64,000 bases of DNA. It comes from Hydractinia symbiolongicarpus. Taxonomy: Eukaryota > Cnidaria > Hydrozoa > Anthoathecata > Hydractiniidae. Below, piece by piece: positions 1-64,000 of this stretch; the first letter of the stretch is position 1, and each line of letters begins with the position of its first letter. Below the pieces are notes generated by a model. The model searched no databases. It was given only the letters and a program-made list of their open reading frames with translations, and had not been told where the DNA came from. The translations under genes and the position numbers were made by a program. The DNA lies in contig NC_079886.1 in the NCBI RefSeq assembly GCF_029227915.1, positions 17,460,501 through 17,524,500 on the forward strand, read 5' to 3'.

Positions 1-147
1 AGGGTACCAGGGTAAGCAGTAATACGAGAGGTAATTTTTGACACAAGGCCGTTGGTACTGGCAAAACGTTTTAGCTGTAAAATGAGATGGGAACCGCACG
101 ACACTACCTCTTTTTCAACTAGAGCAGTTTGATGAGCGTTGTAGGCA

Positions 148-584
148 TTGGTGTCTGTCAACTCCTCGCTTTCGAAGAAATTATCTAAGGAAGATTGTAA
201 CGTAGGGTGCAGAGAAAGTTGGATGCATGGTGCTATATGCTTTACCACCAAAGGTCCAAATTGGTTTTTATCTGTGGATGGTCACGATAAACTAATAGGG
301 TTTCAAAACAGTACCTTTCCTCTTGCTAGATATGGCTGTATGGATACAGCCAGTAGAAAAATGCTGTGGCTGAAGGTGTGGACAACAAATTCCAAACCCG
401 AAATCATAGGTCGTTGGAATATCTATACGAGACAAGAATGTTACCATCATACTTGAGAATGGATAGAGGTACAGAAACTGGAGTGATGGCTACTATGCAA
501 GCATATCTACGTAATAATAAGGGCAATCTTGCTGACCCAACTGATTCTGTTTACTATGTTTCTTCAACTTCGAACCATGTATAA
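148..584 (+). pseudogene. Integrase-like DDE transposase fragment
   Basis: Two overlapping frames (148-456, then 366-584) together read as part of an integrase-type catalytic core. The first frame has SVDGHDKL, whose D at 277 fits the first catalytic Asp, followed by a C-M-D stretch and SRKMLWLKVW. The second has YLRMDRGTETG, whose D near 462 fits the second Asp, and later STSN. The segment where the catalytic Glu (NQRIE-type) should follow is missing, and the frames are offset near 400-420, so the gene is dead. The family resembles the eukaryotic IS3-like/integrase-core transposases, as does the better copy at 45646-46888. No inverted repeats were found here; the window start cuts the context. 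Confidence 0.55.
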
Positions 585-689
585 TTATTTATTTCAAGGT
601 CTGAGAATTTGTAAATTTCGTGATTTTAAAGTTATAAAGTTATGACTTTTAATTATACTCAGTATAAGGTATATATGTATATCCAACGG

Positions 690-3600
690 GCTAGCTCGTT
701 TGGGAAGGGGGGTTCAGTTGGGTAGAGTTTGTCCAAAAACTTGAGTAGTGGTTTAATGATATTTTGAGTATCAGGGCAGAAGTAAAACCAGTGTTCGTGC
801 GTTTCAGCCAGGCCCTTATCACAACGTGGACACTAAGAGTTTACGTTTTTGTTTACAGAGGACATTTTTAATAGTGTGGGGTGTCCAAATTGTAAGAGCC
901 TCCACCTAATGTCAAATACTTTATTGTTGATATTAAAATTGTAAATTGTTGTAAAGGTTTTTTTCCATAACTTATCAGTGTGTTTTATGTTGTATAGGGT
1001 TTCCCACCGTTTATGTTTGGATGGATTGTTATATTACCTTTGTTTTTCAATAAGAATTTGGTAAAATTTCTGTGAGGAAAAGGTTGTTAGTTCTGTCAAG
1101 ATACCTTTTGTATTTTGTAATTTAGGGATGTACTTTTCATGTGGAATGGTTTGACTTTGTGTATTTATCATTTGTCTCCACGAGACAGGGATAAAGTTAA
1201 GTAATTTTTTATATTGTTCGTGGGGGAAATGGGACTCTACAATATCTTCCATCTGGTTGTGTGTTAAAAATCCAGGTGTTGTTACTTTACAGATGTCAGC
1301 AATTATGCTGATTTTTTTAACTGCCCATTTAAATGGTACTAACAACATTTTTAGATTAGGATTTGTTGGGTGAGGGTGTGTTATGTGTGGATTAAAAAAA
1401 AGAGGTTCATTTAACATGGCTTCTAAATTGGAGGGTGGGGGTCTATTGTTGTTGGTGAGGTCTCTCCAGGCTTTTAGAATGTTTTTATGGAATTGTGGCA
1501 TTCCCAGTGGAGGTCCCACAAATGTGAGGAAAGTTTCTTTCCCCTGTCCACTTTTTCTATACTGGGATAGAAAGTGTTCAAAGAGCTCTTTCCATGGTCC
1601 AGTATCTTTATGGTCGTAAAGACGACAGATCCATTTAAGTAGGAGGGATTGCACTTTTAGGTGGGGGTTAAGGATTCCTAGGCCCCCTTGTAAGATGGGG
1701 AGTTGTGTAGTGGCTTTTTTGACAGTGATTTTTTTGTTATTCCATAGAAAATCGTATATTATTGTGGTAATATTGTTTAGGAATTGTGTAGGGGTTGGGA
1801 TGGCCTGGGCTAAATACCAGAGTTTACTAGGGAGGATGTGATTAATTATTACTTTTTTACATTTTAGAGAAAGGTGGAGATTACTCCACAAGTACAAGGT
1901 ACTTGTAATTTTTCTTTCACATCTTCCCCAATTTTCTTCGTAAGTGTTGGTATTAGGATTACCAAATGTAATACCCAAGATTTTTATGGATGAAGATTTC
2001 CACTTAAAGCCCAAAGGCTGGGTTGTGGAGTGTTGGTAGCGTTCCAACCAGAGACCTTCACATTTGTTTCTATTTATAATTGCCCCAAAGACTCCTTCAA
2101 ATAAATTAAGGATCACAGCTAGGCGCTGTAGAGATTTTTTTCCTAACAAAAAGAAATGAGTGTCGTCAGCATATTGTGATAATTTATGCTCTGTTTTGTT
2201 TATGATAATGCCTTTTAAATTTTTGTCTAGACACGCATATGATGCTATGACTTCCATAAATATGTCATATAGGGGGCCAGATAAAGAGTCTCCTTGTCTT
2301 ACACCACGTGTTGGTCGTATGACATCGGATAGGTAGCCGTTGATTTTTACTCGTGGCCTTCAGTGCGTTAGTGAGTTCTTCCAATGTGATATCCTGTTCT
2401 AATGTAGACTGTAGGTTTTCAGGTACCCTGGGGTAGAGACTGTGTAAAAGCTGGTCTTGATCGGTCCCGTTTGTCTCCTGTTTCGTATAAAGTGAGGTAT
2501 AAAATTCTGTTATTACTTGGGTAATGTCCGTGTTGGTATTGGCAGTTGTGCCATCACTTCGCTTTAGGGAGGAGAAAACTCTCTCACCACCCTGACTTTT
2601 TTCCAAGTTGAAAAAGAAAGGTGTACATTTTTCGCCACTTAATTCCCAGTCCATTTTGCAGCGTATTTTGGCTGCCTGGGATTCTTTGGTATTGATGGAT
2701 AGTAGGGTTGTTTTTAGGTTATTGATTTGTTTCTCGTTAAGGTTGGGCTTATTTAAGTAGTTGGGTAAGGGTTTTTTTAGATGTTTTTTTTGCCTCTTTT
2801 TGTTTTTACTGATGTCCGAGGCATATCGGATTGTGAGCTTTTTTAGATAGGTTTTTCCTTTTTCCCACCATTCTTTAACAGACGAAAAGTTAGGTTTTTG
2901 TTGTTGCCAGTTTTCCCACCAGAGTGGCACAGTATTTTTATATGTGTCATCGTTCAGTAGGTCCTTATTAAAGTGCCAGTATCCAGGGCCTCGGTCGAGG
3001 TTGCCCAGCTTTAGTTTTATCTTCACGAGATTATAGTGATCAGTCATTACTGTCGGGTTGTGTTTAATATAGGTGACCTGTGATCTATGTTGTTTTGTTA
3101 GATACAATCGATCTATCCTTGTCGCGTTTTGTAACGTGACAGGAGTGTAAATTCACTTTCATGTGGGTTAAGAACCCGCCAGGTATCCTCAACCTGTACT
3201 TTTGCTAGGAGGCGCTGTAAGGCGGGTCTAGATCGACAATTGTATGTGGGGTCGTTGTGTTCCCGGTCTTCTGGGTGTGTTGTCATATTGAAGTCACCAC
3301 CCAGACAAATAATTTCTGTTTTACTTGGTACTGGGAGGGTTTTTGATAGTAGGTTGAAAAATAGTTTACGCTCATCTTGTTTAGCTTGTGTGCCTCCAGA
3401 AGGTGCGTAGATATTAATTAAAAGGAATTTTTTTTCTTTTAACACGCCGCGCACTAAGACAGAGCGGCCACCGTCATCAGCAGTAATGTCTACTTTGAAC
3501 TCTTTAGGAAGGAGTGTGGCTACTCCGCCTGAGTTGTTAGTTGATGGCGAGTAAATTACAGAGCCTGGCCATATTTTTTTTAGTTTAGTTATATTGGTAT

Positions 3601-3727
3601 TGTCAAGATGTGTTTCTTGTAAGAAATAGAAGTTTGCTTTTTCCTCAAGAAGGTGGTTTAAAATTGTACCACACCTGAGAGGGGACTTAAGCCCGTTGAC
3701 ATTTGTGCTGACAATAGTGACCGCCAT
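690..3727 (-). pseudogene. LINE ORF2: endonuclease and reverse transcriptase, internally deleted
   Basis: Frames at 3113-3727, 2265-3107 and 1034-2257 read in series. The N-terminal part is an endonuclease: STNVNGLKS, FLQETH, NIYAPSG, GGDFNM and, in the next frame, TDHYNLV. The RT region starts in the second frame (CTPFFFNLEKSQGG) but runs from ALKATSK straight into INGYLSDVIRPTRGVRQG in another frame near 2340-2350. The segment with RT motif A and its catalytic Asp is therefore gone. Motif B (GVRQGDSLSGPLY, about 2277-2310) and motif C (QYADDTHF, about 2155-2178) survive. A cysteine-rich tail (CPRCDKGLAETHEHWFYFCP) reads at about 760-840 after a stop at 1034. The protein cannot be active. 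Confidence 0.85.
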
Positions 3728-3819
3728 TTGTATATATATAAATAAATAACGTAGAATATAATAAGGATAGCTTTTACCGGGTACGTGTAGATCCCTGTCC
3801 TTGCCACGGTGTTGGTTTT

Positions 3820-4632
3820 CTAGCAGGCTTTTCGACCGGCAGGGGTTCGTCTGGTGGTGATTGCCTGCTCCGCCTCCACACTCGCGTCTTTATTTAGAAG
3901 TTCGGTCTCGCTGATGGCACGTTCTGGTGAATCGATACAGGGTTTCATAACCCCAACTACAGGTCGTCCTCGGTGTTTCTGCTTCGGAGGCTCATTCTTT
4001 TTGGTCTGTTTTTTTGGCGAAGGAGTGGCGTCCGGCGTTTTACTTGGTTTTACTTCTTCCGCCACAGCGTCTTGTGATTCGATATCTTGAGGTGTCGGGT
4101 TTTTTGTGGGTGGCCCCTCGTCAATGACCAAGTTGTTGTGGTCGGAGAGTTGATATATCTCGTCCTCTCTGGGGTCCTCCTCAGGTGGACAACCCTCTCG
4201 CTCTGAATGTCGTGTCGTGCAGGATGCACAGTGCATCCTCTTCCCCTTGAAGAAAAGGGTATATCGTCGACCGTCGATGATCATTACGTGGGGTATATCC
4301 TCCACGTGGAATCTAGGTACAAAGCGTATCAACCTCCTGCCATCTTTTATGTGACGACTGAATGGGTAGGTACCATAGGTGATGTTTTGTACCTGCCTGT
4401 ATTCAGACAGGTTTTGTGATATTTCGGCGTTACTGACTGTCACGTCAACTTTTACAGTGATGAGTATGCTATCCCTGACTCTGGGGAAAGCATGTACTGG
4501 CCGCTCCTCAGTGCCAAAGTTAAGGGTTTGTATCATTTCGATGTTTGCCTCCGGTGAAAATGTGGCTAGCCATACTCCAGTCGTAAAAAAATACAATTGT
4601 AGGCTGTGTGTACAAACATCCGGGAATGTCAA
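3820..4632 (-). CDS. LINE ORF1 protein with one CCHC knuckle
   Basis: An open 270-residue frame lies directly upstream of the endonuclease/RT frames, as expected for ORF1, the RNA-binding nucleocapsid-like protein of Tx1/L1-type LINEs. Residues around 130-150 carry C-A-S-C-T-T-R-H-S-E-R-E-G-C, a compact CX2CX3HX5C knuckle preceded by a basic FFKGKRMH stretch. The last 100 residues are Pro/Lys/Glu-rich low complexity. The gap to ORF2 is about 90 bp. The true start is uncertain because the upstream sequence belongs to another element. Intact here, but its partner ORF2 is deleted. Confidence 0.65.
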   Translation of the reverse strand: MTFPDVCTHSLQLYFFTTGVWLATFSPEANIEMIQTLNFGTEERPVHAFPRVRDSILITVKVDVTVSNAEISQNLSEYRQVQNITYGTYPFSRHIKDGRRLIRFVPRFHVEDIPHVMIIDGRRYTLFFKGKRMHCASCTTRHSEREGCPPEEDPREDEIYQLSDHNNLVIDEGPPTKNPTPQDIESQDAVAEEVKPSKTPDATPSPKKQTKKNEPPKQKHRGRPVVGVMKPCIDSPERAISETELLNKDASVEAEQAITTRRTPAGRKAC

Positions 4633-4680
4633 TTGATGATTTTAACTCTAACTATTTTTAACCAATAATTAACAAAACTA

Positions 4681-5185
4681 TGAATGAAGACAAAAGTGTT
4701 TTTATATCCGGTGATTTTAACATAAATTTACTCAACATCAGTAAAGACGACCAAAGTTCAGATTTCATTAATAATTTGTTTTCAAATCTCTGTATACCAC
4801 ATATTACACTACCAACAAGAAAACACCAAGATCTAAAACGCTAATTGATAACATATTTTCGAACTGTCTTGAATTTTCCAATTGTGTCTCAGGAAACCTA
4901 ACTTCATCCATATCTGATCATTTACCTCAATTTTTATTGGTTCCAAATTTGAACATAAAATCCAATTCTAAAAAACAAAATATTTATAAAAGAAACTATT
5001 CAAAATTCAACGAAGAAGCATTTCTACTTGACCTAACTAAAATTAATTGGGATAATGAAATTTCTCTGAGTAAAAATGATCCTAATTATTCATTTGATAA
5101 ATTTAATCATGCAATAAACCAATTATTAGATAAGCATATACCTTTAAAGAAGATGTCAAAAAAAACAATACAAGCAACAATCTAA
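4681..5185 (+). pseudogene. LINE endonuclease C-terminal half
   Basis: Reading from 4681 gives ISGDFNINLL, the GDFN motif of the exonuclease/endonuclease/phosphatase fold, then a slip near 4812-4830, then TLIDNIFSN and SISDHLPQF, the S-D-H catalytic motif. A second slip in the A-run near 5157-5164 moves the following KQQSKPWITKGI into the RT frame. The N-terminal half of the endonuclease is missing. This is the lost front part of the RT protein that follows. Confidence 0.75.
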
Positions 5186-5282
5186 ACCATGGATTACAAA
5201 AGGAATATGTAAATCTATCACTATAAGAGATAAATTACTGAAAAAATTCATAAATTACAGAAAGAATGATAATTATAAAAAT

Positions 5283-7100
5283 ATGTTACACAATAATTAT
5301 AAACAATACAGAAATTTAATTGTTGATTTGATCAGAAAAAGTAAAAAACAACATTATCAAAAATATTTTTTTGAAAACTCGAATAACATTAGAAAAACTT
5401 GGGACGGAATCAAAACCATTATTAGCATATCCAAAATGAAATCCACTGTTCCTACTAGCCTAAAAATTAACAATAAAATTAACAATAATCCTGTTGATAT
5501 TGCTAACTGCTTTAATAACTATTTTTCCACAGTAGGAGTAAAACTTCAAAATAAAATTTCACCTTCTAATAAACCATTCCATAATTACCTTAATGACGCA
5601 AATCACAATTCTTTTTTTATCAATCCTACTACTGAAAATGAAATAATACCACTGATATCTTCTTTAAATGAAAATAAAACAAACGGACCTTTTAGTATAC
5701 CCAGCAATATTTTTAAACTTATTAAATTCAATGTATCAACACCCCTATGCGAGATAATAAATCTATCATTTTCGACTGGCATCTATCCAGATAACTTAAA
5801 AATTGCAAAAATTATACCTATATATAAAAATAAAGGATCTAGTCTAGAATGTAACAAGTACCGCCCAATATCACTCCTCTCTAATATTAATAAAATTTTT
5901 GAAAAACTCATGCACTCCAGATTATACAATTTTTTAGACTATCACAATTGTATTTATGATCTACAATTTGGTTTTCGACAAAATCATTCCACTAATAATG
6001 CACTCTTCAGTATTACAGAGAAAATAAGAGAAACTTTAGATTTCAACAACTTTGCATGTGGAACATTCATTGACCTACAAAAGGCATTTGACACTGTTGA
6101 TCATACTATCCTTTTAAAAAAACTTGAAAATTATGGAATTAGAGGACTATCTAACTCCTGGTTCAGATCATACCTTAGTAACAGAAAACAATATGTTTCA
6201 ATAAATGGTTTTGATTCAAATGTCCAAAATATAACAATAGGAGTACCCCAAGGGTCTGTACTTGGACCTTTACTATTTCTAATTTATATTAATGATCTAA
6301 ACAATGCAATTAAATACTCAACAGTCCACCATTTTGCAGATGATACTAACTTACTGACAATTAGTGATAATTTAAAATCAATAAGGAAGCAATTAAACCT
6401 TGATCTAAGATTCCTTTGCAACTGGCTCCGGGCCAACAAAATATCCCTAAATGCTAGTAAAACAGAAATCATCCTTTTTACCCATCCAAACAAATCTATT
6501 GACTATGATATCAAAATAAAAATCAATGGCCATAAAATTTTACCTTCTGAATCTATTAAATATTTAGGGATCACTCTGGACAAACATTTAAAATGGCATA
6601 TACACATAGATAATCTTAAAGTAAAACTATCCAGATCCATTGGGATATTATCTAAAATAAGACACTATGTTTCCTATAATATTTTAACTAATATATATCA
6701 TGCTATCTTCTCATCACATCTAACTTATGGATGTCAAATATGGGGACATAACAAAAGCACCTACCTGAATAGAATTATCTCCCTTCAAAATAAAGCAATT
6801 AAAATTATGAACTTCAAACCTGCAAACAGCCCTACTTCTCTATTATTTAATAAATCCAAAATACTTACTTTTCCTGACACAATTAAGCTGAAAGACTTTT
6901 TATTTGCGTATGATCATTATCATAAAAATTTGCCTAAACCTCTGCAAGGCATTTTCACTCTGGTTACAAATACTCATACCCATAATACTAGAAATGCATC
7001 AAACAATAACCTAATACTTCCAAATGTTAGTACCACTTGGTATGGAATTTATAGCATAAAATATCAATCAATCCGTTGCTGGAATACAATTAATAATTAA
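5283..7100 (+). CDS. Reverse transcriptase of jockey/CR1-like LINE
   Basis: A 605-residue open frame with all RT motifs in order. These are KIIPIYKNKG and YRPISLLSNINKIFEK; motif A FIDLQKAFDTVDH (about 6066-6104); motif B GVPQGSVLGPLLFLIYINDL; and motif C FADDTNLL (about 6333-6356). A thumb/C-terminal region with YLGITLDKHLKW and LTYGCQIWG follows. The frame is open upstream of the first Met, to about 5165, so the real protein starts further 5'. Palm residues are intact, making this the best-preserved LINE RT in the window, but the endonuclease is truncated and frame-shifted, so the copy is probably not autonomous. Confidence 0.85.
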   Translation: MLHNNYKQYRNLIVDLIRKSKKQHYQKYFFENSNNIRKTWDGIKTIISISKMKSTVPTSLKINNKINNNPVDIANCFNNYFSTVGVKLQNKISPSNKPFHNYLNDANHNSFFINPTTENEIIPLISSLNENKTNGPFSIPSNIFKLIKFNVSTPLCEIINLSFSTGIYPDNLKIAKIIPIYKNKGSSLECNKYRPISLLSNINKIFEKLMHSRLYNFLDYHNCIYDLQFGFRQNHSTNNALFSITEKIRETLDFNNFACGTFIDLQKAFDTVDHTILLKKLENYGIRGLSNSWFRSYLSNRKQYVSINGFDSNVQNITIGVPQGSVLGPLLFLIYINDLNNAIKYSTVHHFADDTNLLTISDNLKSIRKQLNLDLRFLCNWLRANKISLNASKTEIILFTHPNKSIDYDIKIKINGHKILPSESIKYLGITLDKHLKWHIHIDNLKVKLSRSIGILSKIRHYVSYNILTNIYHAIFSSHLTYGCQIWGHNKSTYLNRIISLQNKAIKIMNFKPANSPTSLLFNKSKILTFPDTIKLKDFLFAYDHYHKNLPKPLQGIFTLVTNTHTHNTRNASNNNLILPNVSTTWYGIYSIKYQSIRCWNTINN

Positions 7101-7602
7101 CACAGTGATAAAAGCTGTCATCACTATCCAAAAACCAGTGCAAAAAAATAATTACAAATCAATTGTTAAGTAAATACTTATAAGGAATATATATAAACTA
7201 ATAATTTATTTGCTACACTTAAATTTAATTTTAAGTTTAATTAGTTATTCATTTTTTGTATATATATATAGCTATTTTTTTTTTTTATTTAATTTTGTTT
7301 AATTTTTGTTTATCTTATTTCATTTATTGATTTTTTGTTTGTTTTTCTTGTGTTTTTTTTTTGTTTGTTTTGTCTAATTTATTTCTACTACGTATAAATA
7401 TATATGCCTATCTTATTTTTTTTTGTTGTTGACAGGGGGGCTAGTTCTTGATTAGATTTATCTATTTGACTAGCTCTCCTGTTAGGTTAGATTATTGCAT
7501 TATTTATACTCTAGACAATTTTTTTTTTTAAAAAAGTTTATTTTTTGTAATCTAACTTAACAAATAAATGTATTTACTTTTACTTACTTACTTACTTTAC
7601 GG

Positions 7603-8429
7603 AGCTTGAACGAGCTGTTGTAGCGAGTATTTCCCGGAGCGTTCCTCCACCCTGCTGACAATTGATTTTGCCTGGTGTAGGTATTCTCCAGGTGGAAAGT
7701 TGATTGTGCATGTTCTTTTATTTATAAGTTGTTTGTGACTTTCTACCGTCGACTTCTTTGTAGCTGCCGCGAAGGACATTACGTGATTTTTCTTTTCTGT
7801 TGATAGTTGTATATATTCCAGGTAAGCCAAATATAAAAATTGCCTGGAGCCAAAATGCAAGTAAATATAACTAAAATCTCTTCCACCAATTTCAAGGCGT
7901 TCAAAGGATACTGCACTTGATCTTAGCCATTAGGCCGAGAAGCGATCAAATTTTTTTATTAATGGCAACTCTCAGCCACCATACTTTAGTAACGACGCTT
8001 TTTTACTGTTTTAAATAGACAAATTCGTGTAGCAAAAGCTGCTTGGTTAGTCAAAGCCTTTTGAAAGACCTTACTCGCCGTTGGTCTAACATCTTATAGG
8101 ATTACACGGGGCGTAATTTTGATACGGCACAACATATTTCTAACTAACGATTTAACAGTTCAACTTTAAATTTCATGATCAACAACAAACATTGCGCGAA
8201 TAATCTCGATCGGGATATTTTATCCCATTGAGGGAAATAAAACTAGCCTGATTGACAGGGGCGGCGCCACTTTTTTGCTAAGTAATGATTTTTTATTTTC
8301 TGCCAATAAGGGTCTCTATCACTGCATGAAAAATTGGTGCTATCCAACCAGAGAATCTGCAGGATCTCGCTAGATATATCCGTTTTACGTGTTTCAGGAC
8401 TCTAAATATGCGTTGGCCTCCAGTGAGCA
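7603..8429 (-). other. No clear gene; 87-codon frame, a U2 snRNA piece and a hAT-like end
   Basis: On the minus strand, 7597-7860 encodes an 87-residue open frame (C-terminal LQQLVQAP) that I do not recognise; it is cut by the LINE tail. A U2 snRNA piece lies at 7906-7946. At 8257 the sequence CAGGGGCGGCGCCACT resembles the outer end of a hAT element. The rest is AT-rich without repeats I could resolve. Confidence 0.4.
7906..7946 (-). ncRNA. U2 snRNA 5' fragment (about 40 nt)
   Basis: The minus strand from 7946 downward starts ATCGCTTCTCGGCC and continues GGCTAAGATCAAGTGCAGTATC. This matches the first 40 or so nucleotides of metazoan U2 snRNA, with small differences (TAAT for TTTT in the first loop, one C for T). 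Similarity stops abruptly after 7906. The branch-site recognition segment, Sm site and 3' stem-loops are absent, so it is a truncated copy and not a functional gene. Confidence 0.85.
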
Positions 8430-8523
8430 ATAATGTCATTTATTGGTTAAGTATGTATTGTTATGTTTCAGGGTCGATTAAAAGTCGAGATATGAATGGA
8501 TCAAATCGTTACATAAATGAATA

Positions 8524-8563
8524 CAAATTGAACTAGGCATTAAAGACTGACTTTTCTCCGACC
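8524..8563. repeat. Left 8-bp target duplication and 32-bp TIR of the PHD element
   Basis: CAAATTGA at 8524-8531 is followed by a 32-bp terminal repeat starting ACTAGGCATTAAAGACTG (8532-8563). Both are repeated exactly, in inverse orientation for the TIR, at 9917-9956. Confidence 0.9.
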
Positions 8564-8783
8564 TTAAAAATTATAATTTTCGTCGCTCTCCGTTTTTCTC
8601 TCCTCCGTTATCATAATTTATTTCCCTCATACTATGCATGATATATATTATGCAGAACTATTGTACATAAATAATAAAACACGTTAAATATAACGTTCAA
8701 TGTATATTTATAAAGTTAACAAAGTTTAAAGGTGAAGAAATAACACTAGTTTTAAAGGTATTCTCCTTCAACGTTTTTCAACA

Positions 8784-9619
8784 TTATTGTGACACTGACA
8801 GTACTTTTTCAGCTTCACTACAACACTCGCACCTCCATATCTCTTCACTTTTCTCGCTTTCAAAGTCGACACATTCCCTGAAATGATAAATGTTGTATTC
8901 CACAATTTCAAGAATGTACTGCAAGCAGTGAGAAACTGAAGAGTCAACACTTACCAATGAAACCAAATGTTGCATCCGTCGCAAGCGATCATGTTGGTGT
9001 ATTTTGGTTCCCTACATACCAGACAACTCCAATCATTTTTGAGCTCTTCCACTACGAATACAGGAAATTGATATCAAAATACTAGCACAATGCCATGAAA
9101 TTTTTACATACTTCATATCACTCACCCTTCTTTCGCAAAATTTCCCATGCTTCGGTATCAAAGTATTTACGCAACCGTTCCGTCTCCATGTTAAGTACAT
9201 CGCCCTCCAACTCGAAATCATCGATGAAATCTTTTGGCGTAAGTTCTTCATTCATTTGTGTTACTGCAGATTCCTTTAAACCAAGTCGCTTGAGCATATT
9301 CTGTTCCACTAAAGTAAAAAGAAGTAAGTGCAAAAAGAGTTATGCAAATTCAAAAGTTCCTTCTTGTGAACAAACTCGTTTCCAGCTTCTTAGGTTTTTC
9401 CATCGTGTGCAATGAAAGAATACTTAAGAAGCTGGAAACGAGTTTGCTTTGTAAATTCATTGCAGTATATACAAAAATGGCATAGGGAGTATGTTCAGGT
9501 TTCTTTTTTTTTTCACCTTGTTAGAAAGTTTATTTCTGTTTGCAAACAGCATGATGTGCATCCCCATAAGTATTTAAACATAGTGTAAAAAACTTACCAC
9601 TTGTTTCATCAGTTTCCAT
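8784..9619 (-). CDS. PHD-finger protein, four exons
   Basis: Predicted exons (minus strand) are 9619-9598, 9308-9126, 9051-8955 and 8877-8784 (stop TAA). All introns are GT-AG with good sites (GTAAGT, GTGAGT, GTAAGT) and the phases join in frame. The product is about 130 residues. A first half rich in Glu/Leu (QNMLKRLGLKES, KDFIDDFELEGD) is followed by a C-terminal PHD finger: WSCLVC, then ACDGCNIWFHWEC spanning the last splice, then WRCECC, giving the C4HC3 pattern. PHD fingers bind histone H3 tails, so a chromatin-reading role is inferred. METDETS at 9619 is the chosen start; the frame is open further upstream to 9826, so a longer first exon is possible. Confidence 0.75.
9371..9446. repeat. 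Perfect 22-bp inverted repeat inside PHD-gene intron 1
   Basis: CAAACTCGTTTCCAGCTTCT plus TA (9371-9392) is the exact reverse complement of 9425-9446, leaving a 32-nt loop. It lies in the first intron of the PHD gene and would form a 22-bp hairpin in the pre-mRNA. Confidence 0.85.
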
Positions 9620-9916
9620 ATCGTGAATGATAGTAGTCGATAAGTTAGTTCCCACAACGACGAAGAGAGAACGTGATTCAATTAATGTATAAGAAGTATA
9701 AAATATATAAAATAAATAAGTATAATAAATAAAAACGTCGTTAAAATCCAATGATTTCAATGCGTGATCGATATTGGATGATAAATTATAATAAACACTG
9801 TTTCGAAAAACGTTCCGAAAGCACAAACACTCTTCACTATCTTTTCCCGCGCGAAAACATATAATTATGCATGATGTAATTCAAAATATTAATTATACAA
9901 TTTTATTTCTAATTAG

Positions 9917-9956
9917 GGTCGGAGAAAAGTCAGTCTTTAATGCCTAGTCAAATTGA
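9917..9956. repeat. Right TIR and target duplication of the PHD element
   Basis: 9917-9948 is the inverse copy of 8532-8563 over all 32 bases; CAAATTGA at 9949-9956 repeats 8524-8531. Confidence 0.9.
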
Positions 9957-10379
9957 AGGGATGCTGCCATTTTTGATCTCAGAATCGGAAGAGGAAACTT
10001 GCGCTGACTCAGCAAAACAAATAAGTAAAGATGGCAGCTGCACTGCGGGATACAACAACCCTCCCCAAGTGGGATTCTGCCCAGAAGCAAAGAGCAAGAC
10101 AAAGAGGGTGTCGCAGAAAAACAATTGTAAATATATCGTAAATATAACCATGTAAATATAACCGTGTATATATGTCGTGAAAATAAAAATGAATTTCAAT
10201 CTCCAACTCCAGGAAGTCTAATAGCTCTACCCGATCTAGTAAAATATGCTGCATCATGTTCATGATCTGAGTCTTCTTGAAATGCAATAGTTTCAAAAGA
10301 TTCGTCTAAGTTGATTTCTTCATCTGCAAGTAATGTGAAGTATTGCGGCTGGTTGTCCCTTATAGTGTCCGTGTCTTTG

Positions 10380-10771
10380 GCTATATTGGATGATCGACTC
10401 GGTTGATAATGGAAGACGTAACGATATGGCTTGATGTGACTCTTGTGTCGAATTGTCGTTCTATTCTTCTGGTCTATCAGGGTGACGGTGTTTCAATGAT
10501 TTCTCTCGACACGGTATGGTATACCGTTGTTTGGTATACCGTTGTTTGGTTTGTGTTTGAGGAGCATGTCAGCTGGTGAAACGCCGGTGATAGAGTGCGG
10601 TGTGGTTCTGTACATGAGAAGAAAGTGGTTAAGTTCTTTCTTCCAGTCTTTCTGTTCAGTGATTGCACATTTTATGACTTTACTTAGCGTCCTATTGAAT
10701 CTCTCTACCGTTCCCTTGTGGATTATAAGGAGATAACGTTCATGGTGAATAACTTCTCTCTGTATTGCCAA
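10380..10771 (-). pseudogene. Gypsy-like integrase, C-terminal part
   Basis: The minus strand encodes HKGTVERFNRTLSKVIKCA, with the catalytic Glu of the integrase core in VERFNRTL, then WKKELNHFLLMYRTTPHS and GVSPADMLLKHKPN, the typical end of the core. A small duplication of the N-N-G-I-P codons follows. The first two catalytic Asp residues are absent, so only the last third of the core is present. It is separated from the protease remnant by about 220 bp, showing that RT/RNase H and most of integrase were deleted. Confidence 0.8.
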
Positions 10772-10987
10772 TATTTTTGTATTGATTTACAAGTCCGATC
10801 CAAGCATGCACATCTGCAATCCGTTTTTGGCGTTGGGAATTGTTTTATAGAGTCTAAGTACTTGTCAAGCGGTCGTACAGGCGGTGATGTGAAACCCCGC
10901 GAATTTAATGTCCTTCTGAGAGAATGGCATGTCTGCTGAGGTAAAATAGTTCTGACGAATCTGTAATGTAGACCATCTCCACTGTCT

Positions 10988-11401
10988 CTACACGGCTACC
11001 CTGTCTATCTGCGTTAGATAGACAAGCAAGGATTGCTCCCAGGATCTTGATCCCTTCATTGTTGGCTGCATACATCTACACTTCAAGAATATTTTCAGTC
11101 CCATGAGGGATGATTGAGCACCTGTATCTGGAATAGCATTCACCCTTGTTGATTTAACCTGGTGGTACAGGAGGTTCAGATGATCATGGACAGACTTGTT
11201 GGTAAATATGCAAAGTGGTATGGTAGGTTGCGGTTTTGATTCTGCAATCATCCATCCATAGATTCCATCAAAGATGTGGTTCTCGATGTGTTTAGGGTTA
11301 TTTTTGGAATAGATTGTGGATACTATGGAAGATGGTTTGTTGGGTGTGACGTGGACAGCTTTGATAAAATCAAATATAGCTCCGGTAGTGCGCAAGTGCA
11401 T
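10988..11401 (-). pseudogene. Retroelement aspartic protease region
   Basis: An open 137-residue frame contains STRVNAIPDTGAQSSLMG. D-T-G-A is the active-site signature of retroelement aspartic proteases, and it is followed at normal distance by hydrophobic residues. The upstream part is gag-pol linker. The frame ends where homology to the integrase remnant should be preceded by RT, so the gene is truncated downstream. Confidence 0.65.
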
Positions 11402-11467
11402 TGGTTTGGTGGTGTCGATATGGCATGGCTATGGCACGAGCTGCCATCTCTTTGTTTTCTATTATGG

Positions 11468-12086
11468 TTATTGTATCATTAAGCGATTTTGCATCAAGAT
11501 CTGGTCACCAAGTACTTCTTTCTTTATGTCTTCATCAGCAATACCTGATATAATTACGTACTTCACCATTTCGTCAGTGTAATCCACGATCTGGGTGCAA
11601 CCTGCGCGAGTACAGTGTGCCTTTCCTTTCACTGCGTATTGGTTGTCCATGATCCTGACGAAGCGAAAGGAAGTCAGCTCTCCTGACGCTTGCAGCTATC
11701 AAGATCACTGCTAGCTGTTTTATCAATGCAAGTAACAATGTCACAGTTGCGGTTGAGATGTCTGGGACGTCTTTGAATAGCTCAGTTTCAAGCTCCGGGT
11801 CGCAGCATTGCCATGAGTGGGTGGTTAATTGGGTGTTAGAAATATCAGTACCTCTTTTAAAGAGGTCCCACTTCTTAAGGAATGTGTTCCAGTCTTCCTC
11901 AGATGTCTCTTTCCGAATGATGGGTCTGTCAATCTTTGGAGGTTTTTGCTTGACTGCTGCTCCAGCTGTTAATGTTGCATGTGTGTGACTTATCGCATGC
12001 AGGTTGATTTGAGCCGCTGCCAAAACTGGTTCTGTATCGTCAGTCGAGTAACCACATCCAGCCAGGGGGCACGTGACGGCAGGCAT
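11468..12086 (-). pseudogene. Gag-like protein with N-terminal zinc finger, frameshifted
   Basis: Two frames (11574-12086 and 11468-11650) continue each other. The N-terminus has CPLAGCGYSTDD then LHAISHTH, resembling a C2H2-like finger. The middle, DWNTFLKKWDLFKRGTDIS, is the helical segment common in gypsy-group gag proteins of animals. The second frame continues AGCTQIVDYTDEMVKYVIIS and GIADEDIKKEVLGD. The two are out of frame near 11600-11660. Position immediately upstream of the protease supports gag. Confidence 0.6.
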
Positions 12087-12165
12087 GTTCTGATAAATAC
12101 TCCTTCCAGTAATCAGATACGTTCTAACATGAGCAATTTTGCCATTTATTGGTTAAGTATGTATC

Positions 12166-12992
12166 TCAATAAATGTTAGAACTAAAAGATACAAATAGGA
12201 ACAAATGGTTAACTAATAATGTACAAGAATGTGGACATTCAACATCCAGGGCCTTTGCCCCTGAACGCCAGCAGGGGGACTTAAAGTGTCCCTTGAACCC
12301 AGCTGTTTGGGCAACTCCTTCGCTCGTTGATTATCACTAAAATCTCAAAAGCCACCAATAAGCCTAAGGCCCCCCACTTTGAAATTTGTGGATTCGCCCC
12401 TGATCGAGATTGTGGGTATATTCTGCTGTGGAAAAGAACGCATAGAATGCATCCAGGCTAAAATGTCTTGCCTATTTTTAAAACAGGACTGTAAATTCTA
12501 TAAAATCACCGAATAATCGAGGTCGAACACCGTTAGGCTAGGCCTAGATCTCAAAAGTTTTGTTTTTCTGTTATTTTCATACTTTTGATTGCTCTTTGCT
12601 TACTGAATCACTGATAAACGAACATTTTATTTCTTAATTCTATAATATAAATAATTATGAACAACTGAGAGGAGGTAATTCACTCCTGAAATTATAAGAG
12701 TGCTGACAATGAACGTTGGTGGCACTGGTGCTGTGCTTCCTGCTGTTTATGTTTCATCGTCTTCAAGTAGTGATGATAAAGTCCAGCAAGCTGACAGGCA
12801 GATGAAAACATGCAGGTGGGATATTAAAATCTATTTCAGCAACATATGATAGGGAGATAACTGTAAACATTAGCGCGTTGCTAGGTTTTCTTATATAATC
12901 AGTTTGGTATGTTTATTTTAATGGGGTGGAGTGGAAGATGTAATAAAAAAGTGCGAAGTCTAACCTTGTTCAAATCGTCAAGATTTCTGAAT
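12166..12992. other. Intergenic; hAT-like terminus at about 12370-12403
   Basis: No coding potential is seen. The minus strand from 12403 reads CAGGGGCGAATCCACAAATT, a typical hAT outer end that could pair with the CAGGGGCG end at 8257. Only the first 8 bases agree and the flanking 8-mers differ, so one element spanning both is not established. Confidence 0.3.
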
Positions 12993-13019
12993 TACGATGG
13001 CCCCTATGGCTCACGTTTC

Positions 13020-13140
13020 TTTCAATTTAAAAACACTTCTCTTCTATGATCCAAACAGTTCTCTTCTGTATTCTCACACTTCTCTTCTGCATTTTGACAC
13101 TTCTCTTCTGCACTTAACACTTCTCTCCATGTGGCCCCAA
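13020..13140. repeat. Left subterminal repeats of the TIR element
   Basis: Five or so diverged copies of ACTTCTCTTCTGCAT-type units, each about 20-25 bp, sit just inside the left end. They match the minus strand of 16911-17032. Confidence 0.8.
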
Positions 13141-14022
13141 ACTTTCTCTTCACAAGTAATTTAAAAAATCTGGTCCGCAATTGTACACCCATGGTCTGTA
13201 TAATTATTTTCACTTTTCGCAAGAAGCATATTTGGCTATTACGTGCTCAATTTATGAATAAAAATATTATTATTAAAATACTGTAGCAGGTCCCGAAGCT
13301 TGTTCATGAATAAAATAATATCACAAATCAATTCAGATCAGTAGCAAAGTAATTAATTTTATTTATCAAGAGACACAATAAATGGCAAAATAGATGGCCA
13401 CCGAGAGTCCTCAAAATCATGGTGGTGTCAACCAAGCAAAGCACATTTCCTTAAAATTTCCAAAGCAAAGCACATGTCCTTAAAACAATACGTATTTTGT
13501 TTAGAACAATAAGGAAATAATGGCCACCCTGGTTAAAGTTTTGGTATTCTTATAAGAACGTGCGTATTAAAAAAGATAAACGAATGCCTTAGTATATGAA
13601 AAACGCAAAAAACCTGGAGGTCACGGGTCGGTCATTTATTCAAAAAACATGAGTAAGCGAAATCTAGCTCAATCAATATTCCGAACCGGAATTGGGTCTG
13701 GGAATTTTTTGAGTTCATGGAAGAAAAGTGTTTCTCACTTTCAGTGCCGTAACCACGAATTTCGTTTTGGGGGGGGCAGCCTAGTTTCAGTGTCTAAGAG
13801 GCCCCACCATGGTTGGGGCCGACGGGCGAAGAAAATTTTTGAATTTTGAGTGCACTAGATTGGCTAAAACAGCCTTTTTTAAAGTACTTTTTAAAGAAAT
13901 TTAATCACTAGAAATCACGAAAATATAGGAAAATACAGACAATTGCTCCAGTTTTCTGAGGTTTTTTTTTAAATCAGGGAATAAACGTTTACATAAATTT
14001 CATGAACAAAAGACTAAAAATG

Positions 14023-16462
14023 TTATCTATTGTAATAGCCAAAAGTGTCTATTCTGCTTTGGTGTTTATCGATAAATTCATCTCCTATTTGAGTTAAATC
14101 CATTTTGTCAACGGAATCAGTATGAATATGGAGGACCATCAAATTGTTCAAACGTAAATTCGTGGTTGTTGATCTAAGGTACGTTTTGACTCGTTTCAAA
14201 GCAGAAAACGATCTTTCGCTGATGGCGTTTGTGGACGGCATTACCAACAACAATTTCGCTATTTTGACAACTTCACTTAGAAGAGTTCTTTGAGATTGAT
14301 CAAAACTTTGTAACAGCTTGATTAGATCGGTTACTTTGAATTTCTCTTTGTCGTAACCAAGGTTGGATGCGATGACTGGGAGTAGCGGTATTTGGACTTT
14401 AGCAAGTGACTCGTTGATATCTCCTTCGTAGAAACGACAAACTGCTTTTAGATGACTTTCCCATTCCTGACCAGTGATCGATTTTAAAAGAACTTCCTGT
14501 AAATTGACGTATGTCTTGTAATCAGGTTGATCGAATCTTTGTTGGATGTAGTTAATAACTAGATCGAAAGTTTCAAAGTAAACGTGGCGATAGTGATCTT
14601 TGGCAGTGTCATGAAAATGATATGTTTCAGGAGGGCCATCTGATACTTTGTTAAAATAATCTGGCATCTTTCTTTTTCGTGGGAGTTTAGGATCAAATAC
14701 TCCGAGTTGTGATTTCCAGACAAGAACTCGCTCCCAAAATAGCTCAAACAATTCGTTGCATCTGATCTTCTCTAACACAGCTAAGACTTCCGACACCCGT
14801 TGCTGTCCCTCTGCTGCCGAAATATCTCCTTGGAGAGACCTGCTAAGATTATCTGTATGTTTCAATAGGGTTTCACCAAGACAACAGCAGAAGACAAAAT
14901 TAAAACTAGACATAACAGTCATTACTCCGTTGATTCTCGCTCTCATATCTGGAAGCCTAACATTCGATAATGACCATGTCCAATTCCTTATGGTTTTCAA
15001 GAAAGGATTCAAGAACCTCACCTCGCACAGTCCATCATGTAGGAGAAAACTCATGGACCGACTTGGATTCATTTCATGTTGCTTCTCTGATATTCTTTAA
15101 TTGTGTGTCTCTCTTTGGCGATTTTTTGACAAGTTTACATATTTCATAGGCAGTTCCAAACGCTTCTTTAAGTTCGGGGATTTCTTTTATCACATCGCCA
15201 ACAGCTAAATTCAAAGCATGTCCGTAACAGTGTGTGTACAAACATTTTTCATTCAACGATTTGATTTGGGTAGCAAGTCCAGATATGTGACCAGCCTTGG
15301 ATGCAGCTCCATCATAACATTGGCCGCGAGAATTTTCTAATTTCAAGTTCATTCGTAAAAGAATATCTTTGATTAAAAAAACGATTCGGTCAGCACTAGT
15401 ATCAGGTAGTGGATGGAGGCCAATGAACTCCTCGTGAGCCTGTAATTCATCATCAACCCACCGAATGCAAATGACAAGTTGTTCCGTATTTGAGACATCC
15501 CCTGTTTCATCTGCAAGGATTGTGAAAATCTCAGCTGACTGAATATTTTTTGCAATGTCACGTAAAATACTAAGTGCTTCGATTCGCAGCATTTCGTTTT
15601 GAATAGCCGGTGACGTGTAGTTTTGCTTTTTTGCAAGCCATGCACTCAGTTCCTTATCATCTTCACATCGGAGTAAAAGTAACTGGTGGAAGTTCGAATT
15701 CAACTTGCTGTGTGTTTCCTCATCCCAATTGCCTCTAAACGGAAGTGATTGTCGCCCTAGATATCGAACGCTTTGCAACAGTTTTAACAGCATTCGTCTA
15801 TTCCTTTCCTTTGTGGCTGCAAGATTATCTACCATGATTTCAGCAATGTCCTTTGATGTACCTGGCGCAGTAATCAGTCTTTCAGTGGCTTCTTTATGGG
15901 AGTCGCTACATTCGTGTTTAGAAAATCCTCTTCCAGATTCAAGCGCCTTTTTCCAATTTCGGTAGCCGGTTTCAGTAAAAACTGTCTCTGCTTTTGTTGC
16001 AGAAATCATGCTTTTTCTAAGAGCACTGAGACAAGTAAAGCAGAAAGCAGCGTCTTTATTTTGGTCGTAATGTAACCAGAGGAACTTGTCAAACCATGTT
16101 GGGTTAAACGATCTTTGTTTCGGATCTTTACCAAACGTTGTTTTTGGAAAACTCAAAGAACGACGTTGGTTCGGTTTAGATGGATCACTCGTTGTTTCCT
16201 TAAAATTATTCTCCGGGTTTGTTGGTGCTGTCGTTGTAGGTGTCGTCGTTGTAGGTGTCGTCGTTGTAGGTGTTGTTGTTGCTTCTTCGTTTGTTCGTCT
16301 GAAAAGCAAAACAAGTGTAAAGGTTGCTTGGATAACAGTTATGGGATGAATTAAAAAGCAGTGGTGGGGTTAACAAAGTAATTAAATATTTATTTATTAA
16401 TAAGTCACTTACTTTTCAGGTCTAATGAGCCATATTGATAAGTCACTTGTTTTCTTCGGCAT
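14023..16462 (-). pseudogene. hAT transposase (TTF-finger/DUF4371 type), broken
   Basis: Exon 1 (16462-16413, starting MPKKTSDLSIWLI) has a GTAAGT donor and joins in frame to an acceptor before 16298. Exon 2 starts with a Thr/Pro repeat, then a TTF-type zinc region (WLHYDQNKDAAFCFTC, HECSDSHKEA), then ILADETGD with the first catalytic Asp. The end carries the hAT dimerisation block (PSTNAISERSFSALKRVK). Between 15074 and about 14930 the frame is interrupted: a stop follows REAT, a TGA lies within F-S-P-T-x-W-T-V-R, another stop follows, and a frame change leads to the 14023-14950 part. The enzyme is dead, but most of the roughly 780 residues can be read. Confidence 0.85.
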
Positions 16463-16515
16463 TTTCACTCTTTTTCAAATTAGTCTGTTACTTTGTTAAT
16501 TCTATATTCTTACAC

Positions 16516-16517
<2 letters not shown>

Positions 16518-16557
<40 letters not shown>
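16518..16557. repeat. Poly-T tract of about 40 nt
   Basis: An uninterrupted T run (A on the minus strand) directly upstream of the hAT transposase first exon; length is likely variable and may be assembly-sensitive. Confidence 0.9.
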
Positions 16558-16584
16558 CAGTCCAACTCGTTTTCGTCTTCTCAC

Positions 16585-16697
16585 AAACACTATTTTCAGA
16601 ATGTAGTTTCCATCCAATTTCATCATCATTTCCATGCAGCAAACACTATCAGAATGTTGTTTCTATCCAATTTCATCATCATTTCCATGCAGCAAGT
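16585..16697. repeat. Tandem duplication, about 53-bp unit x2
   Basis: CAATTTCATCATCATTTCCA with flanking AACACTAT and CATGCAGCAA occurs twice in direct orientation with few differences. Confidence 0.8.
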
Positions 16698-16910
16698 ATA
16701 AGAGTCACGCGTTTTAAATAAATAAAAGAGTGGAAATCGGTTATAAATCATTCTTAATAAGTGTTTAGTTTGTTTATATATAACAAATGGTCTTTAGACA
16801 TAAGACAAAACGTTTTTCTTAACTTGTCATAACCATCTTTGAAAAAATAATTGGGGGGCCCGGGCCCCCCTGGCCCCCCCCCCCCCCCCGGTGGTTACGG
16901 CACGGCACTT

Positions 16911-17047
16911 TGGAAGAGAAGTGTTTCGAACGGAAGAGAAGATTTCAGAGGAAAGAAGAGAAGTGTTTTAACTAAGAAGAGAAGTGTTTTGACTAAGAAG
17001 AGAAGTGTTTTTATTAAGAAGAGAAGTGACCCATAGGGGTCATCGTA
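16911..17047. repeat. Right subterminal repeats and TIR
   Basis: Four to five copies of AAGAAGAGAAGTGTTTT at 16911-17030, followed by GACCCATAGGGGTCATCGTA ending at 17047, the inverse of the left end at 12993. Confidence 0.8.
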
Positions 17048-17197
17048 CTGAATACCCTCAACCATTGCCCTTCTGAAGGAACGCCTGAACTTAGATTCTT
17101 TGTTTAATTCTTCTAACATCGCATCTCCACCCTGGGATTTTCCTATGTAACCTGTTCTGGAAGCAGTTTTATGATTTATCGAGACGTTTTATAATTC

Positions 17198-18555
17198 TCA
17201 CAGCATTTTTATGGCATTTGTAGACTCTTGAAGAAATATAGTTTGGTAAAGAGGATGTTTGCCAGCATATATAAGATCGTTTATACTGGTCTTCGCATCT
17301 TTTATATGTTTTGCGTTGCACGTTCGTACTCCGGATTGCAACATCATTAGAGAATACAGGTACGTTAGTGATATGTGTTGTAAGTACATGTAATTTGGAT
17401 CTCTAACATCCGAACACTATTCCCAATAACCATCAGACGTAGGAGAAGCCCCGAAGGTAACAAATTCCTTAACATAAAGGGTAAGCATTTCCAAAGACAA
17501 GGCAACATAAATTATTTCAAGGAAGTGCCAAGTTTCGTAGTGATCACTCCCTTTCCGCAAATACTCTGAGCCTTTGGGCTGCATAACGCTAACTCAAAAC
17601 CAAGAGTATTTACAAAAACTCTACAATTGAGTTAGCAGATTTCATTTCAGTATGCAAGAGTCCAACAATCGGAACAATCCAGTCAAATTTTCGTTCTTCT
17701 CTTTTACACCTTCCTAACAAGTAACATCTGTGATCTTTAAAACTTTCGAGCTTATGAAAGCATTTTTCACACACGTGACAGCGCCAAACATTAGACATTA
17801 TATCTCGTATTATGTTATAAGGAAGTCCATCACATTCTAAAAACAACCATTTTCGTACACCGTCACTAACATATTGCTTTATTCCAACACGAATACTTAT
17901 GTTTTGTAGCAATTGGATCAAAGTAACAAAACTGTTTGGCTTTAGGAAGTCTGGCTCCCCTACTTTACAATCGACACAACTAGAATAGTCTGTTTTATTG
18001 AAACTAGCATAAGGATAAATTTTATTTACTGTGACATTTTTTTAATTTTTATCCTTGAAAGTTTAGCACCACAATTTTGCGTACTCGGAATTTAACATAT
18101 GCTTCACAACCACATTCTGTACAAGTTTTCTCTTTGTTTCCTAAGGCTTCCATGTCAACGGTAGCCTCTATGTCGTCGGTCATATCACCTGCATAATAAA
18201 GTAACAGAACATACATTTAAATTCATAATTCTTTTGGCTTACACCATCTGAAGATAAAATAGTAAGTACATAAAATAATTACCTGCATGTTCTTTCTGGA
18301 TAAGTGAAATACAACTTGTAATAAAATTGTCACGGTTGTCTCTAAAATCTATAGTTGGATCTGTCATCAGATAAATTAGAATCTCCAATGCATCATCATT
18401 TAATTTTTTCCACATCCGTGTACTAGGTTTAAATTCCAACTCAGCCTTTTTTGGTGAGGCCTTGTCAAGTGTAACCCATAGCTGACTGGTCATAACTGAC
18501 GTTGGCACTTTATTGTCACCCCTAATCACATACGTCATACCAACCTTCTGAGAAG
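17198..18555 (-). pseudogene. DUF6589-like intron-containing gene remnant
   Basis: On the minus strand an acceptor (CTGTCTTCTCAG) precedes an exon from about 18555 (KVGMTYVIRGDNKVPTSVMT) to 18283, with a GTAATT donor. It joins in frame to an exon from 18188 (GDMTDDIEATVDME, then CTECGCEAYVKFRV). Further on, about 17960-17610, come SSCVDCKVG and DGVRKWLFLECDGLPYN, then WRCHVCEKCF, which I associate with the DUF6589 family that is multicopy in cnidarian genomes. The 17198-17389 frame (TYLYSLMMLQSGVRTCNAKH) may be a downstream part. Stops between exons indicate decay. Function is unknown; a transposon link is inference. Confidence 0.4.
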
Positions 18556-18583
18556 ACAGGGAAAATATGAGCCAGCTGGCGCT

Positions 18584-18664
18584 GTCAGCCAAACAACCTC
18601 AAAGTTAGGCGAAGCATTTGTAGGTATTCTTCAAAGTTTGGCTGCTTCTAGAAGTCCAGTTGAT
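18584..18664 (+). repeat. Fragment of the USP-bearing retrotransposon
   Basis: About 80 bp match 34703-34784 (USP domain of copy A) with roughly four mismatches, coding K-L-G-E-A-F-V-G and later SPVD. It abuts the DUF6589-like remnant and has no other part of the retrotransposon attached. Confidence 0.85.
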
Positions 18665-20580
18665 TCGATCGAGATAAATAATACTGAAGAGGATTATGAT
18701 TATTTACGGAAATCATCACTTGCTCGATAGGGTAGATTTTAACCCAAATAAAAGAAAATTTCCCGATCGAGATTATTCCCAGACTGACAATATCATCTCT
18801 AACATCAAACTTTTTTTATACAAAGGTCTCAAACCTCTTAAACACATTAACCAGGATACATAGCGAAGCTAGTTTTCTAATACGCTATCATTTCCAAAAG
18901 CTGACTGTAAAAAGTGATCCATGTTTCCGTGAATTGAAAATATAAGCGGCATGAAACTGCCATCATCAACACTCAAAATTCTGTGGTTGTAATTTCTTTT
19001 TGTTCTTGTTTCAATCAAAAAAAACTGCGGAAATAGAAGTTCTCTTTTCTAAAAGAAATGTGTGTGACTTTAATAATATTAATTTGGCGTGTGAGTTAAA
19101 CTAAATGCGTGTGTCACATGCCCAAAGCAAATCTTTCAACTGTGAATCGAATTTTTTTTAATCAATAATAAGATTTTTGGTTAAATAATCCCCTGGTTTT
19201 TAAAAATCAAGAAAGATCAAAGCGATATCGATAGCTATTTTGGGTGACAGACAGACGCACACAGGTATTATAATATAGATACGTAGAAATATCTCCACTT
19301 TAATCTAACTGTCAGACTAAAACTGCTATTTGACTTCACTAAGGAGGTTTAGACTTTAAGACAAAGTTTTGTTTTTAAAATATCAATGCAAAAGGGGGAA
19401 ATGAATCGAAATAAAATAAGACAAGAAATATGACCAAGTAAAGATAAATAAAAGCCTAAAGGTTTAAAGTTTGGAAACCGTCGAGAATATTAATGTTTTT
19501 GACCTGTGGTTATTAATGTTTTTGGCCTGTGGTAGAGCTGGAGCTCGAGGATTTGAAATTTGTGGATTATGTTGATAGTAGTGGTTATGTGTGATCTTTT
19601 TCTTTTTCTTTTTTGCACCCAAACAAATCCATCCCGGTCACAACCTCCATTTTTCATCCAGGCTTTAAAACTTCTATTGTTTTCGGGGCCTGGGTGGGTT
19701 CTGCGTTATGTTCGGAACTCTTTCCATGTAAACTTCTTGCCTGTAAAAAATACATGCCCAATTCATTTAATTCTTCATTGCAAAAATAAAAATTCATTCA
19801 TTTGTAAATATTTACCTCTTTCACTCGACTACGATCTCTTTCTTTTACCTGACTTCCCATTGTTTTTCTCATTGTGCTCTAAAAAGTAAGTTGCACAGAC
19901 TTAACAGGGACAAATAAAAACGAATAAATAATCCTTTTTTGCTGTTTTGGTAATTTTACATTTTGTTTATCTTACCTACACATTTTACATTTTTGTTCAC
20001 ACATCCCTTATACCAAAGTCAACCTCATTCACTTTTTCTTAACGACAAAAGGTTATGCCAAACTAAGGCAACAAGTTTTTAAAGGAATAGAGAAAAAGCA
20101 ATTTTTTAAGCAAAAAATTACTTTTTTCAAACTTAAAGCAGTGGAACTACTTCCCCTTTCCCCTTTCATTCACGTGTGTTTAAAATAAAATTTTACCATA
20201 TTTCAAGGTGACACGAGAAAATTAGCAGTACTTTGGCTAATCTTATTGAAGTTGAACACATAAACATTATTTTGGGGGATTTGAATATAAATGCACGATG
20301 TTTAAAGATGTCCTTTTAAGCCTCAATTCAATACTCTAAAATTTTATACGTTGATCAAATTAAAATGCTGTGACTTTTGCTTTAGTTGCCGATGTTACTA
20401 GCGGGTATGTGTGAAACACGTCTCCTTTAAAAGTTTCTGAAGATCGAAAAAAAAAAAGAAGTTGTTCGACTTTGATTTATTACCAGACAAGGCTGAAGTC
20501 CGCACTGTTTGCTTCTTCCCCGAGAACTGACTTTTTTTCGACATTGCAACATTCAAAGGAAGGGTGTAAATTGATAAAAT
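18665..20580. other. No gene recognised
   Basis: AT-rich sequence with only short frames. A 23-bp direct duplication containing TTAATGTTTTTGACCTGTGG lies at about 19488-19532. Confidence 0.5.
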
Positions 20581-20589
20581 TTACGAGAA

Positions 20590-21180
20590 ATGTTTCCAAC
20601 GAATTACTTTATAGCCTTTATAGCCGATTATAGTTCTGTAAAGCGTAAACGTATGGAATTCGATGCCAAAACGTTTGATATAGCACTTAAATCTGTGGAA
20701 ACCGTAATAAATGAAAGCGCATTATATCATATAGTCGGTACTAAAGGCGTTTTTTTTAAAATTTTGGAGAAAGTTGCGAAACTTTCTAAAGATGGTTTTG
20801 TCATTTAAAAACGCTAGTCTGAAGTAAAACAGTGGAACTATCCCTGTAACGTTTTATGGCCATCACGGTGTTGATTTAATCGAAGGGCAATGTTTTATAT
20901 TTACTTGCAAGAGCGTCCACTAAGATCAACAAGATCATCCGTTGTCATGCTTACTGCTGGCCACATCGACATAGAAACTGGTGTTAAAGATGATACCACT
21001 AGCGAAATTAGTGGAAGAGTAGTGTCAGTGAATGTGAAAACTCTGGAGCAGGTGTACAAGTGTAGCCAGTGCAAATGCGAGGTACCCATTACAGACAGAG
21101 TAATGAATTGTGAAGTCTGTTATATTATGTGTCTTCCAGATTCTGTTTACTGTGAACGGCGACACAAAAGAGAAACTTAA
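20590..21180 (+). pseudogene. Zinc-ribbon protein remnant, function unknown
   Basis: Frames 20590-20808, an intermediate frame around 20830-20930 (IPVTFYGHHGVDLIEGQCF) and 20890-21180 seem to be one broken protein. The last part reads SGRVVSVNVKTLEQVYKC then SQCKCEVPITDRVMNCEVC, a CX2C-X12-CX2C zinc ribbon after a beta-rich segment, reminiscent of OB-fold plus ribbon proteins. At least one frame change (near 20920) and a stop near 20805 break it. I cannot name the family. Confidence 0.35.
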
Positions 21181-21502
21181 AGCAAGCCACGAAATTTTCT
21201 TTAAATGTTTCGACACCACATCTGACGACAAAAATCAGATGGCCAAAAAAAATTGAGTAAAACTGTTATCAGCAAATTACAAAACAGCTGACTTTTCAGT
21301 CATCACCATGACATTGCAGTAAGTTTTTTAAGTATTCCGACTTTTTATAGTCAACTTTGTTTTGCTAGTTTTCAAGATTTCATTTAAAGCGACACACAAG
21401 AAACCCACCACTTTTTGTTGTTTTTAGCTATATCAATAGGTTGTGTTTTTTCACTTTGTTGTTTTATTATATTGCTATTGTTTTTATAAATTTAACCTTT
21501 AT

Positions 21503-22024
21503 TCAGACTTGTATTTTTTTTACAACCCTAACCATATGCGCGGTTGTTACAACGCGGAGTGTTTCTTGTTTGTAAACCAAATGCGCGGTTGTTACAACGC
21601 GGAGTGTTTCTTGTTTGTATTGGCATGCTATTGCACTGAAACTCATTTGCAGCGTAATTGTTTGTAATTGCCGCATTATTTGTTTTTCGTAAATATGTTG
21701 AAGATGTATATTCAAACCTTTACATGTGGTTAAAGTTCTCATATTACAGGAATCGCATCTAAATGATATATTTTCGTTTCTTAATTCGGTGCCCCTACTC
21801 TCCAGTGGAGGTTTCGAAGTATCGTATGTACAGAAAAGGTGTTGTCTGGGTAAAGGGATGACCTCAGAAACAAGGGCTTCATCAGACGCACAGGCCTTGC
21901 TTCTTATACTGCTCTCTGCTCGGGTAGTGAAATTGATCCATGATAGAATCATAACCACTCGACCTGGCGTAAGCGGTCGGTCATTATGAAGGGTCTGTTT
22001 ATAATACAATGAAACGGTTACCAT
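21503..22024 (-). CDS. 173-codon frame with a putative C2H2-like finger
   Basis: The open frame includes FRCDSCNMRTLTTCKGLNIH then LQHIYEK, which resembles a CX2C...HX2H finger of the kind found at the N-terminus of RLE-type LINE proteins. The last 30 codons run through the 45-bp duplication, so the C-terminus (a repeated QETLRVVTTAH) is repeat-derived. No neighbour supports a gene. It could be an exon of a decayed element; I cannot assign it. Confidence 0.25.
   Translation of the reverse strand: MVTVSLYYKQTLHNDRPLTPGRVVMILSWINFTTRAESSIRSKACASDEALVSEVIPLPRQHLFCTYDTSKPPLESRGTELRNENISFRCDSCNMRTLTTCKGLNIHLQHIYEKQIMRQLQTITLQMSFSAIACQYKQETLRVVTTAHLVYKQETLRVVTTAHMVRVVKKIQV
21536..21620. repeat. 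CpG-rich 45-bp tandem duplication
   Basis: ATGCGCGGTTGTTACAACGC followed by GGAGTGTTTCTTGTTTGTA is present twice in direct tandem with no internal differences over about 39 bases. Confidence 0.9.
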
Positions 22025-22794
22025 GCTTAACAGATTTGGTTGATCGATACCAAACCATGTGCGATTATTAACGAGGTGAAAAAAGGAAAGGGAAAAAATG
22101 TGCTGTCTTGTTACTGAAGATAACTAAGTCGCGTTATTTTATAGTTAGATATAATTGATAGGTGAAAGGCACCTGTAATGGTGAGATTTTATTTGGTCGA
22201 GAGCACCACTGTGCCTTGGGTAAGTGACGTAATGTACAATTGGTGAGTAGCGAATGTAAAACAAGGCAGAGGGGCCGTGCTGGAAACGTGAAACGCGCGC
22301 CCATAGAGGTAATCTGGATGAATAGAAAACTAGGCTATCGAACGAGCTAGCGTGCCTCTGTACAGTGCAATCAGTCGATGAAATAGGCACAAGGTTAGAG
22401 CCTTCACTGTAAAGGGGTAAAGGTACTCATAAACCCTTTCCTCTTGTGTATACGGACTCTGGAAACGCGAGTACATTGCAGAGTTGGCTGTATTTGCTGG
22501 AGGGAAAATTTTGGCAAACGCACATGGGGTTGTTGAGCTACGCGGCGAGTAGCGTCTGTTCGCAAGAAAGGGCTGAGCGAACTGAAATGAAAATAGCCAA
22601 CGTAGCAATTCTAAAATTGATATAAAAAATTGATGAAATAACAAGAGTTGGTATAGACAGTCTTGTTATATAATACAAGGTATAATATTTATTACGCATA
22701 ACATTTTAATTCGTAACAAATAGAATAATATCCATTTTTTTTGATCCGTACCACGTGGTAGTGGTGATTGTTTGTTATACATTCTATATAATAG

Positions 22795-23060
22795 TATACG
22801 GCATCGCAGTGGGTTACTTCGGTAAAACATCCACAGTGATTGCGGTTACCTAGGCTACGTTCTTTTATGGTTTCAGTATTAAATTGCAGTATGGCTGTTC
22901 CCCAGGAGTTTTGGAGCTGTTTTTTCGTATTAAGGCGGGTTACGGCGATAACTTCAACAGTGGTTGCGGTTAGCTAAGCTGCGTTCCCCTGTCGTTTTTA
23001 GTACAAAATATGACAATGTCGCTGTTTCCTAGGTGTTTCATAATGGGTGTTTCGTATTGT
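22795..23060. repeat. Diverged tandem duplication, about 125-bp unit
   Basis: GTGATTGCGGTTACCTAGGC near 22835 and GTGGTTGCGGTTAGCTAAGC near 22962 begin similar stretches that each end near TTTTTCGTATT/GTTTCGTATT. Confidence 0.6.
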
Positions 23061-23304
23061 TGTCTAACCCAGCGTCATAATAATTCTTTTGATACTGGTC
23101 TAGCAAAACAAACGTCAATTTCTAACAGTAGGTGATTGGATTTTACAATATTCCGCCATTATTGTTCCGTCATTGTTTATTTTTTACCAACATAATGGTA
23201 GGTTTTTTGCATCACAATTTTTAATTCGATTGATAATGAAGATTTATGTGCCAATGTCGAGGGATCCATATCGGCGTTTTCAAGGCAAACAACGTGTTGG
23301 GATG

Positions 23305-23505
23305 GGGCCTAAAAAGGAGAGAGGGGAATGTTTCTTACAGAAGATATGGTAATCCATCTGTTCTAGCATCATTACTTGTTATGTAAATACAAAGGGATTG
23401 GTAAGGAAAAAAAGAGAGGGAGGGATGTTCCTCACAGAAGATATGGCAACCCATCTGTTCTTAAGTGATAACTAGATGTAAATACAAAGGGATTGGTAGG
23501 TCGTT
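23305..23505. repeat. Tandem duplication, about 95-bp unit
   Basis: Two copies share ACAGAAGATATGG, CCATCTGTTCT and GTAAATACAAAGGGATTGGT in the same order. Confidence 0.75.
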
Positions 23506-23597
23506 TGTGTTATAGGAAATAATAATCTTGTTCTAGTGAATAATAATAATCTTGAAAATTTAGAGTTTGTGATTGCTAGTGAGACCTTAATAAGACC

Positions 23598-24775
23598 TTA
23601 AGTTAATCTTACAGTTGGGAGCTTATACAACCCTTGCCTTGACAAATAAATCCTTGATATTCTTATGCTGCATAGTTGCAATAATGGTAGAGTCAGGCCA
23701 GATTTTTTTTTGAGTTCTAGGTTATTCTCTATAAGGTGCCAATGTTTATTAATAATTTTTCTGATTGTAGTATTGTCCTTGGAACAGTGTGTGAGGAAAA
23801 CTAGATATTTTTTAGCATTATCTGTTTTAGGTGTATCGTGATAAAGTACATCCTTTTGTGGCAAGTCTTTTATTTTTTCATGTTTTTTTGTATTAGTTTT
23901 TTGGGATATCCCCGGCTCTTAAAGACCCATTCCAAATTTTTTAATGCTTTTTTGGGCATATCATCCTTGGTAATAAGCATTCTGTATCTTAGGGATTGGA
24001 AGTATATAATGGAGGATTTCGTAAATGTTGGATGGAAGCAGTTGTAGTGGAGGAGGCTAAATGAATCAATGGGTTTGGTGTATAAACTAGAATAAAGCTT
24101 TCGATCTTTTCCTACATGTATGTAGGTGTCCAAAAAATTAATTTTATTCCTAGAATATAGGTAAAAGTGAATTTGTGAAAAGTGAGTTTTCGTAGACATT
24201 CTTCTGTCAGTATATATGAAAAAAATGTCATCGATAAAACGTTTCCGAAGCATAATAGCTGTGGTAAGGGGAAGTATTTTGGTACTTTCAGGATGGCCCA
24301 TATTTATCTGATTTATCATGTTCGGAACTTTGTTGATACATTTGTAAAAGCATTACGATGGAAACACAGCTACGGATACTCTCCCTCCTTCATTATTTTT
24401 TCTGTAATGGCATAAATCCAGCAACCATGTGATCGATTTTGCCGTGCGTTTATTATCGCATGATTCGTGCAATGAAGTACAATGGCGGTTTTGTAGGCGA
24501 AGAGAAATTGGGGTGAGTTTGTTATTTCCATGAAACATTTGAACATGCTCTGGTTGTCAGTTTTCAATAAAATTTTCTGGGTAATGTTTTCTCAAGTATA
24601 TCTCTTAATTTTTACAATAAAATAGGGACCTTAAAAAAAAGTTGCCTACAGGGTGATTACGCGCCTTTAATTTTTTGATAGAGTTTCTAAGAAAACTTCG
24701 ATGCCTTCATCATGAGGTATGTTAGTGCAGAGTGATACTACATCAGCAGTAACTAATGGACATGTTCATTAGAAA
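23598..24775 (-). pseudogene. Penelope-like element reverse transcriptase
   Basis: From 24770 downward the minus strand reads TADVVSLCTNIPHDEGIEVF, the motif A region of Penelope-like RTs. Disrupted sequence follows, then RFIDDIFFIYT (motif C), INFLDTYIHVG, LYTKPIDSFSLLHYN and SRGYPKKLI in 23870-24319. The next frame at 23598-23864 has FLTHCSKDNTTIRKIINKHW. This order is characteristic of Penelope elements. The segment between motifs A and C is frame-shifted and partly missing, and the GIY-YIG endonuclease expected after the RT is absent at the 23598 end. Confidence 0.8.
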
Positions 24776-25360
24776 GTTTCTAATTTTAACAAAAGTGTGA
24801 CATTGAGAGTGTACTCTGATTGAAGACTTTTTGTGTTGCACTCATTTCTGCATTTGGAAATTTAAGGAGCTCTAACATATGTAGAAGAATGATGCTTTGG
24901 AACAGTGAAGTCCCTATCTTAAATAACCCAGTAGATCAAAATATCTGAAAATTTTTGGGATACTAGTGGAACATGTTTCAAGTACTCAATAGAGATACTT
25001 CTTCAAACCATAAAAGTACTAGTCATAGTTTTTAGATATGTCAATATATTGAATATAACGGACATTTTACCTGATTTTCAAATCTAGAAATTCAAGGGAT
25101 ACTGATGGAACATGCACCTTAAAGTTTTTTAGGTGAACTTTGGTATCTCCAATTTCAATAGTTGATAGCAGTTGTCTTAAAAACAGGATTTAATCCATGC
25201 ATTTCTTCTAATTTTTAATTAGAAAATGTTGTCTTTTACGTCTGATAACCAGAATTGGAGGGAGATCAATGTAACAAAGTATTTGAAGAACATACAATTC
25301 TTTTGTTTAGCTATATTAATTTATAATTGCAATGTTCCAAGTTTGTTTGATGGCAAGATA
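24776..25360. other. No gene recognised
   Basis: AT-rich stretch. An approximate direct repeat around GGGATACT-GTGGAACATG occurs near 24958 and 25097; it is otherwise featureless. Confidence 0.4.
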
Positions 25361-25365
25361 AAAGG

Positions 25366-25816
25366 TTAGGGATTTGCTGCACTGTGCAGGAAAATGAACA
25401 GAGGGTAATAAGGAAGCAGAGTAGATACAAATGGAACAAAGTTTAACTTAATTTGGCAAAATGTTACTGTCATATATGGTATGGATGGTATGGAATTTTC
25501 AATCCATAGATCATAAATATCTTTATTCATTTCAGTAGTAACCTTTGAATGTTTACCTCTAATATCCTTATAATCGTTTTTGCACCAGGTATCAAATCTG
25601 CTGATCAAATAAGAATACTTTACATCCATCTGTCTGCAAAGCCACAACATCATCCATGAAAATATCAGATATAGGGTTAACGATCCTTCTGTACCCATAG
25701 TTATTTTTGTAAGAAGCTCTGCAAGGGGGTGGAAATTTCTCCTTCATGTCTTCGCCCACGCATATCACCCCAGTAACTTCAGGCTGGTCCTGACCAAGGC
25801 TGGTCCTAAGCATCAA
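25366..25816 (-). pseudogene. Unrecognised protein remnant
   Basis: Two overlapping minus-strand frames (25592-25816 and 25366-25698) appear to continue one protein: YRRIVNPISDIFMDDVVALQ then LISRFDTWCKNDYKDIRGKH and MNKDIYDLWIENSIPSI. The amino-acid composition looks real, but I cannot name the family. It overlaps the structured repeat at 25745-25910 at its 5' end, so its start has been lost. Confidence 0.3.
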
Positions 25817-25910
25817 TCACCTGTGTAAGGCTGAGTGTTGGGATCCCGTAACACGTGTAAAGCTACAGCCAGGTTCACAAGTCCTGGCGCATAGGTAGTT
25901 GTTTGCCCCC
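25745..25910 (+). repeat. Dispersed structured repeat, copy 1 (tRNA-like core 25819-25896)
   Basis: The 78-nt core ACCTGTG...CATAGGT closes with a 7-bp stem (one G-T pair). It contains an A-box-like AGGCTGAGTGTTGG, a hairpin GTGTT-GGGATCCCGT-AACAC and a T-arm-like CCAGG-TTCACAAGT-CCTGG with a B-box-like GGTTCACAAGTCC. Related copies lie at 44335-44483, 58425-58530 and 59960-60090. The flank CAGGCTGGTCCTGACC is also shared with copy 2. Confidence 0.75.
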
Positions 25911-25989
25911 TTTTTATAGTTTTTATTTATTTGCGTATATATACGTTTTATGTCGAATCACTACAGCTTGCTGTTTTGTTATCTCATAA

Positions 25990-26580
25990 TTAAATAAATT
26001 GATAAAGAGTTTGAAACTGTTTTTCATTTTTTAGTCTGACTAAATGTTGTATCAACGAATTAGCCACTTTTCCTTCAAAAGCACTGTCAACATTACTATG
26101 TGCGATTGTGTCAAAACTATTCTTGTCTGAAGCTGTTGAAAATATACTCTGTCTTTGTTTCTGTTCTACTGCTGCAAGCATATTGTCTATATCAAATAAA
26201 GCACGTTTTTTCGCTGTCTAAAGCTAGCAGAACTATTTTTCTTAGTAGATGAGGTAACATCTAACTGACTATTAATTGAAACATTGGCTGAAATTTCTAA
26301 AAAGTTATCTTCTACTCTGGTAAATTCAAATCCCGCTTCACCTGTGAAGGTACTAAAATCAATTGCATTTTCATACTCGTTGACAATGGTACAAAGCTTG
26401 GTATCATGTCTGAGCATTTTACCTCATGTTAATGTAAATGATCCAATCTCTTGAAAACTTTAAAACATTTGGAGCATTTTTTAATTGGTTTTGTGTGAAT
26501 TTTCTCATGTTCCCTCAATTTAGAAGGGAAAACAAATTCTTTTCCACAGACTTTACATTTTAAAATTCTTGAAAATAAGG
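25990..26580 (-). pseudogene. C2H2 zinc-finger protein exon, broken
   Basis: The minus strand from about 26575 reads [21 protein letters not shown], one full C2H2 finger, then [17 protein letters not shown] and a stop replacing one codon before HEVKC, a second finger. The frame continues in 26187-26417 (LCTIVNEYENAIDFSTFTGE) and, after a slip near 26190-26200, in 25990-26181 (MLAAVEQKQRQSIFSTA). Many cnidarian transposon genes begin with such fingers, but the family is not identifiable here. Its 5' end is fused to the 3' end of a LINE RT. Confidence 0.5.
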
Positions 26581-27860
26581 ACTTGAAAAATGTTTAGCTC
26601 ACATACATTAAGAATACCCAGTTCTTCTAGCAATGGTCTAGAATGGAAAAATATGTTCTGTTGTAATATAATTCTACTGGCATGTTTTTGCTGAATGTCC
26701 AGTTTTTTTAATTTTGTTATATTAGTGCTACCCCATGCAATGTTTGCATAATAGCAGTGTATAAAGGAAAAATATATGCTTCTTAAGCAGTTTTTATTCA
26801 AAGCGAAACTGGCTTTATATAAGATTCCTAAGCTTTTGGAAACTTTGTTTTCCACTAATTTAATATGTTCTCTCCAAGTTAAATTTTCGTCCAGGAGAAC
26901 TCCAAGAAATTTTATTGAATATTTTCTTCTAATGTTTACATGATCAATAAACAATCCAGGTAACCTAAGAGGTATTTCATCTTTTTTACTAAGTTTGTGA
27001 AAAAAGGTATATCTAGTTTTTAAAGTGTTAGGGATAATTTATTCGCTTTAAACCAATCGTCCAATTTAGCCAATTCTATGTTAGTAGTTTCCAAAAGTAC
27101 GTTTATATCTTTATGAGTAAATAATAAATTTGTATCATCAGCTAATAAAATTGATATTAAGACACTAGATGCTCTAAATATATCATTGATATAAATAAGA
27201 AACAACAGTGGTCCTAAAATTGACCCTTGAGGTACTCCACATGTTATAATCCTGTAGTTAGTATTTCCTTCGTCATAAGAAATATATTGTTTTCTTTCGA
27301 TGAGGTAGTTGTTGAACCATGCGACATATGTATTTTTTATGCCATAATATTTTAGTTTTTCTAATAGAATCTCATGGTTGACTGTATCGAATGCCTTGCT
27401 GAGATCAATAAAGACCCCAATTGTAAATTTATTCTTAACAAAGGCTTGAAATATCTCTTGACTCAACTGAATGATTGCGTGATCAGTTGAATGACCTGCT
27501 TGAAATCCAAATTGCTTTTTATACAAAATATTGTTATTGTTCAAGAAAGAATAAACTCTGTTGTACATGATTCTCTCTGAAGTCTTCGAGAAACAGGGGA
27601 GTTTTGAAATTGGTCTGTAGTTAGATACTTTATAAACATCTCCTGCTTTAAAGACTGGGACAACTCTAGCTAATTTTAACTTTTTAGGAACAATGCCTGT
27701 AATTAGAGATGAATTAAATATATGCAGTAGTGGAGATTTTAGTTCATTGAAACAGCTCTTTAAGACATTGCTGCTGATTTGATCAAAGCCAGGACTTTTG
27801 TTGATTTAACAAAGAATGAAATGCTGCTTCTAGTTCCTCCTCACTTAGCTCTTTTTTCTC
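26553..27860 (-). pseudogene. Jockey/CR1-like LINE reverse transcriptase
   Basis: From about 27810 downward the minus strand reads KSPGFDQISSNVLKSCF and YRPISKLPCFSKTSERIMYN, then the open frame 27020-27568. That frame has motif A (FIDLSKAFDTVNHE), motif B (GVPQGSILGPLLFLIYINDI) and motif C (LADDTNLLF). After a slip near 26960-27020 the frame 26553-26954 carries FLGVLLDENLTWREHIK and a Y-Y-A-N-I-A-W-G segment. A stop separates the two frames. Different from the 5283-7100 RT in sequence, so a second family. No 3' tail is seen; the RT runs directly into the zinc-finger exon. Confidence 0.8.
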
Positions 27861-28079
27861 TATTTCATTATCATGATATGACAAATACGATCAAATACGA
27901 AGTTTTGAAGGAAAATTATAACTTCTAATTTTTATTTTAACAATCACTTCCTTGATTATATTCCATGTTTTTCTCGCATTATGTTTGTATTTATTAATTT
28001 GTTCATTGAAGTAAAAACTCTTAGCACGCTTTTTTATAAATTCAAAACGGGTTAGTATTGTTCATAGATCTTAATAGGT

Positions 28080-29630
28080 TTTTGTCAACCTTTTAAGCTG
28101 ACATCATGCCCCAATCGAAAGTTAACAAACATCTTTATTTCTTCTGGTAATATGTAGTAAGAATCGAGCACAGAACTTGTGTATAGGTTAATATAATAGT
28201 ATAGGTTATAAGTAAAGGTTTATTTTGCAGGTTCGTTTCCGAGCCGTTCCAGTTCAAAAAACCTTGAACAAATAAAGAATTCACCATTTTTAAAAGTTGA
28301 AAAAAAGAAAGAAAAAAAAGCAAGTAGTAAACCTGACAGTTGCATATGAAAAATAAACTAAAAGTATGGTAAGAAATGCAAAAGGTAAAGGTCCATCTTT
28401 TTAAAATAAGGTGAATTCACTTTTGTTTATTTCTTCCACGGAATACACATTTTCTCAAAAAGATGTTATAAAAAGAATCTCGAGTCTCGCTGAGGAGAGG
28501 CGCTTCTACAAAAAACTCAATAAATATTCTAAAAAATTCTATTCTTACATATTTGATTACAAATAAAATAAAGTATGATATGTAATCAAAGGCCCAAGCA
28601 GCATGATGCATTTTGGTTTGTTCAAATATTAATAAAACAACAGAGCTCGGTGTGACATCACTGTCACTGCTTTTGCAGTTGAACATTTTTAATAGCGAGA
28701 CATTTTTTATCAAAGTTTGGATCAAATCCATTTGTTCTGTATCTTGGTTACTCGTTCTTAGACAGAAGTTTCTTCAGTTAGATTTTTAAGATCTTGTACT
28801 AAAAGTTTGTTTGAAAAAGCGGTTAGTTTAACCATATCAGGCGGTAAATTTGGTGCGCATTTTTTAGCTAAAATTTTGTCGGAAGAAAAATCACGGGAAA
28901 TGGCTCCCGGGGCTTCATTTGTCAGGTAAAGAAAATCCGGAAAAGTTGGGGTTTAAAACTGGCCTGTTCTTCAAATTAGCTCGTTTTAACGGTAAATATG
29001 TATTATTCTCGGAAAGACAAAGATATGAGCTTCCTGTCAATTTGTCTGCTGAAGTTTGTTGATTGTTAGTTTTTTATCGTTTTTAGAAGGCCTACAATAA
29101 AATTCTGGAAATTTAGACATATTTGACCAACTTAAAGAGTATAAGCATTTTATTGCTACAAACTCAGGAAAAAGGGTGGTTGGGTGCTAATAATTGTTTA
29201 GTATCTAGCTAGTCAGGCAATAAAAAAAATTTGAAGTGTAGCTAGCTAACCTTCAATATTGTGTGGGAGCAGTGGTTTGGATGACACTGCTAGAAATTGA
29301 ATTTATTATGTAAACATATTTATATATATTCTTTTTATAGATAACTAGATATGTATTTAATATATATAGCTCACAATAATTGTTTTAATGGAGTTTGATT
29401 CTTATGAGCATTTAAAACAGCAAAAAGTTAATGTATGAGAGTTCATTCATTTTCATTTTCAAGAGATTGGTCGCAGCATTAAATAGAGAATAACTGCTCG
29501 ACAAGTTCGCAATCCTGGTAGTTTGCACCTAAAATATAACATTCTGTCTGCTGTTTTTCGTGAGTTGTTTAAGGCGGTGAGAGATTTCTCTTCCGCATAT
29601 GGTGTGGAGAAGTAAAAAAGAGATAAAAAG
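28080..29630. other. No gene recognised
   Basis: Only short frames. The 28417-28731 minus-strand frame (104 codons) has no recognisable motif. Confidence 0.45.
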
Positions 29631-29639
29631 GCAATTGAG

Positions 29640-31975
29640 TTCCATTATCGTGTCACATGAAAAGCAAGCGTGTTTCAGATCAAGAAACCATCTGATCACA
29701 CTCTCAATTTAAAAGCCAAGTCTCGCAGACGTTCAGAAACCTTTCAAGAATGTAGTGTAATTCATGGAGACGATGAAACTAGTCCTGAATCGTATGGAAT
29801 GTTGGAAACATTTGGCTGCCAGATTTAAGGCCGAAGAATTAGCATCACATGTTTTGAATAGCAGAAGGCTGTAACAAAAGTCATAGAAAAAAGTGCAGTG
29901 TAAAATACAGAACAGAGTATGACAAATCTAACGAAAATGACCTATGGTCACTCAATGTATATTATAGCCATGTGATGGAGAAGTACATCAATGTTCGAAA
30001 AGCTAGTAAAGCACCAGGTGTACCCAACTTGTCCCATATAAAAAGCTGGCAGAAAAAATTACTAAAATTGACTTTGCTGATCAACGCAGAATTAACTCAT
30101 GACTGGAAGAATATGAATTAGGGGAAGGGAAATTCAGAGATCCTGTTCAATACACTCTGAGAATCGCCCAATTTTATCTGAAGGTTGATGGTAATAGGGA
30201 AGACAAACTAATATTTGTGAAAACTTTTTGAAAAAAGATCCTGCATCTAAACTCTTCCTGGAAGCAATAGGTGGCGATGAAGCTGGAACAAGTTTCCTGA
30301 TGTCTTTCCTTAACGTTGGTGAACGGGTAACAAGTAGCTCGGAGAATTTTTTACATGTAAGGAGCAAATGTGAAAGAAAATAGTCTTGTCGTTGGGCGGT
30401 ATGTCTTAAAATTGGTGAATGAATTGAAAGCACTTGAAAATGAAGTCTTTGAAGTAACTGTCGCTGAGAAATCTTACAAGGTTGAATTCAAACTAGAGGG
30501 CTTGCCAAATGATATAAAAATGCAGGAGAACTGACCAATGCTGCATATCATTTGTATATATTCGGAGATGTCAATAAAGATGATGCTGGTTACTATCGAA
30601 AAAAGTGTGGGCCTAATTGAGATTGGAAGCCTTTTCTTTATCGTAAAAGAATTGAAAATGCAATAAAAGTTGAAAAAACGAAGCAGAGTTTGGCAGGTAA
30701 AAATGTAAAAGCCATAACATTCAGAAATAATACACGTCATTCATTTCAAAGAAATTGCATAGCAGACAAGCAGGAATTCCTCTGGTTCGATTATATGTTG
30801 ATGTTGCCAAGTGTGAGCCTCTTCACCTGAAAAACAACACGGTGAAGGAGGTGTTCATGAAATTGGCTACATTTGTGCTAGCAAATAGTGAAATACCTCC
30901 ATCAGTCAAATTTTTCAAAGAGTTACCAGAAGATTGTTTGTTCTCGTTTTTTTGTTTTTGTGGGTAGTAGCATGAATTCTAATGATTGCGGAAAGAAGCG
31001 CATAACTTGGTTTAGTGAGAATAGACATGGAAAGGGAGATAAAGTTTTTGGATTCAGATTTAGAGGAAAGGAAAGCTTTCAATGGATGAAAGAAGTGTCT
31101 AGTTCCTGCTGAAGACTGTTCGCAGACCTCTTTTGAGGTGAATCAGCTAGACATTTTGGGTACCTTGGTTCAAGAGTATGAGTCGACACCCTTGTACCCT
31201 TTACATAATTCCTGTCCAACTCTTTCTGTCTGTTTGTTTGTTTAATTTTGGTGCCAATTACCTCCTTGGAAAAAAGAAGAATTGTGTTCCTTTATATGAG
31301 CATATTTTTTAGAGGAGCAAAACCTCTAGAATTTAAATTTTATGACTTAACTGGTCGAGTTTATCATTGTGCGTGCACTTTGAAATTTTCATTCTTCTTA
31401 AATTTAAATAATAAATTGCAGGATCAAGATGGAATTTATGGTGTATTGTGTGTTTTCATTCAATCACTATATTTGAGGAAAGTAGTGTCCTTCTTGTTAA
31501 AATTGAAAATATATATGTTGCTATTCTGGAAGATATGAAGGATGCTGCTAGAAAATTGTTTGTATCGTGTGCTAAGTTTGATTTGAAGATTACACCAAGT
31601 TTATGGGTATTTTCAAATGCTGCTCCTGTTCATAGCAAACAATTATCTTAATCGCTCGGACTTGGTTTAGGCAAAAATAGCATGGCAGGGAGAGAAAAAA
31701 CACATCAAGAGATAAAGAAGTATTCAAATAATAGCACACATCAGGATCGGTGGACAGCAATTTTTCGACATTTTACACAGTTTATTCAACCGGTTTTTTT
31801 TACGTGAAAATGGTTTCGATGAGTTGAAATACCACAAAAGAAGTCCAAAGTATTTGCCTGAAATTGATAATGGTTGTTGTTCATGTTCTTTAAAAAAGAT
31901 CAATGACAATTGTGAAATTTGTGATTGCCCAATGGTGCAAAAAATTGTAGCAGAAATAGTAGCATTAGTTTAGAC
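29640..31975 (+). pseudogene. Unnamed transposon-like protein family, copy 1
   Basis: Many short in-series frames read as one large protein: DLWSLNVHYSHVMEKYINVR, LEAIGGDEAGTSFLMSFLNV, VEFKLEGLPND, then 30755-30967 LYVDVAKCEPLHLKNNT, and near 31040 FRFRGKESFQWMKE. After an inserted repeat (31088-31335) the frames 31448-31651 have DMKDAARKLFVSCAKFDLKI and the region near 31655-31960 reads SLGLGLGKNSMAGREKTHQE. The same blocks recur in inverse orientation at 39441-40700. At least eight frame changes or stops make it dead. I know this as a multicopy family in cnidarians but cannot give its superfamily. Confidence 0.5.
31088..31335 (+). repeat. Dispersed GTCTAG-hairpin repeat inserted in copy 1
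   Basis: GAAGTGTCTAGTTCCTGCTG... through GGAGCAAAACCTCTAGAATT matches 37390-37650 and 51890-52140 closely. It interrupts the protein remnant between its FRFRGKESF block and the following block. Confidence 0.8.
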
Positions 31976-32092
31976 GTTATTTTCTATTAGTGTAAGAGTG
32001 AAAAGGTACATGTTGGATAAATTCAATTACCAAGTTCCTGCAATTTATACTGAAGCTTTTGATTCTTTTTTCCACAGCCGTACATATATACC

Positions 32093-32202
32093 GTAAATAA
32101 ATGAATAAGCACCCACTGCGGAATAGCCGCCCCTGCCAAATAAGCGGCCTGGGGTATGGGTAAAATTTTTAAATAAGCTCGGGGCTTATTCAGTCATTTC
32201 AA
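32093..32202. repeat. Short foldback element, about 110 bp
   Basis: AAATAAATGAATAAGC near 32093 faces an inverse GCTTATTCAGTCATTT ending near 32202, with further partial pairing (GAATAGCCGCCCC, AAATAAGCGGC) inside. A MITE-like palindrome; no target duplication was assigned. Confidence 0.5.
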
Positions 32203-32259
32203 GCTTGTCTAAAGAAGTCTTTTATTCCTGTGCAATGAAGAATTGCATCAGAAGTTTAC

Positions 32260-33560
32260 ATACCTAAAAACAACACACCTTGTCCATCCAACATAAAGAA
32301 TTTTCGCCCCATAGCTCTTTTGAATGTTGAAGGAAAGCTCTTTTTTAGTTTGATTTCCAAGCGGTTAGAATCGCATATTATAAAGAAAAACAACTTCATT
32401 AATACTTCCATTCAAAAAGGTTGTATGGAAAAAGTTCCGGGTTGCTGGGAACACAGGTCTCTTGTTTGGTCCACACTTAAGAATGCGAAGGCACAACATT
32501 CTTCACTTTCAGCCATATGGCTTGATATTGCTAATGCGTACCCTTCAGTTCCGCACAAGCTGATTTTTATGGCTCTCAGACGCTAAGGTGTACCAGAATC
32601 CTGGATAAGGCTCATACAGCTATACTACGACAGCCTGTGGAGTAAGTCTTTTTCGGCTTCTGCTTCATCCAGTTGGCATCAACACTGTAGGGGAATTTTT
32701 ATCGGCTGTACACTTTCCATTATACTATTTCTTGCAGCTATAAACGTTATTATTGAATATGTGTTTGTTACCCCCACCCTTATTGGTACTGAAGGTAATA
32801 AAAACAAAATCCCAGACCCCCAATAAAAGCTTTTATGGATGATATATTCTTAATGTCCACGTCAATTCCAAGTACTCACAATTTATTAAACAGGTGTACA
32901 ACAGCTCATGATTGGCTAGGCATGTCGTTTAGGCCTTCTAAATCACGCAGCATTGTTATTGATAAGGGAAAAGTCGTCCAAAGTTCACCGTTTACAGTTG
33001 GCAGCGAAAAAATTCCATCCATTCATTCTAATCCAATTAGGTTTTTAGGCAGAACAATAAACTCATCCTTGTCTGATTCTGCTGCAATACAAGTATTTCT
33101 AAATGATGCTGAAGACAAACTTATAGCTATAGACAGGTCCCTTCATAAAGGGGTCCATAAGGTTTGGTTTTTACACCATCTGTTAATTCCCAGAATCCGC
33201 TGGCCATTATTAATTTATGAAGTTTCTCTATCTACTATCACAAAACTAGAGCAAAGATTAGCAAAACTACATCATTCAATTTCCAACATTTCCTTATATT
33301 CCTCGACATCGCCTTGTTCTCAAATCTGCCAAAATCAGCGGACATCTGTTACTAAGAGATTCTGTCGACCCTTGTGTGTCTAAGTGCGTACCAGATTTAA
33401 AAGCTGGAAATTGGAAAGTTAGTGAGGCAGTTTTTTCGGCAGATAGTCAGCCCAATTTCAAAAGGATTTTAGGCTTGCATCAGACTGGTCGAGCTGGCTT
33501 AAGGTTCTTAGACGACAAACATATACCACCAAAAGGCACTTATGCTTACCGAAAGCTTGT
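32260..33560 (+). pseudogene. Reverse transcriptase of the RLE/USP LINE, copy A
   Basis: From 32260 the sequence reads YIPKNNTPCPSNIKNFRPIA then LLNVEGKLFFSLISKRLE and QKGCMEKVPGCWEH. Motif A is AIWLDIANAYPSVPHKL (about 32511-32560). A stop at 32586 follows; motif B GIFIGCTLSIILFLAAIN lies near 32690-32750. Motif C is AFMDDIFLMS (FMDD at 32832-32843), then a thumb region with RFLGRTINSSL and WFLHHLLIPRIRWPLLIYEV. Frames are interrupted near 32586, 32825, 33320 and 33376. Copies C and D share these blocks. Confidence 0.85.
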
Positions 33561-33599
33561 TTAGAATGTCATTGAAGAAAACAAAGAAGATATTTACCA

Positions 33600-34530
33600 T
33601 GTCAGAGCTGTACAGTTGCATTTGCAAGGCAATTGGGAAAAATGGTGCTCTTATGTGAAAAATGATTTATCTTGGAGAACAATTCTTTCACTGCCACAAT
33701 GTCTAACTTCGTTTTGTATAGGGGCAACCTACGACACCCTTCTCTCTCCAACCAATCTTGTGAGATGGGGAATTGAGAAAGACAAAAGTTGCATTCTGTG
33801 CAAGAAACCATCCTCAAATGTCTCTCACATATTGGGTGCCTGTAGGACCTCCCTTACTCAGGGTAGATACACATACCGTCACGACTAGGTTTTAATAGTT
33901 TTAGTTAAGCCATTAAAAGAGTTTTTGGTATCATATGAACCTCTTAAGGTTTCCAAGTGCAACAAAATTAATTTCATACCGGCTGGTCAATCACCATCTA
34001 AGAAGAGGCATACAAAGTGTCCAGGCCTTCTTCACCTTGCTTCCGATTGGAAAATACTGTCAGATTTAGATTCCGTTTTAGTTGTTCCACCATACATTGC
34101 AATAACACAACTACGCCCAGACGTGTTATTAATATCCAGTTCTTCCAAAACTGTAATTATGGTAGAACTGACTTGTCCATGTGAAGAGAACATGGAATAT
34201 TGGCACGAACGAAAGCTTAAGAAATATTCTTCACTTTGCTATGCTATGAAAAACAATGGATGGATCGTGCATTTCTTTGCCATTGAGGTGGGTGCAAGGG
34301 GTTTCTGTTTAGAATCAGTAAGGACCTGTTTTCGTCGCCTTGGTTTCCCTAACAAGTCTTTACGTTCCCTATTAAAATCCCTAACTTGTACCTCTACGAG
34401 TGCTTCTTTTTACATCTGGTTGTCTCGAAATTCCACCACTTGGGTTGAGCCTGAAAAGGCCCCAATCATTCCTGAAGTTTCTTCTGTTACAAATATGGAA
34501 TGTAAAAATAAGTCACACAAAATCTTGTAA
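33600..34530 (+). pseudogene. CCHC knuckle and restriction-like endonuclease, copy A
   Basis: The frame 33616-33888 contains SCILCKKPSSNVSHILGACR, a CX2CX7HX4C knuckle, followed by the GRYTYRHD block. The frame 33925-34530 has ITQLRPDVLLISSSSKTVIM then VELTCPCEENMEYWHERKLK and HFFAIEVGARGFCLESVRTC. RPD followed about 15 residues later by E-L-T fits the PD-(D/E)XK core of RLE-type LINE endonucleases. These nick target DNA for target-primed reverse transcription. A stop near 33885 separates knuckle and nuclease. The endonuclease frame is open. Confidence 0.8.
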
Positions 34531-34559
34531 AATCAAAAAACCCGAAAAACTTGCTACAA

Positions 34560-35463
34560 GGTCTTCCAAAACAACAGTCGCATTGCCATCTAACCCTGAT
34601 TTTAAGAATGACGGTCTAAAAAACTTGGGAAACACATGTTATGCAAACTCAATCTTACAATGTTTTTATAACCTTCCAAAAGTTAAAGAAGCCATTTTTG
34701 TCAGCAAAACAACCTCAAAGTTAGGCGAAGCATTTGTAGGTGTTCTTCAAAGTTTGGCTGTTTCTATAAGTCCAGTTGATCCCTCCCATTTTTTGCGTGC
34801 TATGCAACATCATATCTCAGCTGCGGAGGGAAGTGCATTTAATATCTTTGCTCAGCATGACGTCCCCGAGGTTCTTGAATATCTCCTACCTGGTCTGTCA
34901 TTAGACTTTCCTTTTCTTGGAAGTCTTTTTAGTATTGGCATCAAGACATCAACCACTTGCAATTCATGTCATATTACCAGCTCCTCAGAAGTTATAGCAC
35001 CATGCATCCAACTTTCTCTGCACCCTACGTTACAATCTTCCTTAGATAATTTCTTTGAAAGCGAGTTGTCAGACACCAATGCCTACTTCTGCCATGTTTG
35101 CAACGCTCATCAAACTGCTCTAGTTGAAAAGGAGGTAGTGTCGTGCGGTTCCCATCTCATTTTACAGCTGAAACGTTTTGCCAGTGCCAACGGCCTTGTG
35201 TCAAAAATTGCCTCTCGTATTACTGCTTACCCTGGTACCCTTTCCATACCTTTTACCGTAGATAGAGAAGTGAAATTTCGTAAAAATTTTCAATTAAGGG
35301 CTATTATCAACCATTGCGGTAACTTAAATAATGGTCACTACACAACCATAGCCTTCGACCAAATGCTTCACAGGTGGATGCATTACAAGATAGAGCAGTA
35401 TTTTCTGTGATGACCGCCTTATTAACAGTCACGGGTCATATGTTTTCTTTTTAGAAGAGCTGA
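34560..35463 (+). pseudogene. USP-type deubiquitinase domain (peptidase C19), copy A
   Basis: The frame running to 35410 carries DGLKNLGNTCYANSILQCF, the Cys box, with the catalytic Cys codon at 34637. Next are SPVDPSHFLRAM, a degenerate QQD box (AQHDVPEVLEYL), zinc-ribbon pairs CNSC and CHVC, LILQLKRF, and the His box NLNNGHYTTIAF with the catalytic His codon at 35336. In a shifted frame the end (F-C-D-D-R-L-I-N-S-H-G-S-Y-V-F-F-L-E-E-L-R) continues to 35463. Overlap with the endonuclease frame at 34400-34530 suggests that one polyprotein was split by a single-base slip. About 290 residues, compact for a USP. Confidence 0.85.
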
Positions 35464-35489
35464 GGTAAGAATATTTTAACCAGAATGAG

Positions 35490-35690
35490 TCAGCAAGGGG
35501 GGCTTGACTACACTCAGTCTTGTCTTTGGAGAGTGACGACTCCACTTATTACCCAAGTCAAAAATAAAAATAAAAACAAAATCAAATAAAAATTAAGTTA
35601 GCAAGGGGGTTTGATCACACATGATCTTGTCTTTGGAGAGTAACGATTCCACTTATTACCTGAGTTAAAAACAAAGAATAGCAAAGTTGA
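35490..35690 (+). repeat. 3' tandem repeats of the USP LINE (2 units)
   Basis: Two units of GTCAGCAAGGGGGCTTGAC...CTTTGGAGAGTGACGACTCC...ACTTATTACCC separated by an A-rich spacer. The same unit occurs at 37019-37345 and 51560-51845, and in diverged form near 42568 and 59750. Confidence 0.85.
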
Positions 35691-35727
35691 ACAGAAAGTG
35701 GTCAAAGTTTATTTTAGGAAGATAGGG

Positions 35728-36050
35728 ATGTCTAGTTTCTGCTGATGACCGTCCGCGGACCTCTTCGAGGTCACCCAGCTAGACATTCAGGGTACTTAGG
35801 TTCAGAAATATGGGTCGAAACCTACCTGCCCTTAGTTAAAGTTCTGTTCATCTTTTCAAATGTGTTGTGTCCCTTTTATTTTTATATATATTTTTTTAAT
35901 TAATTCCTTGTAAAAAGGGAGAATTGTGCTTTTAGAGGCATTTTGTCTAGAGGAGTACAACTTCTAGCTTATTTGCAAAGACCTAACAGGTTGAGTTCAT
36001 CATTGCGGTGGCTTGGCACCTCTTTGTAAATTATTTTCTCATATTCTGTA
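35728..36050 (+). repeat. GTCTAG-hairpin repeat, copy 2
   Basis: GTCTAG...CTAGAC encloses a GGACCTC-TTC-GAGGTC hairpin, then a TTAATTCCTTGTAAAAAGGG block and a GCGGTGGCTTGGCACCTC block. The last two blocks are also found inserted in the USP frame at 51105-51271. Confidence 0.75.
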
Positions 36051-36944
36051 TGTTAAGCCAAATTTCCAAGAGACGACAATCGTCAAAATATTTGATTTTC
36101 ATTGATTCCGCTTTTCGCCATGGCGCAAAAGTTGATTGGTTTTTATTTTTCGTGGAAAATCGCGAATACACACCCTCCAGTGAGATTTGGCAGGGTCTTG
36201 ACGGTCTGGGGCCAGGGATCATTTTTGCTAACTTTCTGTACATAGCGCTTTAAAAATCAATAATAGCTACTGGATAGAGAAGTGCTTTATTAATTGAACG
36301 GCATCATGTACTCCTGATTGACAGGCTTCATAACTACAAGGAGTTTGAAATCTCCAAAAGCTATTTATTTAAAGCAAGTTAAGCCTTATATTTTAAACAG
36401 AACGACAATTAGCTAGCTAGATACACAGTAGCAGTCAAAAGGACGAAGATCTAAAAATAGGACAGCGAAAACGGTGCAGAAAATCAATCCTGTATGCTGT
36501 GACCAGGGGTTATTGTTCCACTTTGGATGGCTCTGCCAACTATGGCTGGTTCTGTTTTTTTCTGGGTGGTTTTGGGTAGTTTCATAGTTAAGTAATGCCG
36601 AGCAGATGTAAGTAGCGTAAGCTACGTCTCACATATCGCTCATTCAAAATTGTTTCAAAGTTCGTCATAATCAATTGGAGTATTTTTTCTTATTATTTGG
36701 CCATGTGTTGAACGTACAACTTCTTTCACTTTCTCCTTATCTGTCTTCTTGCTGTTACTAGCTTTGTCGGCTTCTTCGTCGTAGGCAACTTTCTAAGTCA
36801 CTGTCTTTGTCTATAAAATGTTCCTCTGTAGCAACCGTTTTGTAGGACTTGATTTCTTCTAATAACGGATCCAAATGGCAACAGAATGCTGTAAATTTTC
36901 GGAACCACCTTTTTACAATCTTTCGAAAGATATTCCAATCTTTG
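36051..36944. other. No intact gene; possible decayed frames
   Basis: Minus-strand reading from about 36950 to 36650 gives protein-like but stop-interrupted sequence (Y-S-I-L-L-P-F-G-S-V-I) that I cannot assign. Nothing else is recognised. Confidence 0.3.
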
Positions 36945-37020
36945 TAACGGTATAAACCTTACATCCTTTTCCTTGAAGAGGTTAGGTAAATTGCAGTCAG
37001 CACCAGAACTTCCGGCTTAT
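36945..37020 (+). repeat. 3' junction piece of another USP LINE copy
   Basis: ACCTTACATCC...AGAGGTTAGGTAAATTGCAG...CTTCCGGCTTATGTCAGCAAG matches the sequence just after the USP stop at 51500-51570 and leads into tandem 3' repeats. Confidence 0.75.
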
Positions 37021-37345
37021 GTCAGCAAGGGGGTTTGACTATTCTTATATTTTCTTTATTTTTTATTATTATTATTATTATTTTTATTTATTTTTTTTTT
37101 CTTTTGTAGTCTTGTCTTTGGAGAGTGACGACTCCACTTATTACCCCAGTCAAAATAAAGGCGAAAAACAAAAAAAAATTACGCCAGCAAGGGGGTTTGA
37201 CTGTATCAGGTCCTAACTTTGGAGAGTGACGACTACACTTATTACCCCAGTAAAAAAGGAGAAAACAAAAAAAAAAATTATGTCAGCAAGGGGGTTTGCC
37301 TAGACTGGTCTTATCTTTGGAGAGTGACGACTCCACTTCTTACCC
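37019..37345 (+). repeat. 3' tandem repeats (3 units) with T-rich spacer
   Basis: Three units of GTCAGCAAGGGGGTTTGACT...GGAGAGTGACGACTCCAC...TTATTACCCCAG starting near 37019, 37188 and 37281. Confidence 0.85.
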
Positions 37346-37349
37346 CAGG

Positions 37350-37660
37350 CACACAAGATTGTACAGAGTAGGACAGATGAAAAGTTATGGATGTAAGAAG
37401 TGTCTAGTTCCTGCTGAAGATTGTTCGCACACCTCTTATGAGGTGACTCAGCTAGACATTTTGGGTACCTTGGTTCAGGAATATGAGTCGAAACCCTTGT
37501 ACCCTTTACAGAAGTCCTGTCCTACTCTGTCTGTCTGTTTGTTTGTTTGTTTAATTTTTGTGCCAATTACCTCCTTGGAAAAAGGAAGAATTGTGTTCCT
37601 TTATATGAGCATATTCTTTAGAGGAGCAAAACCTCTAGAATTTAAATTTTAAGACTTAAG
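37350..37660 (+). repeat. GTCTAG-hairpin repeat, copy 3
   Basis: Starts CACAAGATTGTACAGAGTAG, then AAGTGTCTAGTTCCTGCTGA and an ACCTC-TTAT-GAGGT hairpin closed by CTAGAC. It ends with GGAGCAAAACCTCTAGAATT. Nearly the same as 51851-52160. Confidence 0.85.
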
Positions 37661-37689
37661 GCTATGATTTGATTCTGTGAGAATATCTA

Positions 37690-38100
37690 AGCAAGGAAGG
37701 TTATGACCCCTCATCGATCAAAATGGATTCGCGTTTCTTGGCGTTCTGTGACGAAGTCTCTCTTGCACCACTGAAATGTTCGAGTGACATAACAGGTAAA
37801 TTGTCATTCAGGATGTAACCCTTAAGTAACTGTGTTGTTGATTGCCTGCAAGCTAAGGATGTGTTTCTCAAAACCAACAACGTTTTTTTATATCGGCGTG
37901 AGTCTTCACACTTCCTAATCAAATGCATGATCTTTTTACTATTGTTTCTGCCAGCCCATTTAATTGGGGGAAGTGTGGCTTAATTGTGATGTGTTTAAAT
38001 TGTCACTTCTGAGCAAATTTTTTAAACCTGTAACTTTCATATTGCGGACCATTGTCGGATACTACTTGTTGAGCAATTCAATGCGGACCTTATGTACCAA
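37690..38100 (-). pseudogene. Gypsy-like integrase fragment
   Basis: From about 38080 downward the minus strand reads VISDNGPQYESYRFKKFAQ with the second catalytic Asp, then HFPQLNGLAETIVKR with the catalytic Glu. The frame 37701-37928 follows (KTLLVLRNTSLACRQSTTQL). Several stops interrupt it. It differs from the integrase piece at 10380-10771, so a separate insertion; no LTR was found. Confidence 0.75.
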
Positions 38101-38439
38101 ATCATAGCCGGCAAACTTGTGTCAGTTTACATGAAGAATCCGCCATTGACTCTCCGTTGCATAAAAAAAAATTAAAACTACAGATCAGCGCGGAAAAATA
38201 AGTAAACAGTACACGCGAAGGAGAACATCTTTTCAAATCAAAATGGCTGCATACAGTTACAGTCAGACAGAGCGCTTGGCAGATGCAAGAATAGATATCA
38301 AAGAAATACTTTCGAATTGTAAAAATGGTTTAATTAAACATGGTTTAATGATGGTTACTATATGATTGCGATTCTTCGATTGTTACTTGGACTACTCAAA
38401 GAAAAAGAAAGAAAAAGTTATCGTGATGTTGTGTTTTCG

Positions 38440-38520
38440 GAGGAAAGACTGGTTGACACTGGGAAAGACTAGTGACTGTGGGAAAGACCACTGACGGTGG
38501 GAAAGACCATAGATCGTGAA
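38440..38520. repeat. 24-bp tandem repeat, about 3 units
   Basis: GGGAAAGACTAGTGACTGTG, GGGAAAGACCACTGACGGTG and GGGAAAGACCATAG follow one another. Confidence 0.85.
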
Positions 38521-38789
38521 GGCTTTTAGGTTTTGGTGACTGAAGAGTGTGTGTTCTTCATTGGTTAGGATGGGTCTTCAGTTGCAATCTCGAGACGATT
38601 GATAACTCCTTCCAAAGAATGGAGTGTGGCGGATTTCGAAGCATAAAAGTTGACTGGGTGGTGAAGTGATTTACTTGTTTAAGCTCGAGACGATATGTAA
38701 TGGTTTTCTGGGTTGCCGCCGCTGGGTTCCAAGTCAACCTTTCTAAGGGGCGGTTTCTTGGCAGCCCAAGCATTACGATACGATTTCTC

Positions 38790-39260
38790 AAGTGTTCATG
38801 TCTAAGGTCAGAAAGCTTTTCTGTTTCCAGGTTTGCTGCTTTTTATTCTTTGTCACAACCTCTCTAAGGGCTGGGTTCCAAGTCTACCTCTCTTAGCCCT
38901 GGGCTCTGTGTCAGTAGGTAAAAGCAACAAAGATACGATTTGCAGCTGTCGACTTTTCTTTTTCCAAAGTTTAACAAAAGTTATTGGTTTTGGCGGACGG
39001 TGTCAATGAATGTGGCTGGTGTCTTGCAGGAGGCAGGGGATGCTTACTCAAGGGCCCGCACCAGATCCCAAGCATGAGTGAATTTCACCAATCCTCGTGT
39101 TTCCACATTCATAGGTGTTTGTTTCAGTACAGTCGAAATCCATTAACTTTCCGATTATCCCTGTAAAGGGGAGAATGCAGAAGTTCTCCAGCAGCTTCTT
39201 ATTCTTTGGAGAGAAACCTCCTTTTTTTAATTAAACTTTCCGTCTTAAAAGACTAGTTTT
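38790..39260 (+). repeat. Long dispersed repeat, partner of 60735-61220
   Basis: About 470 bp nearly identical to 60735-61220, including GTTTTGGCGGACGGTGTCAA (GATGG in the partner) and GCCCGCACCAGATCCCAAGC. It contains a 60-codon frame conserved with only two residue changes between the copies, but no known domain. It may be untranslated sequence of a retroelement. Confidence 0.85.
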
Positions 39261-39440
39261 ATCTGCATTGCGATGTAGTTACTCCTATTCTCCGGTACAA
39301 GTTTTTGTCAAAATCACAATTTAATTTCTCGCAAAAATTGATTGGTCATTTAGCGCAAATTTTCTGGCGAAAATTAAATCGTATTTTTTGTGAACGTCCA
39401 TCTCGCAAAAGTTTCAACAATTGAAATGTTAGTATATCAC

Positions 39441-40700
39441 CTAGGCATAAATAATACAGTACCCCTCCTCCAATTTTAAGGAGCATTTACAGTTATCATT
39501 GCTTGCATTTGGAACATACTGCCGATTTCTTTTTCTATACCTATGTGTATCAAATCCATTTTCTCTCAAATAAATTAACTGGATGAATTCATGTCTAAAT
39601 ATATACGGCCACCGCTCTTGTACTGTGCTGTTTCGAGCATAGCGAGATAATTTTTGGTGTTTTTGTTCGCTTCCTTCCATAGTATTGATACCAAGTCCCA
39701 TTTGTATGGTTTCAATGTATTCATTGCAATGATGTGGTGCAATTATAGAAAATGCGAAAAGGCTTGTTATAATTGTATCATAACAAATAAATTGTTATCT
39801 CGTATTTCTGCAAAAAACTTCACATTAGGAATTTTCGCTTGTGACAATACAACCGTGAGAATCGTCATGAACATTTCTTTTGTGACATTATTTTTTATGT
39901 GCAATGGTTCAGCACGAGCGCTGTCAATATAATGTTCAAGCAATAGATTTTCTTCTTGTCGACTTAGCAAGGTTTTTGATATATACGTTGTTAGGTTTTT
40001 TCGTGATGTTGCGACTTTCACATTTTTCTTTTTCAACTCTGATTTTTTCCTCAAGGCAGCTTTCACATCATTAAAACGTTTCTTATAATCATATGCTTTC
40101 CAATCACCTGTACCATCCATGTTGAATTTTTTACTGATATCATCAGAGTTAGCTTGATTGACATCAGCAAAAGTGGAAAAATAAAACGCAGCATTTGATA
40201 ATTGCCTTGCTGAAAAAGCTAACATCTTCATATGATTTGGTAAGGACTGCACTTTGAATTCAACTGAATATTCCCCAGTCAAAGTAAAAACTTCAACTTC
40301 CAACTGTTTTAACTCATACAATAATTTGGAAATATACCGAAGTATTACCATACCGTTTTCTTTCACATTAGAACCAAATAATAGAAAGTTCTCAGAGCTG
40401 CCTCCTATGTTCCCCCCTACATTCAAAAAAGATACCAAAAACGTAGTTCCACTAACTGGAGCGTCATCACCACCAATTGCGACGAAGAATAACTTCGAAT
40501 AATTACACATTTTCTTGAAATTCAGAAACCTTTTAGCTTATCTATGCGATGTTGATTCACACTTAAGTAAAATGATGCGAGCTGTTGGAAATACTGAATG
40601 GCATTACGATACATACCTTGACCTATTTCATCTTCATATAAATCGTGAGTCAATTCTTGACTGATTTCAGTAACATCACCAATGTCAATTTAGCGTATAT
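39441..40700 (-). pseudogene. Unnamed transposon-like protein family, copy 2 (main part)
   Basis: The 247-codon frame 39767-40510 reads KLFFVAIGGDDAPVSGTTFL, VSFLNVGGNIGGSSENFLLF, VEFKVQSLPNHMKMLAF, DGTGDWKAYDYKKRFNDVKA and DSARAEPLHIKNNVTKEMF. The frame 39441-39701 gives GLGINTMEGSEQKHQKLSRY and FRHEFIQLIYLRENGFD. Upstream, near 40530-40680, Q-G-M-Y-R-N-A-I-Q-Y-F continues the protein. All blocks are also found in copy 1. The middle block containing FRFRGKESF is missing between 39767 and 39701, and the frame is broken near 40510. Confidence 0.55.
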
Positions 40701-41740
40701 GTTTAGCCAAATCTTTATAAGGTACAAAGTTAGGCAAACCATCTGTTTTATTACACTCTCTGAGATTGAGATATTTTTGTTTTCCCATGACATTGTGACT
40801 ATATTACACATTTAATGACCGCAACATATTTTCCCTACATTTCTAATAGGTCTCAAAAAATTGCGATGGATGTTTTTGAACTCATTATCTTTTCGACAAA
40901 CATACCTGTCTTGAACTTTGAAGTATTAGTATCAAGCATACCATCGACAGCTAGCTCCAAATTCAATTTTGTAGCTCCATGAATTCTGCTTTATAAATGC
41001 AGTGTTTCCTTACGACGTATTTCTTTTGCTTTCAAATTCAAATTTTGTATGGTGGGGTTCTTCAACCCACGTTTCGCGACATTCGTGGTAATTTCAATGA
41101 CATTTTTTGGCTTTATGGAACTCTTATCTAAATTATTGATTTCACTGTTCAAACTTTTTACCCTAGTTCTCTTTCTCCTCAATCGTTGTTCTAAGGCTTT
41201 TTTTTGCTCATTTTGTTCAAATATAGTACACTCTAATAGATCAGGTTTTTCTATTCTTCGACAACTCTCCAACTAAACATTTCTTTTTAGGTGTCATACT
41301 GTATTAAAGGCATGGGCAGTTTGATAAAACGTATATTTTAAAAAACAGAACGTCAAAAACAAATAAATCTATCATTCACACTGAGGTAATGTTTCAATAT
41401 CTGTTGGTGACTTGATATAAGCTTTTGAAAGTGAGTCGTTGCTTTTTGCGTTGAAAATAATTTTGGATGGATATTCACTCAACGAAATTACTTCAAATTT
41501 GCAGTTGCCAGCTTTCTTTATTAGGAATGCAGCAGAACCATCACTATTATTATCGAATGCTCGTGAGAAATGATAAACCAAGCTTCTGATATCTGTGAAG
41601 CTGATACGAGCTTCATTCAATACTCCTTTTCTGTTCGTTTGGCAGCTACTTCCCGACCAAAAATTGTCGAATGATCGTGTATGGCTTTGTACCATTAAAC
41701 TTTCAAATAAAGTAATATATGGTCGCAATGAGATCATGTA
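40701..41740 (-). pseudogene. Upstream frames of copy 2, unassigned
   Basis: Frames 40991-41272 (basic: KKALEQRLRRKRTRVKSLNS) and 41372-41737 (ARISFTDIRSLVYHFSRAFD) are protein-like and precede copy 2 on the same strand. They may be its N-terminal exons, but the available part of copy 1 has no clear equivalent. No known domain is recognised. Confidence 0.3.
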
Positions 41741-41915
41741 AATATCGATCTATAGATGATTTCTGACACACGCTTCGGCGAAGGAAATTACACACAGCGA
41801 TTTTGACCACGCTTTATTTACCTATCTCTACCAAAACAAACATCTTGTTTCATTGTAATCGATAGCAGGAACCTTGCACACACTCACGAAGCTAAGAAAG
41901 GCGTGACAACATCAG

Positions 41916-42290
41916 TTAAAACGTCGTATGATCGATAATTCGACACCGAACTTTTAGCTTTTGACAGTGAGGGTCATTGCTCACTTTTACGGCCCGTTTT
42001 TTGCCTACGAGAAATACGGCCCGCCGTGGTCGTGCAAATTCTACTTCTGTAACAATGATTATACAATCAGATGATGGTCTCTTCAGCTTGTATACTTCTG
42101 CCCAAAGCGAATAATGATTAGTAATAATCAAGTAGATTTGTGCTCTCAGCTGGAACAAATTCAAGGCTACTTTCTCCCACCCTCTAGTTGGTACTGAATG
42201 TGACTGCAGGGGCACACATTTTACATTGCACTTTTCTATTCCTAAGTACCCTTCATCCAACTTCCTTAGCATTTCTGTCTCAATGTGTCT
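41916..42290 (-). pseudogene. Retroelement integrase N-terminal fragment
   Basis: The frame reads KLDEGYLGIEKCNVKC then HSVPTRGWEKVALNLFQL, which matches the spacing of the gypsy-group integrase H-E-G-H-L-G-I block and the start of the core (W-E-K-V...D-L-F). Here N replaces the first catalytic Asp. Then YLIITNHYSLWAEVYKL (normally V-D-Y-x-S-K). Sequence after about 42030 is unrelated. A third gypsy-like fragment in the window. Confidence 0.6.
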
Positions 42291-43290
42291 GGTACAACTA
42301 TTCTATTCTCTTTTCGAATCAGATCATCAATCACTGTGAGATCTTCTTTACTCTTTCAGTAGTGATTTACTCCCTCTTTACAGTTTGCTTTGGGGACCAG
42401 TCAACCTTCTTGCATGTATTTAACCAATGTTGCAATTTGGAGTCTTGTTTTTGTTATTTTCTTTGATAAGAACAGAACAAAACAATTCTTACGTTGCCAA
42501 CATGCAAGTCAATAGGTGAACCTAGAGTTTGCTCATTCTTCACTCTCTTATAGAATATCCATAAGAAGCTTAGCAAGGCGGTTTGACTATGTCTTATCTT
42601 TAGGTGTGACGACCCCTGCTGTACCCATAGTTATTCTTGTAAGAAGCGCTGTCTTTTGTTAGATGATTTGTCTTTACTAAAGAATATAATGGAAGATTCT
42701 TTGTTTGCATTCTCCTAGACTTCAAAGGCCGTAATACCTTCGTGGCCCTTTTTGCTGCCCTACATACCTCTTAAACTTTTTTGAAATTAAATCTTTCTCA
42801 ATCGGTCATCAATTGCTGTCTCACTCCATTACTGTACACTCCATTCACGATCCAGTCTCATAACATGCTGTCATAACTGTGATTGCAAAAGTTACAGCTT
42901 TTACTTAAAAACTTCATATCTGTGAGGGAGTCGTCAAATATTTCTCTATTTTCTTGCCTTCTGTTGTAGAATAAATGTTGTTCCATAGTTTCGTTTATTA
43001 GTCAAGGCACCTAAAAATATGCATTTTCACAAACTTTCGATTTAATTTGTTTTGGTACGTCCAGAGCGGCTGTAAATGAAATTGATAGTTCCATTAGCTT
43101 TTGAAAGTCGCGTAACTTAAATTTCTTACATCCTAACAATCCGTGTATGCAATAAATCCCAATAATGTGTGCATATTTTCCAAAAGTCAAATAACTCGAA
43201 TAATCGCAAAAAGAGCTTTTTTGTTAACTTTCAAGTAGTCTTCAAACTCTTTTTTAGTTATGGATACGATGGTACAATTCAGCGATTATT
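42291..43290. other. No gene; diverged retrotransposon 3' repeat at about 42560-42655
   Basis: AGAAGCTTAGCAAGGCGGTT...TGTGACGACCCCTGC is a diverged 3' repeat unit. It is followed by TACCCATAGTTATTCTTGTA, also present near 25695. The remainder is AT-rich without motifs. Confidence 0.5.
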
Positions 43291-44116
43291 CTTCAACGGC
43301 AACAACCTAGTCGGGCCCGCAATATTATTATGTACAGGAAACATTTCTATATATCTCTCCCAAGGTGCTCTGGAACAGACTTGAGAATGGAAGGAATCTA
43401 GACCAACACGTGGCTTCAAACATTCTATTTCCATTGCATTCAATTAAAAAACGCTTTTATGGATTTACCAACAAAAAGGCGGCGTTCATCCATACCACTT
43501 TTGCATTACATGTTCTCAGCAGAAGGACTTAAGCTTTTTCATAAGTCCAACAAAGATTTTTTGGATGTCATTTCCTTTTGACTCTCATCGTCGTTTTCAC
43601 TGCTGCCATCACTATTGCCGCTTTTATTGCTACTGTTCTTATCATCAGAATCTGTTGATTCTACTTCTTCTTCATCTATGCTTTCTTCGATACTGCTGCC
43701 ATCTCCATTACCTTTCCCAAATTTGATTTCCTTCTTAATTTTAGACTTTTTACTTGCTACAGATGGCTCAGTTCTTTTTCTGTTGAGACATTTTTCCTCT
43801 TTTTGTTTTGCTTTTTCGTCTATTTTCTTCAACTTGGCGAGGTACTCCATTTCAGTAATAACTTTCGTTTTACAATCTATTTTATTTCTTGAATTTCTTT
43901 GAGGACCTATTATTTTATTGAGAGCTACATCTTTAAAACTTTTTTTTTGAGATTGGTGTGGTTAATGCGGGTGGCAAGCACTATACCATCAATCAATGAC
44001 CAGCGTAGTACCCATATTTTACCAGTAACAGGAGGTGGCGTGGGTCCTATCTTTCTGCACTCGTAACACAAAGCTGGACCAGAACCTGCAGTAGCAGGGC
44101 CGAAATTGTCCGTCAT
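43290..44116 (-). CDS. Unrecognised gene fragments (Cys motif, acidic/basic linker)
   Basis: Minus-strand frames read in series. 43925-44116 has SGPALCYECRKIGPTPPPVT then GKIWVLRWSLIDGIVLATRI. The next (to 43539) has TEMEYLAKLKKIDEKAKQKE, KKSKIKKEIKFGKGNGDGSS and a long Asp/Ser/Glu run. About 43290-43440 gives MEIECLKPRVGLDSF and PWERYIEMFPVHNN. Composition suggests a real nuclear protein or an element-encoded DNA-binding protein with a disordered linker. No domain is recognised; the exon structure is unclear. Confidence 0.35.
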
Positions 44117-44334
44117 ACTTTGCGTAGGAGTCGACGTTCTGATGTGAATTGTGCTTCAGGTCCTGATGTTTCAGCATTTCTCTCCTTTATCTTTTTAGGT
44201 ATTGTTGTGCTTGTTCTCAGTAAGTCAAAGAGATCTCCCGGTTTCCCAAGTCAACCCATACTTTATATGGTTTCAACAGCCTTGTATCACAAGCTGTTTT
44301 AGGATACTTTGAACGATCTAGTGAAATTTCTCTT

Positions 44335-44483
44335 TCATGTGGTGTGGTTTTACGGCCACGCATATCTCCCCAGTAACTACAGCCTGGTCTTGACCAAGAC
44401 TGGGCCTAGCCATCAATCATTTATGTAAGACTGAGTGCTGGGATCCCGTAGCATGTGTAAAGACGCAGCCAGGTTCACAAGTG
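44335..44483 (+). repeat. Dispersed structured repeat, copy 2 (3' truncated)
   Basis: AAGACTGAGTGCTGGGATCC matches copy 1 with compensating changes in the hairpin (GTGCT...AGCAT for GTGTT...AACAC). The copy stops after GGTTCACAAGT, losing the 3' half of the T-like arm and closing stem. Confidence 0.75.
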
Positions 44484-44814
44484 ACAAAGTATCTTATCTC
44501 GAAAAAAAACTGACCCTCCATATCCATATACTTTATTTGGGAGAAGTTTATTTGCTAAAAATTCAGAATTAAGGGCTCAACAATTTATGTCAGTCAAACA
44601 AGACTGATAAGCAAAAAAAAAGATCTTTCAAAATAAGGCATTGATAAAAAAATGCTCATATACAAAGAAATAACGATCAAAATAAACATTATACAGATTT
44701 ATTTGACTTAAAAGCCACCAGCCACATACCATATTTTCTCAAATAAACGCCCGGTCCCTTTTAAACGCCCCTCTCCAATAAAAGCCCCCCCCCCTAAAAT
44801 CTGAAAATTTTTAT

Positions 44815-44945
44815 AAACGCCTTTCCTCGAATAAACGCCCCTCCCTCGAATAAACGCCCCTCCCTCGAATAAACGCCCCTCCCTCGAATAAACGCCCCTC
44901 CCTCGAATAAACGCCCTTCCTGTAATAAACGCCCCACCTATGTTC
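44815..44945. repeat. 19-bp tandem repeat in the left arm, 5-6 units
   Basis: Units of CTCGAATAAACGCCCCTCC in direct tandem; the right arm near 48910-48950 has only one or two related units. Confidence 0.9.
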
Positions 44946-45141
44946 TTCAAAGGTGGTATCTGTTGAAATTAATAAAAGAAAATTTATCGGATATTCCTGA
45001 AATAAAATAACGCGTTTGACTCTCAATTTCCTTATTTCTATTGAACAACATTTTTTTTAAATTTATCAATTATTAACAGGAAACACAAGATGCAGTTTTT
45101 TTATTGATGTTTAAATTCTAATAAAGCATTCTATTGTTTTT

Positions 45142-45490
45142 TATGGAGTTATATGTGGGACAATATTCGTGTATGGTTTTCGTCGCGTCGTAATAGTTTT
45201 CGTCCTGTCGCATCTTTCTTCGTGGCGTGGTTTTCTTCGACTCGTAATAGTTTTCGTCGTGTCGTATCTTTCTTAGTGGTGTGGTTTTCTTCGACTCGTA
45301 ATAGTTTTCGTCGTGTTGTATCTTTCTTCGTGGTGTGGTTTTCTTCGCAACGTAAGGCTCTTCGTCGTGGCGTGTTACTCTTGTTGGTGCGATATCATGT
45401 TTCCTCGTGTCGTATTTCACTTCGTGGGGTATTTCACTTTGTGGCGAGAAAGTTATGCTTTTTACACGGAATTACTAACTTCGTGAAACT
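45142..45490. repeat. Left long TIR with 54-bp subrepeats
   Basis: Begins TATGGAGTTATATGTGGGAC. Then about 3.5 units of a 54-bp repeat containing TTTTCGTCGTGTCGTATC and TTTCTTCGTGGTGTGG, followed by a TTTCACTTCGTGG stretch. Confidence 0.9.
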
Positions 45491-45645
45491 TCTACACATT
45501 ATATTTCACTTTCTTTCTAGGCAGAGCTAGCTATTATTTGTGTCATTTTCTTTTAATAAACGATACATTCTTAGCTATAGATTTGGCTAGCTATACATTT
45601 TTAGCATGCTACACTGTATAATCTATTATCTATTTTGTAGTTTAA

Positions 45646-46888
45646 ATGGATTCTGATGAAAATATAAAAAATCAAGTGACAGAATACCTGAGATCAACAT
45701 TAAAAGAAGTGTTACATAACATAGAAAACTATAATTCTAATCATGATCGAAATGGAATCGATTATATTAATTATAAGCTTGATCAATGTGTGGCAGTTTT
45801 CAGTGAGGCACAGCAAGTGTGGGGCAGAGAATATTTCAGTGATAGTTTGTTTGACGGAATAACACAAGCAAATTGTTTACTTAATGACATTGACATAGAA
45901 TCAGAATCAGCTCAACTAGTTATTGTAAATAGTGGTTCTATAGGTAGACCATCAGTTAATATACCAAAAGAGACTTTAAAATTATATTTGAACTATGGAT
46001 TTACACAGGTAGAAATAACAAAAATGTGCCATGTGAACAGAAAAACAATATGTAGAAAAATTGAAGAATACAAACTTAAAGATTTTATACGCCCTCACTC
46101 CCAGTTATCTGATGATGCTTTGGATATGGAAATTCGTAAAGTTCAAGAAAGTTTTGAAAATTGTGGCATTCGAAGAATGAAGGGTTTTTTACTATCACAG
46201 GGCATTAATATGCAGTGGTACAGAATAAGATCTGCAATGTGACGCACAGATCCAGCTGGTATGATTCTTCGAAGAACCCAACTGAATGTTATCCAAAGGC
46301 GGAAGTACTCTGTGGCAGGACCCTTATCCTTATGGCACATCGATAAGAAATCATTAGTTGATTCGCTGGAATTTTGTTTTCCATGGTTGTGTAGATGGGT
46401 TTTCTCGAAAAGTCATGTTTTTGAAATGCAGTACAAACAACAAAGCAAGTACAGTTTTAAATCTGTTTAAAGTGGCTGTGGATAAGTTCGGGTTACCTTC
46501 AAGAGTTCGTGGTGATCGCGGTGATGAAAATATGGATGTAGCATGGTACATGTTTTCACATCCTGATCGAGGACCAGAAAGAGGCAGCTTCATAGCTCGA
46601 AAAAGTTGCCATAATCAAAGAATAGAAAGATTTTGGAGGGACCTTTATACTGGTTTTATTTTCATTTATTACAACTTATTTCTTTATTTAGAACAGAATG
46701 AATTGTTGGATATTGGTGACACGACCCATATGTTTTGCCTGCATTTACTTTTTTTACCTTGTATTAACCGTCATTTAACGCAGTTCATACGAGCTTACGA
46801 TAATCATCCATTGAGATCTGAAAAAAACATAACACCCATGCAACTGTGGATACATGGTTTACACGTAAACAGTGAGGTATACAGGTGA
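45646..46888 (+). pseudogene. Integrase-type DDE transposase, one stop and one frameshift
   Basis: The N-terminal 199 codons (45646-46242) include a helix-turn-helix (EITKMCHVNRKTICRKIEEY). A TGA at 46240-46242 sits where R-x-R-x-A-M continues R-T-D-P-A-G in the same frame; a CGA-to-TGA change is plausible. LSLWHID gives the first catalytic Asp near 46341. A one-base slip near 46345-46357 leads to the frame 46358-46888 (TTG-initiated), with [16 protein letters not shown] (second Asp) and [15 protein letters not shown] (Glu). The C-terminus has [19 protein letters not shown]. The protein is complete apart from these two lesions, so the copy died recently. It is related to the fragment at 148-584. 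Confidence 0.85.
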
Positions 46889-48244
46889 CTCTTTAATTCA
46901 AATATAATTGGGAAAATTACGGAAGGGAAAATATAAAAGTCTAAGCAAATTCGTTGACATTTCCGAAAAATTGCTGCTACCGAATCACCCGGTTGCCAAC
47001 CTCGTCCCTAAGACTTCTCGGCTTTCACCGGCCCTGCGCTCACTTACAAGTATGTATAAAATATAAATTGTTTGCGAATTTGCCTTGTATTCGCAAACTT
47101 AAATTCCGCATTTTACTTAATTTCCGTTCGTTCGCAATTTTCCTGTAAATTTAGTATAAACATCCACTTTACAAAGGAAATAATTCCCGAATGCTGGAAT
47201 GTCTACATATTTAGCGCCAATAAACTTTCCCGATTTGGGCCAAAAATCGCGAAAGTTTCTTCCTTTAAAGTAGCTATTTCAAATACTTGATTCGCAATCT
47301 TTAATTCCGCAATTCAATAAAAATGTTCTCATTTGCATTTTTTTATTCCAAATTTTTTACAATTCGCCGCAAGAAATAGAGGTTGGTCCTTGTTTTATAC
47401 CCTGAAAATGATTTTCAGCAAGAGCCCTGTATATTTTATAAAAAAGTGGAAAACAATAAAAAAATTTAGCGTTTCAGGGATATTTCGAAAAAATATGGAG
47501 ACTTTTTTTTCGCATAACAATTGTAGTCCTTGTCGAAAATATCACATGCAAAAAAATACTAGTGAGGATCTTGTTTCTGCTTTCGCGCTCAGAGGGTGCT
47601 TGAAAAACCCGTAATTAATGTGCGGATTTTTTTCTTTAAAAGAGTTAAAAAGTACAATAACTGATAACATTTTACCTGAAATTCGGTTAAAAATTTAAAA
47701 ATTGTGCAAAGAATAAATTATTTTTTAGTAGAAGCTTTGACAAATTAAATTCTGGAAGAAGAGCTTAAAAAAAGATCTTGTTGTAGAACACTTTTCCACA
47801 TTAAAAGAAAAGAAATCAACATAACAGAAATCAACATTTTTCTGCAGTTGCATCCGAAAGTTTTATCCGGTGGGAACAAAGTTTATATCCAGAATTTATC
47901 ACGCAATATTGTAATACAGCTTGAGGAATTTAGAGGAGAGTCTGACAGCTAAATTTAACTTCTTAAAATCATTGCTGAAACATTGAGTCATGCATGTGTA
48001 GCTAGCTAGCTCTTTAAAATTTTTCTCAAAATCTTCCCCACTAAACTGGCTAGCTAACTGTATTAAACTAACTGCATAAACATAAATTATTACATAAAAC
48101 TCTTACACAACACATAATATTTCTTCATAATCACAAATGTAAAACTTAATTAAAAATAGAATATAATTTTTAGCACTAAACTTAAAAAGATTAAGTTTAT
48201 TTGACCGCACTTTTTTCATGTGACTTGGATTTCTTGTAAGCGTT
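46889..48244. other. Noncoding interior of the IS3EU-like element
   Basis: AT-rich; a TTCGCAAA/TTCCGCAATT-type motif recurs at 47065-47320, similar in style to 39300-39420. No convincing frame; the 93-codon frame at 47333-47614 is low-complexity. Confidence 0.5.
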
Positions 48245-48481
48245 GTACGAATTAAGTAATTTCGTGTTAAAAAAGCATAAAAATTTGTCGCTACGAAGTA
48301 AATACGCCACGAAGTGAAATACACCACGAAGTGAAATACGACTCGACGAAACGTAAAACCACCTCACAAAGAAAGATACGAGTCGAAGAAAACCACGCCA
48401 CGAAGAAAGGTACGACACGACGAAAACTATTACGACGCGACGAAAACCATACACGAGTATTGTCCCACATATAACTCCATA
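48245..48481. repeat. Right long TIR with subrepeats
   Basis: Inverse of the left TIR; on the minus strand it begins TATGGAGTTATATGTGGGAC at 48481. It has fewer 54-bp units than the left side. Confidence 0.9.
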
Positions 48482-48522
48482 GTTTTCGCTTAGAAATTTC
48501 CTGTATTCAGCACAATGGCACA

Positions 48523-48893
48523 ATGGTTCCTTTGTCCTTTGTCAAAGCGTTGAATTTAGCAGGAAAGACAAATTTAACTTCGCGTTTACGTTTCCCTATC
48601 ACTTCAACGGTCAATTTGTTCTCCAGATTAGCGTTTAATAATCATAAATTAGACTCGATAATTCCACCGGGACATGACCAACCAACTCCTTCTCTTCGTC
48701 TTCCTTTTTGTTTATGGCAACGGCAAACTTATCATACTCCATAGCTTCTGGTCGGTCATCAAGATGCTGATTTTCTTGATATAAACCCGTTCCAAACATA
48801 TACCGATTCGGGCATTAAAGAAGCCAACATCGAAGACAACTAAATCGATGTTGATGATCTGGACGATGATTTTATGGATATAGAAGATTTGTA
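48523..48893 (+). pseudogene. C-terminal remnant of the outer element's transposase
   Basis: The frame 48523-48744 is protein-like. It is followed in another frame by DADFLDINPFQTYTDSGIKE, A-N-I-E-D-N, a stop, then I-D-V-D-D-L-D-D-D-F-M-D-I-E-D-L ending with TAA at 48891. An acidic tail directly before the right TIR is common in pogo/Tigger-type transposases, but no catalytic part is present, so the assignment rests on position. Confidence 0.35.
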
Positions 48894-49019
48894 AATAATT
48901 TTGATTTTTGAAATAAACGCCGCTCTCCAATAAACGCCCCCCCCCCTTCCCGCCCCTAAAATCTGAAAAATTTTATAAACGACCGCGGCGTTTAATTGGG
49001 AAAATACGGTAGAAGTCTT

Positions 49020-49440
49020 TCTCAGTTTGTGTTTCCTTAGCGGAAAACCCCATTTTAATGCTTCTTAGGATTTTTCGTCTTTTGTTCGTTGCTTCAGTGG
49101 CCTTTTTCTCCGTCTATGGGCATTTGATACAGTTGCTTCCCTAGTAAGTTCAAACCCTCCCAACACTGATAAGATAGAGTTTGGACCATCATTAAAAATG
49201 GTAACAGTAGAGAAAGCAGCAATTTAAAGAGTTGGTTTGTCTACAAAAATGTTTTTGAGACAGCTCCTCCATATCACAGAATTTAACGCCTTATTTGCAT
49301 TTTGTGTTTTAACATGTAAATATTTTGCCAGGAGGCTTTCTTTGGATAAATCACTAAATATTGGCTTCATTTTTTTAAAGATGTTTAATAGATATCTTTG
49401 CTTTGTATCCATTACTGTTCTTAATCTTGTTTGGTTCGTG
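49020..49440 (-). pseudogene. C-terminal part of a multicopy transposon protein
   Basis: The minus strand reads TKQRYLLNIFKKMKPIFSDL, SKESLLAKYLHVKTQNANKA and LNSVIWRSCLKNIFVDKPTL, then after a stop A-F-S-T-V-T-I-F-N-D-G-P. The N-A-N-x-x-L-N-S-x-I-W block is shared by a large family of uncharacterised animal transposon-derived proteins that I recall only from its pattern. The N-terminal catalytic region is not seen, and the 3' part carries stops. It lies just outside the TA-target element. Confidence 0.45.
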
Positions 49441-50797
49441 CATCAATAGGGTTCATCTCTTGGGCACCTTCTGTGTCTGCATTCTGGGTCCTCACAATTG
49501 GTGTATGCTATACATACTCTTAATATTTCTTCTTATGGCTAGCCTATAGAAGTTTTGCATTGAGTCTATAACCTTTTCAGTTAGCCTTCCTTTTCCATGC
49601 AGCGGTGTACTAGTTTGTTAGTTTTTACAAGGTTCCGTAGACAGCGTCTGAGTGTTTCTGAACATGATTAACATATTCTAGTTAATCTGACATCATACTC
49701 CTAATATGATGTGATATCCACAATATCTTTCAATGATAAAGTTTCTCCATCACCAAGATATTCAGCATAAATAAGGTTGTTTTCTCCACTGAACACTTAA
49801 ACATAATTATTGCACCAGCAGACTCCATTGATCCTGAGGATCCAAAATGGTTAATGTTGCAGATTTAACCACCACGCCATTCGTCATATTCTAAAATGCC
49901 AAAAATGATAAGCATAAGGGCGAAATACCTCTCAAAAAACTGTTCCAATGCGTTGCTAAGGCGATATGAAAAAAAATAATTAGAAGCCTATAAAATATCT
50001 AAATTTTGCAAGTTATTAACATAATTTTGCAAAGAACTCTTTTATACTTAAAAAGGAAGCTCTGAACATTTCAAAAGGACGAAAAAATACAATCACAAAA
50101 CTTTAGTTTTTTTCCTTGAGCAGGTAATATTGCTAGAATAGTCGTCGCATCAAAATAAAAGAGCCTTAAGTCCAATTTTTACATTTTAAAATAATCGTTT
50201 TCAAAACTAGCAACTGCTTGAACTCTTTTCAAGAAGTTGCTATTTATCAACCCTTTTCAAGAAGTTGCTATTTATGAACTGTAAGCACTAAAGAAGCTTG
50301 TTTTTGATAATTTGAAGTTAATGTAGAACATTTTTAAGGTGTCTTGACTGTAACATGAAAATAAAGATGGGAAATGACGCATTTGATAATTTTATACTGT
50401 GTTCTCCTATTATTCTTATGATATGTTTTCAGTCGAGTAGGGAGGCAGATTTTGCTCCCTTTGCCTTTGGATTGACAATCATACCGCCCTCGCCATTGCA
50501 GAAGAAGACTTGGCAAATCATTCCTGTGAAATTCAGCAATTATTATCAATTTTTCATTTTATTACTGTTCACAAGATAAGTATTAACAAGAAGTGCGACC
50601 ATGTCTGGGGGGGTACAGTTGTTGATTGCTTCTGCTTTAGTTGCCTCCTTAGGAGAAAGAGTCATGTTACAAACAATATGGGACAGGAAAAATCTGAATA
50701 AACTTTAGATATATATAAAAATATATTTCTTTGGTTTTTAAAAGCAAATTGAAAACAAAGATGCTTGGAATAGAAAGAAAGATGCGAGAAAAGTTAT
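49441..50797. other. No gene; one 30-bp tandem duplication
   Basis: CTTTTCAAGAAGTTGCTATT plus TATCAACC/TATGAACT is doubled at about 50225-50282. Otherwise AT-rich without motifs. Confidence 0.5.
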
Positions 50798-51500
50798 ATG
50801 GATGTCAAGATTTTCGAAACATTAATATTCAACACTCGTGTGAAAATCTGCACTACTTGCAGCGCTTGCAATAATATTAGCACCTCTGAGCAAGTAAGTC
50901 CATTTCTTCAACTGCCCTTGACATCGACTGTACAATCTTCAATAGATAACTTTTTGGAGAGCGAAGAATTGTCAGTTGTCAACTCGTACTTCTGTCACTA
51001 CTGCAATAGTTACCAAACTGCAACAGTTGAAAAGGAGGTCGCAGAGTGCAGTTCAATTTTGGTTCTGCAATTAAAGCGCTTTGCCTATAACAAAGGTCTT
51101 GCGTTTTTTTATAATTTTTTAATTAATTCCTTGTAAAAAGGGAGAATTGTGCTTTTTGAGGCATGTTCTCTAGAGTAGTACAACCTCTAGCTTATTTCCA
51201 AAGACCTAACAAGTTGAGTTCATTATTGCGGTGGCTTGCCACCTCTTTGTAAAATATTTTCTTCTCTAAGGTTTGTTCTCCTGTCACATCTTACCCGGGC
51301 ACCGTTTCTATACCTATCACTGTAGACCGTGAAGTCTGTTGTCGCAAGCACTACAACTTAAGGGCTGTAATTAACCACTCTGGGAATTTGAACAATGGCC
51401 ATTACACTACTGTTGCTTATAACCAAGTGCGTGGTAAGTGGTTTCATTGCAACGACAGAGCAGTGGTCTCTTGCAAACAAAGCTTGCTTAATAGTGTATA
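50798..51500 (+). pseudogene. USP domain, copy B, with retained His box
   Basis: The copy starts inside the USP. It has zinc ribbon CTTCSACNN...YFCHYCNSYQTA, then SSILVLQLKRFAYNKGL. A block of the dispersed repeat (51105-51271) is inserted here. After it VCSPVTSYPGTVSIPITVD, GNLNNGHYTTVAYNQVRGKW and FHCNDRAVVSC follow, to a stop at 51500. Removing the insert restores one frame (K-G-L-V-C-S). His and the N-D of the triad region are intact; the Cys box is lost by 5' truncation. The family's conserved end (K-R-L-G-K-L region) and tandem 3' repeats follow. Confidence 0.85.
51105..51271 (+). repeat. Dispersed repeat block inserted in the USP frame
   Basis: TTAATTCCTTGTAAAAAGGG through GCGGTGGCTTGCCACCTC matches 35890-36045. 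No GT-AG borders were found, so an insertion rather than an intron. Confidence 0.75.
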
Positions 51501-51554
51501 ACCTTACATCCTTGTCCTTAAAGAGGTTAGGTAAATTGCAGTCAGCACCACAAC

Positions 51555-51845
51555 TTCCGGCTTATGTCAGCAAGGGCGTTTGACTATTCTTATTCATTTA
51601 TTTTTATTATTTTTTTAATTATTTTTTTTTTTTTAGTCTTTTTTTAGTTTTTTAGACTCCACTTATTACCTCAGTCAAAATAAAAGCGAAAAACAAAAGA
51701 AATTACGCCAGCAAGGGGGTTTGACTGTACTAGGTCCTATCTTTGGAGAGTGACAACACCACTTATTACCCCAGTCAAAAAGGAAAAAAAAAAAGTTATC
51801 TCAGCAGGGGGGTTTGACTGCACTGGTCTTATGTTTGTGTCCAGT
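51555..51845 (+). repeat. 3' tandem repeats after USP copy B (3 units)
   Basis: Units start near 51568, 51709 and 51801 with (G)TCAGCAAGGG(C/G)GTTTGACT-type sequence. The first has a T-rich spacer like that at 37050-37110. Confidence 0.85.
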
Positions 51846-51850
51846 TACAC

Positions 51851-52160
51851 AAGATTGTACAGAGTAGGACAGATGAAAAGTTATGGATGCAAGAAATGTT
51901 TAGTTCCTGCTGAATACTGTTCGCAGACTTCTTTTGAGGTGACTCAGCTAGACATTTTGGGTACCTTGGTTCAGGATTATGAGTTGAAACCCTTGTCCCC
52001 TTTACAGAAGTCCTGTCCTACTCTGTTTGTCTGTGTGTTTGTTCAATTTTTGTGCCAATTACCACCTTGGAAAAAGGAAGAATTGTGTTCCTTTATATGA
52101 GCATATTCTTTAGAGGAGCAAAACCTCTAGAATTTAAATTTTAAGACTTAACAACTGGTC
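51851..52160 (+). repeat. GTCTAG-hairpin repeat, copy 4
   Basis: Starts CACAAGATTGTACAGAGTAG as at 37350. Here the outer stem is GTTTAG/CTAGAC (one G-T pair) and the inner hairpin ACTTC-TTTT-GAGGT, both still pairing. Confidence 0.85.
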
Positions 52161-52370
52161 GAGTTCATCATTGTGCGTGCACTTTGTAATTTTCTTTCTT
52201 CAATTATTACCTACCAACAACAATGATGTTGAGATGTATAGACAGTCTCCTAATGGTTTGGATGTAAAAATAAGATATTTTTTACCATGACTTTCCACTC
52301 AAAAAACGTTGTTTCCTATTAGCCATTTGAAGAGTTGTTTATTTAAATCATTGACCTTGCTTATCCAGAT

Positions 52371-52402
52371 ATTAGGCTTATTTAGCAAGAAGACGCGAAC
52401 GC
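52371..52402. repeat. Left target duplication (ATT) and TIR of the Harbinger element
   Basis: ATT at 52371-52373, then AGGCTTATTTAGCAAGAAGA continuing CGCGAACGC. The right end at 55020-55048 is its inverse with one mismatch over 29 bases. Confidence 0.85.
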
Positions 52403-52520
52403 GGGATTTCTCAGAGGAAAACCCGAGAAAGGACTAGGCCCGAGCATTTTCACCGCGTCTTGTTTCGTTCGGAACTTGATTTTACAACATTTGACGTCGT
52501 GAACAGAACGTGGTTGGAAA

Positions 52521-53516
52521 ATGGAAGCAACAAGCAAGAAAAGGTAGGTAAATCATGAAAATATAACTGATTTTCGATGCATGTATCTTGAGAACTTTAC
52601 ATACAATGATTTTTACTATAAAATATGATATTAACATAAGTAAATACAAACTCAAAATGAAAACAACAAAGTGCACCTCTACTGGCTAGGCTCTGGTAGC
52701 ACCTAAAAAACAACCAAATTTCTTCAAAGAATAATAAAAAATATATAAACTCTCGTTTTTAGATCTGTTATGCAATGGACTGAAGAAAAAGACATGGAGA
52801 TGATGCGACAAATGACAGCCAGTGGAATTTTCTCCCATAAGTGTGGTAGTAGGGAACGTGGCCAAGTTTGGCAAAACATTGCAGCAATTTTGAATTTAAT
52901 GGAAGGATATGCAGTGAATCCCAGATCGGTAAGAGATCGCTTCACTAATCTTATGCGAAAGTACAAGGCTAAAAATAATAAAGAAATAAGAGGTTCGGGA
53001 CTTGGTGGAGACCCACCAACAGAGTTTGATACCTTATTGGAAGATTTAATAGAACTGAGTGACGAATGTGATCTGAAACACGAACTTGCTGTAGAAGAGA
53101 AGAAAAACTCTGCAAATTTAGAGCAGCAGAAAGCACTAGAGGTTAGACAGACAGCCATGGAAAGAATGAGCGAAACTAAGAAAAGAAATGGTGACGAAAA
53201 TGAAGAACCAAGTAGCTCGAAAAGAAATAGACGCTCAACATCAGAAACTATAGATTTTTTGCGGCAAAAGATGGCTCATGATAAAGAATTACAGGAGCAG
53301 AAGGAAGCTAAGCGATGTGAAAAAATTAACCTACAAAAATCCCAAATGGATCAGACAACAAATATGCTCACAGCTTTTCAGTCGAGCATCCAACAACAAG
53401 CAGTACAACATGCAGATCAACAGAGAAATATTTTACAACTCATAAACCAACAACAACAACAATTCCAAATGTTCATGACTATGTTTTCTCAAAATAAAAA
53501 TAATGATAAAAATTGA
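52521..53516 (+). CDS. Harbinger Myb/SANT-like DNA-binding protein
   Basis: Exon 1 (52521-52543, M-E-A-T-S-K-K) has a GTAGGT donor and exon 2 starts at 52763 after TTTTTAG. The joined reading S-V-M-Q-W-T-E-E-K is in frame, giving about 257 residues. The Myb/SANT-like trihelix occupies roughly residues 10-95, with tryptophans in MQWTEEKDM and VWQNIAAIL, then RSVRDRFTNLMRKYKAK. A charged linker (SSSKRNRRS, likely nuclear-localising) and a Gln-rich coiled coil (INQQQQQFQMF) follow. In Harbinger elements this partner binds the subterminal DNA and carries the nuclease to the nucleus. The start choice rests on the spliced exon. Confidence 0.85.
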
Positions 53517-53848
53517 ACTTTTGCCACACTTGGAACTTTAAACGTTGAAATGTTTTGTTGTTATTTTTTGTTGTGATAGTCAAATCATCAAAAGCTACTT
53601 TTTCTACAAGATTGTATATGTTATTATACAAAAAACCTTTTGTCTTATGAGACTTGAAAGTATGGTTTAAAAAAAAACAGTGTGAGGAATCACATTTCAA
53701 AGAGAAATAAGTTTTGTTCTCAGAATTTTGATATTTTTTAAAATATATTTATTGTGTTTTTATAAAGACACCTACATACTGTATATATTAGAAACTGATA
53801 TTTTTTGCTAAATATATTTATATATTTTGTTCATAGTCTTGTGTATAT

Positions 53849-54928
53849 TCATTGAAAATATTCTTGTAGAGTCGGTGGCTCCTCTTCGAAATAACTGGAG
53901 GTCATGTTTCCATACAAACATGTACGTGCATTATGCAATATACCACAAACCAGCACTGTCTTGCCAACTGGACTTCGGCCAAGTGTCATATCCTTCTTGT
54001 AATCCACGAATTTAAAGAAATTTTTTACATCGCCAAACAACCATTCTACCGACACTCGTACTGCACTCATGGCTTTGTTGTAATTTTTTTGAGCGGGTGT
54101 AATGTTTGGTGCTCGATGTGGTGTTTGTATATGCACAGACAGAGGATAAGCAGGGTCCCCATAAATGCAAAGTGCTTGACCGTTATACCATGCATGGGCT
54201 TGTAGTTCTGCTAATGTCCCTGATTGATGCAGCATGGTGCTGTCGTGTCGTCTTCCTTCAAATGGCCCTTTGAAGTTAGCAATAAGTCCATTTGGCAAAG
54301 CAATACTCTGAAACTTCAGAGCGTGCACACGTTTATGACCATTGTAACACACTCTTTGGTTTTGTTTGGGCCTGGCTATTCTTATGACAGTTCCATCAAC
54401 AAAACCGAAACAATTCAGCAGCGGTGCACCTTTCTGATATATCGTGTCTGAATATTGTTGCAGTTTGGCCGGTTGTAAGAAAGCTTGGTTCCATGAGTTT
54501 AATCTGTGATTGTGATTTTCATAAACAAAGTCTAATACAGTGTTGTAAATCAAGCATAACTCGGTAGGATTACGTCCAAAACTAGCAACCATATCTGTAT
54601 ATCGGCAAGGGAATGCTAAGCGCTTGAGAAAGATGCATAACCCCTCCATTCCTGAGCAAACTGTTCTTTGACTAGTCACAATTTTATCTGGTAATTGGAG
54701 GGCATTTTTCAAATCACTCAAATCTGTTTGGCGAAATCTCAGTTCAGTTAGACAGCGTTGATCATCCCATAAGTTCATGTCAAATGTAGGAAAATTCCAG
54801 TAAGGATAAAGTTCTCTTGACATATTTAACTCTGTTAACAAGAAATATTCCTCGTCGTCGATCGCATCAAAAGCATACGCAAGAAGAATAGCTTCACGAA
54901 CCTCTCGAAGCCCTTGAACAGCTGCCAT
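53849..54928 (-). CDS. Harbinger DDE nuclease (transposase)
   Basis: A 359-residue uninterrupted frame, a normal length for the HARBI1/PIF nuclease family. Catalytic residues sit in NCFGFVDGTVIRIARP (first Asp), ALCIYGDPAYPLS (second Asp) and SAVRVSVEWLFGDVKNFF (Glu); GPFEGRRHDSTML is another family hallmark. The N-terminal third is a helical region without a known fold. A single exon. The start MAAVQGLREV is the only Met in context near the right TIR. Its 3' end faces that of the Myb gene 330 bp away. With both proteins intact, the element may be active. Confidence 0.93.
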   Translation of the reverse strand: MAAVQGLREVREAILLAYAFDAIDDEEYFLLTELNMSRELYPYWNFPTFDMNLWDDQRCLTELRFRQTDLSDLKNALQLPDKIVTSQRTVCSGMEGLCIFLKRLAFPCRYTDMVASFGRNPTELCLIYNTVLDFVYENHNHRLNSWNQAFLQPAKLQQYSDTIYQKGAPLLNCFGFVDGTVIRIARPKQNQRVCYNGHKRVHALKFQSIALPNGLIANFKGPFEGRRHDSTMLHQSGTLAELQAHAWYNGQALCIYGDPAYPLSVHIQTPHRAPNITPAQKNYNKAMSAVRVSVEWLFGDVKNFFKFVDYKKDMTLGRSPVGKTVLVCGILHNARTCLYGNMTSSYFEEEPPTLQEYFQ

Positions 54929-55019
54929 ATTTGTTTACTTTTTTCCGCGCAATTGCTAAATCAAACTTTCGCTAAACATTTGGAGGGAACGGCATCTTAT
55001 CACAACGGCGTTTCAAACA

Positions 55020-55051
55020 GCGTTGGCGTCTTCTTGCTAAATAAGCCTATT
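55020..55051. repeat. Right TIR and target duplication of the Harbinger element
   Basis: GCGTTGGCGTCTTCTTGCTA then AATAAGCCT, inverse of the left end, followed by ATT. Confidence 0.85.
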
Positions 55052-56250
55052 AAGTTCTTGCTCCTGCTTAACCCTAAATCAAATGTTCGTCTTTGTGCTG
55101 AACAGTCTGTTCTGGACAACCATAAATTATCTAGCTTATCTAATAGTTTTCACGACTCTTCTCTCCCCCCTTCTTCCAAGTCTTCCACCACCTCCGCAGA
55201 TCAAGAAAGCTTTCTCAGCCACATCTTTCAAATTTTCTGATTTTGCAAGTGTTTTATATACGTGTAGGAATGCCTCAGCTCCTGGGCTAAATAGCATATC
55301 TTACAAAGTGTACAAAAAATGTATGAAAATTTCATCCTTCTTGTTTAATGTATTTAAGTGTTCTTTAAAAAATTGTGTTGTGCCTTCTTCAATGGCGTCA
55401 TGCCAAAGAAATATATATTCCCAAATCCAAAACTCCTGTACCATCTAATTCTAACAGAGTATCCTTACCTTTAATAAGGGCTTTGATGGGCGACATAAAC
55501 ATCATGTCTTCGTCTGTTACAAGTTCTCGGTAACCGGTGCACCACAACTCTAAGTTGGGGCAATATGACATTTCGCGCTGAAAAATTCCGTAGCTTTGTG
55601 ATCATCAAGGGAAGATCTATCAATATCATCCCTTTTAGTGTAAGTAGCCCTCAAACGACATTGATTTCTCACAGTATATCCCATCTATTCATGCCTTGCC
55701 AGTGCGTTTTTTAGGAATTGGAGGAAAAGCTGATAGAAGGGCTTGGCGTCATTAATAAGTGCTTATACACTGGAGCTCAAAAAATTTGGATCTTGCAACA
55801 TCTTCTGATGTGGCGAATTCAGTGGCCACTGTTAATATACGAGGTTTCCATGTCTGTTGCTGGGTCCCTAAAGCAAAACGTTTCAGTGTTCATAGGGAAA
55901 TGGCTGAACTTGCACCGTTCCATCACAAACATCTCCCTATATGTTGAATTCTCTCCTTCCCCTTTACCCAATAAGAGCCTCACTTCTATTTTAAAATTTG
56001 CAAAGATTAGTGGTCACCTACTTTTGCGGCACTCCAAAGATCCAATTCTGTCAACACTCAATCCATCTTTAAAGACAGGTTCTTGGAAGGTGGGCGATGC
56101 AGTTGACATAGCTGAGGGTGAATTAAAGTACAAGACCATAAGGGGTTCTGTACAGCGTGGACGAACCGGTCTTGGCAATTGTAAAGTGTAAGTAGTACCA
56201 CCAAAAACCACTCACAAGTACAGAAAGTTAGTCGCAAAAACATAGGCTGA
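55049..56250 (+). pseudogene. Reverse transcriptase of the RLE/USP LINE, copy C
   Basis: The pre-RT region reads FKFSDFASVLYTCRNASAPG then LNSISYKVYKKCMKISSFLF and a segment ending in YIPKSKTPVPSN. Motifs A and B are deleted: the text jumps near 55445 to RVSLPLIRALMGDINIMSSS, where motif C is LMGD (55483-55494) instead of FMDD. The thumb follows in 55718-56191 (KIWILQHLLMWRIQWPLLIY, ISLYVEFSPSPLPNKS). Multiple frame changes. This copy shows the segment upstream of the RT palm that is lost in copies A and D. Confidence 0.8.
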
Positions 56251-56399
56251 GATTGACGAGGAAAACTATCTATCTAAGGCCTGCAGCTTCACGTGCAGGG
56301 CCAATGGACAAGATGGGAGAACTACGTAAAGTTTGATCTTTCATGGAAGAATATCCTAGCAACTCATCCTAATCTCTTATCTTTTGATTGCAATGCACT

Positions 56400-57097
56400 T
56401 ACGATGTTCTACCCTCACCACGTAACCTGAGGAGGTGGAAAATAAATACAGAACCATTTTTTTTCTATGCCACAAAGAAATTTGCACTTCTGCTCACATT
56501 TTTGTGAAACTGCTCTTTCCCAGGGAAACCATTAGACACGATTTTGTACTTACCCATTTGGTAGAAACTTTGAAGAAGTTCATTTTTGAGCTTCCTTCTA
56601 AACCTCCTAAAAAATGTCACAAAATAACCTTTCTGAGAGCCGGGTCAAATACACATACAAAATCAAAAGTGTCAGGTATACTGCACCTGATCAAAGATTG
56701 GAAGATCGTTCCTGACACACACTCGAACTATGTGTTTCCTAGCCATATTGCCATTTCTGAGCTTAAACCGGACCTTGTGCTATATTCAAATGACCTTGAG
56801 CGTGTTATTACTGTGGAACTCACTTGCCCATGTGAGGAAAACATGAATGCTTGGCACTGTACCAAAGTTGTCAAGTTTTCCTGTTTAATGAATCTGATTA
56901 TGGTTAATGACTGGCAAGTTGATTTCTTCACAGTGGAAGTAGGAGCAAGGGGATATTGTGCAAGAACCGTCACTGCCTGTTTAAAAAGAATGAGTTTCAG
57001 CAACCAACTTGCTTATTCCACTGCAAATTATTTCGGTAAAATCAGTATGAAGTCTTCTTTTTGTATCTCACTGGCACGTGAATCCAATGTTTGGTGA
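56400..57097 (+). pseudogene. Restriction-like endonuclease, copy C
   Basis: The frame 56435-57097 starts in a degenerate knuckle (F-L-C-H-K-E-I-C-T-S-A-H-I-F). It then has SGILHLIKDWKIVPD, IAISELKPDLVLYSNDLERV, VELTCPCEENMNAWHCTKV and FFTVEVGARGYCARTVTACL. K-P-D followed by E-L-T again fits the RLE core. The nuclease frame itself is intact over about 200 residues. After its stop, about 140 bp of linker leads to the USP start. Confidence 0.8.
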
Positions 57098-57251
57098 ACT
57101 GACTCCTTAATTCAATTACCCAACTCAAAGCAGGCTTTGCCCAATGTGTGGAGACCAAGGGTGTCTCATCTCACCAAAAGGGGCCTTCTAAAAAGGTTAG
57201 CCAAAATAAAATTGACACTCAACCAATTATTGTCTATAAAAGCATCGGTTT

Positions 57252-58014
57252 TTAACCCTATTCGGTCCGGGGGGGGGGGGGCGGATTCCGCCCCCCCCCC
57301 TGACGGTTTTTTTTAATAACTCCTGATTGCTTTGTTATATGGCTATGATACTTACTGAGTTTCAACATTTATCTATTAGACACCTGCATGCAAATTTTTT
57401 AGGTCCCATACCTTTCAGAGGCTTTGATATTGGCCATTACTCGAAACTACCCCTAAAAATCTCTATAAAATCCTTATAATGGAGAAAATATAATAACTCC
57501 TGTTAGGATTATCCTTAGAACTTGAAACTTGAAACACAACTTTGTTTCATTAAGAAGAATCATTTTGATTAATTTGAACACGTGACTAATCCGATTTCCC
57601 GATTTCGTCGGATTTTACCCAAAAATCAGAAAAAAACGGATTTTCGGGCAATTTTTTGCAATTTTTTATCAGATCCATGTAAAAACCGGAAGATATGTTA
57701 AATAACTTTTATTTAGGTTTCAGAAACTTCAAACAGAATGTAAAAATTCGCTCTAGAACAAAAGTAATTATATTTTAAGCAGATAGCGGCATTTTTAACA
57801 ATTTTTAAGCTTTTGATGACGTCACAGAAAATGTGCTGACGCAAGCAAATTTTTTTTGGCGCCATTTTGTTCCTTTTATGACGTACTATAAGTGTGCCAA
57901 GTTTGATTCAATTTGAACAACCCTATGAAAAGTTATTGAGGGGGGGCGGAATCCGCCCCCCCCCCCCCCCCCGGTCATAGTATGTTCGAAAAACCCCGGA
58001 CCGAATAGGGTTAA
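57252..58014. mobile_element. TTAA-target MITE with G/C-run hairpin ends
   Basis: TTAA at 57252-57255 and 58011-58014 flank 17-bp inverted ends CCCTATTCGGTCCGGGG. Just inside each end a G-run/CGGATTCCG/C-run forms its own palindrome (57268-57301 and 57941-57972). About 750 bp with no coding frame. The TTAA target suggests mobilisation by a piggyBac- or Kolobok-type transposase. It disrupts the USP Cys box of copy C. Confidence 0.85.
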
Positions 58015-58320
58015 GCAAAGGCAACACTTGTCACGCCAACGCCATTTTGCTAGTATTAAGTACCATTCCAACACTGGTGTCAAAGTTGGTCAGAATTGTT
58101 TCATTTGTCACCTATTGCGAGGTCTATTTCGCTTAACATGGCGAAGCTAAAGCAATCATTGTCACCTGTTGACCCTTCGAATTTTCTCTGGGCCCTTGAA
58201 CGTCAAATCCACTCTGATGGGAAAGTGGACTTCCAATTTAATAATCAGCAAGATGTAGCAGAGTTTTTGTTTGTGGTTTTGGACGCACTCATTTTCCCCG
58301 ATTGCTGCAGATAAAATCTC
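58014..58320 (+). pseudogene. USP domain start, copy C (interrupted by the MITE)
   Basis: Directly after the MITE the text reads SKGNTCHANAILLVLSTIPT, a USP Cys box with the catalytic Cys near 58028. In other frames SPVDPSNFLWALERQIHSD and FQFNNQQDVAEFLFVVLDAL follow; the latter is a canonical QQD box, better than that of copy A. Before the MITE the text ends K-S-I-G at 57249. The two sides join at TTAA with a frame offset within the T-run. The remaining USP is missing after 58310. Confidence 0.85.
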
Positions 58321-58424
58321 AACTGAAACCTCAATGTCTTATTACCCTAGTTCAGTAAGGTGCCCAAGTTTACTAACTTGGTCTTCGGGCTTGACAACCC
58401 TGCTGTACTTAGTAAAAATATGTA

Positions 58425-58530
58425 CAGGTTGGTCCTGTCATGACAACCTCCTGTGTAAGGCTGAGTGTTGAGACCCTGTAACACATGTGGAAAGCTACAG
58501 CCAGAGTCATAAGTTCTGGCGCACAGGACG
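58425..58530 (+). repeat. Dispersed structured repeat, copy 3 (core 58449-58528)
   Basis: Closing stem TCCTGTG/CACAGGA (fully paired), A-box-like AAGGCTGAGTGTTGAG, hairpin GTGTT/AACAC and T-like arm CCAGA-GTCATAAGT-TCTGG. Differences from copy 1 are compensated in both stems. Confidence 0.75.
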
Positions 58531-59744
58531 ATTTTTATTAAATTCTTTTTTATATTATATTTTTTTGAGATATACATCTTTTCTATTTATGTTTGTTCTG
58601 TAACCAGTCCGTTTATGTTGTTAGCTCTGTCTTATGTCGTATTGTTTGTGATTGAAAGATTATTTTTTCTCTGTAAGATTTTCTCAGAGAATAGTCAGAG
58701 GTCCAAGTTGGACAGTACTCAGGCTTGTAATAAGCAAGAAAGTGTATTCAGCACCTTCTTCTGGGAGCCTAATCCCAATTTTATTTACATCCACCGTACC
58801 TGTAGACAACATACTTCAGCGCAGCTTGCTGTGTTGTAAACCTTTTTCATCATCATGAGAAAGAACATTAAGAATTACAAACGCAAATAGCCAGCTAGCT
58901 ATAGCTAGCTAAGCAGCTAGCTTTTTGTAGCTAATACTGAAAACCTTCAAAATAAGTTATTTAGCTAGTTATCTTCACCTGAATTTTACCAACCAAGGAA
59001 TAAATATCTCTAAAAAACAAAAATGTCCCAGAATACACACTTTCTTAAAGTTCTTTTTGCATTTCACGAAAAGATACAACATTAGCACACTTTAAATCAG
59101 GCCATGTTAGTACGAACGAATGCCAGCCAAAAGGTGTGACTCTTTGACTGATCTTGAGGGATGGGAGTTAAAACTATAGCCTAATAGTTTATAAGTAACC
59201 ATGCAGTACGGAACCTAAATTTTTTACGCCGCTACAGTCCACATATTGTTGAACTACGCATAGAGTATGAAAATTACATCACGATTTTGACGTCACATGC
59301 TTCTAAAGTGAAATGACGAGGATTGCAGGCCATAGCTATTTGATTTTTGACTAACTGAGTGACTGATTAGTTAGTAACGAATCAGTCAAAATCTATAAGT
59401 TATAATTTGTAACCCACTCAGTCTATACGGTAGCGACGTCACAACTTTGACATCAACAGCCACTGTGAACAGTGACTTTTCTTAACGGATTTTTTAACGC
59501 GCTTTGTTTGCTGCACCCGTATCGTAATCCCCAGAAGACGACATCATTCGCCTCGTTTACATTTTTCATTAAATTTACACTTAGTCACGCAACTTATCTG
59601 ACTAACCCTGGACCCGCGGCTTTATCCCGTATAAATATTCGCAGTAATGATAATAATAATAATGTAGCTTCGTAACTCGCTTAACGCTACAGCGAGGGTC
59701 ACAAGTCCTGTTTAATCAGCTTTACTGTAATCTCTTAGGAACCT
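58531..59744. other. No gene recognised
   Basis: Short frames only. TAGCTAGC-rich sequence at 58890-58925. The frame 59472-59675 contains T-Y-L-T-N-P-G-P followed by a basic segment, faintly like a LINE protein start, but unsupported. Confidence 0.4.
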
Positions 59745-59830
59745 GTAAGAAGCTTAGCAAGGGTTCTTGCCAATTTGTCTTGTCTTAGGGGCTGAAAATT
59801 CCACTTGTTACCCCAGTTCAGGAGAGAGGC
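59745..59830 (+). repeat. Diverged 3' tandem-repeat unit
   Basis: GAAGCTTAGCAAGGGTTCTT...TGTCTTGTCTTAGGGG...TTCCACTTGTTACCCCAG resembles single 3' repeat units of the USP LINE. Confidence 0.6.
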
Positions 59831-59959
59831 ATAGGTTTCTCGTTTTCTCTACAAGATGGACGATTCTGCTGCCCTGAGTCATTGTTTAAGTAGCCTTATA
59901 GGGTTGCAATCCACTCTGCCTGTCCTTTTCACCTACCATTTTGGGACACTACCCCGGTT

Positions 59960-60090
59960 AGGAAAGGCTGGTACTCTCCTGTGGTTGGCCCAACGTAACA
60001 ACTATCTATGTAAGGCTGAGTGTTGGGTACCCGTAACATATGTGAAAAGCTACAGCTGGTCTCACAAGTCCTGGCGCACAGATAGTTGAT
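59960..60090 (+). repeat. Dispersed structured repeat, copy 4 (core 60004-60083)
   Basis: The closing stem extends to 11 positions (AACTATCTATG/CACAGATAGTT, one mismatch); hairpin GTGTT-GGGTACCCGT-AACAT; AAGGCTGAGTGTTGGG conserved. The T-like arm is weakened (CAGCTGG...CCTGG). Confidence 0.75.
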
Positions 60091-60734
60091 CACATTTATT
60101 CCCATTCTTTAAGAATCATTTCAAATTTTATCCGTTTCCTTAGTTTCGAGAAGTTTTTTTTATTTTATCTTATGTGTTCGTATTTTATTCTGTTTGAATT
60201 TTTTTTTCTTGTTGTGTTTAACTTTTTTATAAATGTTTGTGTTGTGTTCCTAATGTTGTCCTGCTATGGTTAATGGTTTATTTAATAAAAATCCTTGTAA
60301 TAAGAGAGATGTTGCTTAGATGAAAAACCTTTAGAGGGTTGGACCTGTACATTTTACTACCGTTTGTCATTAGACAAGTATTATCAATACAGCCAACTGT
60401 TTTGTCACCTCATAATCATTATCATCATTTTATGTTGTCTGTTTTTAAATAGCGACCGTTAGTTGTACGTATGGTGTTGTGTAGAGAGGGTTGTTTAGTT
60501 CAATTACCTTGAATCTGCAGACAATTTTAAACTTAAAGGGTCATCATCAGAGCTTGCTGTCTTTTATCTCATATTCATTACCTGTTCACTGTAACGGTTT
60601 CATGACTGCCAGGTAAAACTAGTGACAATGGAAAAGACCAGTTTTGACAACTGTTTTGAATACGATTTTGCTGCTGGATTTCAAGTGTACCTTTCTAAGG
60701 GGCGGGTTCTTACTTAACCCAAGAATTGCGATAC
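60091..60734. other. No gene recognised
   Basis: T-rich sequence (60120-60300) and an AT-rich stretch. GGCGGGTTCTTACTTAACCC-like text near 60700 parallels 38745-38770, so the long repeat may extend upstream in diverged form. Confidence 0.4.
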
Positions 60735-61220
60735 GATTTCTCCAGTGTTCAAGCTTTCCTGTTTCCAGGTTTGCTGCTTTGCAATCTTTGTCACAACCTC
60801 TCTAACGACTGGGTTCCAAGTCTACCTTTCTTAGCCCTGGGGTCTGTGTCAGTAGGTACAAGCAACAACGATACGAATTGTAGTTGTCGACTCTTCTTTT
60901 TCCAACGTTTAACAAAAGTTATTGGTTTTGGCGGATGGTGTCAATGAATGTGGCTGGTGTCTTGCAGGAGGCAGGGGATGCTTACTCAAGGGCCCGCACC
61001 AGATCCCAAGCATGAGTGAATTTCACCAATCTTCATGTTTCCACATTCATAGGTGTTTGTTTCAGTACAGTCGAATTCCATTAGCTTTCCGATTATCCCT
61101 GTAAAGGGGGGAATGAAGAAGTTCTCTAGCAGCTTCTTATTCTTTGGAGAGAAACCTCTTTTTTTATTAAACTTTCCGTCCTAAATGTCTAGTTTTATCT
61201 GCATTTCGATGTAGTTACTC
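60735..61220 (+). repeat. Long dispersed repeat, partner of 38790-39260
   Basis: Nearly identical to 38790-39260 from CAGGTTTGCTGCTTT to GATGTAGTTACTCCTATTCTC, after which the two diverge sharply. Here it is followed about 450 bp later by RT copy D. Confidence 0.85.
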
Positions 61221-61674
61221 CTATTCTCTTTACCACTCCGGACCTAATCTACCGTACGTGCCAATAGGATGAATGGCTAATGGGTTAAGTAGTCAGTAGC
61301 GAATCCTCACAGTTGTGACAAAGATGTGAAAATTAGAGCCTTGCCCTGTGCGACAGGCAACGCAAATTTGTCTTTTGTCCTGTGCATGTTCATTCACTGT
61401 AGTACTGAATTCCAATAACCGAAACCCTCAAAACTACTAAAATGATTTTGTTGATTTTCAGGTAAGCGAGACAGCTTATTAATTCGGTTATATTTGTTTT
61501 ATTACGCTAATTTCGAATAATTATCTAAGTGGCAAATGTGTTTGAAGTGGTTTGAATATGATACCCTTGCATTGCAATAATAATCAAAAGAACATAACAG
61601 TTTCTTTGTGTGTTCTTTGTGGTCATAATTATAAAATGTCGAAGGTAAGCTTCTCTTCAGCCTTGTATTAGGGC

Positions 61675-62935
61675 GATTGGAAAGTCATAATAACCAATAA
61701 CAAATTTATCAATACAACTGTCCAAAAGGGTTGTATGGAAAAGGTTCCACGCTGCTGGGAACACAAGGCGATGATTGGTCGGCACTTAAAGATGCTAGCT
61801 ACCATCTGGCCAGATATACTAAATGCTTATCCTTCAATTCCTTTGCAATTTTTCTTTTTTGCCCTAAACCGCGTTGACGTTCCACCACATTGGATTTCTT
61901 TTATCAGAAATTATTACATCGGAATCTAAAGCAAGTCATTCTACCTGCTTGCACTAAGTAATTGGCATGAACATTCACGGGGAATTTTTGCGGGCTGTGC
62001 GCTATCTATTATCCTTTCTCTTGCAGGCATCAATATTATTCTTGAGTATTGGCTTCAACTCCTACGTTTATCACATCAAGTGTCACTCCCCTTGATTAGA
62101 GCCTTTATGGGCGATATCAACCTGATGTCTTCATCGGTGTCTGGTACGCAAACGCTTCTGTCCAGGCGTACTGCAGCACTAAAATGGGCTGGCGTGAATT
62201 TTCGTGCCAACGAATCACGCAGCATCATCGTGACCATAAAAAGAAAAGTCCCTCAATTCAAGTACTTTTGCTGTCCAAAAGCCTGCCGACCCCTTAGATA
62301 TCTCTTCCTACATTCCTTCTATCCATCCCATGCCTGCGCGATTTCTAGGCCGTATTATGGATGGTTCTATCTCTGATAGGAAGGCTATTAACGAACTTGA
62401 TGAGAACTTATCCGCAGGAGTCTTTATCATTGACAAGTCGTTTTATAAAGGATCTCAGAAGCTGTGGATTTTACAACATCTATTAATCCCGCACATTCAG
62501 TGGCAACTGCTTATATACGAAATCTCAATGTCTTGTGTCAGCACTCTTGAACGAAAGGTGTCAATGTCCATAAGGAAATTGCTTAATCTTCACCATTCTA
62601 CCACTAATTTGTGTTTTAATGCCTCCAGTTCACCTTGCTGTCTACCGATAGAAAGTCTAACTTCCATACTCAAGTCCACTAAGGTCACTGCTGTGCCAAC
62701 ATTAAAGGACGGTAGATCCAATTCGGTTAGAATTGCTAAAGCAGAATTGAAGATTAAAGAAATTATAAGTTCACCCCATCTCGGTAAGGGCGATTTAGGT
62801 CTCCATCCTAAACCTAAGGTAACTTCTCTTAGACAGCCTCATTCTTACAGGGAATTTGTATCAGTGACTGCAACAGAAATTGATGGAGAAAAGGATATGA
62901 GCAGAGCTTTGCAACTGCAGGTACAAGGAAGTTGA
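61675..62935 (+). pseudogene. Reverse transcriptase of the RLE/USP LINE, copy D
   Basis: Reads NNKFINTTVQKGCMEKVPRC, motif A region IWPDILNAYPSIP (about 61801-61845), motif B RGIFAGCALSIILSLAGIN (about 61978-62035) and motif C AFMGDINLMSSSV with FMGD at 62104-62115. The thumb follows in 62330-62935 (RFLGRIMDGSISD, KLWILQHLLIPHIQWQLLIY, SPCCLPIESLTSIL). Frames change near 61927, 62260-62330 and 62935. The 5' end is truncated at about the same RT region as copy A. Confidence 0.85.
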
Positions 62936-63079
62936 ACCAGATGGGACAACTAAAAAACGACTTCTCCTGGAAATCTTTGCTTGCCATGCTATCAAAACCT
63001 GTTTTTGGTCTGTCTCTAAGCCTAACCTACGATGTTCTTCCTTCTAAGTAATTTAAGGCGTTGCTGTATAAGTACCGAA

Positions 63080-63650
63080 TCTTTCTGGTTCTTGTGTGGA
63101 AAACAAGTCGCACTACAGCTCACATTTTAGGGACCTGCAAAACAGCTCTAACGCCGGGCAGATTCCTTTTTTCGTCACGTCTCCGACATGCGCGAACTTT
63201 CACAGTTGATCACCACGTTTTCTAAATCTATTTTCTCTCCTGTAAAGCAACTAAATAACAAAAGAAATTGTTAAAGCAGGTAGTCACTCTTCTAGCAAAA
63301 ATAAAAATTGGTACGCCTTTTGCATCTTGTCACTAACTGGTTACTTCCTTCAGATATAAATTGTGAACTCATTTTTCCTGAACATTTTGCCATAACATCG
63401 CTGAGACCAGATCTTGTCCTGTGCTCCAACAACAGCAAACGTGTTATTTTAACTAAGTTTACTTGCCCTTGTGAGGAAAACATGGAAACCTGACAATCCA
63501 AAACGCTCTCTAGGTACATCCCTTTGGTAAATATCATCAAGCATAATGGATGGCAGGTAAATCTGTTCGTAATCAAAGTGGGTCCACGTGGATATTGCTC
63601 TCGCTCGGTTGCCATTTCTTCGAAAAATGGGTTTCCCAAAGAAAAAACCT
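63080..63650 (+). pseudogene. CCHC/RLE region, copy D
   Basis: The knuckle remnant reads T-T-A-H-I-L-G-T-C-K-T-A-L-T-P-G-R-F. The frame from 63308 gives ITSLRPDLVLCSNNSKRVIL then TKFTCPCEENMET and a stop. The sequence continues out of frame with NIIKHNGWQVNLFVIKVGPR then GYCSRSV. Here K-F-T replaces E-L-T, so the putative catalytic Glu is lost as well as the frame. Confidence 0.75.
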
Positions 63651-63654
63651 CCTC

Positions 63655-64000
63655 CAATAGGCATTCTCCATTCGGCTTCAGATTGGACAGTTATGTGTGA
63701 TCTTGATACAACATTAATAATACCACCTGATGTAGTTGTTACTCAACTTAGGCCTGATATTGTGTTACTTTCTCGTATGACAAATGCAGTGATAGTTATA
63801 GAGTTGACATGTCCTTGTGAAGAAAATATGGAGAAATGGCATGACACGAAAACTGATAAATACTCTCTGTTATTGCGGACAATACAAGTTAATGGTTGGG
63901 CAGTTCACTTCTTCGCAGTTGAAATTGGCGCTCGTGTGTACTGTTCAGATTCTGTGCGTACTTGTTTACGTCGTCTAGGTTTTCCACCCAAGTTAATTCG
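63655..64000 (+). pseudogene. Second, adjoining RLE domain, truncated by the window end
   Basis: Immediately after the copy D endonuclease a second one begins: IGILHSASDWTVMCDLDTTL, VVTQLRPDIVLLSRMTNAVI, VIELTCPCEENMEKWHDTKT, FFAVEIGARVYCSDSVRTCL. It is open to the last base. It is closer to copy A (TQLRPD, SVRTC..RRLGFP) than to copy D, so it is a separate element joined head-to-tail, not an internal repeat of one protein. A USP would be expected just beyond the window. Confidence 0.8.

Follow-up and report, generated by a model that had tools for sequence, protein, structure and literature searches.

A family of R2-like LINEs with a C-terminal ubiquitin-specific protease domain in Hydractinia symbiolongicarpus

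The hydrozoan Hydractinia symbiolongicarpus harbors a family of R2-like LINEs that encode a reverse transcriptase (RT), a CCHC zinc knuckle, a restriction-like endonuclease (RLE) and a C-terminal ubiquitin-specific protease (USP, peptidase family C19) in one protein. We consider this anatomy to be practically certain. The family was recognized from a decayed copy in a stretch of 64,000 nucleotides of contig NC_079886.1 (positions 17,460,501 to 17,524,500, forward strand), which is referred to as the window. From its sequence, the USP of the family is very probably an active deubiquitinase. As to the element as a whole, we lean slightly towards the reading that the USP, tethered to this LINE, would strip ubiquitin from the element's own RNP or from proteins where it inserts. 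The literature searched, outside Repbase and subscription papers, showed no C19 domain in a LINE.

The Copies in the Window

The features of the copy at about 32,173-36,039 are as follows. All are on the plus strand.

about 32,173-36,039 (+): whole element, a 5'-truncated, frameshifted RT-knuckle-RLE-USP LINE copy
32,173-33,317 (+): reverse transcriptase, R2-like (tblastn with residues 319-711 of protein P0053)
32,832-32,843 (+): FMDD motif of the RT (from the sequence)
33,316-33,789 (+): thumb/linker between RT and knuckle (inside the tblastn match to residues 721-1137 of P0053)
33,790-33,843 (+): CCHC zinc knuckle CILCKKPSSNVSHILGAC, CX2CX8HX4C (from the sequence)
33,844-34,443 (+): RLE with RPD, ELTCPCEEN and KLKKY (similarity to P0006)
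34,114-34,122 and 34,165-34,191 (+): RLE motifs RPD and ELTCPCEEN, respectively (from the sequence)
34,444-34,612 (+): RLE-USP linker, with one frame change in this copy
34,613-35,383 (+): C19 USP domain, in-frame part (Pfam UCH)
34,637-34,639 (+): catalytic Cys of the USP (role by alignment to the USP family)
34,958-34,969 and 35,090-35,101 (+): zinc pairs of the USP (role by alignment to the family)
35,336-35,338 (+): catalytic His of the USP (role by alignment to the family)
35,384-35,467 (+): end of the USP, from the Asp box to ...FLEELR and the stop codon (alignment to P0002; out of frame in this copy)
35,468-36,039 (+): 3' UTR containing repeats, each about 100 nt long, and ending in ...TTTGTAAATTATTTTCT, without poly(A) (comparison of nine copies)

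The domain order at 32,173-35,467 (+) is, from 5' to 3', R2-like RT, thumb/linker, CCHC knuckle, RLE and USP. The preliminary description of this DNA had proposed an RLE-type LINE in which a C19 protease follows the endonuclease, and this assignment is borne out. The USP matches Pfam UCH at 1.9e-28 (100 bits; cut-off, 23.9) and shows GLKNLGNTCYANSILQ, two CxxC pairs, LQLKRF and NNGHYT, so that the Cys box, zinc pairs, LQLKRF and His box read from the letters are all found at 34,613-35,467. The FMDD motif of the RT and the RPD...ELT endonuclease had also been recognized correctly. The knuckle is present, but its spacing has X8 instead of the X7 originally given. RVT_1 (Pfam) matches the RT piece at 32,239-32,583 (1.7e-07, 31.6 bits; cut-off, 29.6) and another RT piece of this copy at 0.0011, which is below the cut-off. 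For the knuckle, zf-RVT (Pfam) scores slightly below its cut-off of 27.5 (7.4e-06, 27.0 bits). Pfam gave no match for the RLE piece; knuckle and RLE (33,691-34,443) are 52% identical to P0006.

This element is a decayed, dead LINE copy. Its 5' part is missing, the truncation point being at about 32,173-32,197. Stop codons occur at 32,584, 33,562 and 33,886, one of them inside the RT, and frame changes fall within the RT, at the passage from RT to linker, in the RLE-USP interval and ahead of the Asp box. The last of these, near 35,384, shifts everything from the Asp box to the C-terminus into another frame, and because of it the copy is unable to make a complete USP; the Cys and His of the triad are retained. 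In an Rfam search of 30,500-38,500 of the window, neither a ribozyme nor another known RNA family was matched at E values of up to 1.

Further pieces of the family were found in the window.

3-248 (-): USP piece running off the window start (similarity)
50,810-51,531 (+): USP-only piece of another subfamily (similarity)
55,064-58,420 (+): second RT-RLE-USP copy, degraded, of the L077 subfamily (protein similarity)
61,687-63,995 (+): third RT-RLE copy; the window end falls before any USP

The second copy is split by a 757-bp TTAA-flanked element at 57,254-58,010. No RLE match was found upstream of the USP-only piece, which is itself split at 51,104-51,262 by a 3' UTR end resembling that of the copy at 32,173-36,039.

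The RLE-USP Junction across the Genome

In the 480.9 Mb genome of H. symbiolongicarpus, the USP query gave at least 146 matches (144 of 1,248 candidates scored) and the RLE query at least 157 (150 of 694 candidates scored). The junction was counted for USP matches that start at most five residues from the query start, leaving out the window copy, L001 (same place), three tandem duplicates and L017 (later start). An RLE C-terminus lies upstream on the same strand in 63 of these 76 USP starts, which are not independent, since near-identical locus pairs occur among them (L007/L008, L037/L038, L072/L073, L075/L076 and others). The 76 starts come from 74 loci; L009 has two different USPs and L048 was matched twice. 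The latter probably has one start, and counting it once gives 62/75. The gap from RLE to USP is 170-203 nt in 60 of the 63; the remaining gaps are 134, 41 and 2 nt. The other 13 starts have no joined RLE in at least 1,500 bases upstream, which 5' truncation would explain. Among the best 57 RLE matches, 18 had, by eye, no partner in the USP list. Ten of these loci, which seemed to be devoid of a USP, were fetched, and a USP start was found downstream in all ten (over only 16 residues in one). Other genomic copies thus carry the USP, as the preliminary description implied, and RLE-USP adjacency is no chance neighbourhood.

The L077 locus contains a single open frame of 1,418 aa, with RT at residues 319-705, RLE at 847-1080 and USP at 1127-1416. 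Its motifs are FMDD, CFLCHKEICTSAHILGAC, GNTC, GHYW and CNDR, and Pfam assigns RVT_1 (8.3e-16) and UCH (5e-32). RVT_1 is likewise found in P0053, and UCH scores 112-126 bits in L077, P0053 and P0110. The USP had been described as overlapping the upstream frame by 130 bp. There is indeed a frame change in the window copy, but the gene arrangement is a different one: a two-gene or overlapping-ORF organization was rejected, as open relatives carry one ORF. Single-ORF members, for which a search had been suggested, occur in the Hydractinia genome and elsewhere.

Related Proteins

A set of 161 proteins was compiled, which includes at least seven named Hydractinia proteins and one from the window. 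Of the 161, 64 match the models of all three domains, RT (whose model extends over the thumb/linker), RLE and USP, always in this order. The other 97 match RLE and USP (1), RT and RLE (21), RT only (9), RLE only (1) or USP only (65). At least 21 proteins with UCH and RT domains span 1,356-1,474 aa, P0053 (1,435 aa) being among them. A search with a profile of RLE-USP proteins found 230 relatives, the best 120 of which were listed. Among the 41 members longer than 1,000 aa, F.DD is present in 39, the knuckle in 40, RPD in 40 and an ELTCP-like motif in 37, in keeping with a LINE-type RT and with a knuckle ahead of an endonuclease of PD-(D/E)xK type. A search of IMG/VR contigs with the window USP confirmed no relative.

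In 65 relatives, RLE and USP are connected without a frame break by a linker with a median length of 51 aa. Ser, Lys, Pro and Thr are abundant in this linker, which is predicted to be disordered. Gly-Gly is absent from 63 of the 65 linkers and present in two.

At least three Hydractinia genes called USP8-like, USP50 or USP51-like at NCBI (P0002, P0005, P0231) resemble LINE pieces.

The USP Domain

The catalytic Cys, His and Asp and the four zinc cysteines are invariant in all 48 complete domains, which are those longer than 250 aa among the 65 proteins with RLE and USP. Identity as a C48/SUMO protease was rejected, since Pfam found no C48 in the window USP, L077, P0053 or P0110; the profile comparison suggested in the preliminary description is in this way settled for C19. 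The modelled USP matches the USP2-ubiquitin structure, which points to a USP fold, and its best structural matches are generic USPs (USP2, USP11, USP46 and USP21). Among viral models, Foldseek returned giant-virus USPs and some RNA-virus polyproteins. No RT-RLE-USP relation follows from these matches.

The USP is the least conserved domain: in a comparison of 32 proteins in which all three domains are long, identity is 34% for the USP, 49% for the RT and 57% for the RLE, and USP identity is lower than RLE identity in 99% of the pairs. USP identities nevertheless track those of RT and RLE (Mantel r of 0.85 and 0.86; 0 of 2,000 permutations were as high). The rapid evolution of the USP could reflect a changing partner or loose constraint. 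Within subfamilies, the median dN/dS of the USP is moderately low at 0.54 (87 pairs, which are not independent) and that of the RLE is 0.80 (20 pairs), as would be expected if most copies are dead. In comparisons between subfamilies, dS has reached saturation.

Mobility

In nine copies of subfamily A, including the window copy, the 3' ends coincide to within one base; beyond this point, the sequences differ. Five copies of the L077 type have the same terminal base (5/5) and unlike flanks. No common target was found in the flanks of these nine and five copies, and site-specific insertion was rejected for this reason.

With the RLE-USP part of L077 as query (1,721 bases), 43 genome matches were obtained, 25 of which span the whole query. 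Among these, 18 were printed as 100% identical (L077 itself included), five as 98%, one as 94% and one as 92%. Such near-identity of dispersed copies argues for recent amplification. Fourteen of the 43 matches start late yet reach the 3' end; four fall short of it. As regards terminal repeats, which are not a feature of RLE-type LINEs, five L077-type copies have part of their 3' tail repeated ahead of the 5' UTR; this fits tandem read-through, with the 5' end reached in one of the five. The constant 3' end and the differing 5' truncations are signs of target-primed reverse transcription (TPRT), and by analogy to R2 biochemistry, new copies probably arise in this way.

Ancestry

The RT-RLE tree was computed by a quick method from 58 rows (43 with USP, 12 without protease and three with Ulp1); its root is one long-branched row, and the program warned of long branches meeting. 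All 43 USP rows are contained in a clade of 49 rows with support 99. The six USP-less rows of this clade stop at most 38 aa past the RLE and are therefore taken as cut-short proteins. The sister of the USP clade is a group of four, three of which have an N-terminal Ulp1 protease. Pfam finds C48 in P0130 (4e-24), P0132 (2.6e-22) and P0133 (1.8e-23), and also in P0141; for the protease of P0132, SENP1 is the nearest solved structure. Because they are located at opposite protein termini in sister groups, N-terminal C48 and C-terminal C19 seem to have been gained separately.

The USP tree groups 59 TE-type rows with support 94. P0093, P0110 and the host-type row P0146 are at the base without resolved placement. 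Host and TE-type rows are separated with a support of 54, so that a single origin is not firmly resolved.

R2 and NeSL have an N-terminal C2H2 finger and insert target-specifically, a combination that the USP clade does not show. Among its 20 proteins with more than 300 aa before the RT, only P0110 has a C2H2 pattern there; outside the clade, the pattern occurs in five of eight long rows (P0130, P0132, P0137, P0144 and P0148). This scarcity agrees with the R2/NeSL targeting finger having been lost early in the USP lineage, and with the lack of a shared target.

Relation to Known Systems

Among the closest known systems is R2 (8gh6, 9dou, 9nl3), which also has RT, thumb, linker, CCHC knuckle and RLE in one ORF and a fixed 3' end. 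With the modelled protein, Foldseek placed R2 at ranks 1-7 over about 860 columns, and R2 chains were found by profile search at 1e-37 to 1e-36. The Hydractinia family differs from R2 by the addition of a USP after the RLE and by having no common target.

SUMO-type (Ulp1) proteases are carried by one LINE lineage, and we know of no proven role for them. Ulp1-like proteases are N-terminal in NeSL and Utopia-1_TSP, according to Kojima 2015 (PMC4640811). The preliminary description had named C48 proteases in NeSL and Utopia, and both this source and the C48-bearing sister group agree. The likeness consists in an RLE LINE with a cysteine protease of the ubiquitin/SUMO world; however, theirs is an N-terminal C48, and that of the Hydractinia family is a C-terminal C19. 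The C48-bearing proteins P0130, P0132 and P0133 belong to the sister group in a tree that was built without Repbase NeSL references. Most simply, the C19 domain would have been gained independently of the NeSL-type C48, rather than by a swap in place.

Ubiquitin or SUMO proteases also occur in other mobile elements. The Ginger paper (PMC2836005) reports OTU and Ulp1 domains in DNA transposons, including Ginger1 and Helitron, and a Trichomonas vaginalis protein that combines transposase_11 with Peptidase C19. The latter shows that a C19 domain had been noted next to a mobile-element gene before. Helinoto is a Helitron2 with deubiquitinase-like domains, going by a title in a reference list. In contrast to the Hydractinia family, all of these are DNA transposons and not LINEs, and Ginger1 has OTU or C48. 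Cellular USPs (USP2, USP8, USP46, USP21) share the fold, the triad and the zinc fingers, but the family USP is part of a retrotransposon protein and has 25-28% identity to them in structure alignments.

The C-terminal Jab1/MPN domain of Prp8 has a deubiquitinase fold, but one of metalloprotease type, which is unrelated to C19. The RT-linker-RLE order of Prp8 is like that of RLE LINEs (PMC5678591; the words Jab1 and MPN are absent from the portion of this text that was available). Prp8 is a parallel only. The word ubiquitin is absent from the available main text of the paper on the Hydractinia genome (PMC11067881).

Possible Role of the USP

USPs hydrolyse bonds after Gly-Gly of ubiquitin. The USP would be held to RT-RLE by a flexible linker and would act while bound to the RNP. 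It is expected to stay attached, because the linker is predicted to be disordered and Gly-Gly is absent in 63 of 65. Candidate substrates are the ORF protein in its ubiquitinated form, factors bound to the RNP, or chromatin where the DNA is nicked. In the reading that we favour, removal of ubiquitin, at or before insertion, would shield the RNP from ubiquitin-driven degradation or silencing. The preliminary description had suggested the element's own RNP or host silencing factors as targets, which agrees with the invariant triad, the tether and the fastest-evolving domain being the USP. Whether the USP would act on the RNP or where the element inserts, or instead on host factors at a distance, we consider evenly balanced.

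A rather unlikely alternative is that the USP deubiquitinates histones, PCNA or repair factors at the nick, so that TPRT and second-strand synthesis finish. The structural matches speak against such specialization, the best of them being generic USPs. It is improbable that the targets are host piRNA, chromatin or stress-granule proteins instead of the RNP. The USP evolves fastest of the three domains, as in an arms race, but ubiquitin itself is nearly invariant, and a free USP product is not predicted from one ORF with few Gly-Gly linkers. Built-in proteases are known from retroviral and some viral polyproteins, and the USP might similarly cut the element's own polyprotein. We judge this to be very improbable: USPs cut after ubiquitin-type Gly-Gly tails, and Pfam found no ubiquitin-like domain in L077, P0053 and P0110. 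With Gly-Gly in only 2 of 65 RLE-USP linkers, self-cleavage at such a site is unsupported. Finally, the window copy is a pseudogene, and NCBI labels some copies as host USP8, USP50 or USP51-like, but a functionless host USP that adjoins, or was once captured by, a dead LINE has a negligible probability and is already contradicted by the invariant triad (48/48), the identical junction in 63/76, the co-inheritance of the USP with RT and RLE, and single ORFs here and in other sources.

Implications

The reading of a tethered USP that acts on the RNP or at the insertion site can be extended, tentatively and at somewhat less than even confidence, to an evolutionary one. The family would be a large LINE lineage, undescribed so far, that gained a USP once, fixed it in its replication protein, still amplifies in Hydractinia and uses the domain as a counter-defence against ubiquitin control. 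For gene annotators, there is a caution, as LINE pieces are named as host USP genes in NCBI Hydractinia records. Hydractinia is a cnidarian kept in the laboratory, and its near-identical copies and open full-length frame make this a living system. If the counter-defence reading is true, this would be the first known case of a LINE that counters the ubiquitin system.

Other elements and coding pieces in the window

The window holds the following features beside its LINE copy of subfamily A and a second, degraded copy of the L077 subfamily (named after a locus with an open RT-RLE-USP frame).

1037-2359, minus strand: other reverse transcriptase (RVT_1, 8.4e-09)
5148-7097, plus strand: other reverse transcriptase (RVT_1, 1.2e-35)
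14026-16369, minus strand: hAT-type transposase frame (DUF4371, Dimer_Tnp_hAT)
29858-31973, plus strand: unnamed coding piece on one side of the LINE
~36945-37660: second 3' UTR, partial, of another subfamily
39441-40537, minus strand: unnamed coding piece on the other side of the LINE
53852-54934, minus strand: transposase frame (DDE_Tnp_4)
57254-58010: TTAA-flanked element of 757 bp with inverted ends (CCCTATTCGGTCCGGGG...)

The reverse transcriptase at 5148-7097 shares only 21.5% identity with L077. The two unnamed coding pieces resemble each other by eye (e.g. RENGFDTHRYRKRN and RENGFDELKYHKRS). A Pfam search with the 256-aa frame at 39770-40537 gave no match. The second LINE copy is interrupted at its RLE-USP junction by the 757-bp element, which looks like a piggyBac-type MITE.

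Relatives elsewhere

Two RT-RLE-USP proteins (P0084, P0102) are recorded under Pseudomonadales MAGs, where they probably represent eukaryotic contamination. Four RLE-USP-type proteins (P0173, P0187, P0188, P0190), encoded on megabase contigs, are each exactly 553 aa long; they may reflect a single recent burst or a two-ORF form.

Ends of the elements and tandem copies

Repeats of about 100 nt (GGAGAGTGACGACTCCACTTATTACCC...) lie inside 3' UTRs of the family, at 35488-35680 and 37108-37351 in the window. In the subfamily A copies L006 and L009, the 3' flank starts partway into the USP region of another, diverged element. The loci L088-L098, G000:C11:27111322/27116689 and G000:C13:23681114-23703255 show a further set of arrangements. 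In five full-length-type L077 copies, the 5' UTR is preceded by a piece of the element's own 3' tail, of which 186-197 bp are visible in four copies and about 109 bp in one. Two L077-type copies are arranged head-to-tail at a spacing of 5,367 bp (G000:C11:27111322/27116689), and five copies of a related subfamily are spaced by 5,296-5,305 bp. The preceding tail, together with the head-to-tail spacing, suggests that templates may arise by read-through from a tandem neighbour, an arrangement that can be likened to Penelope pLTRs or to a HeT-A-type 3' promoter.
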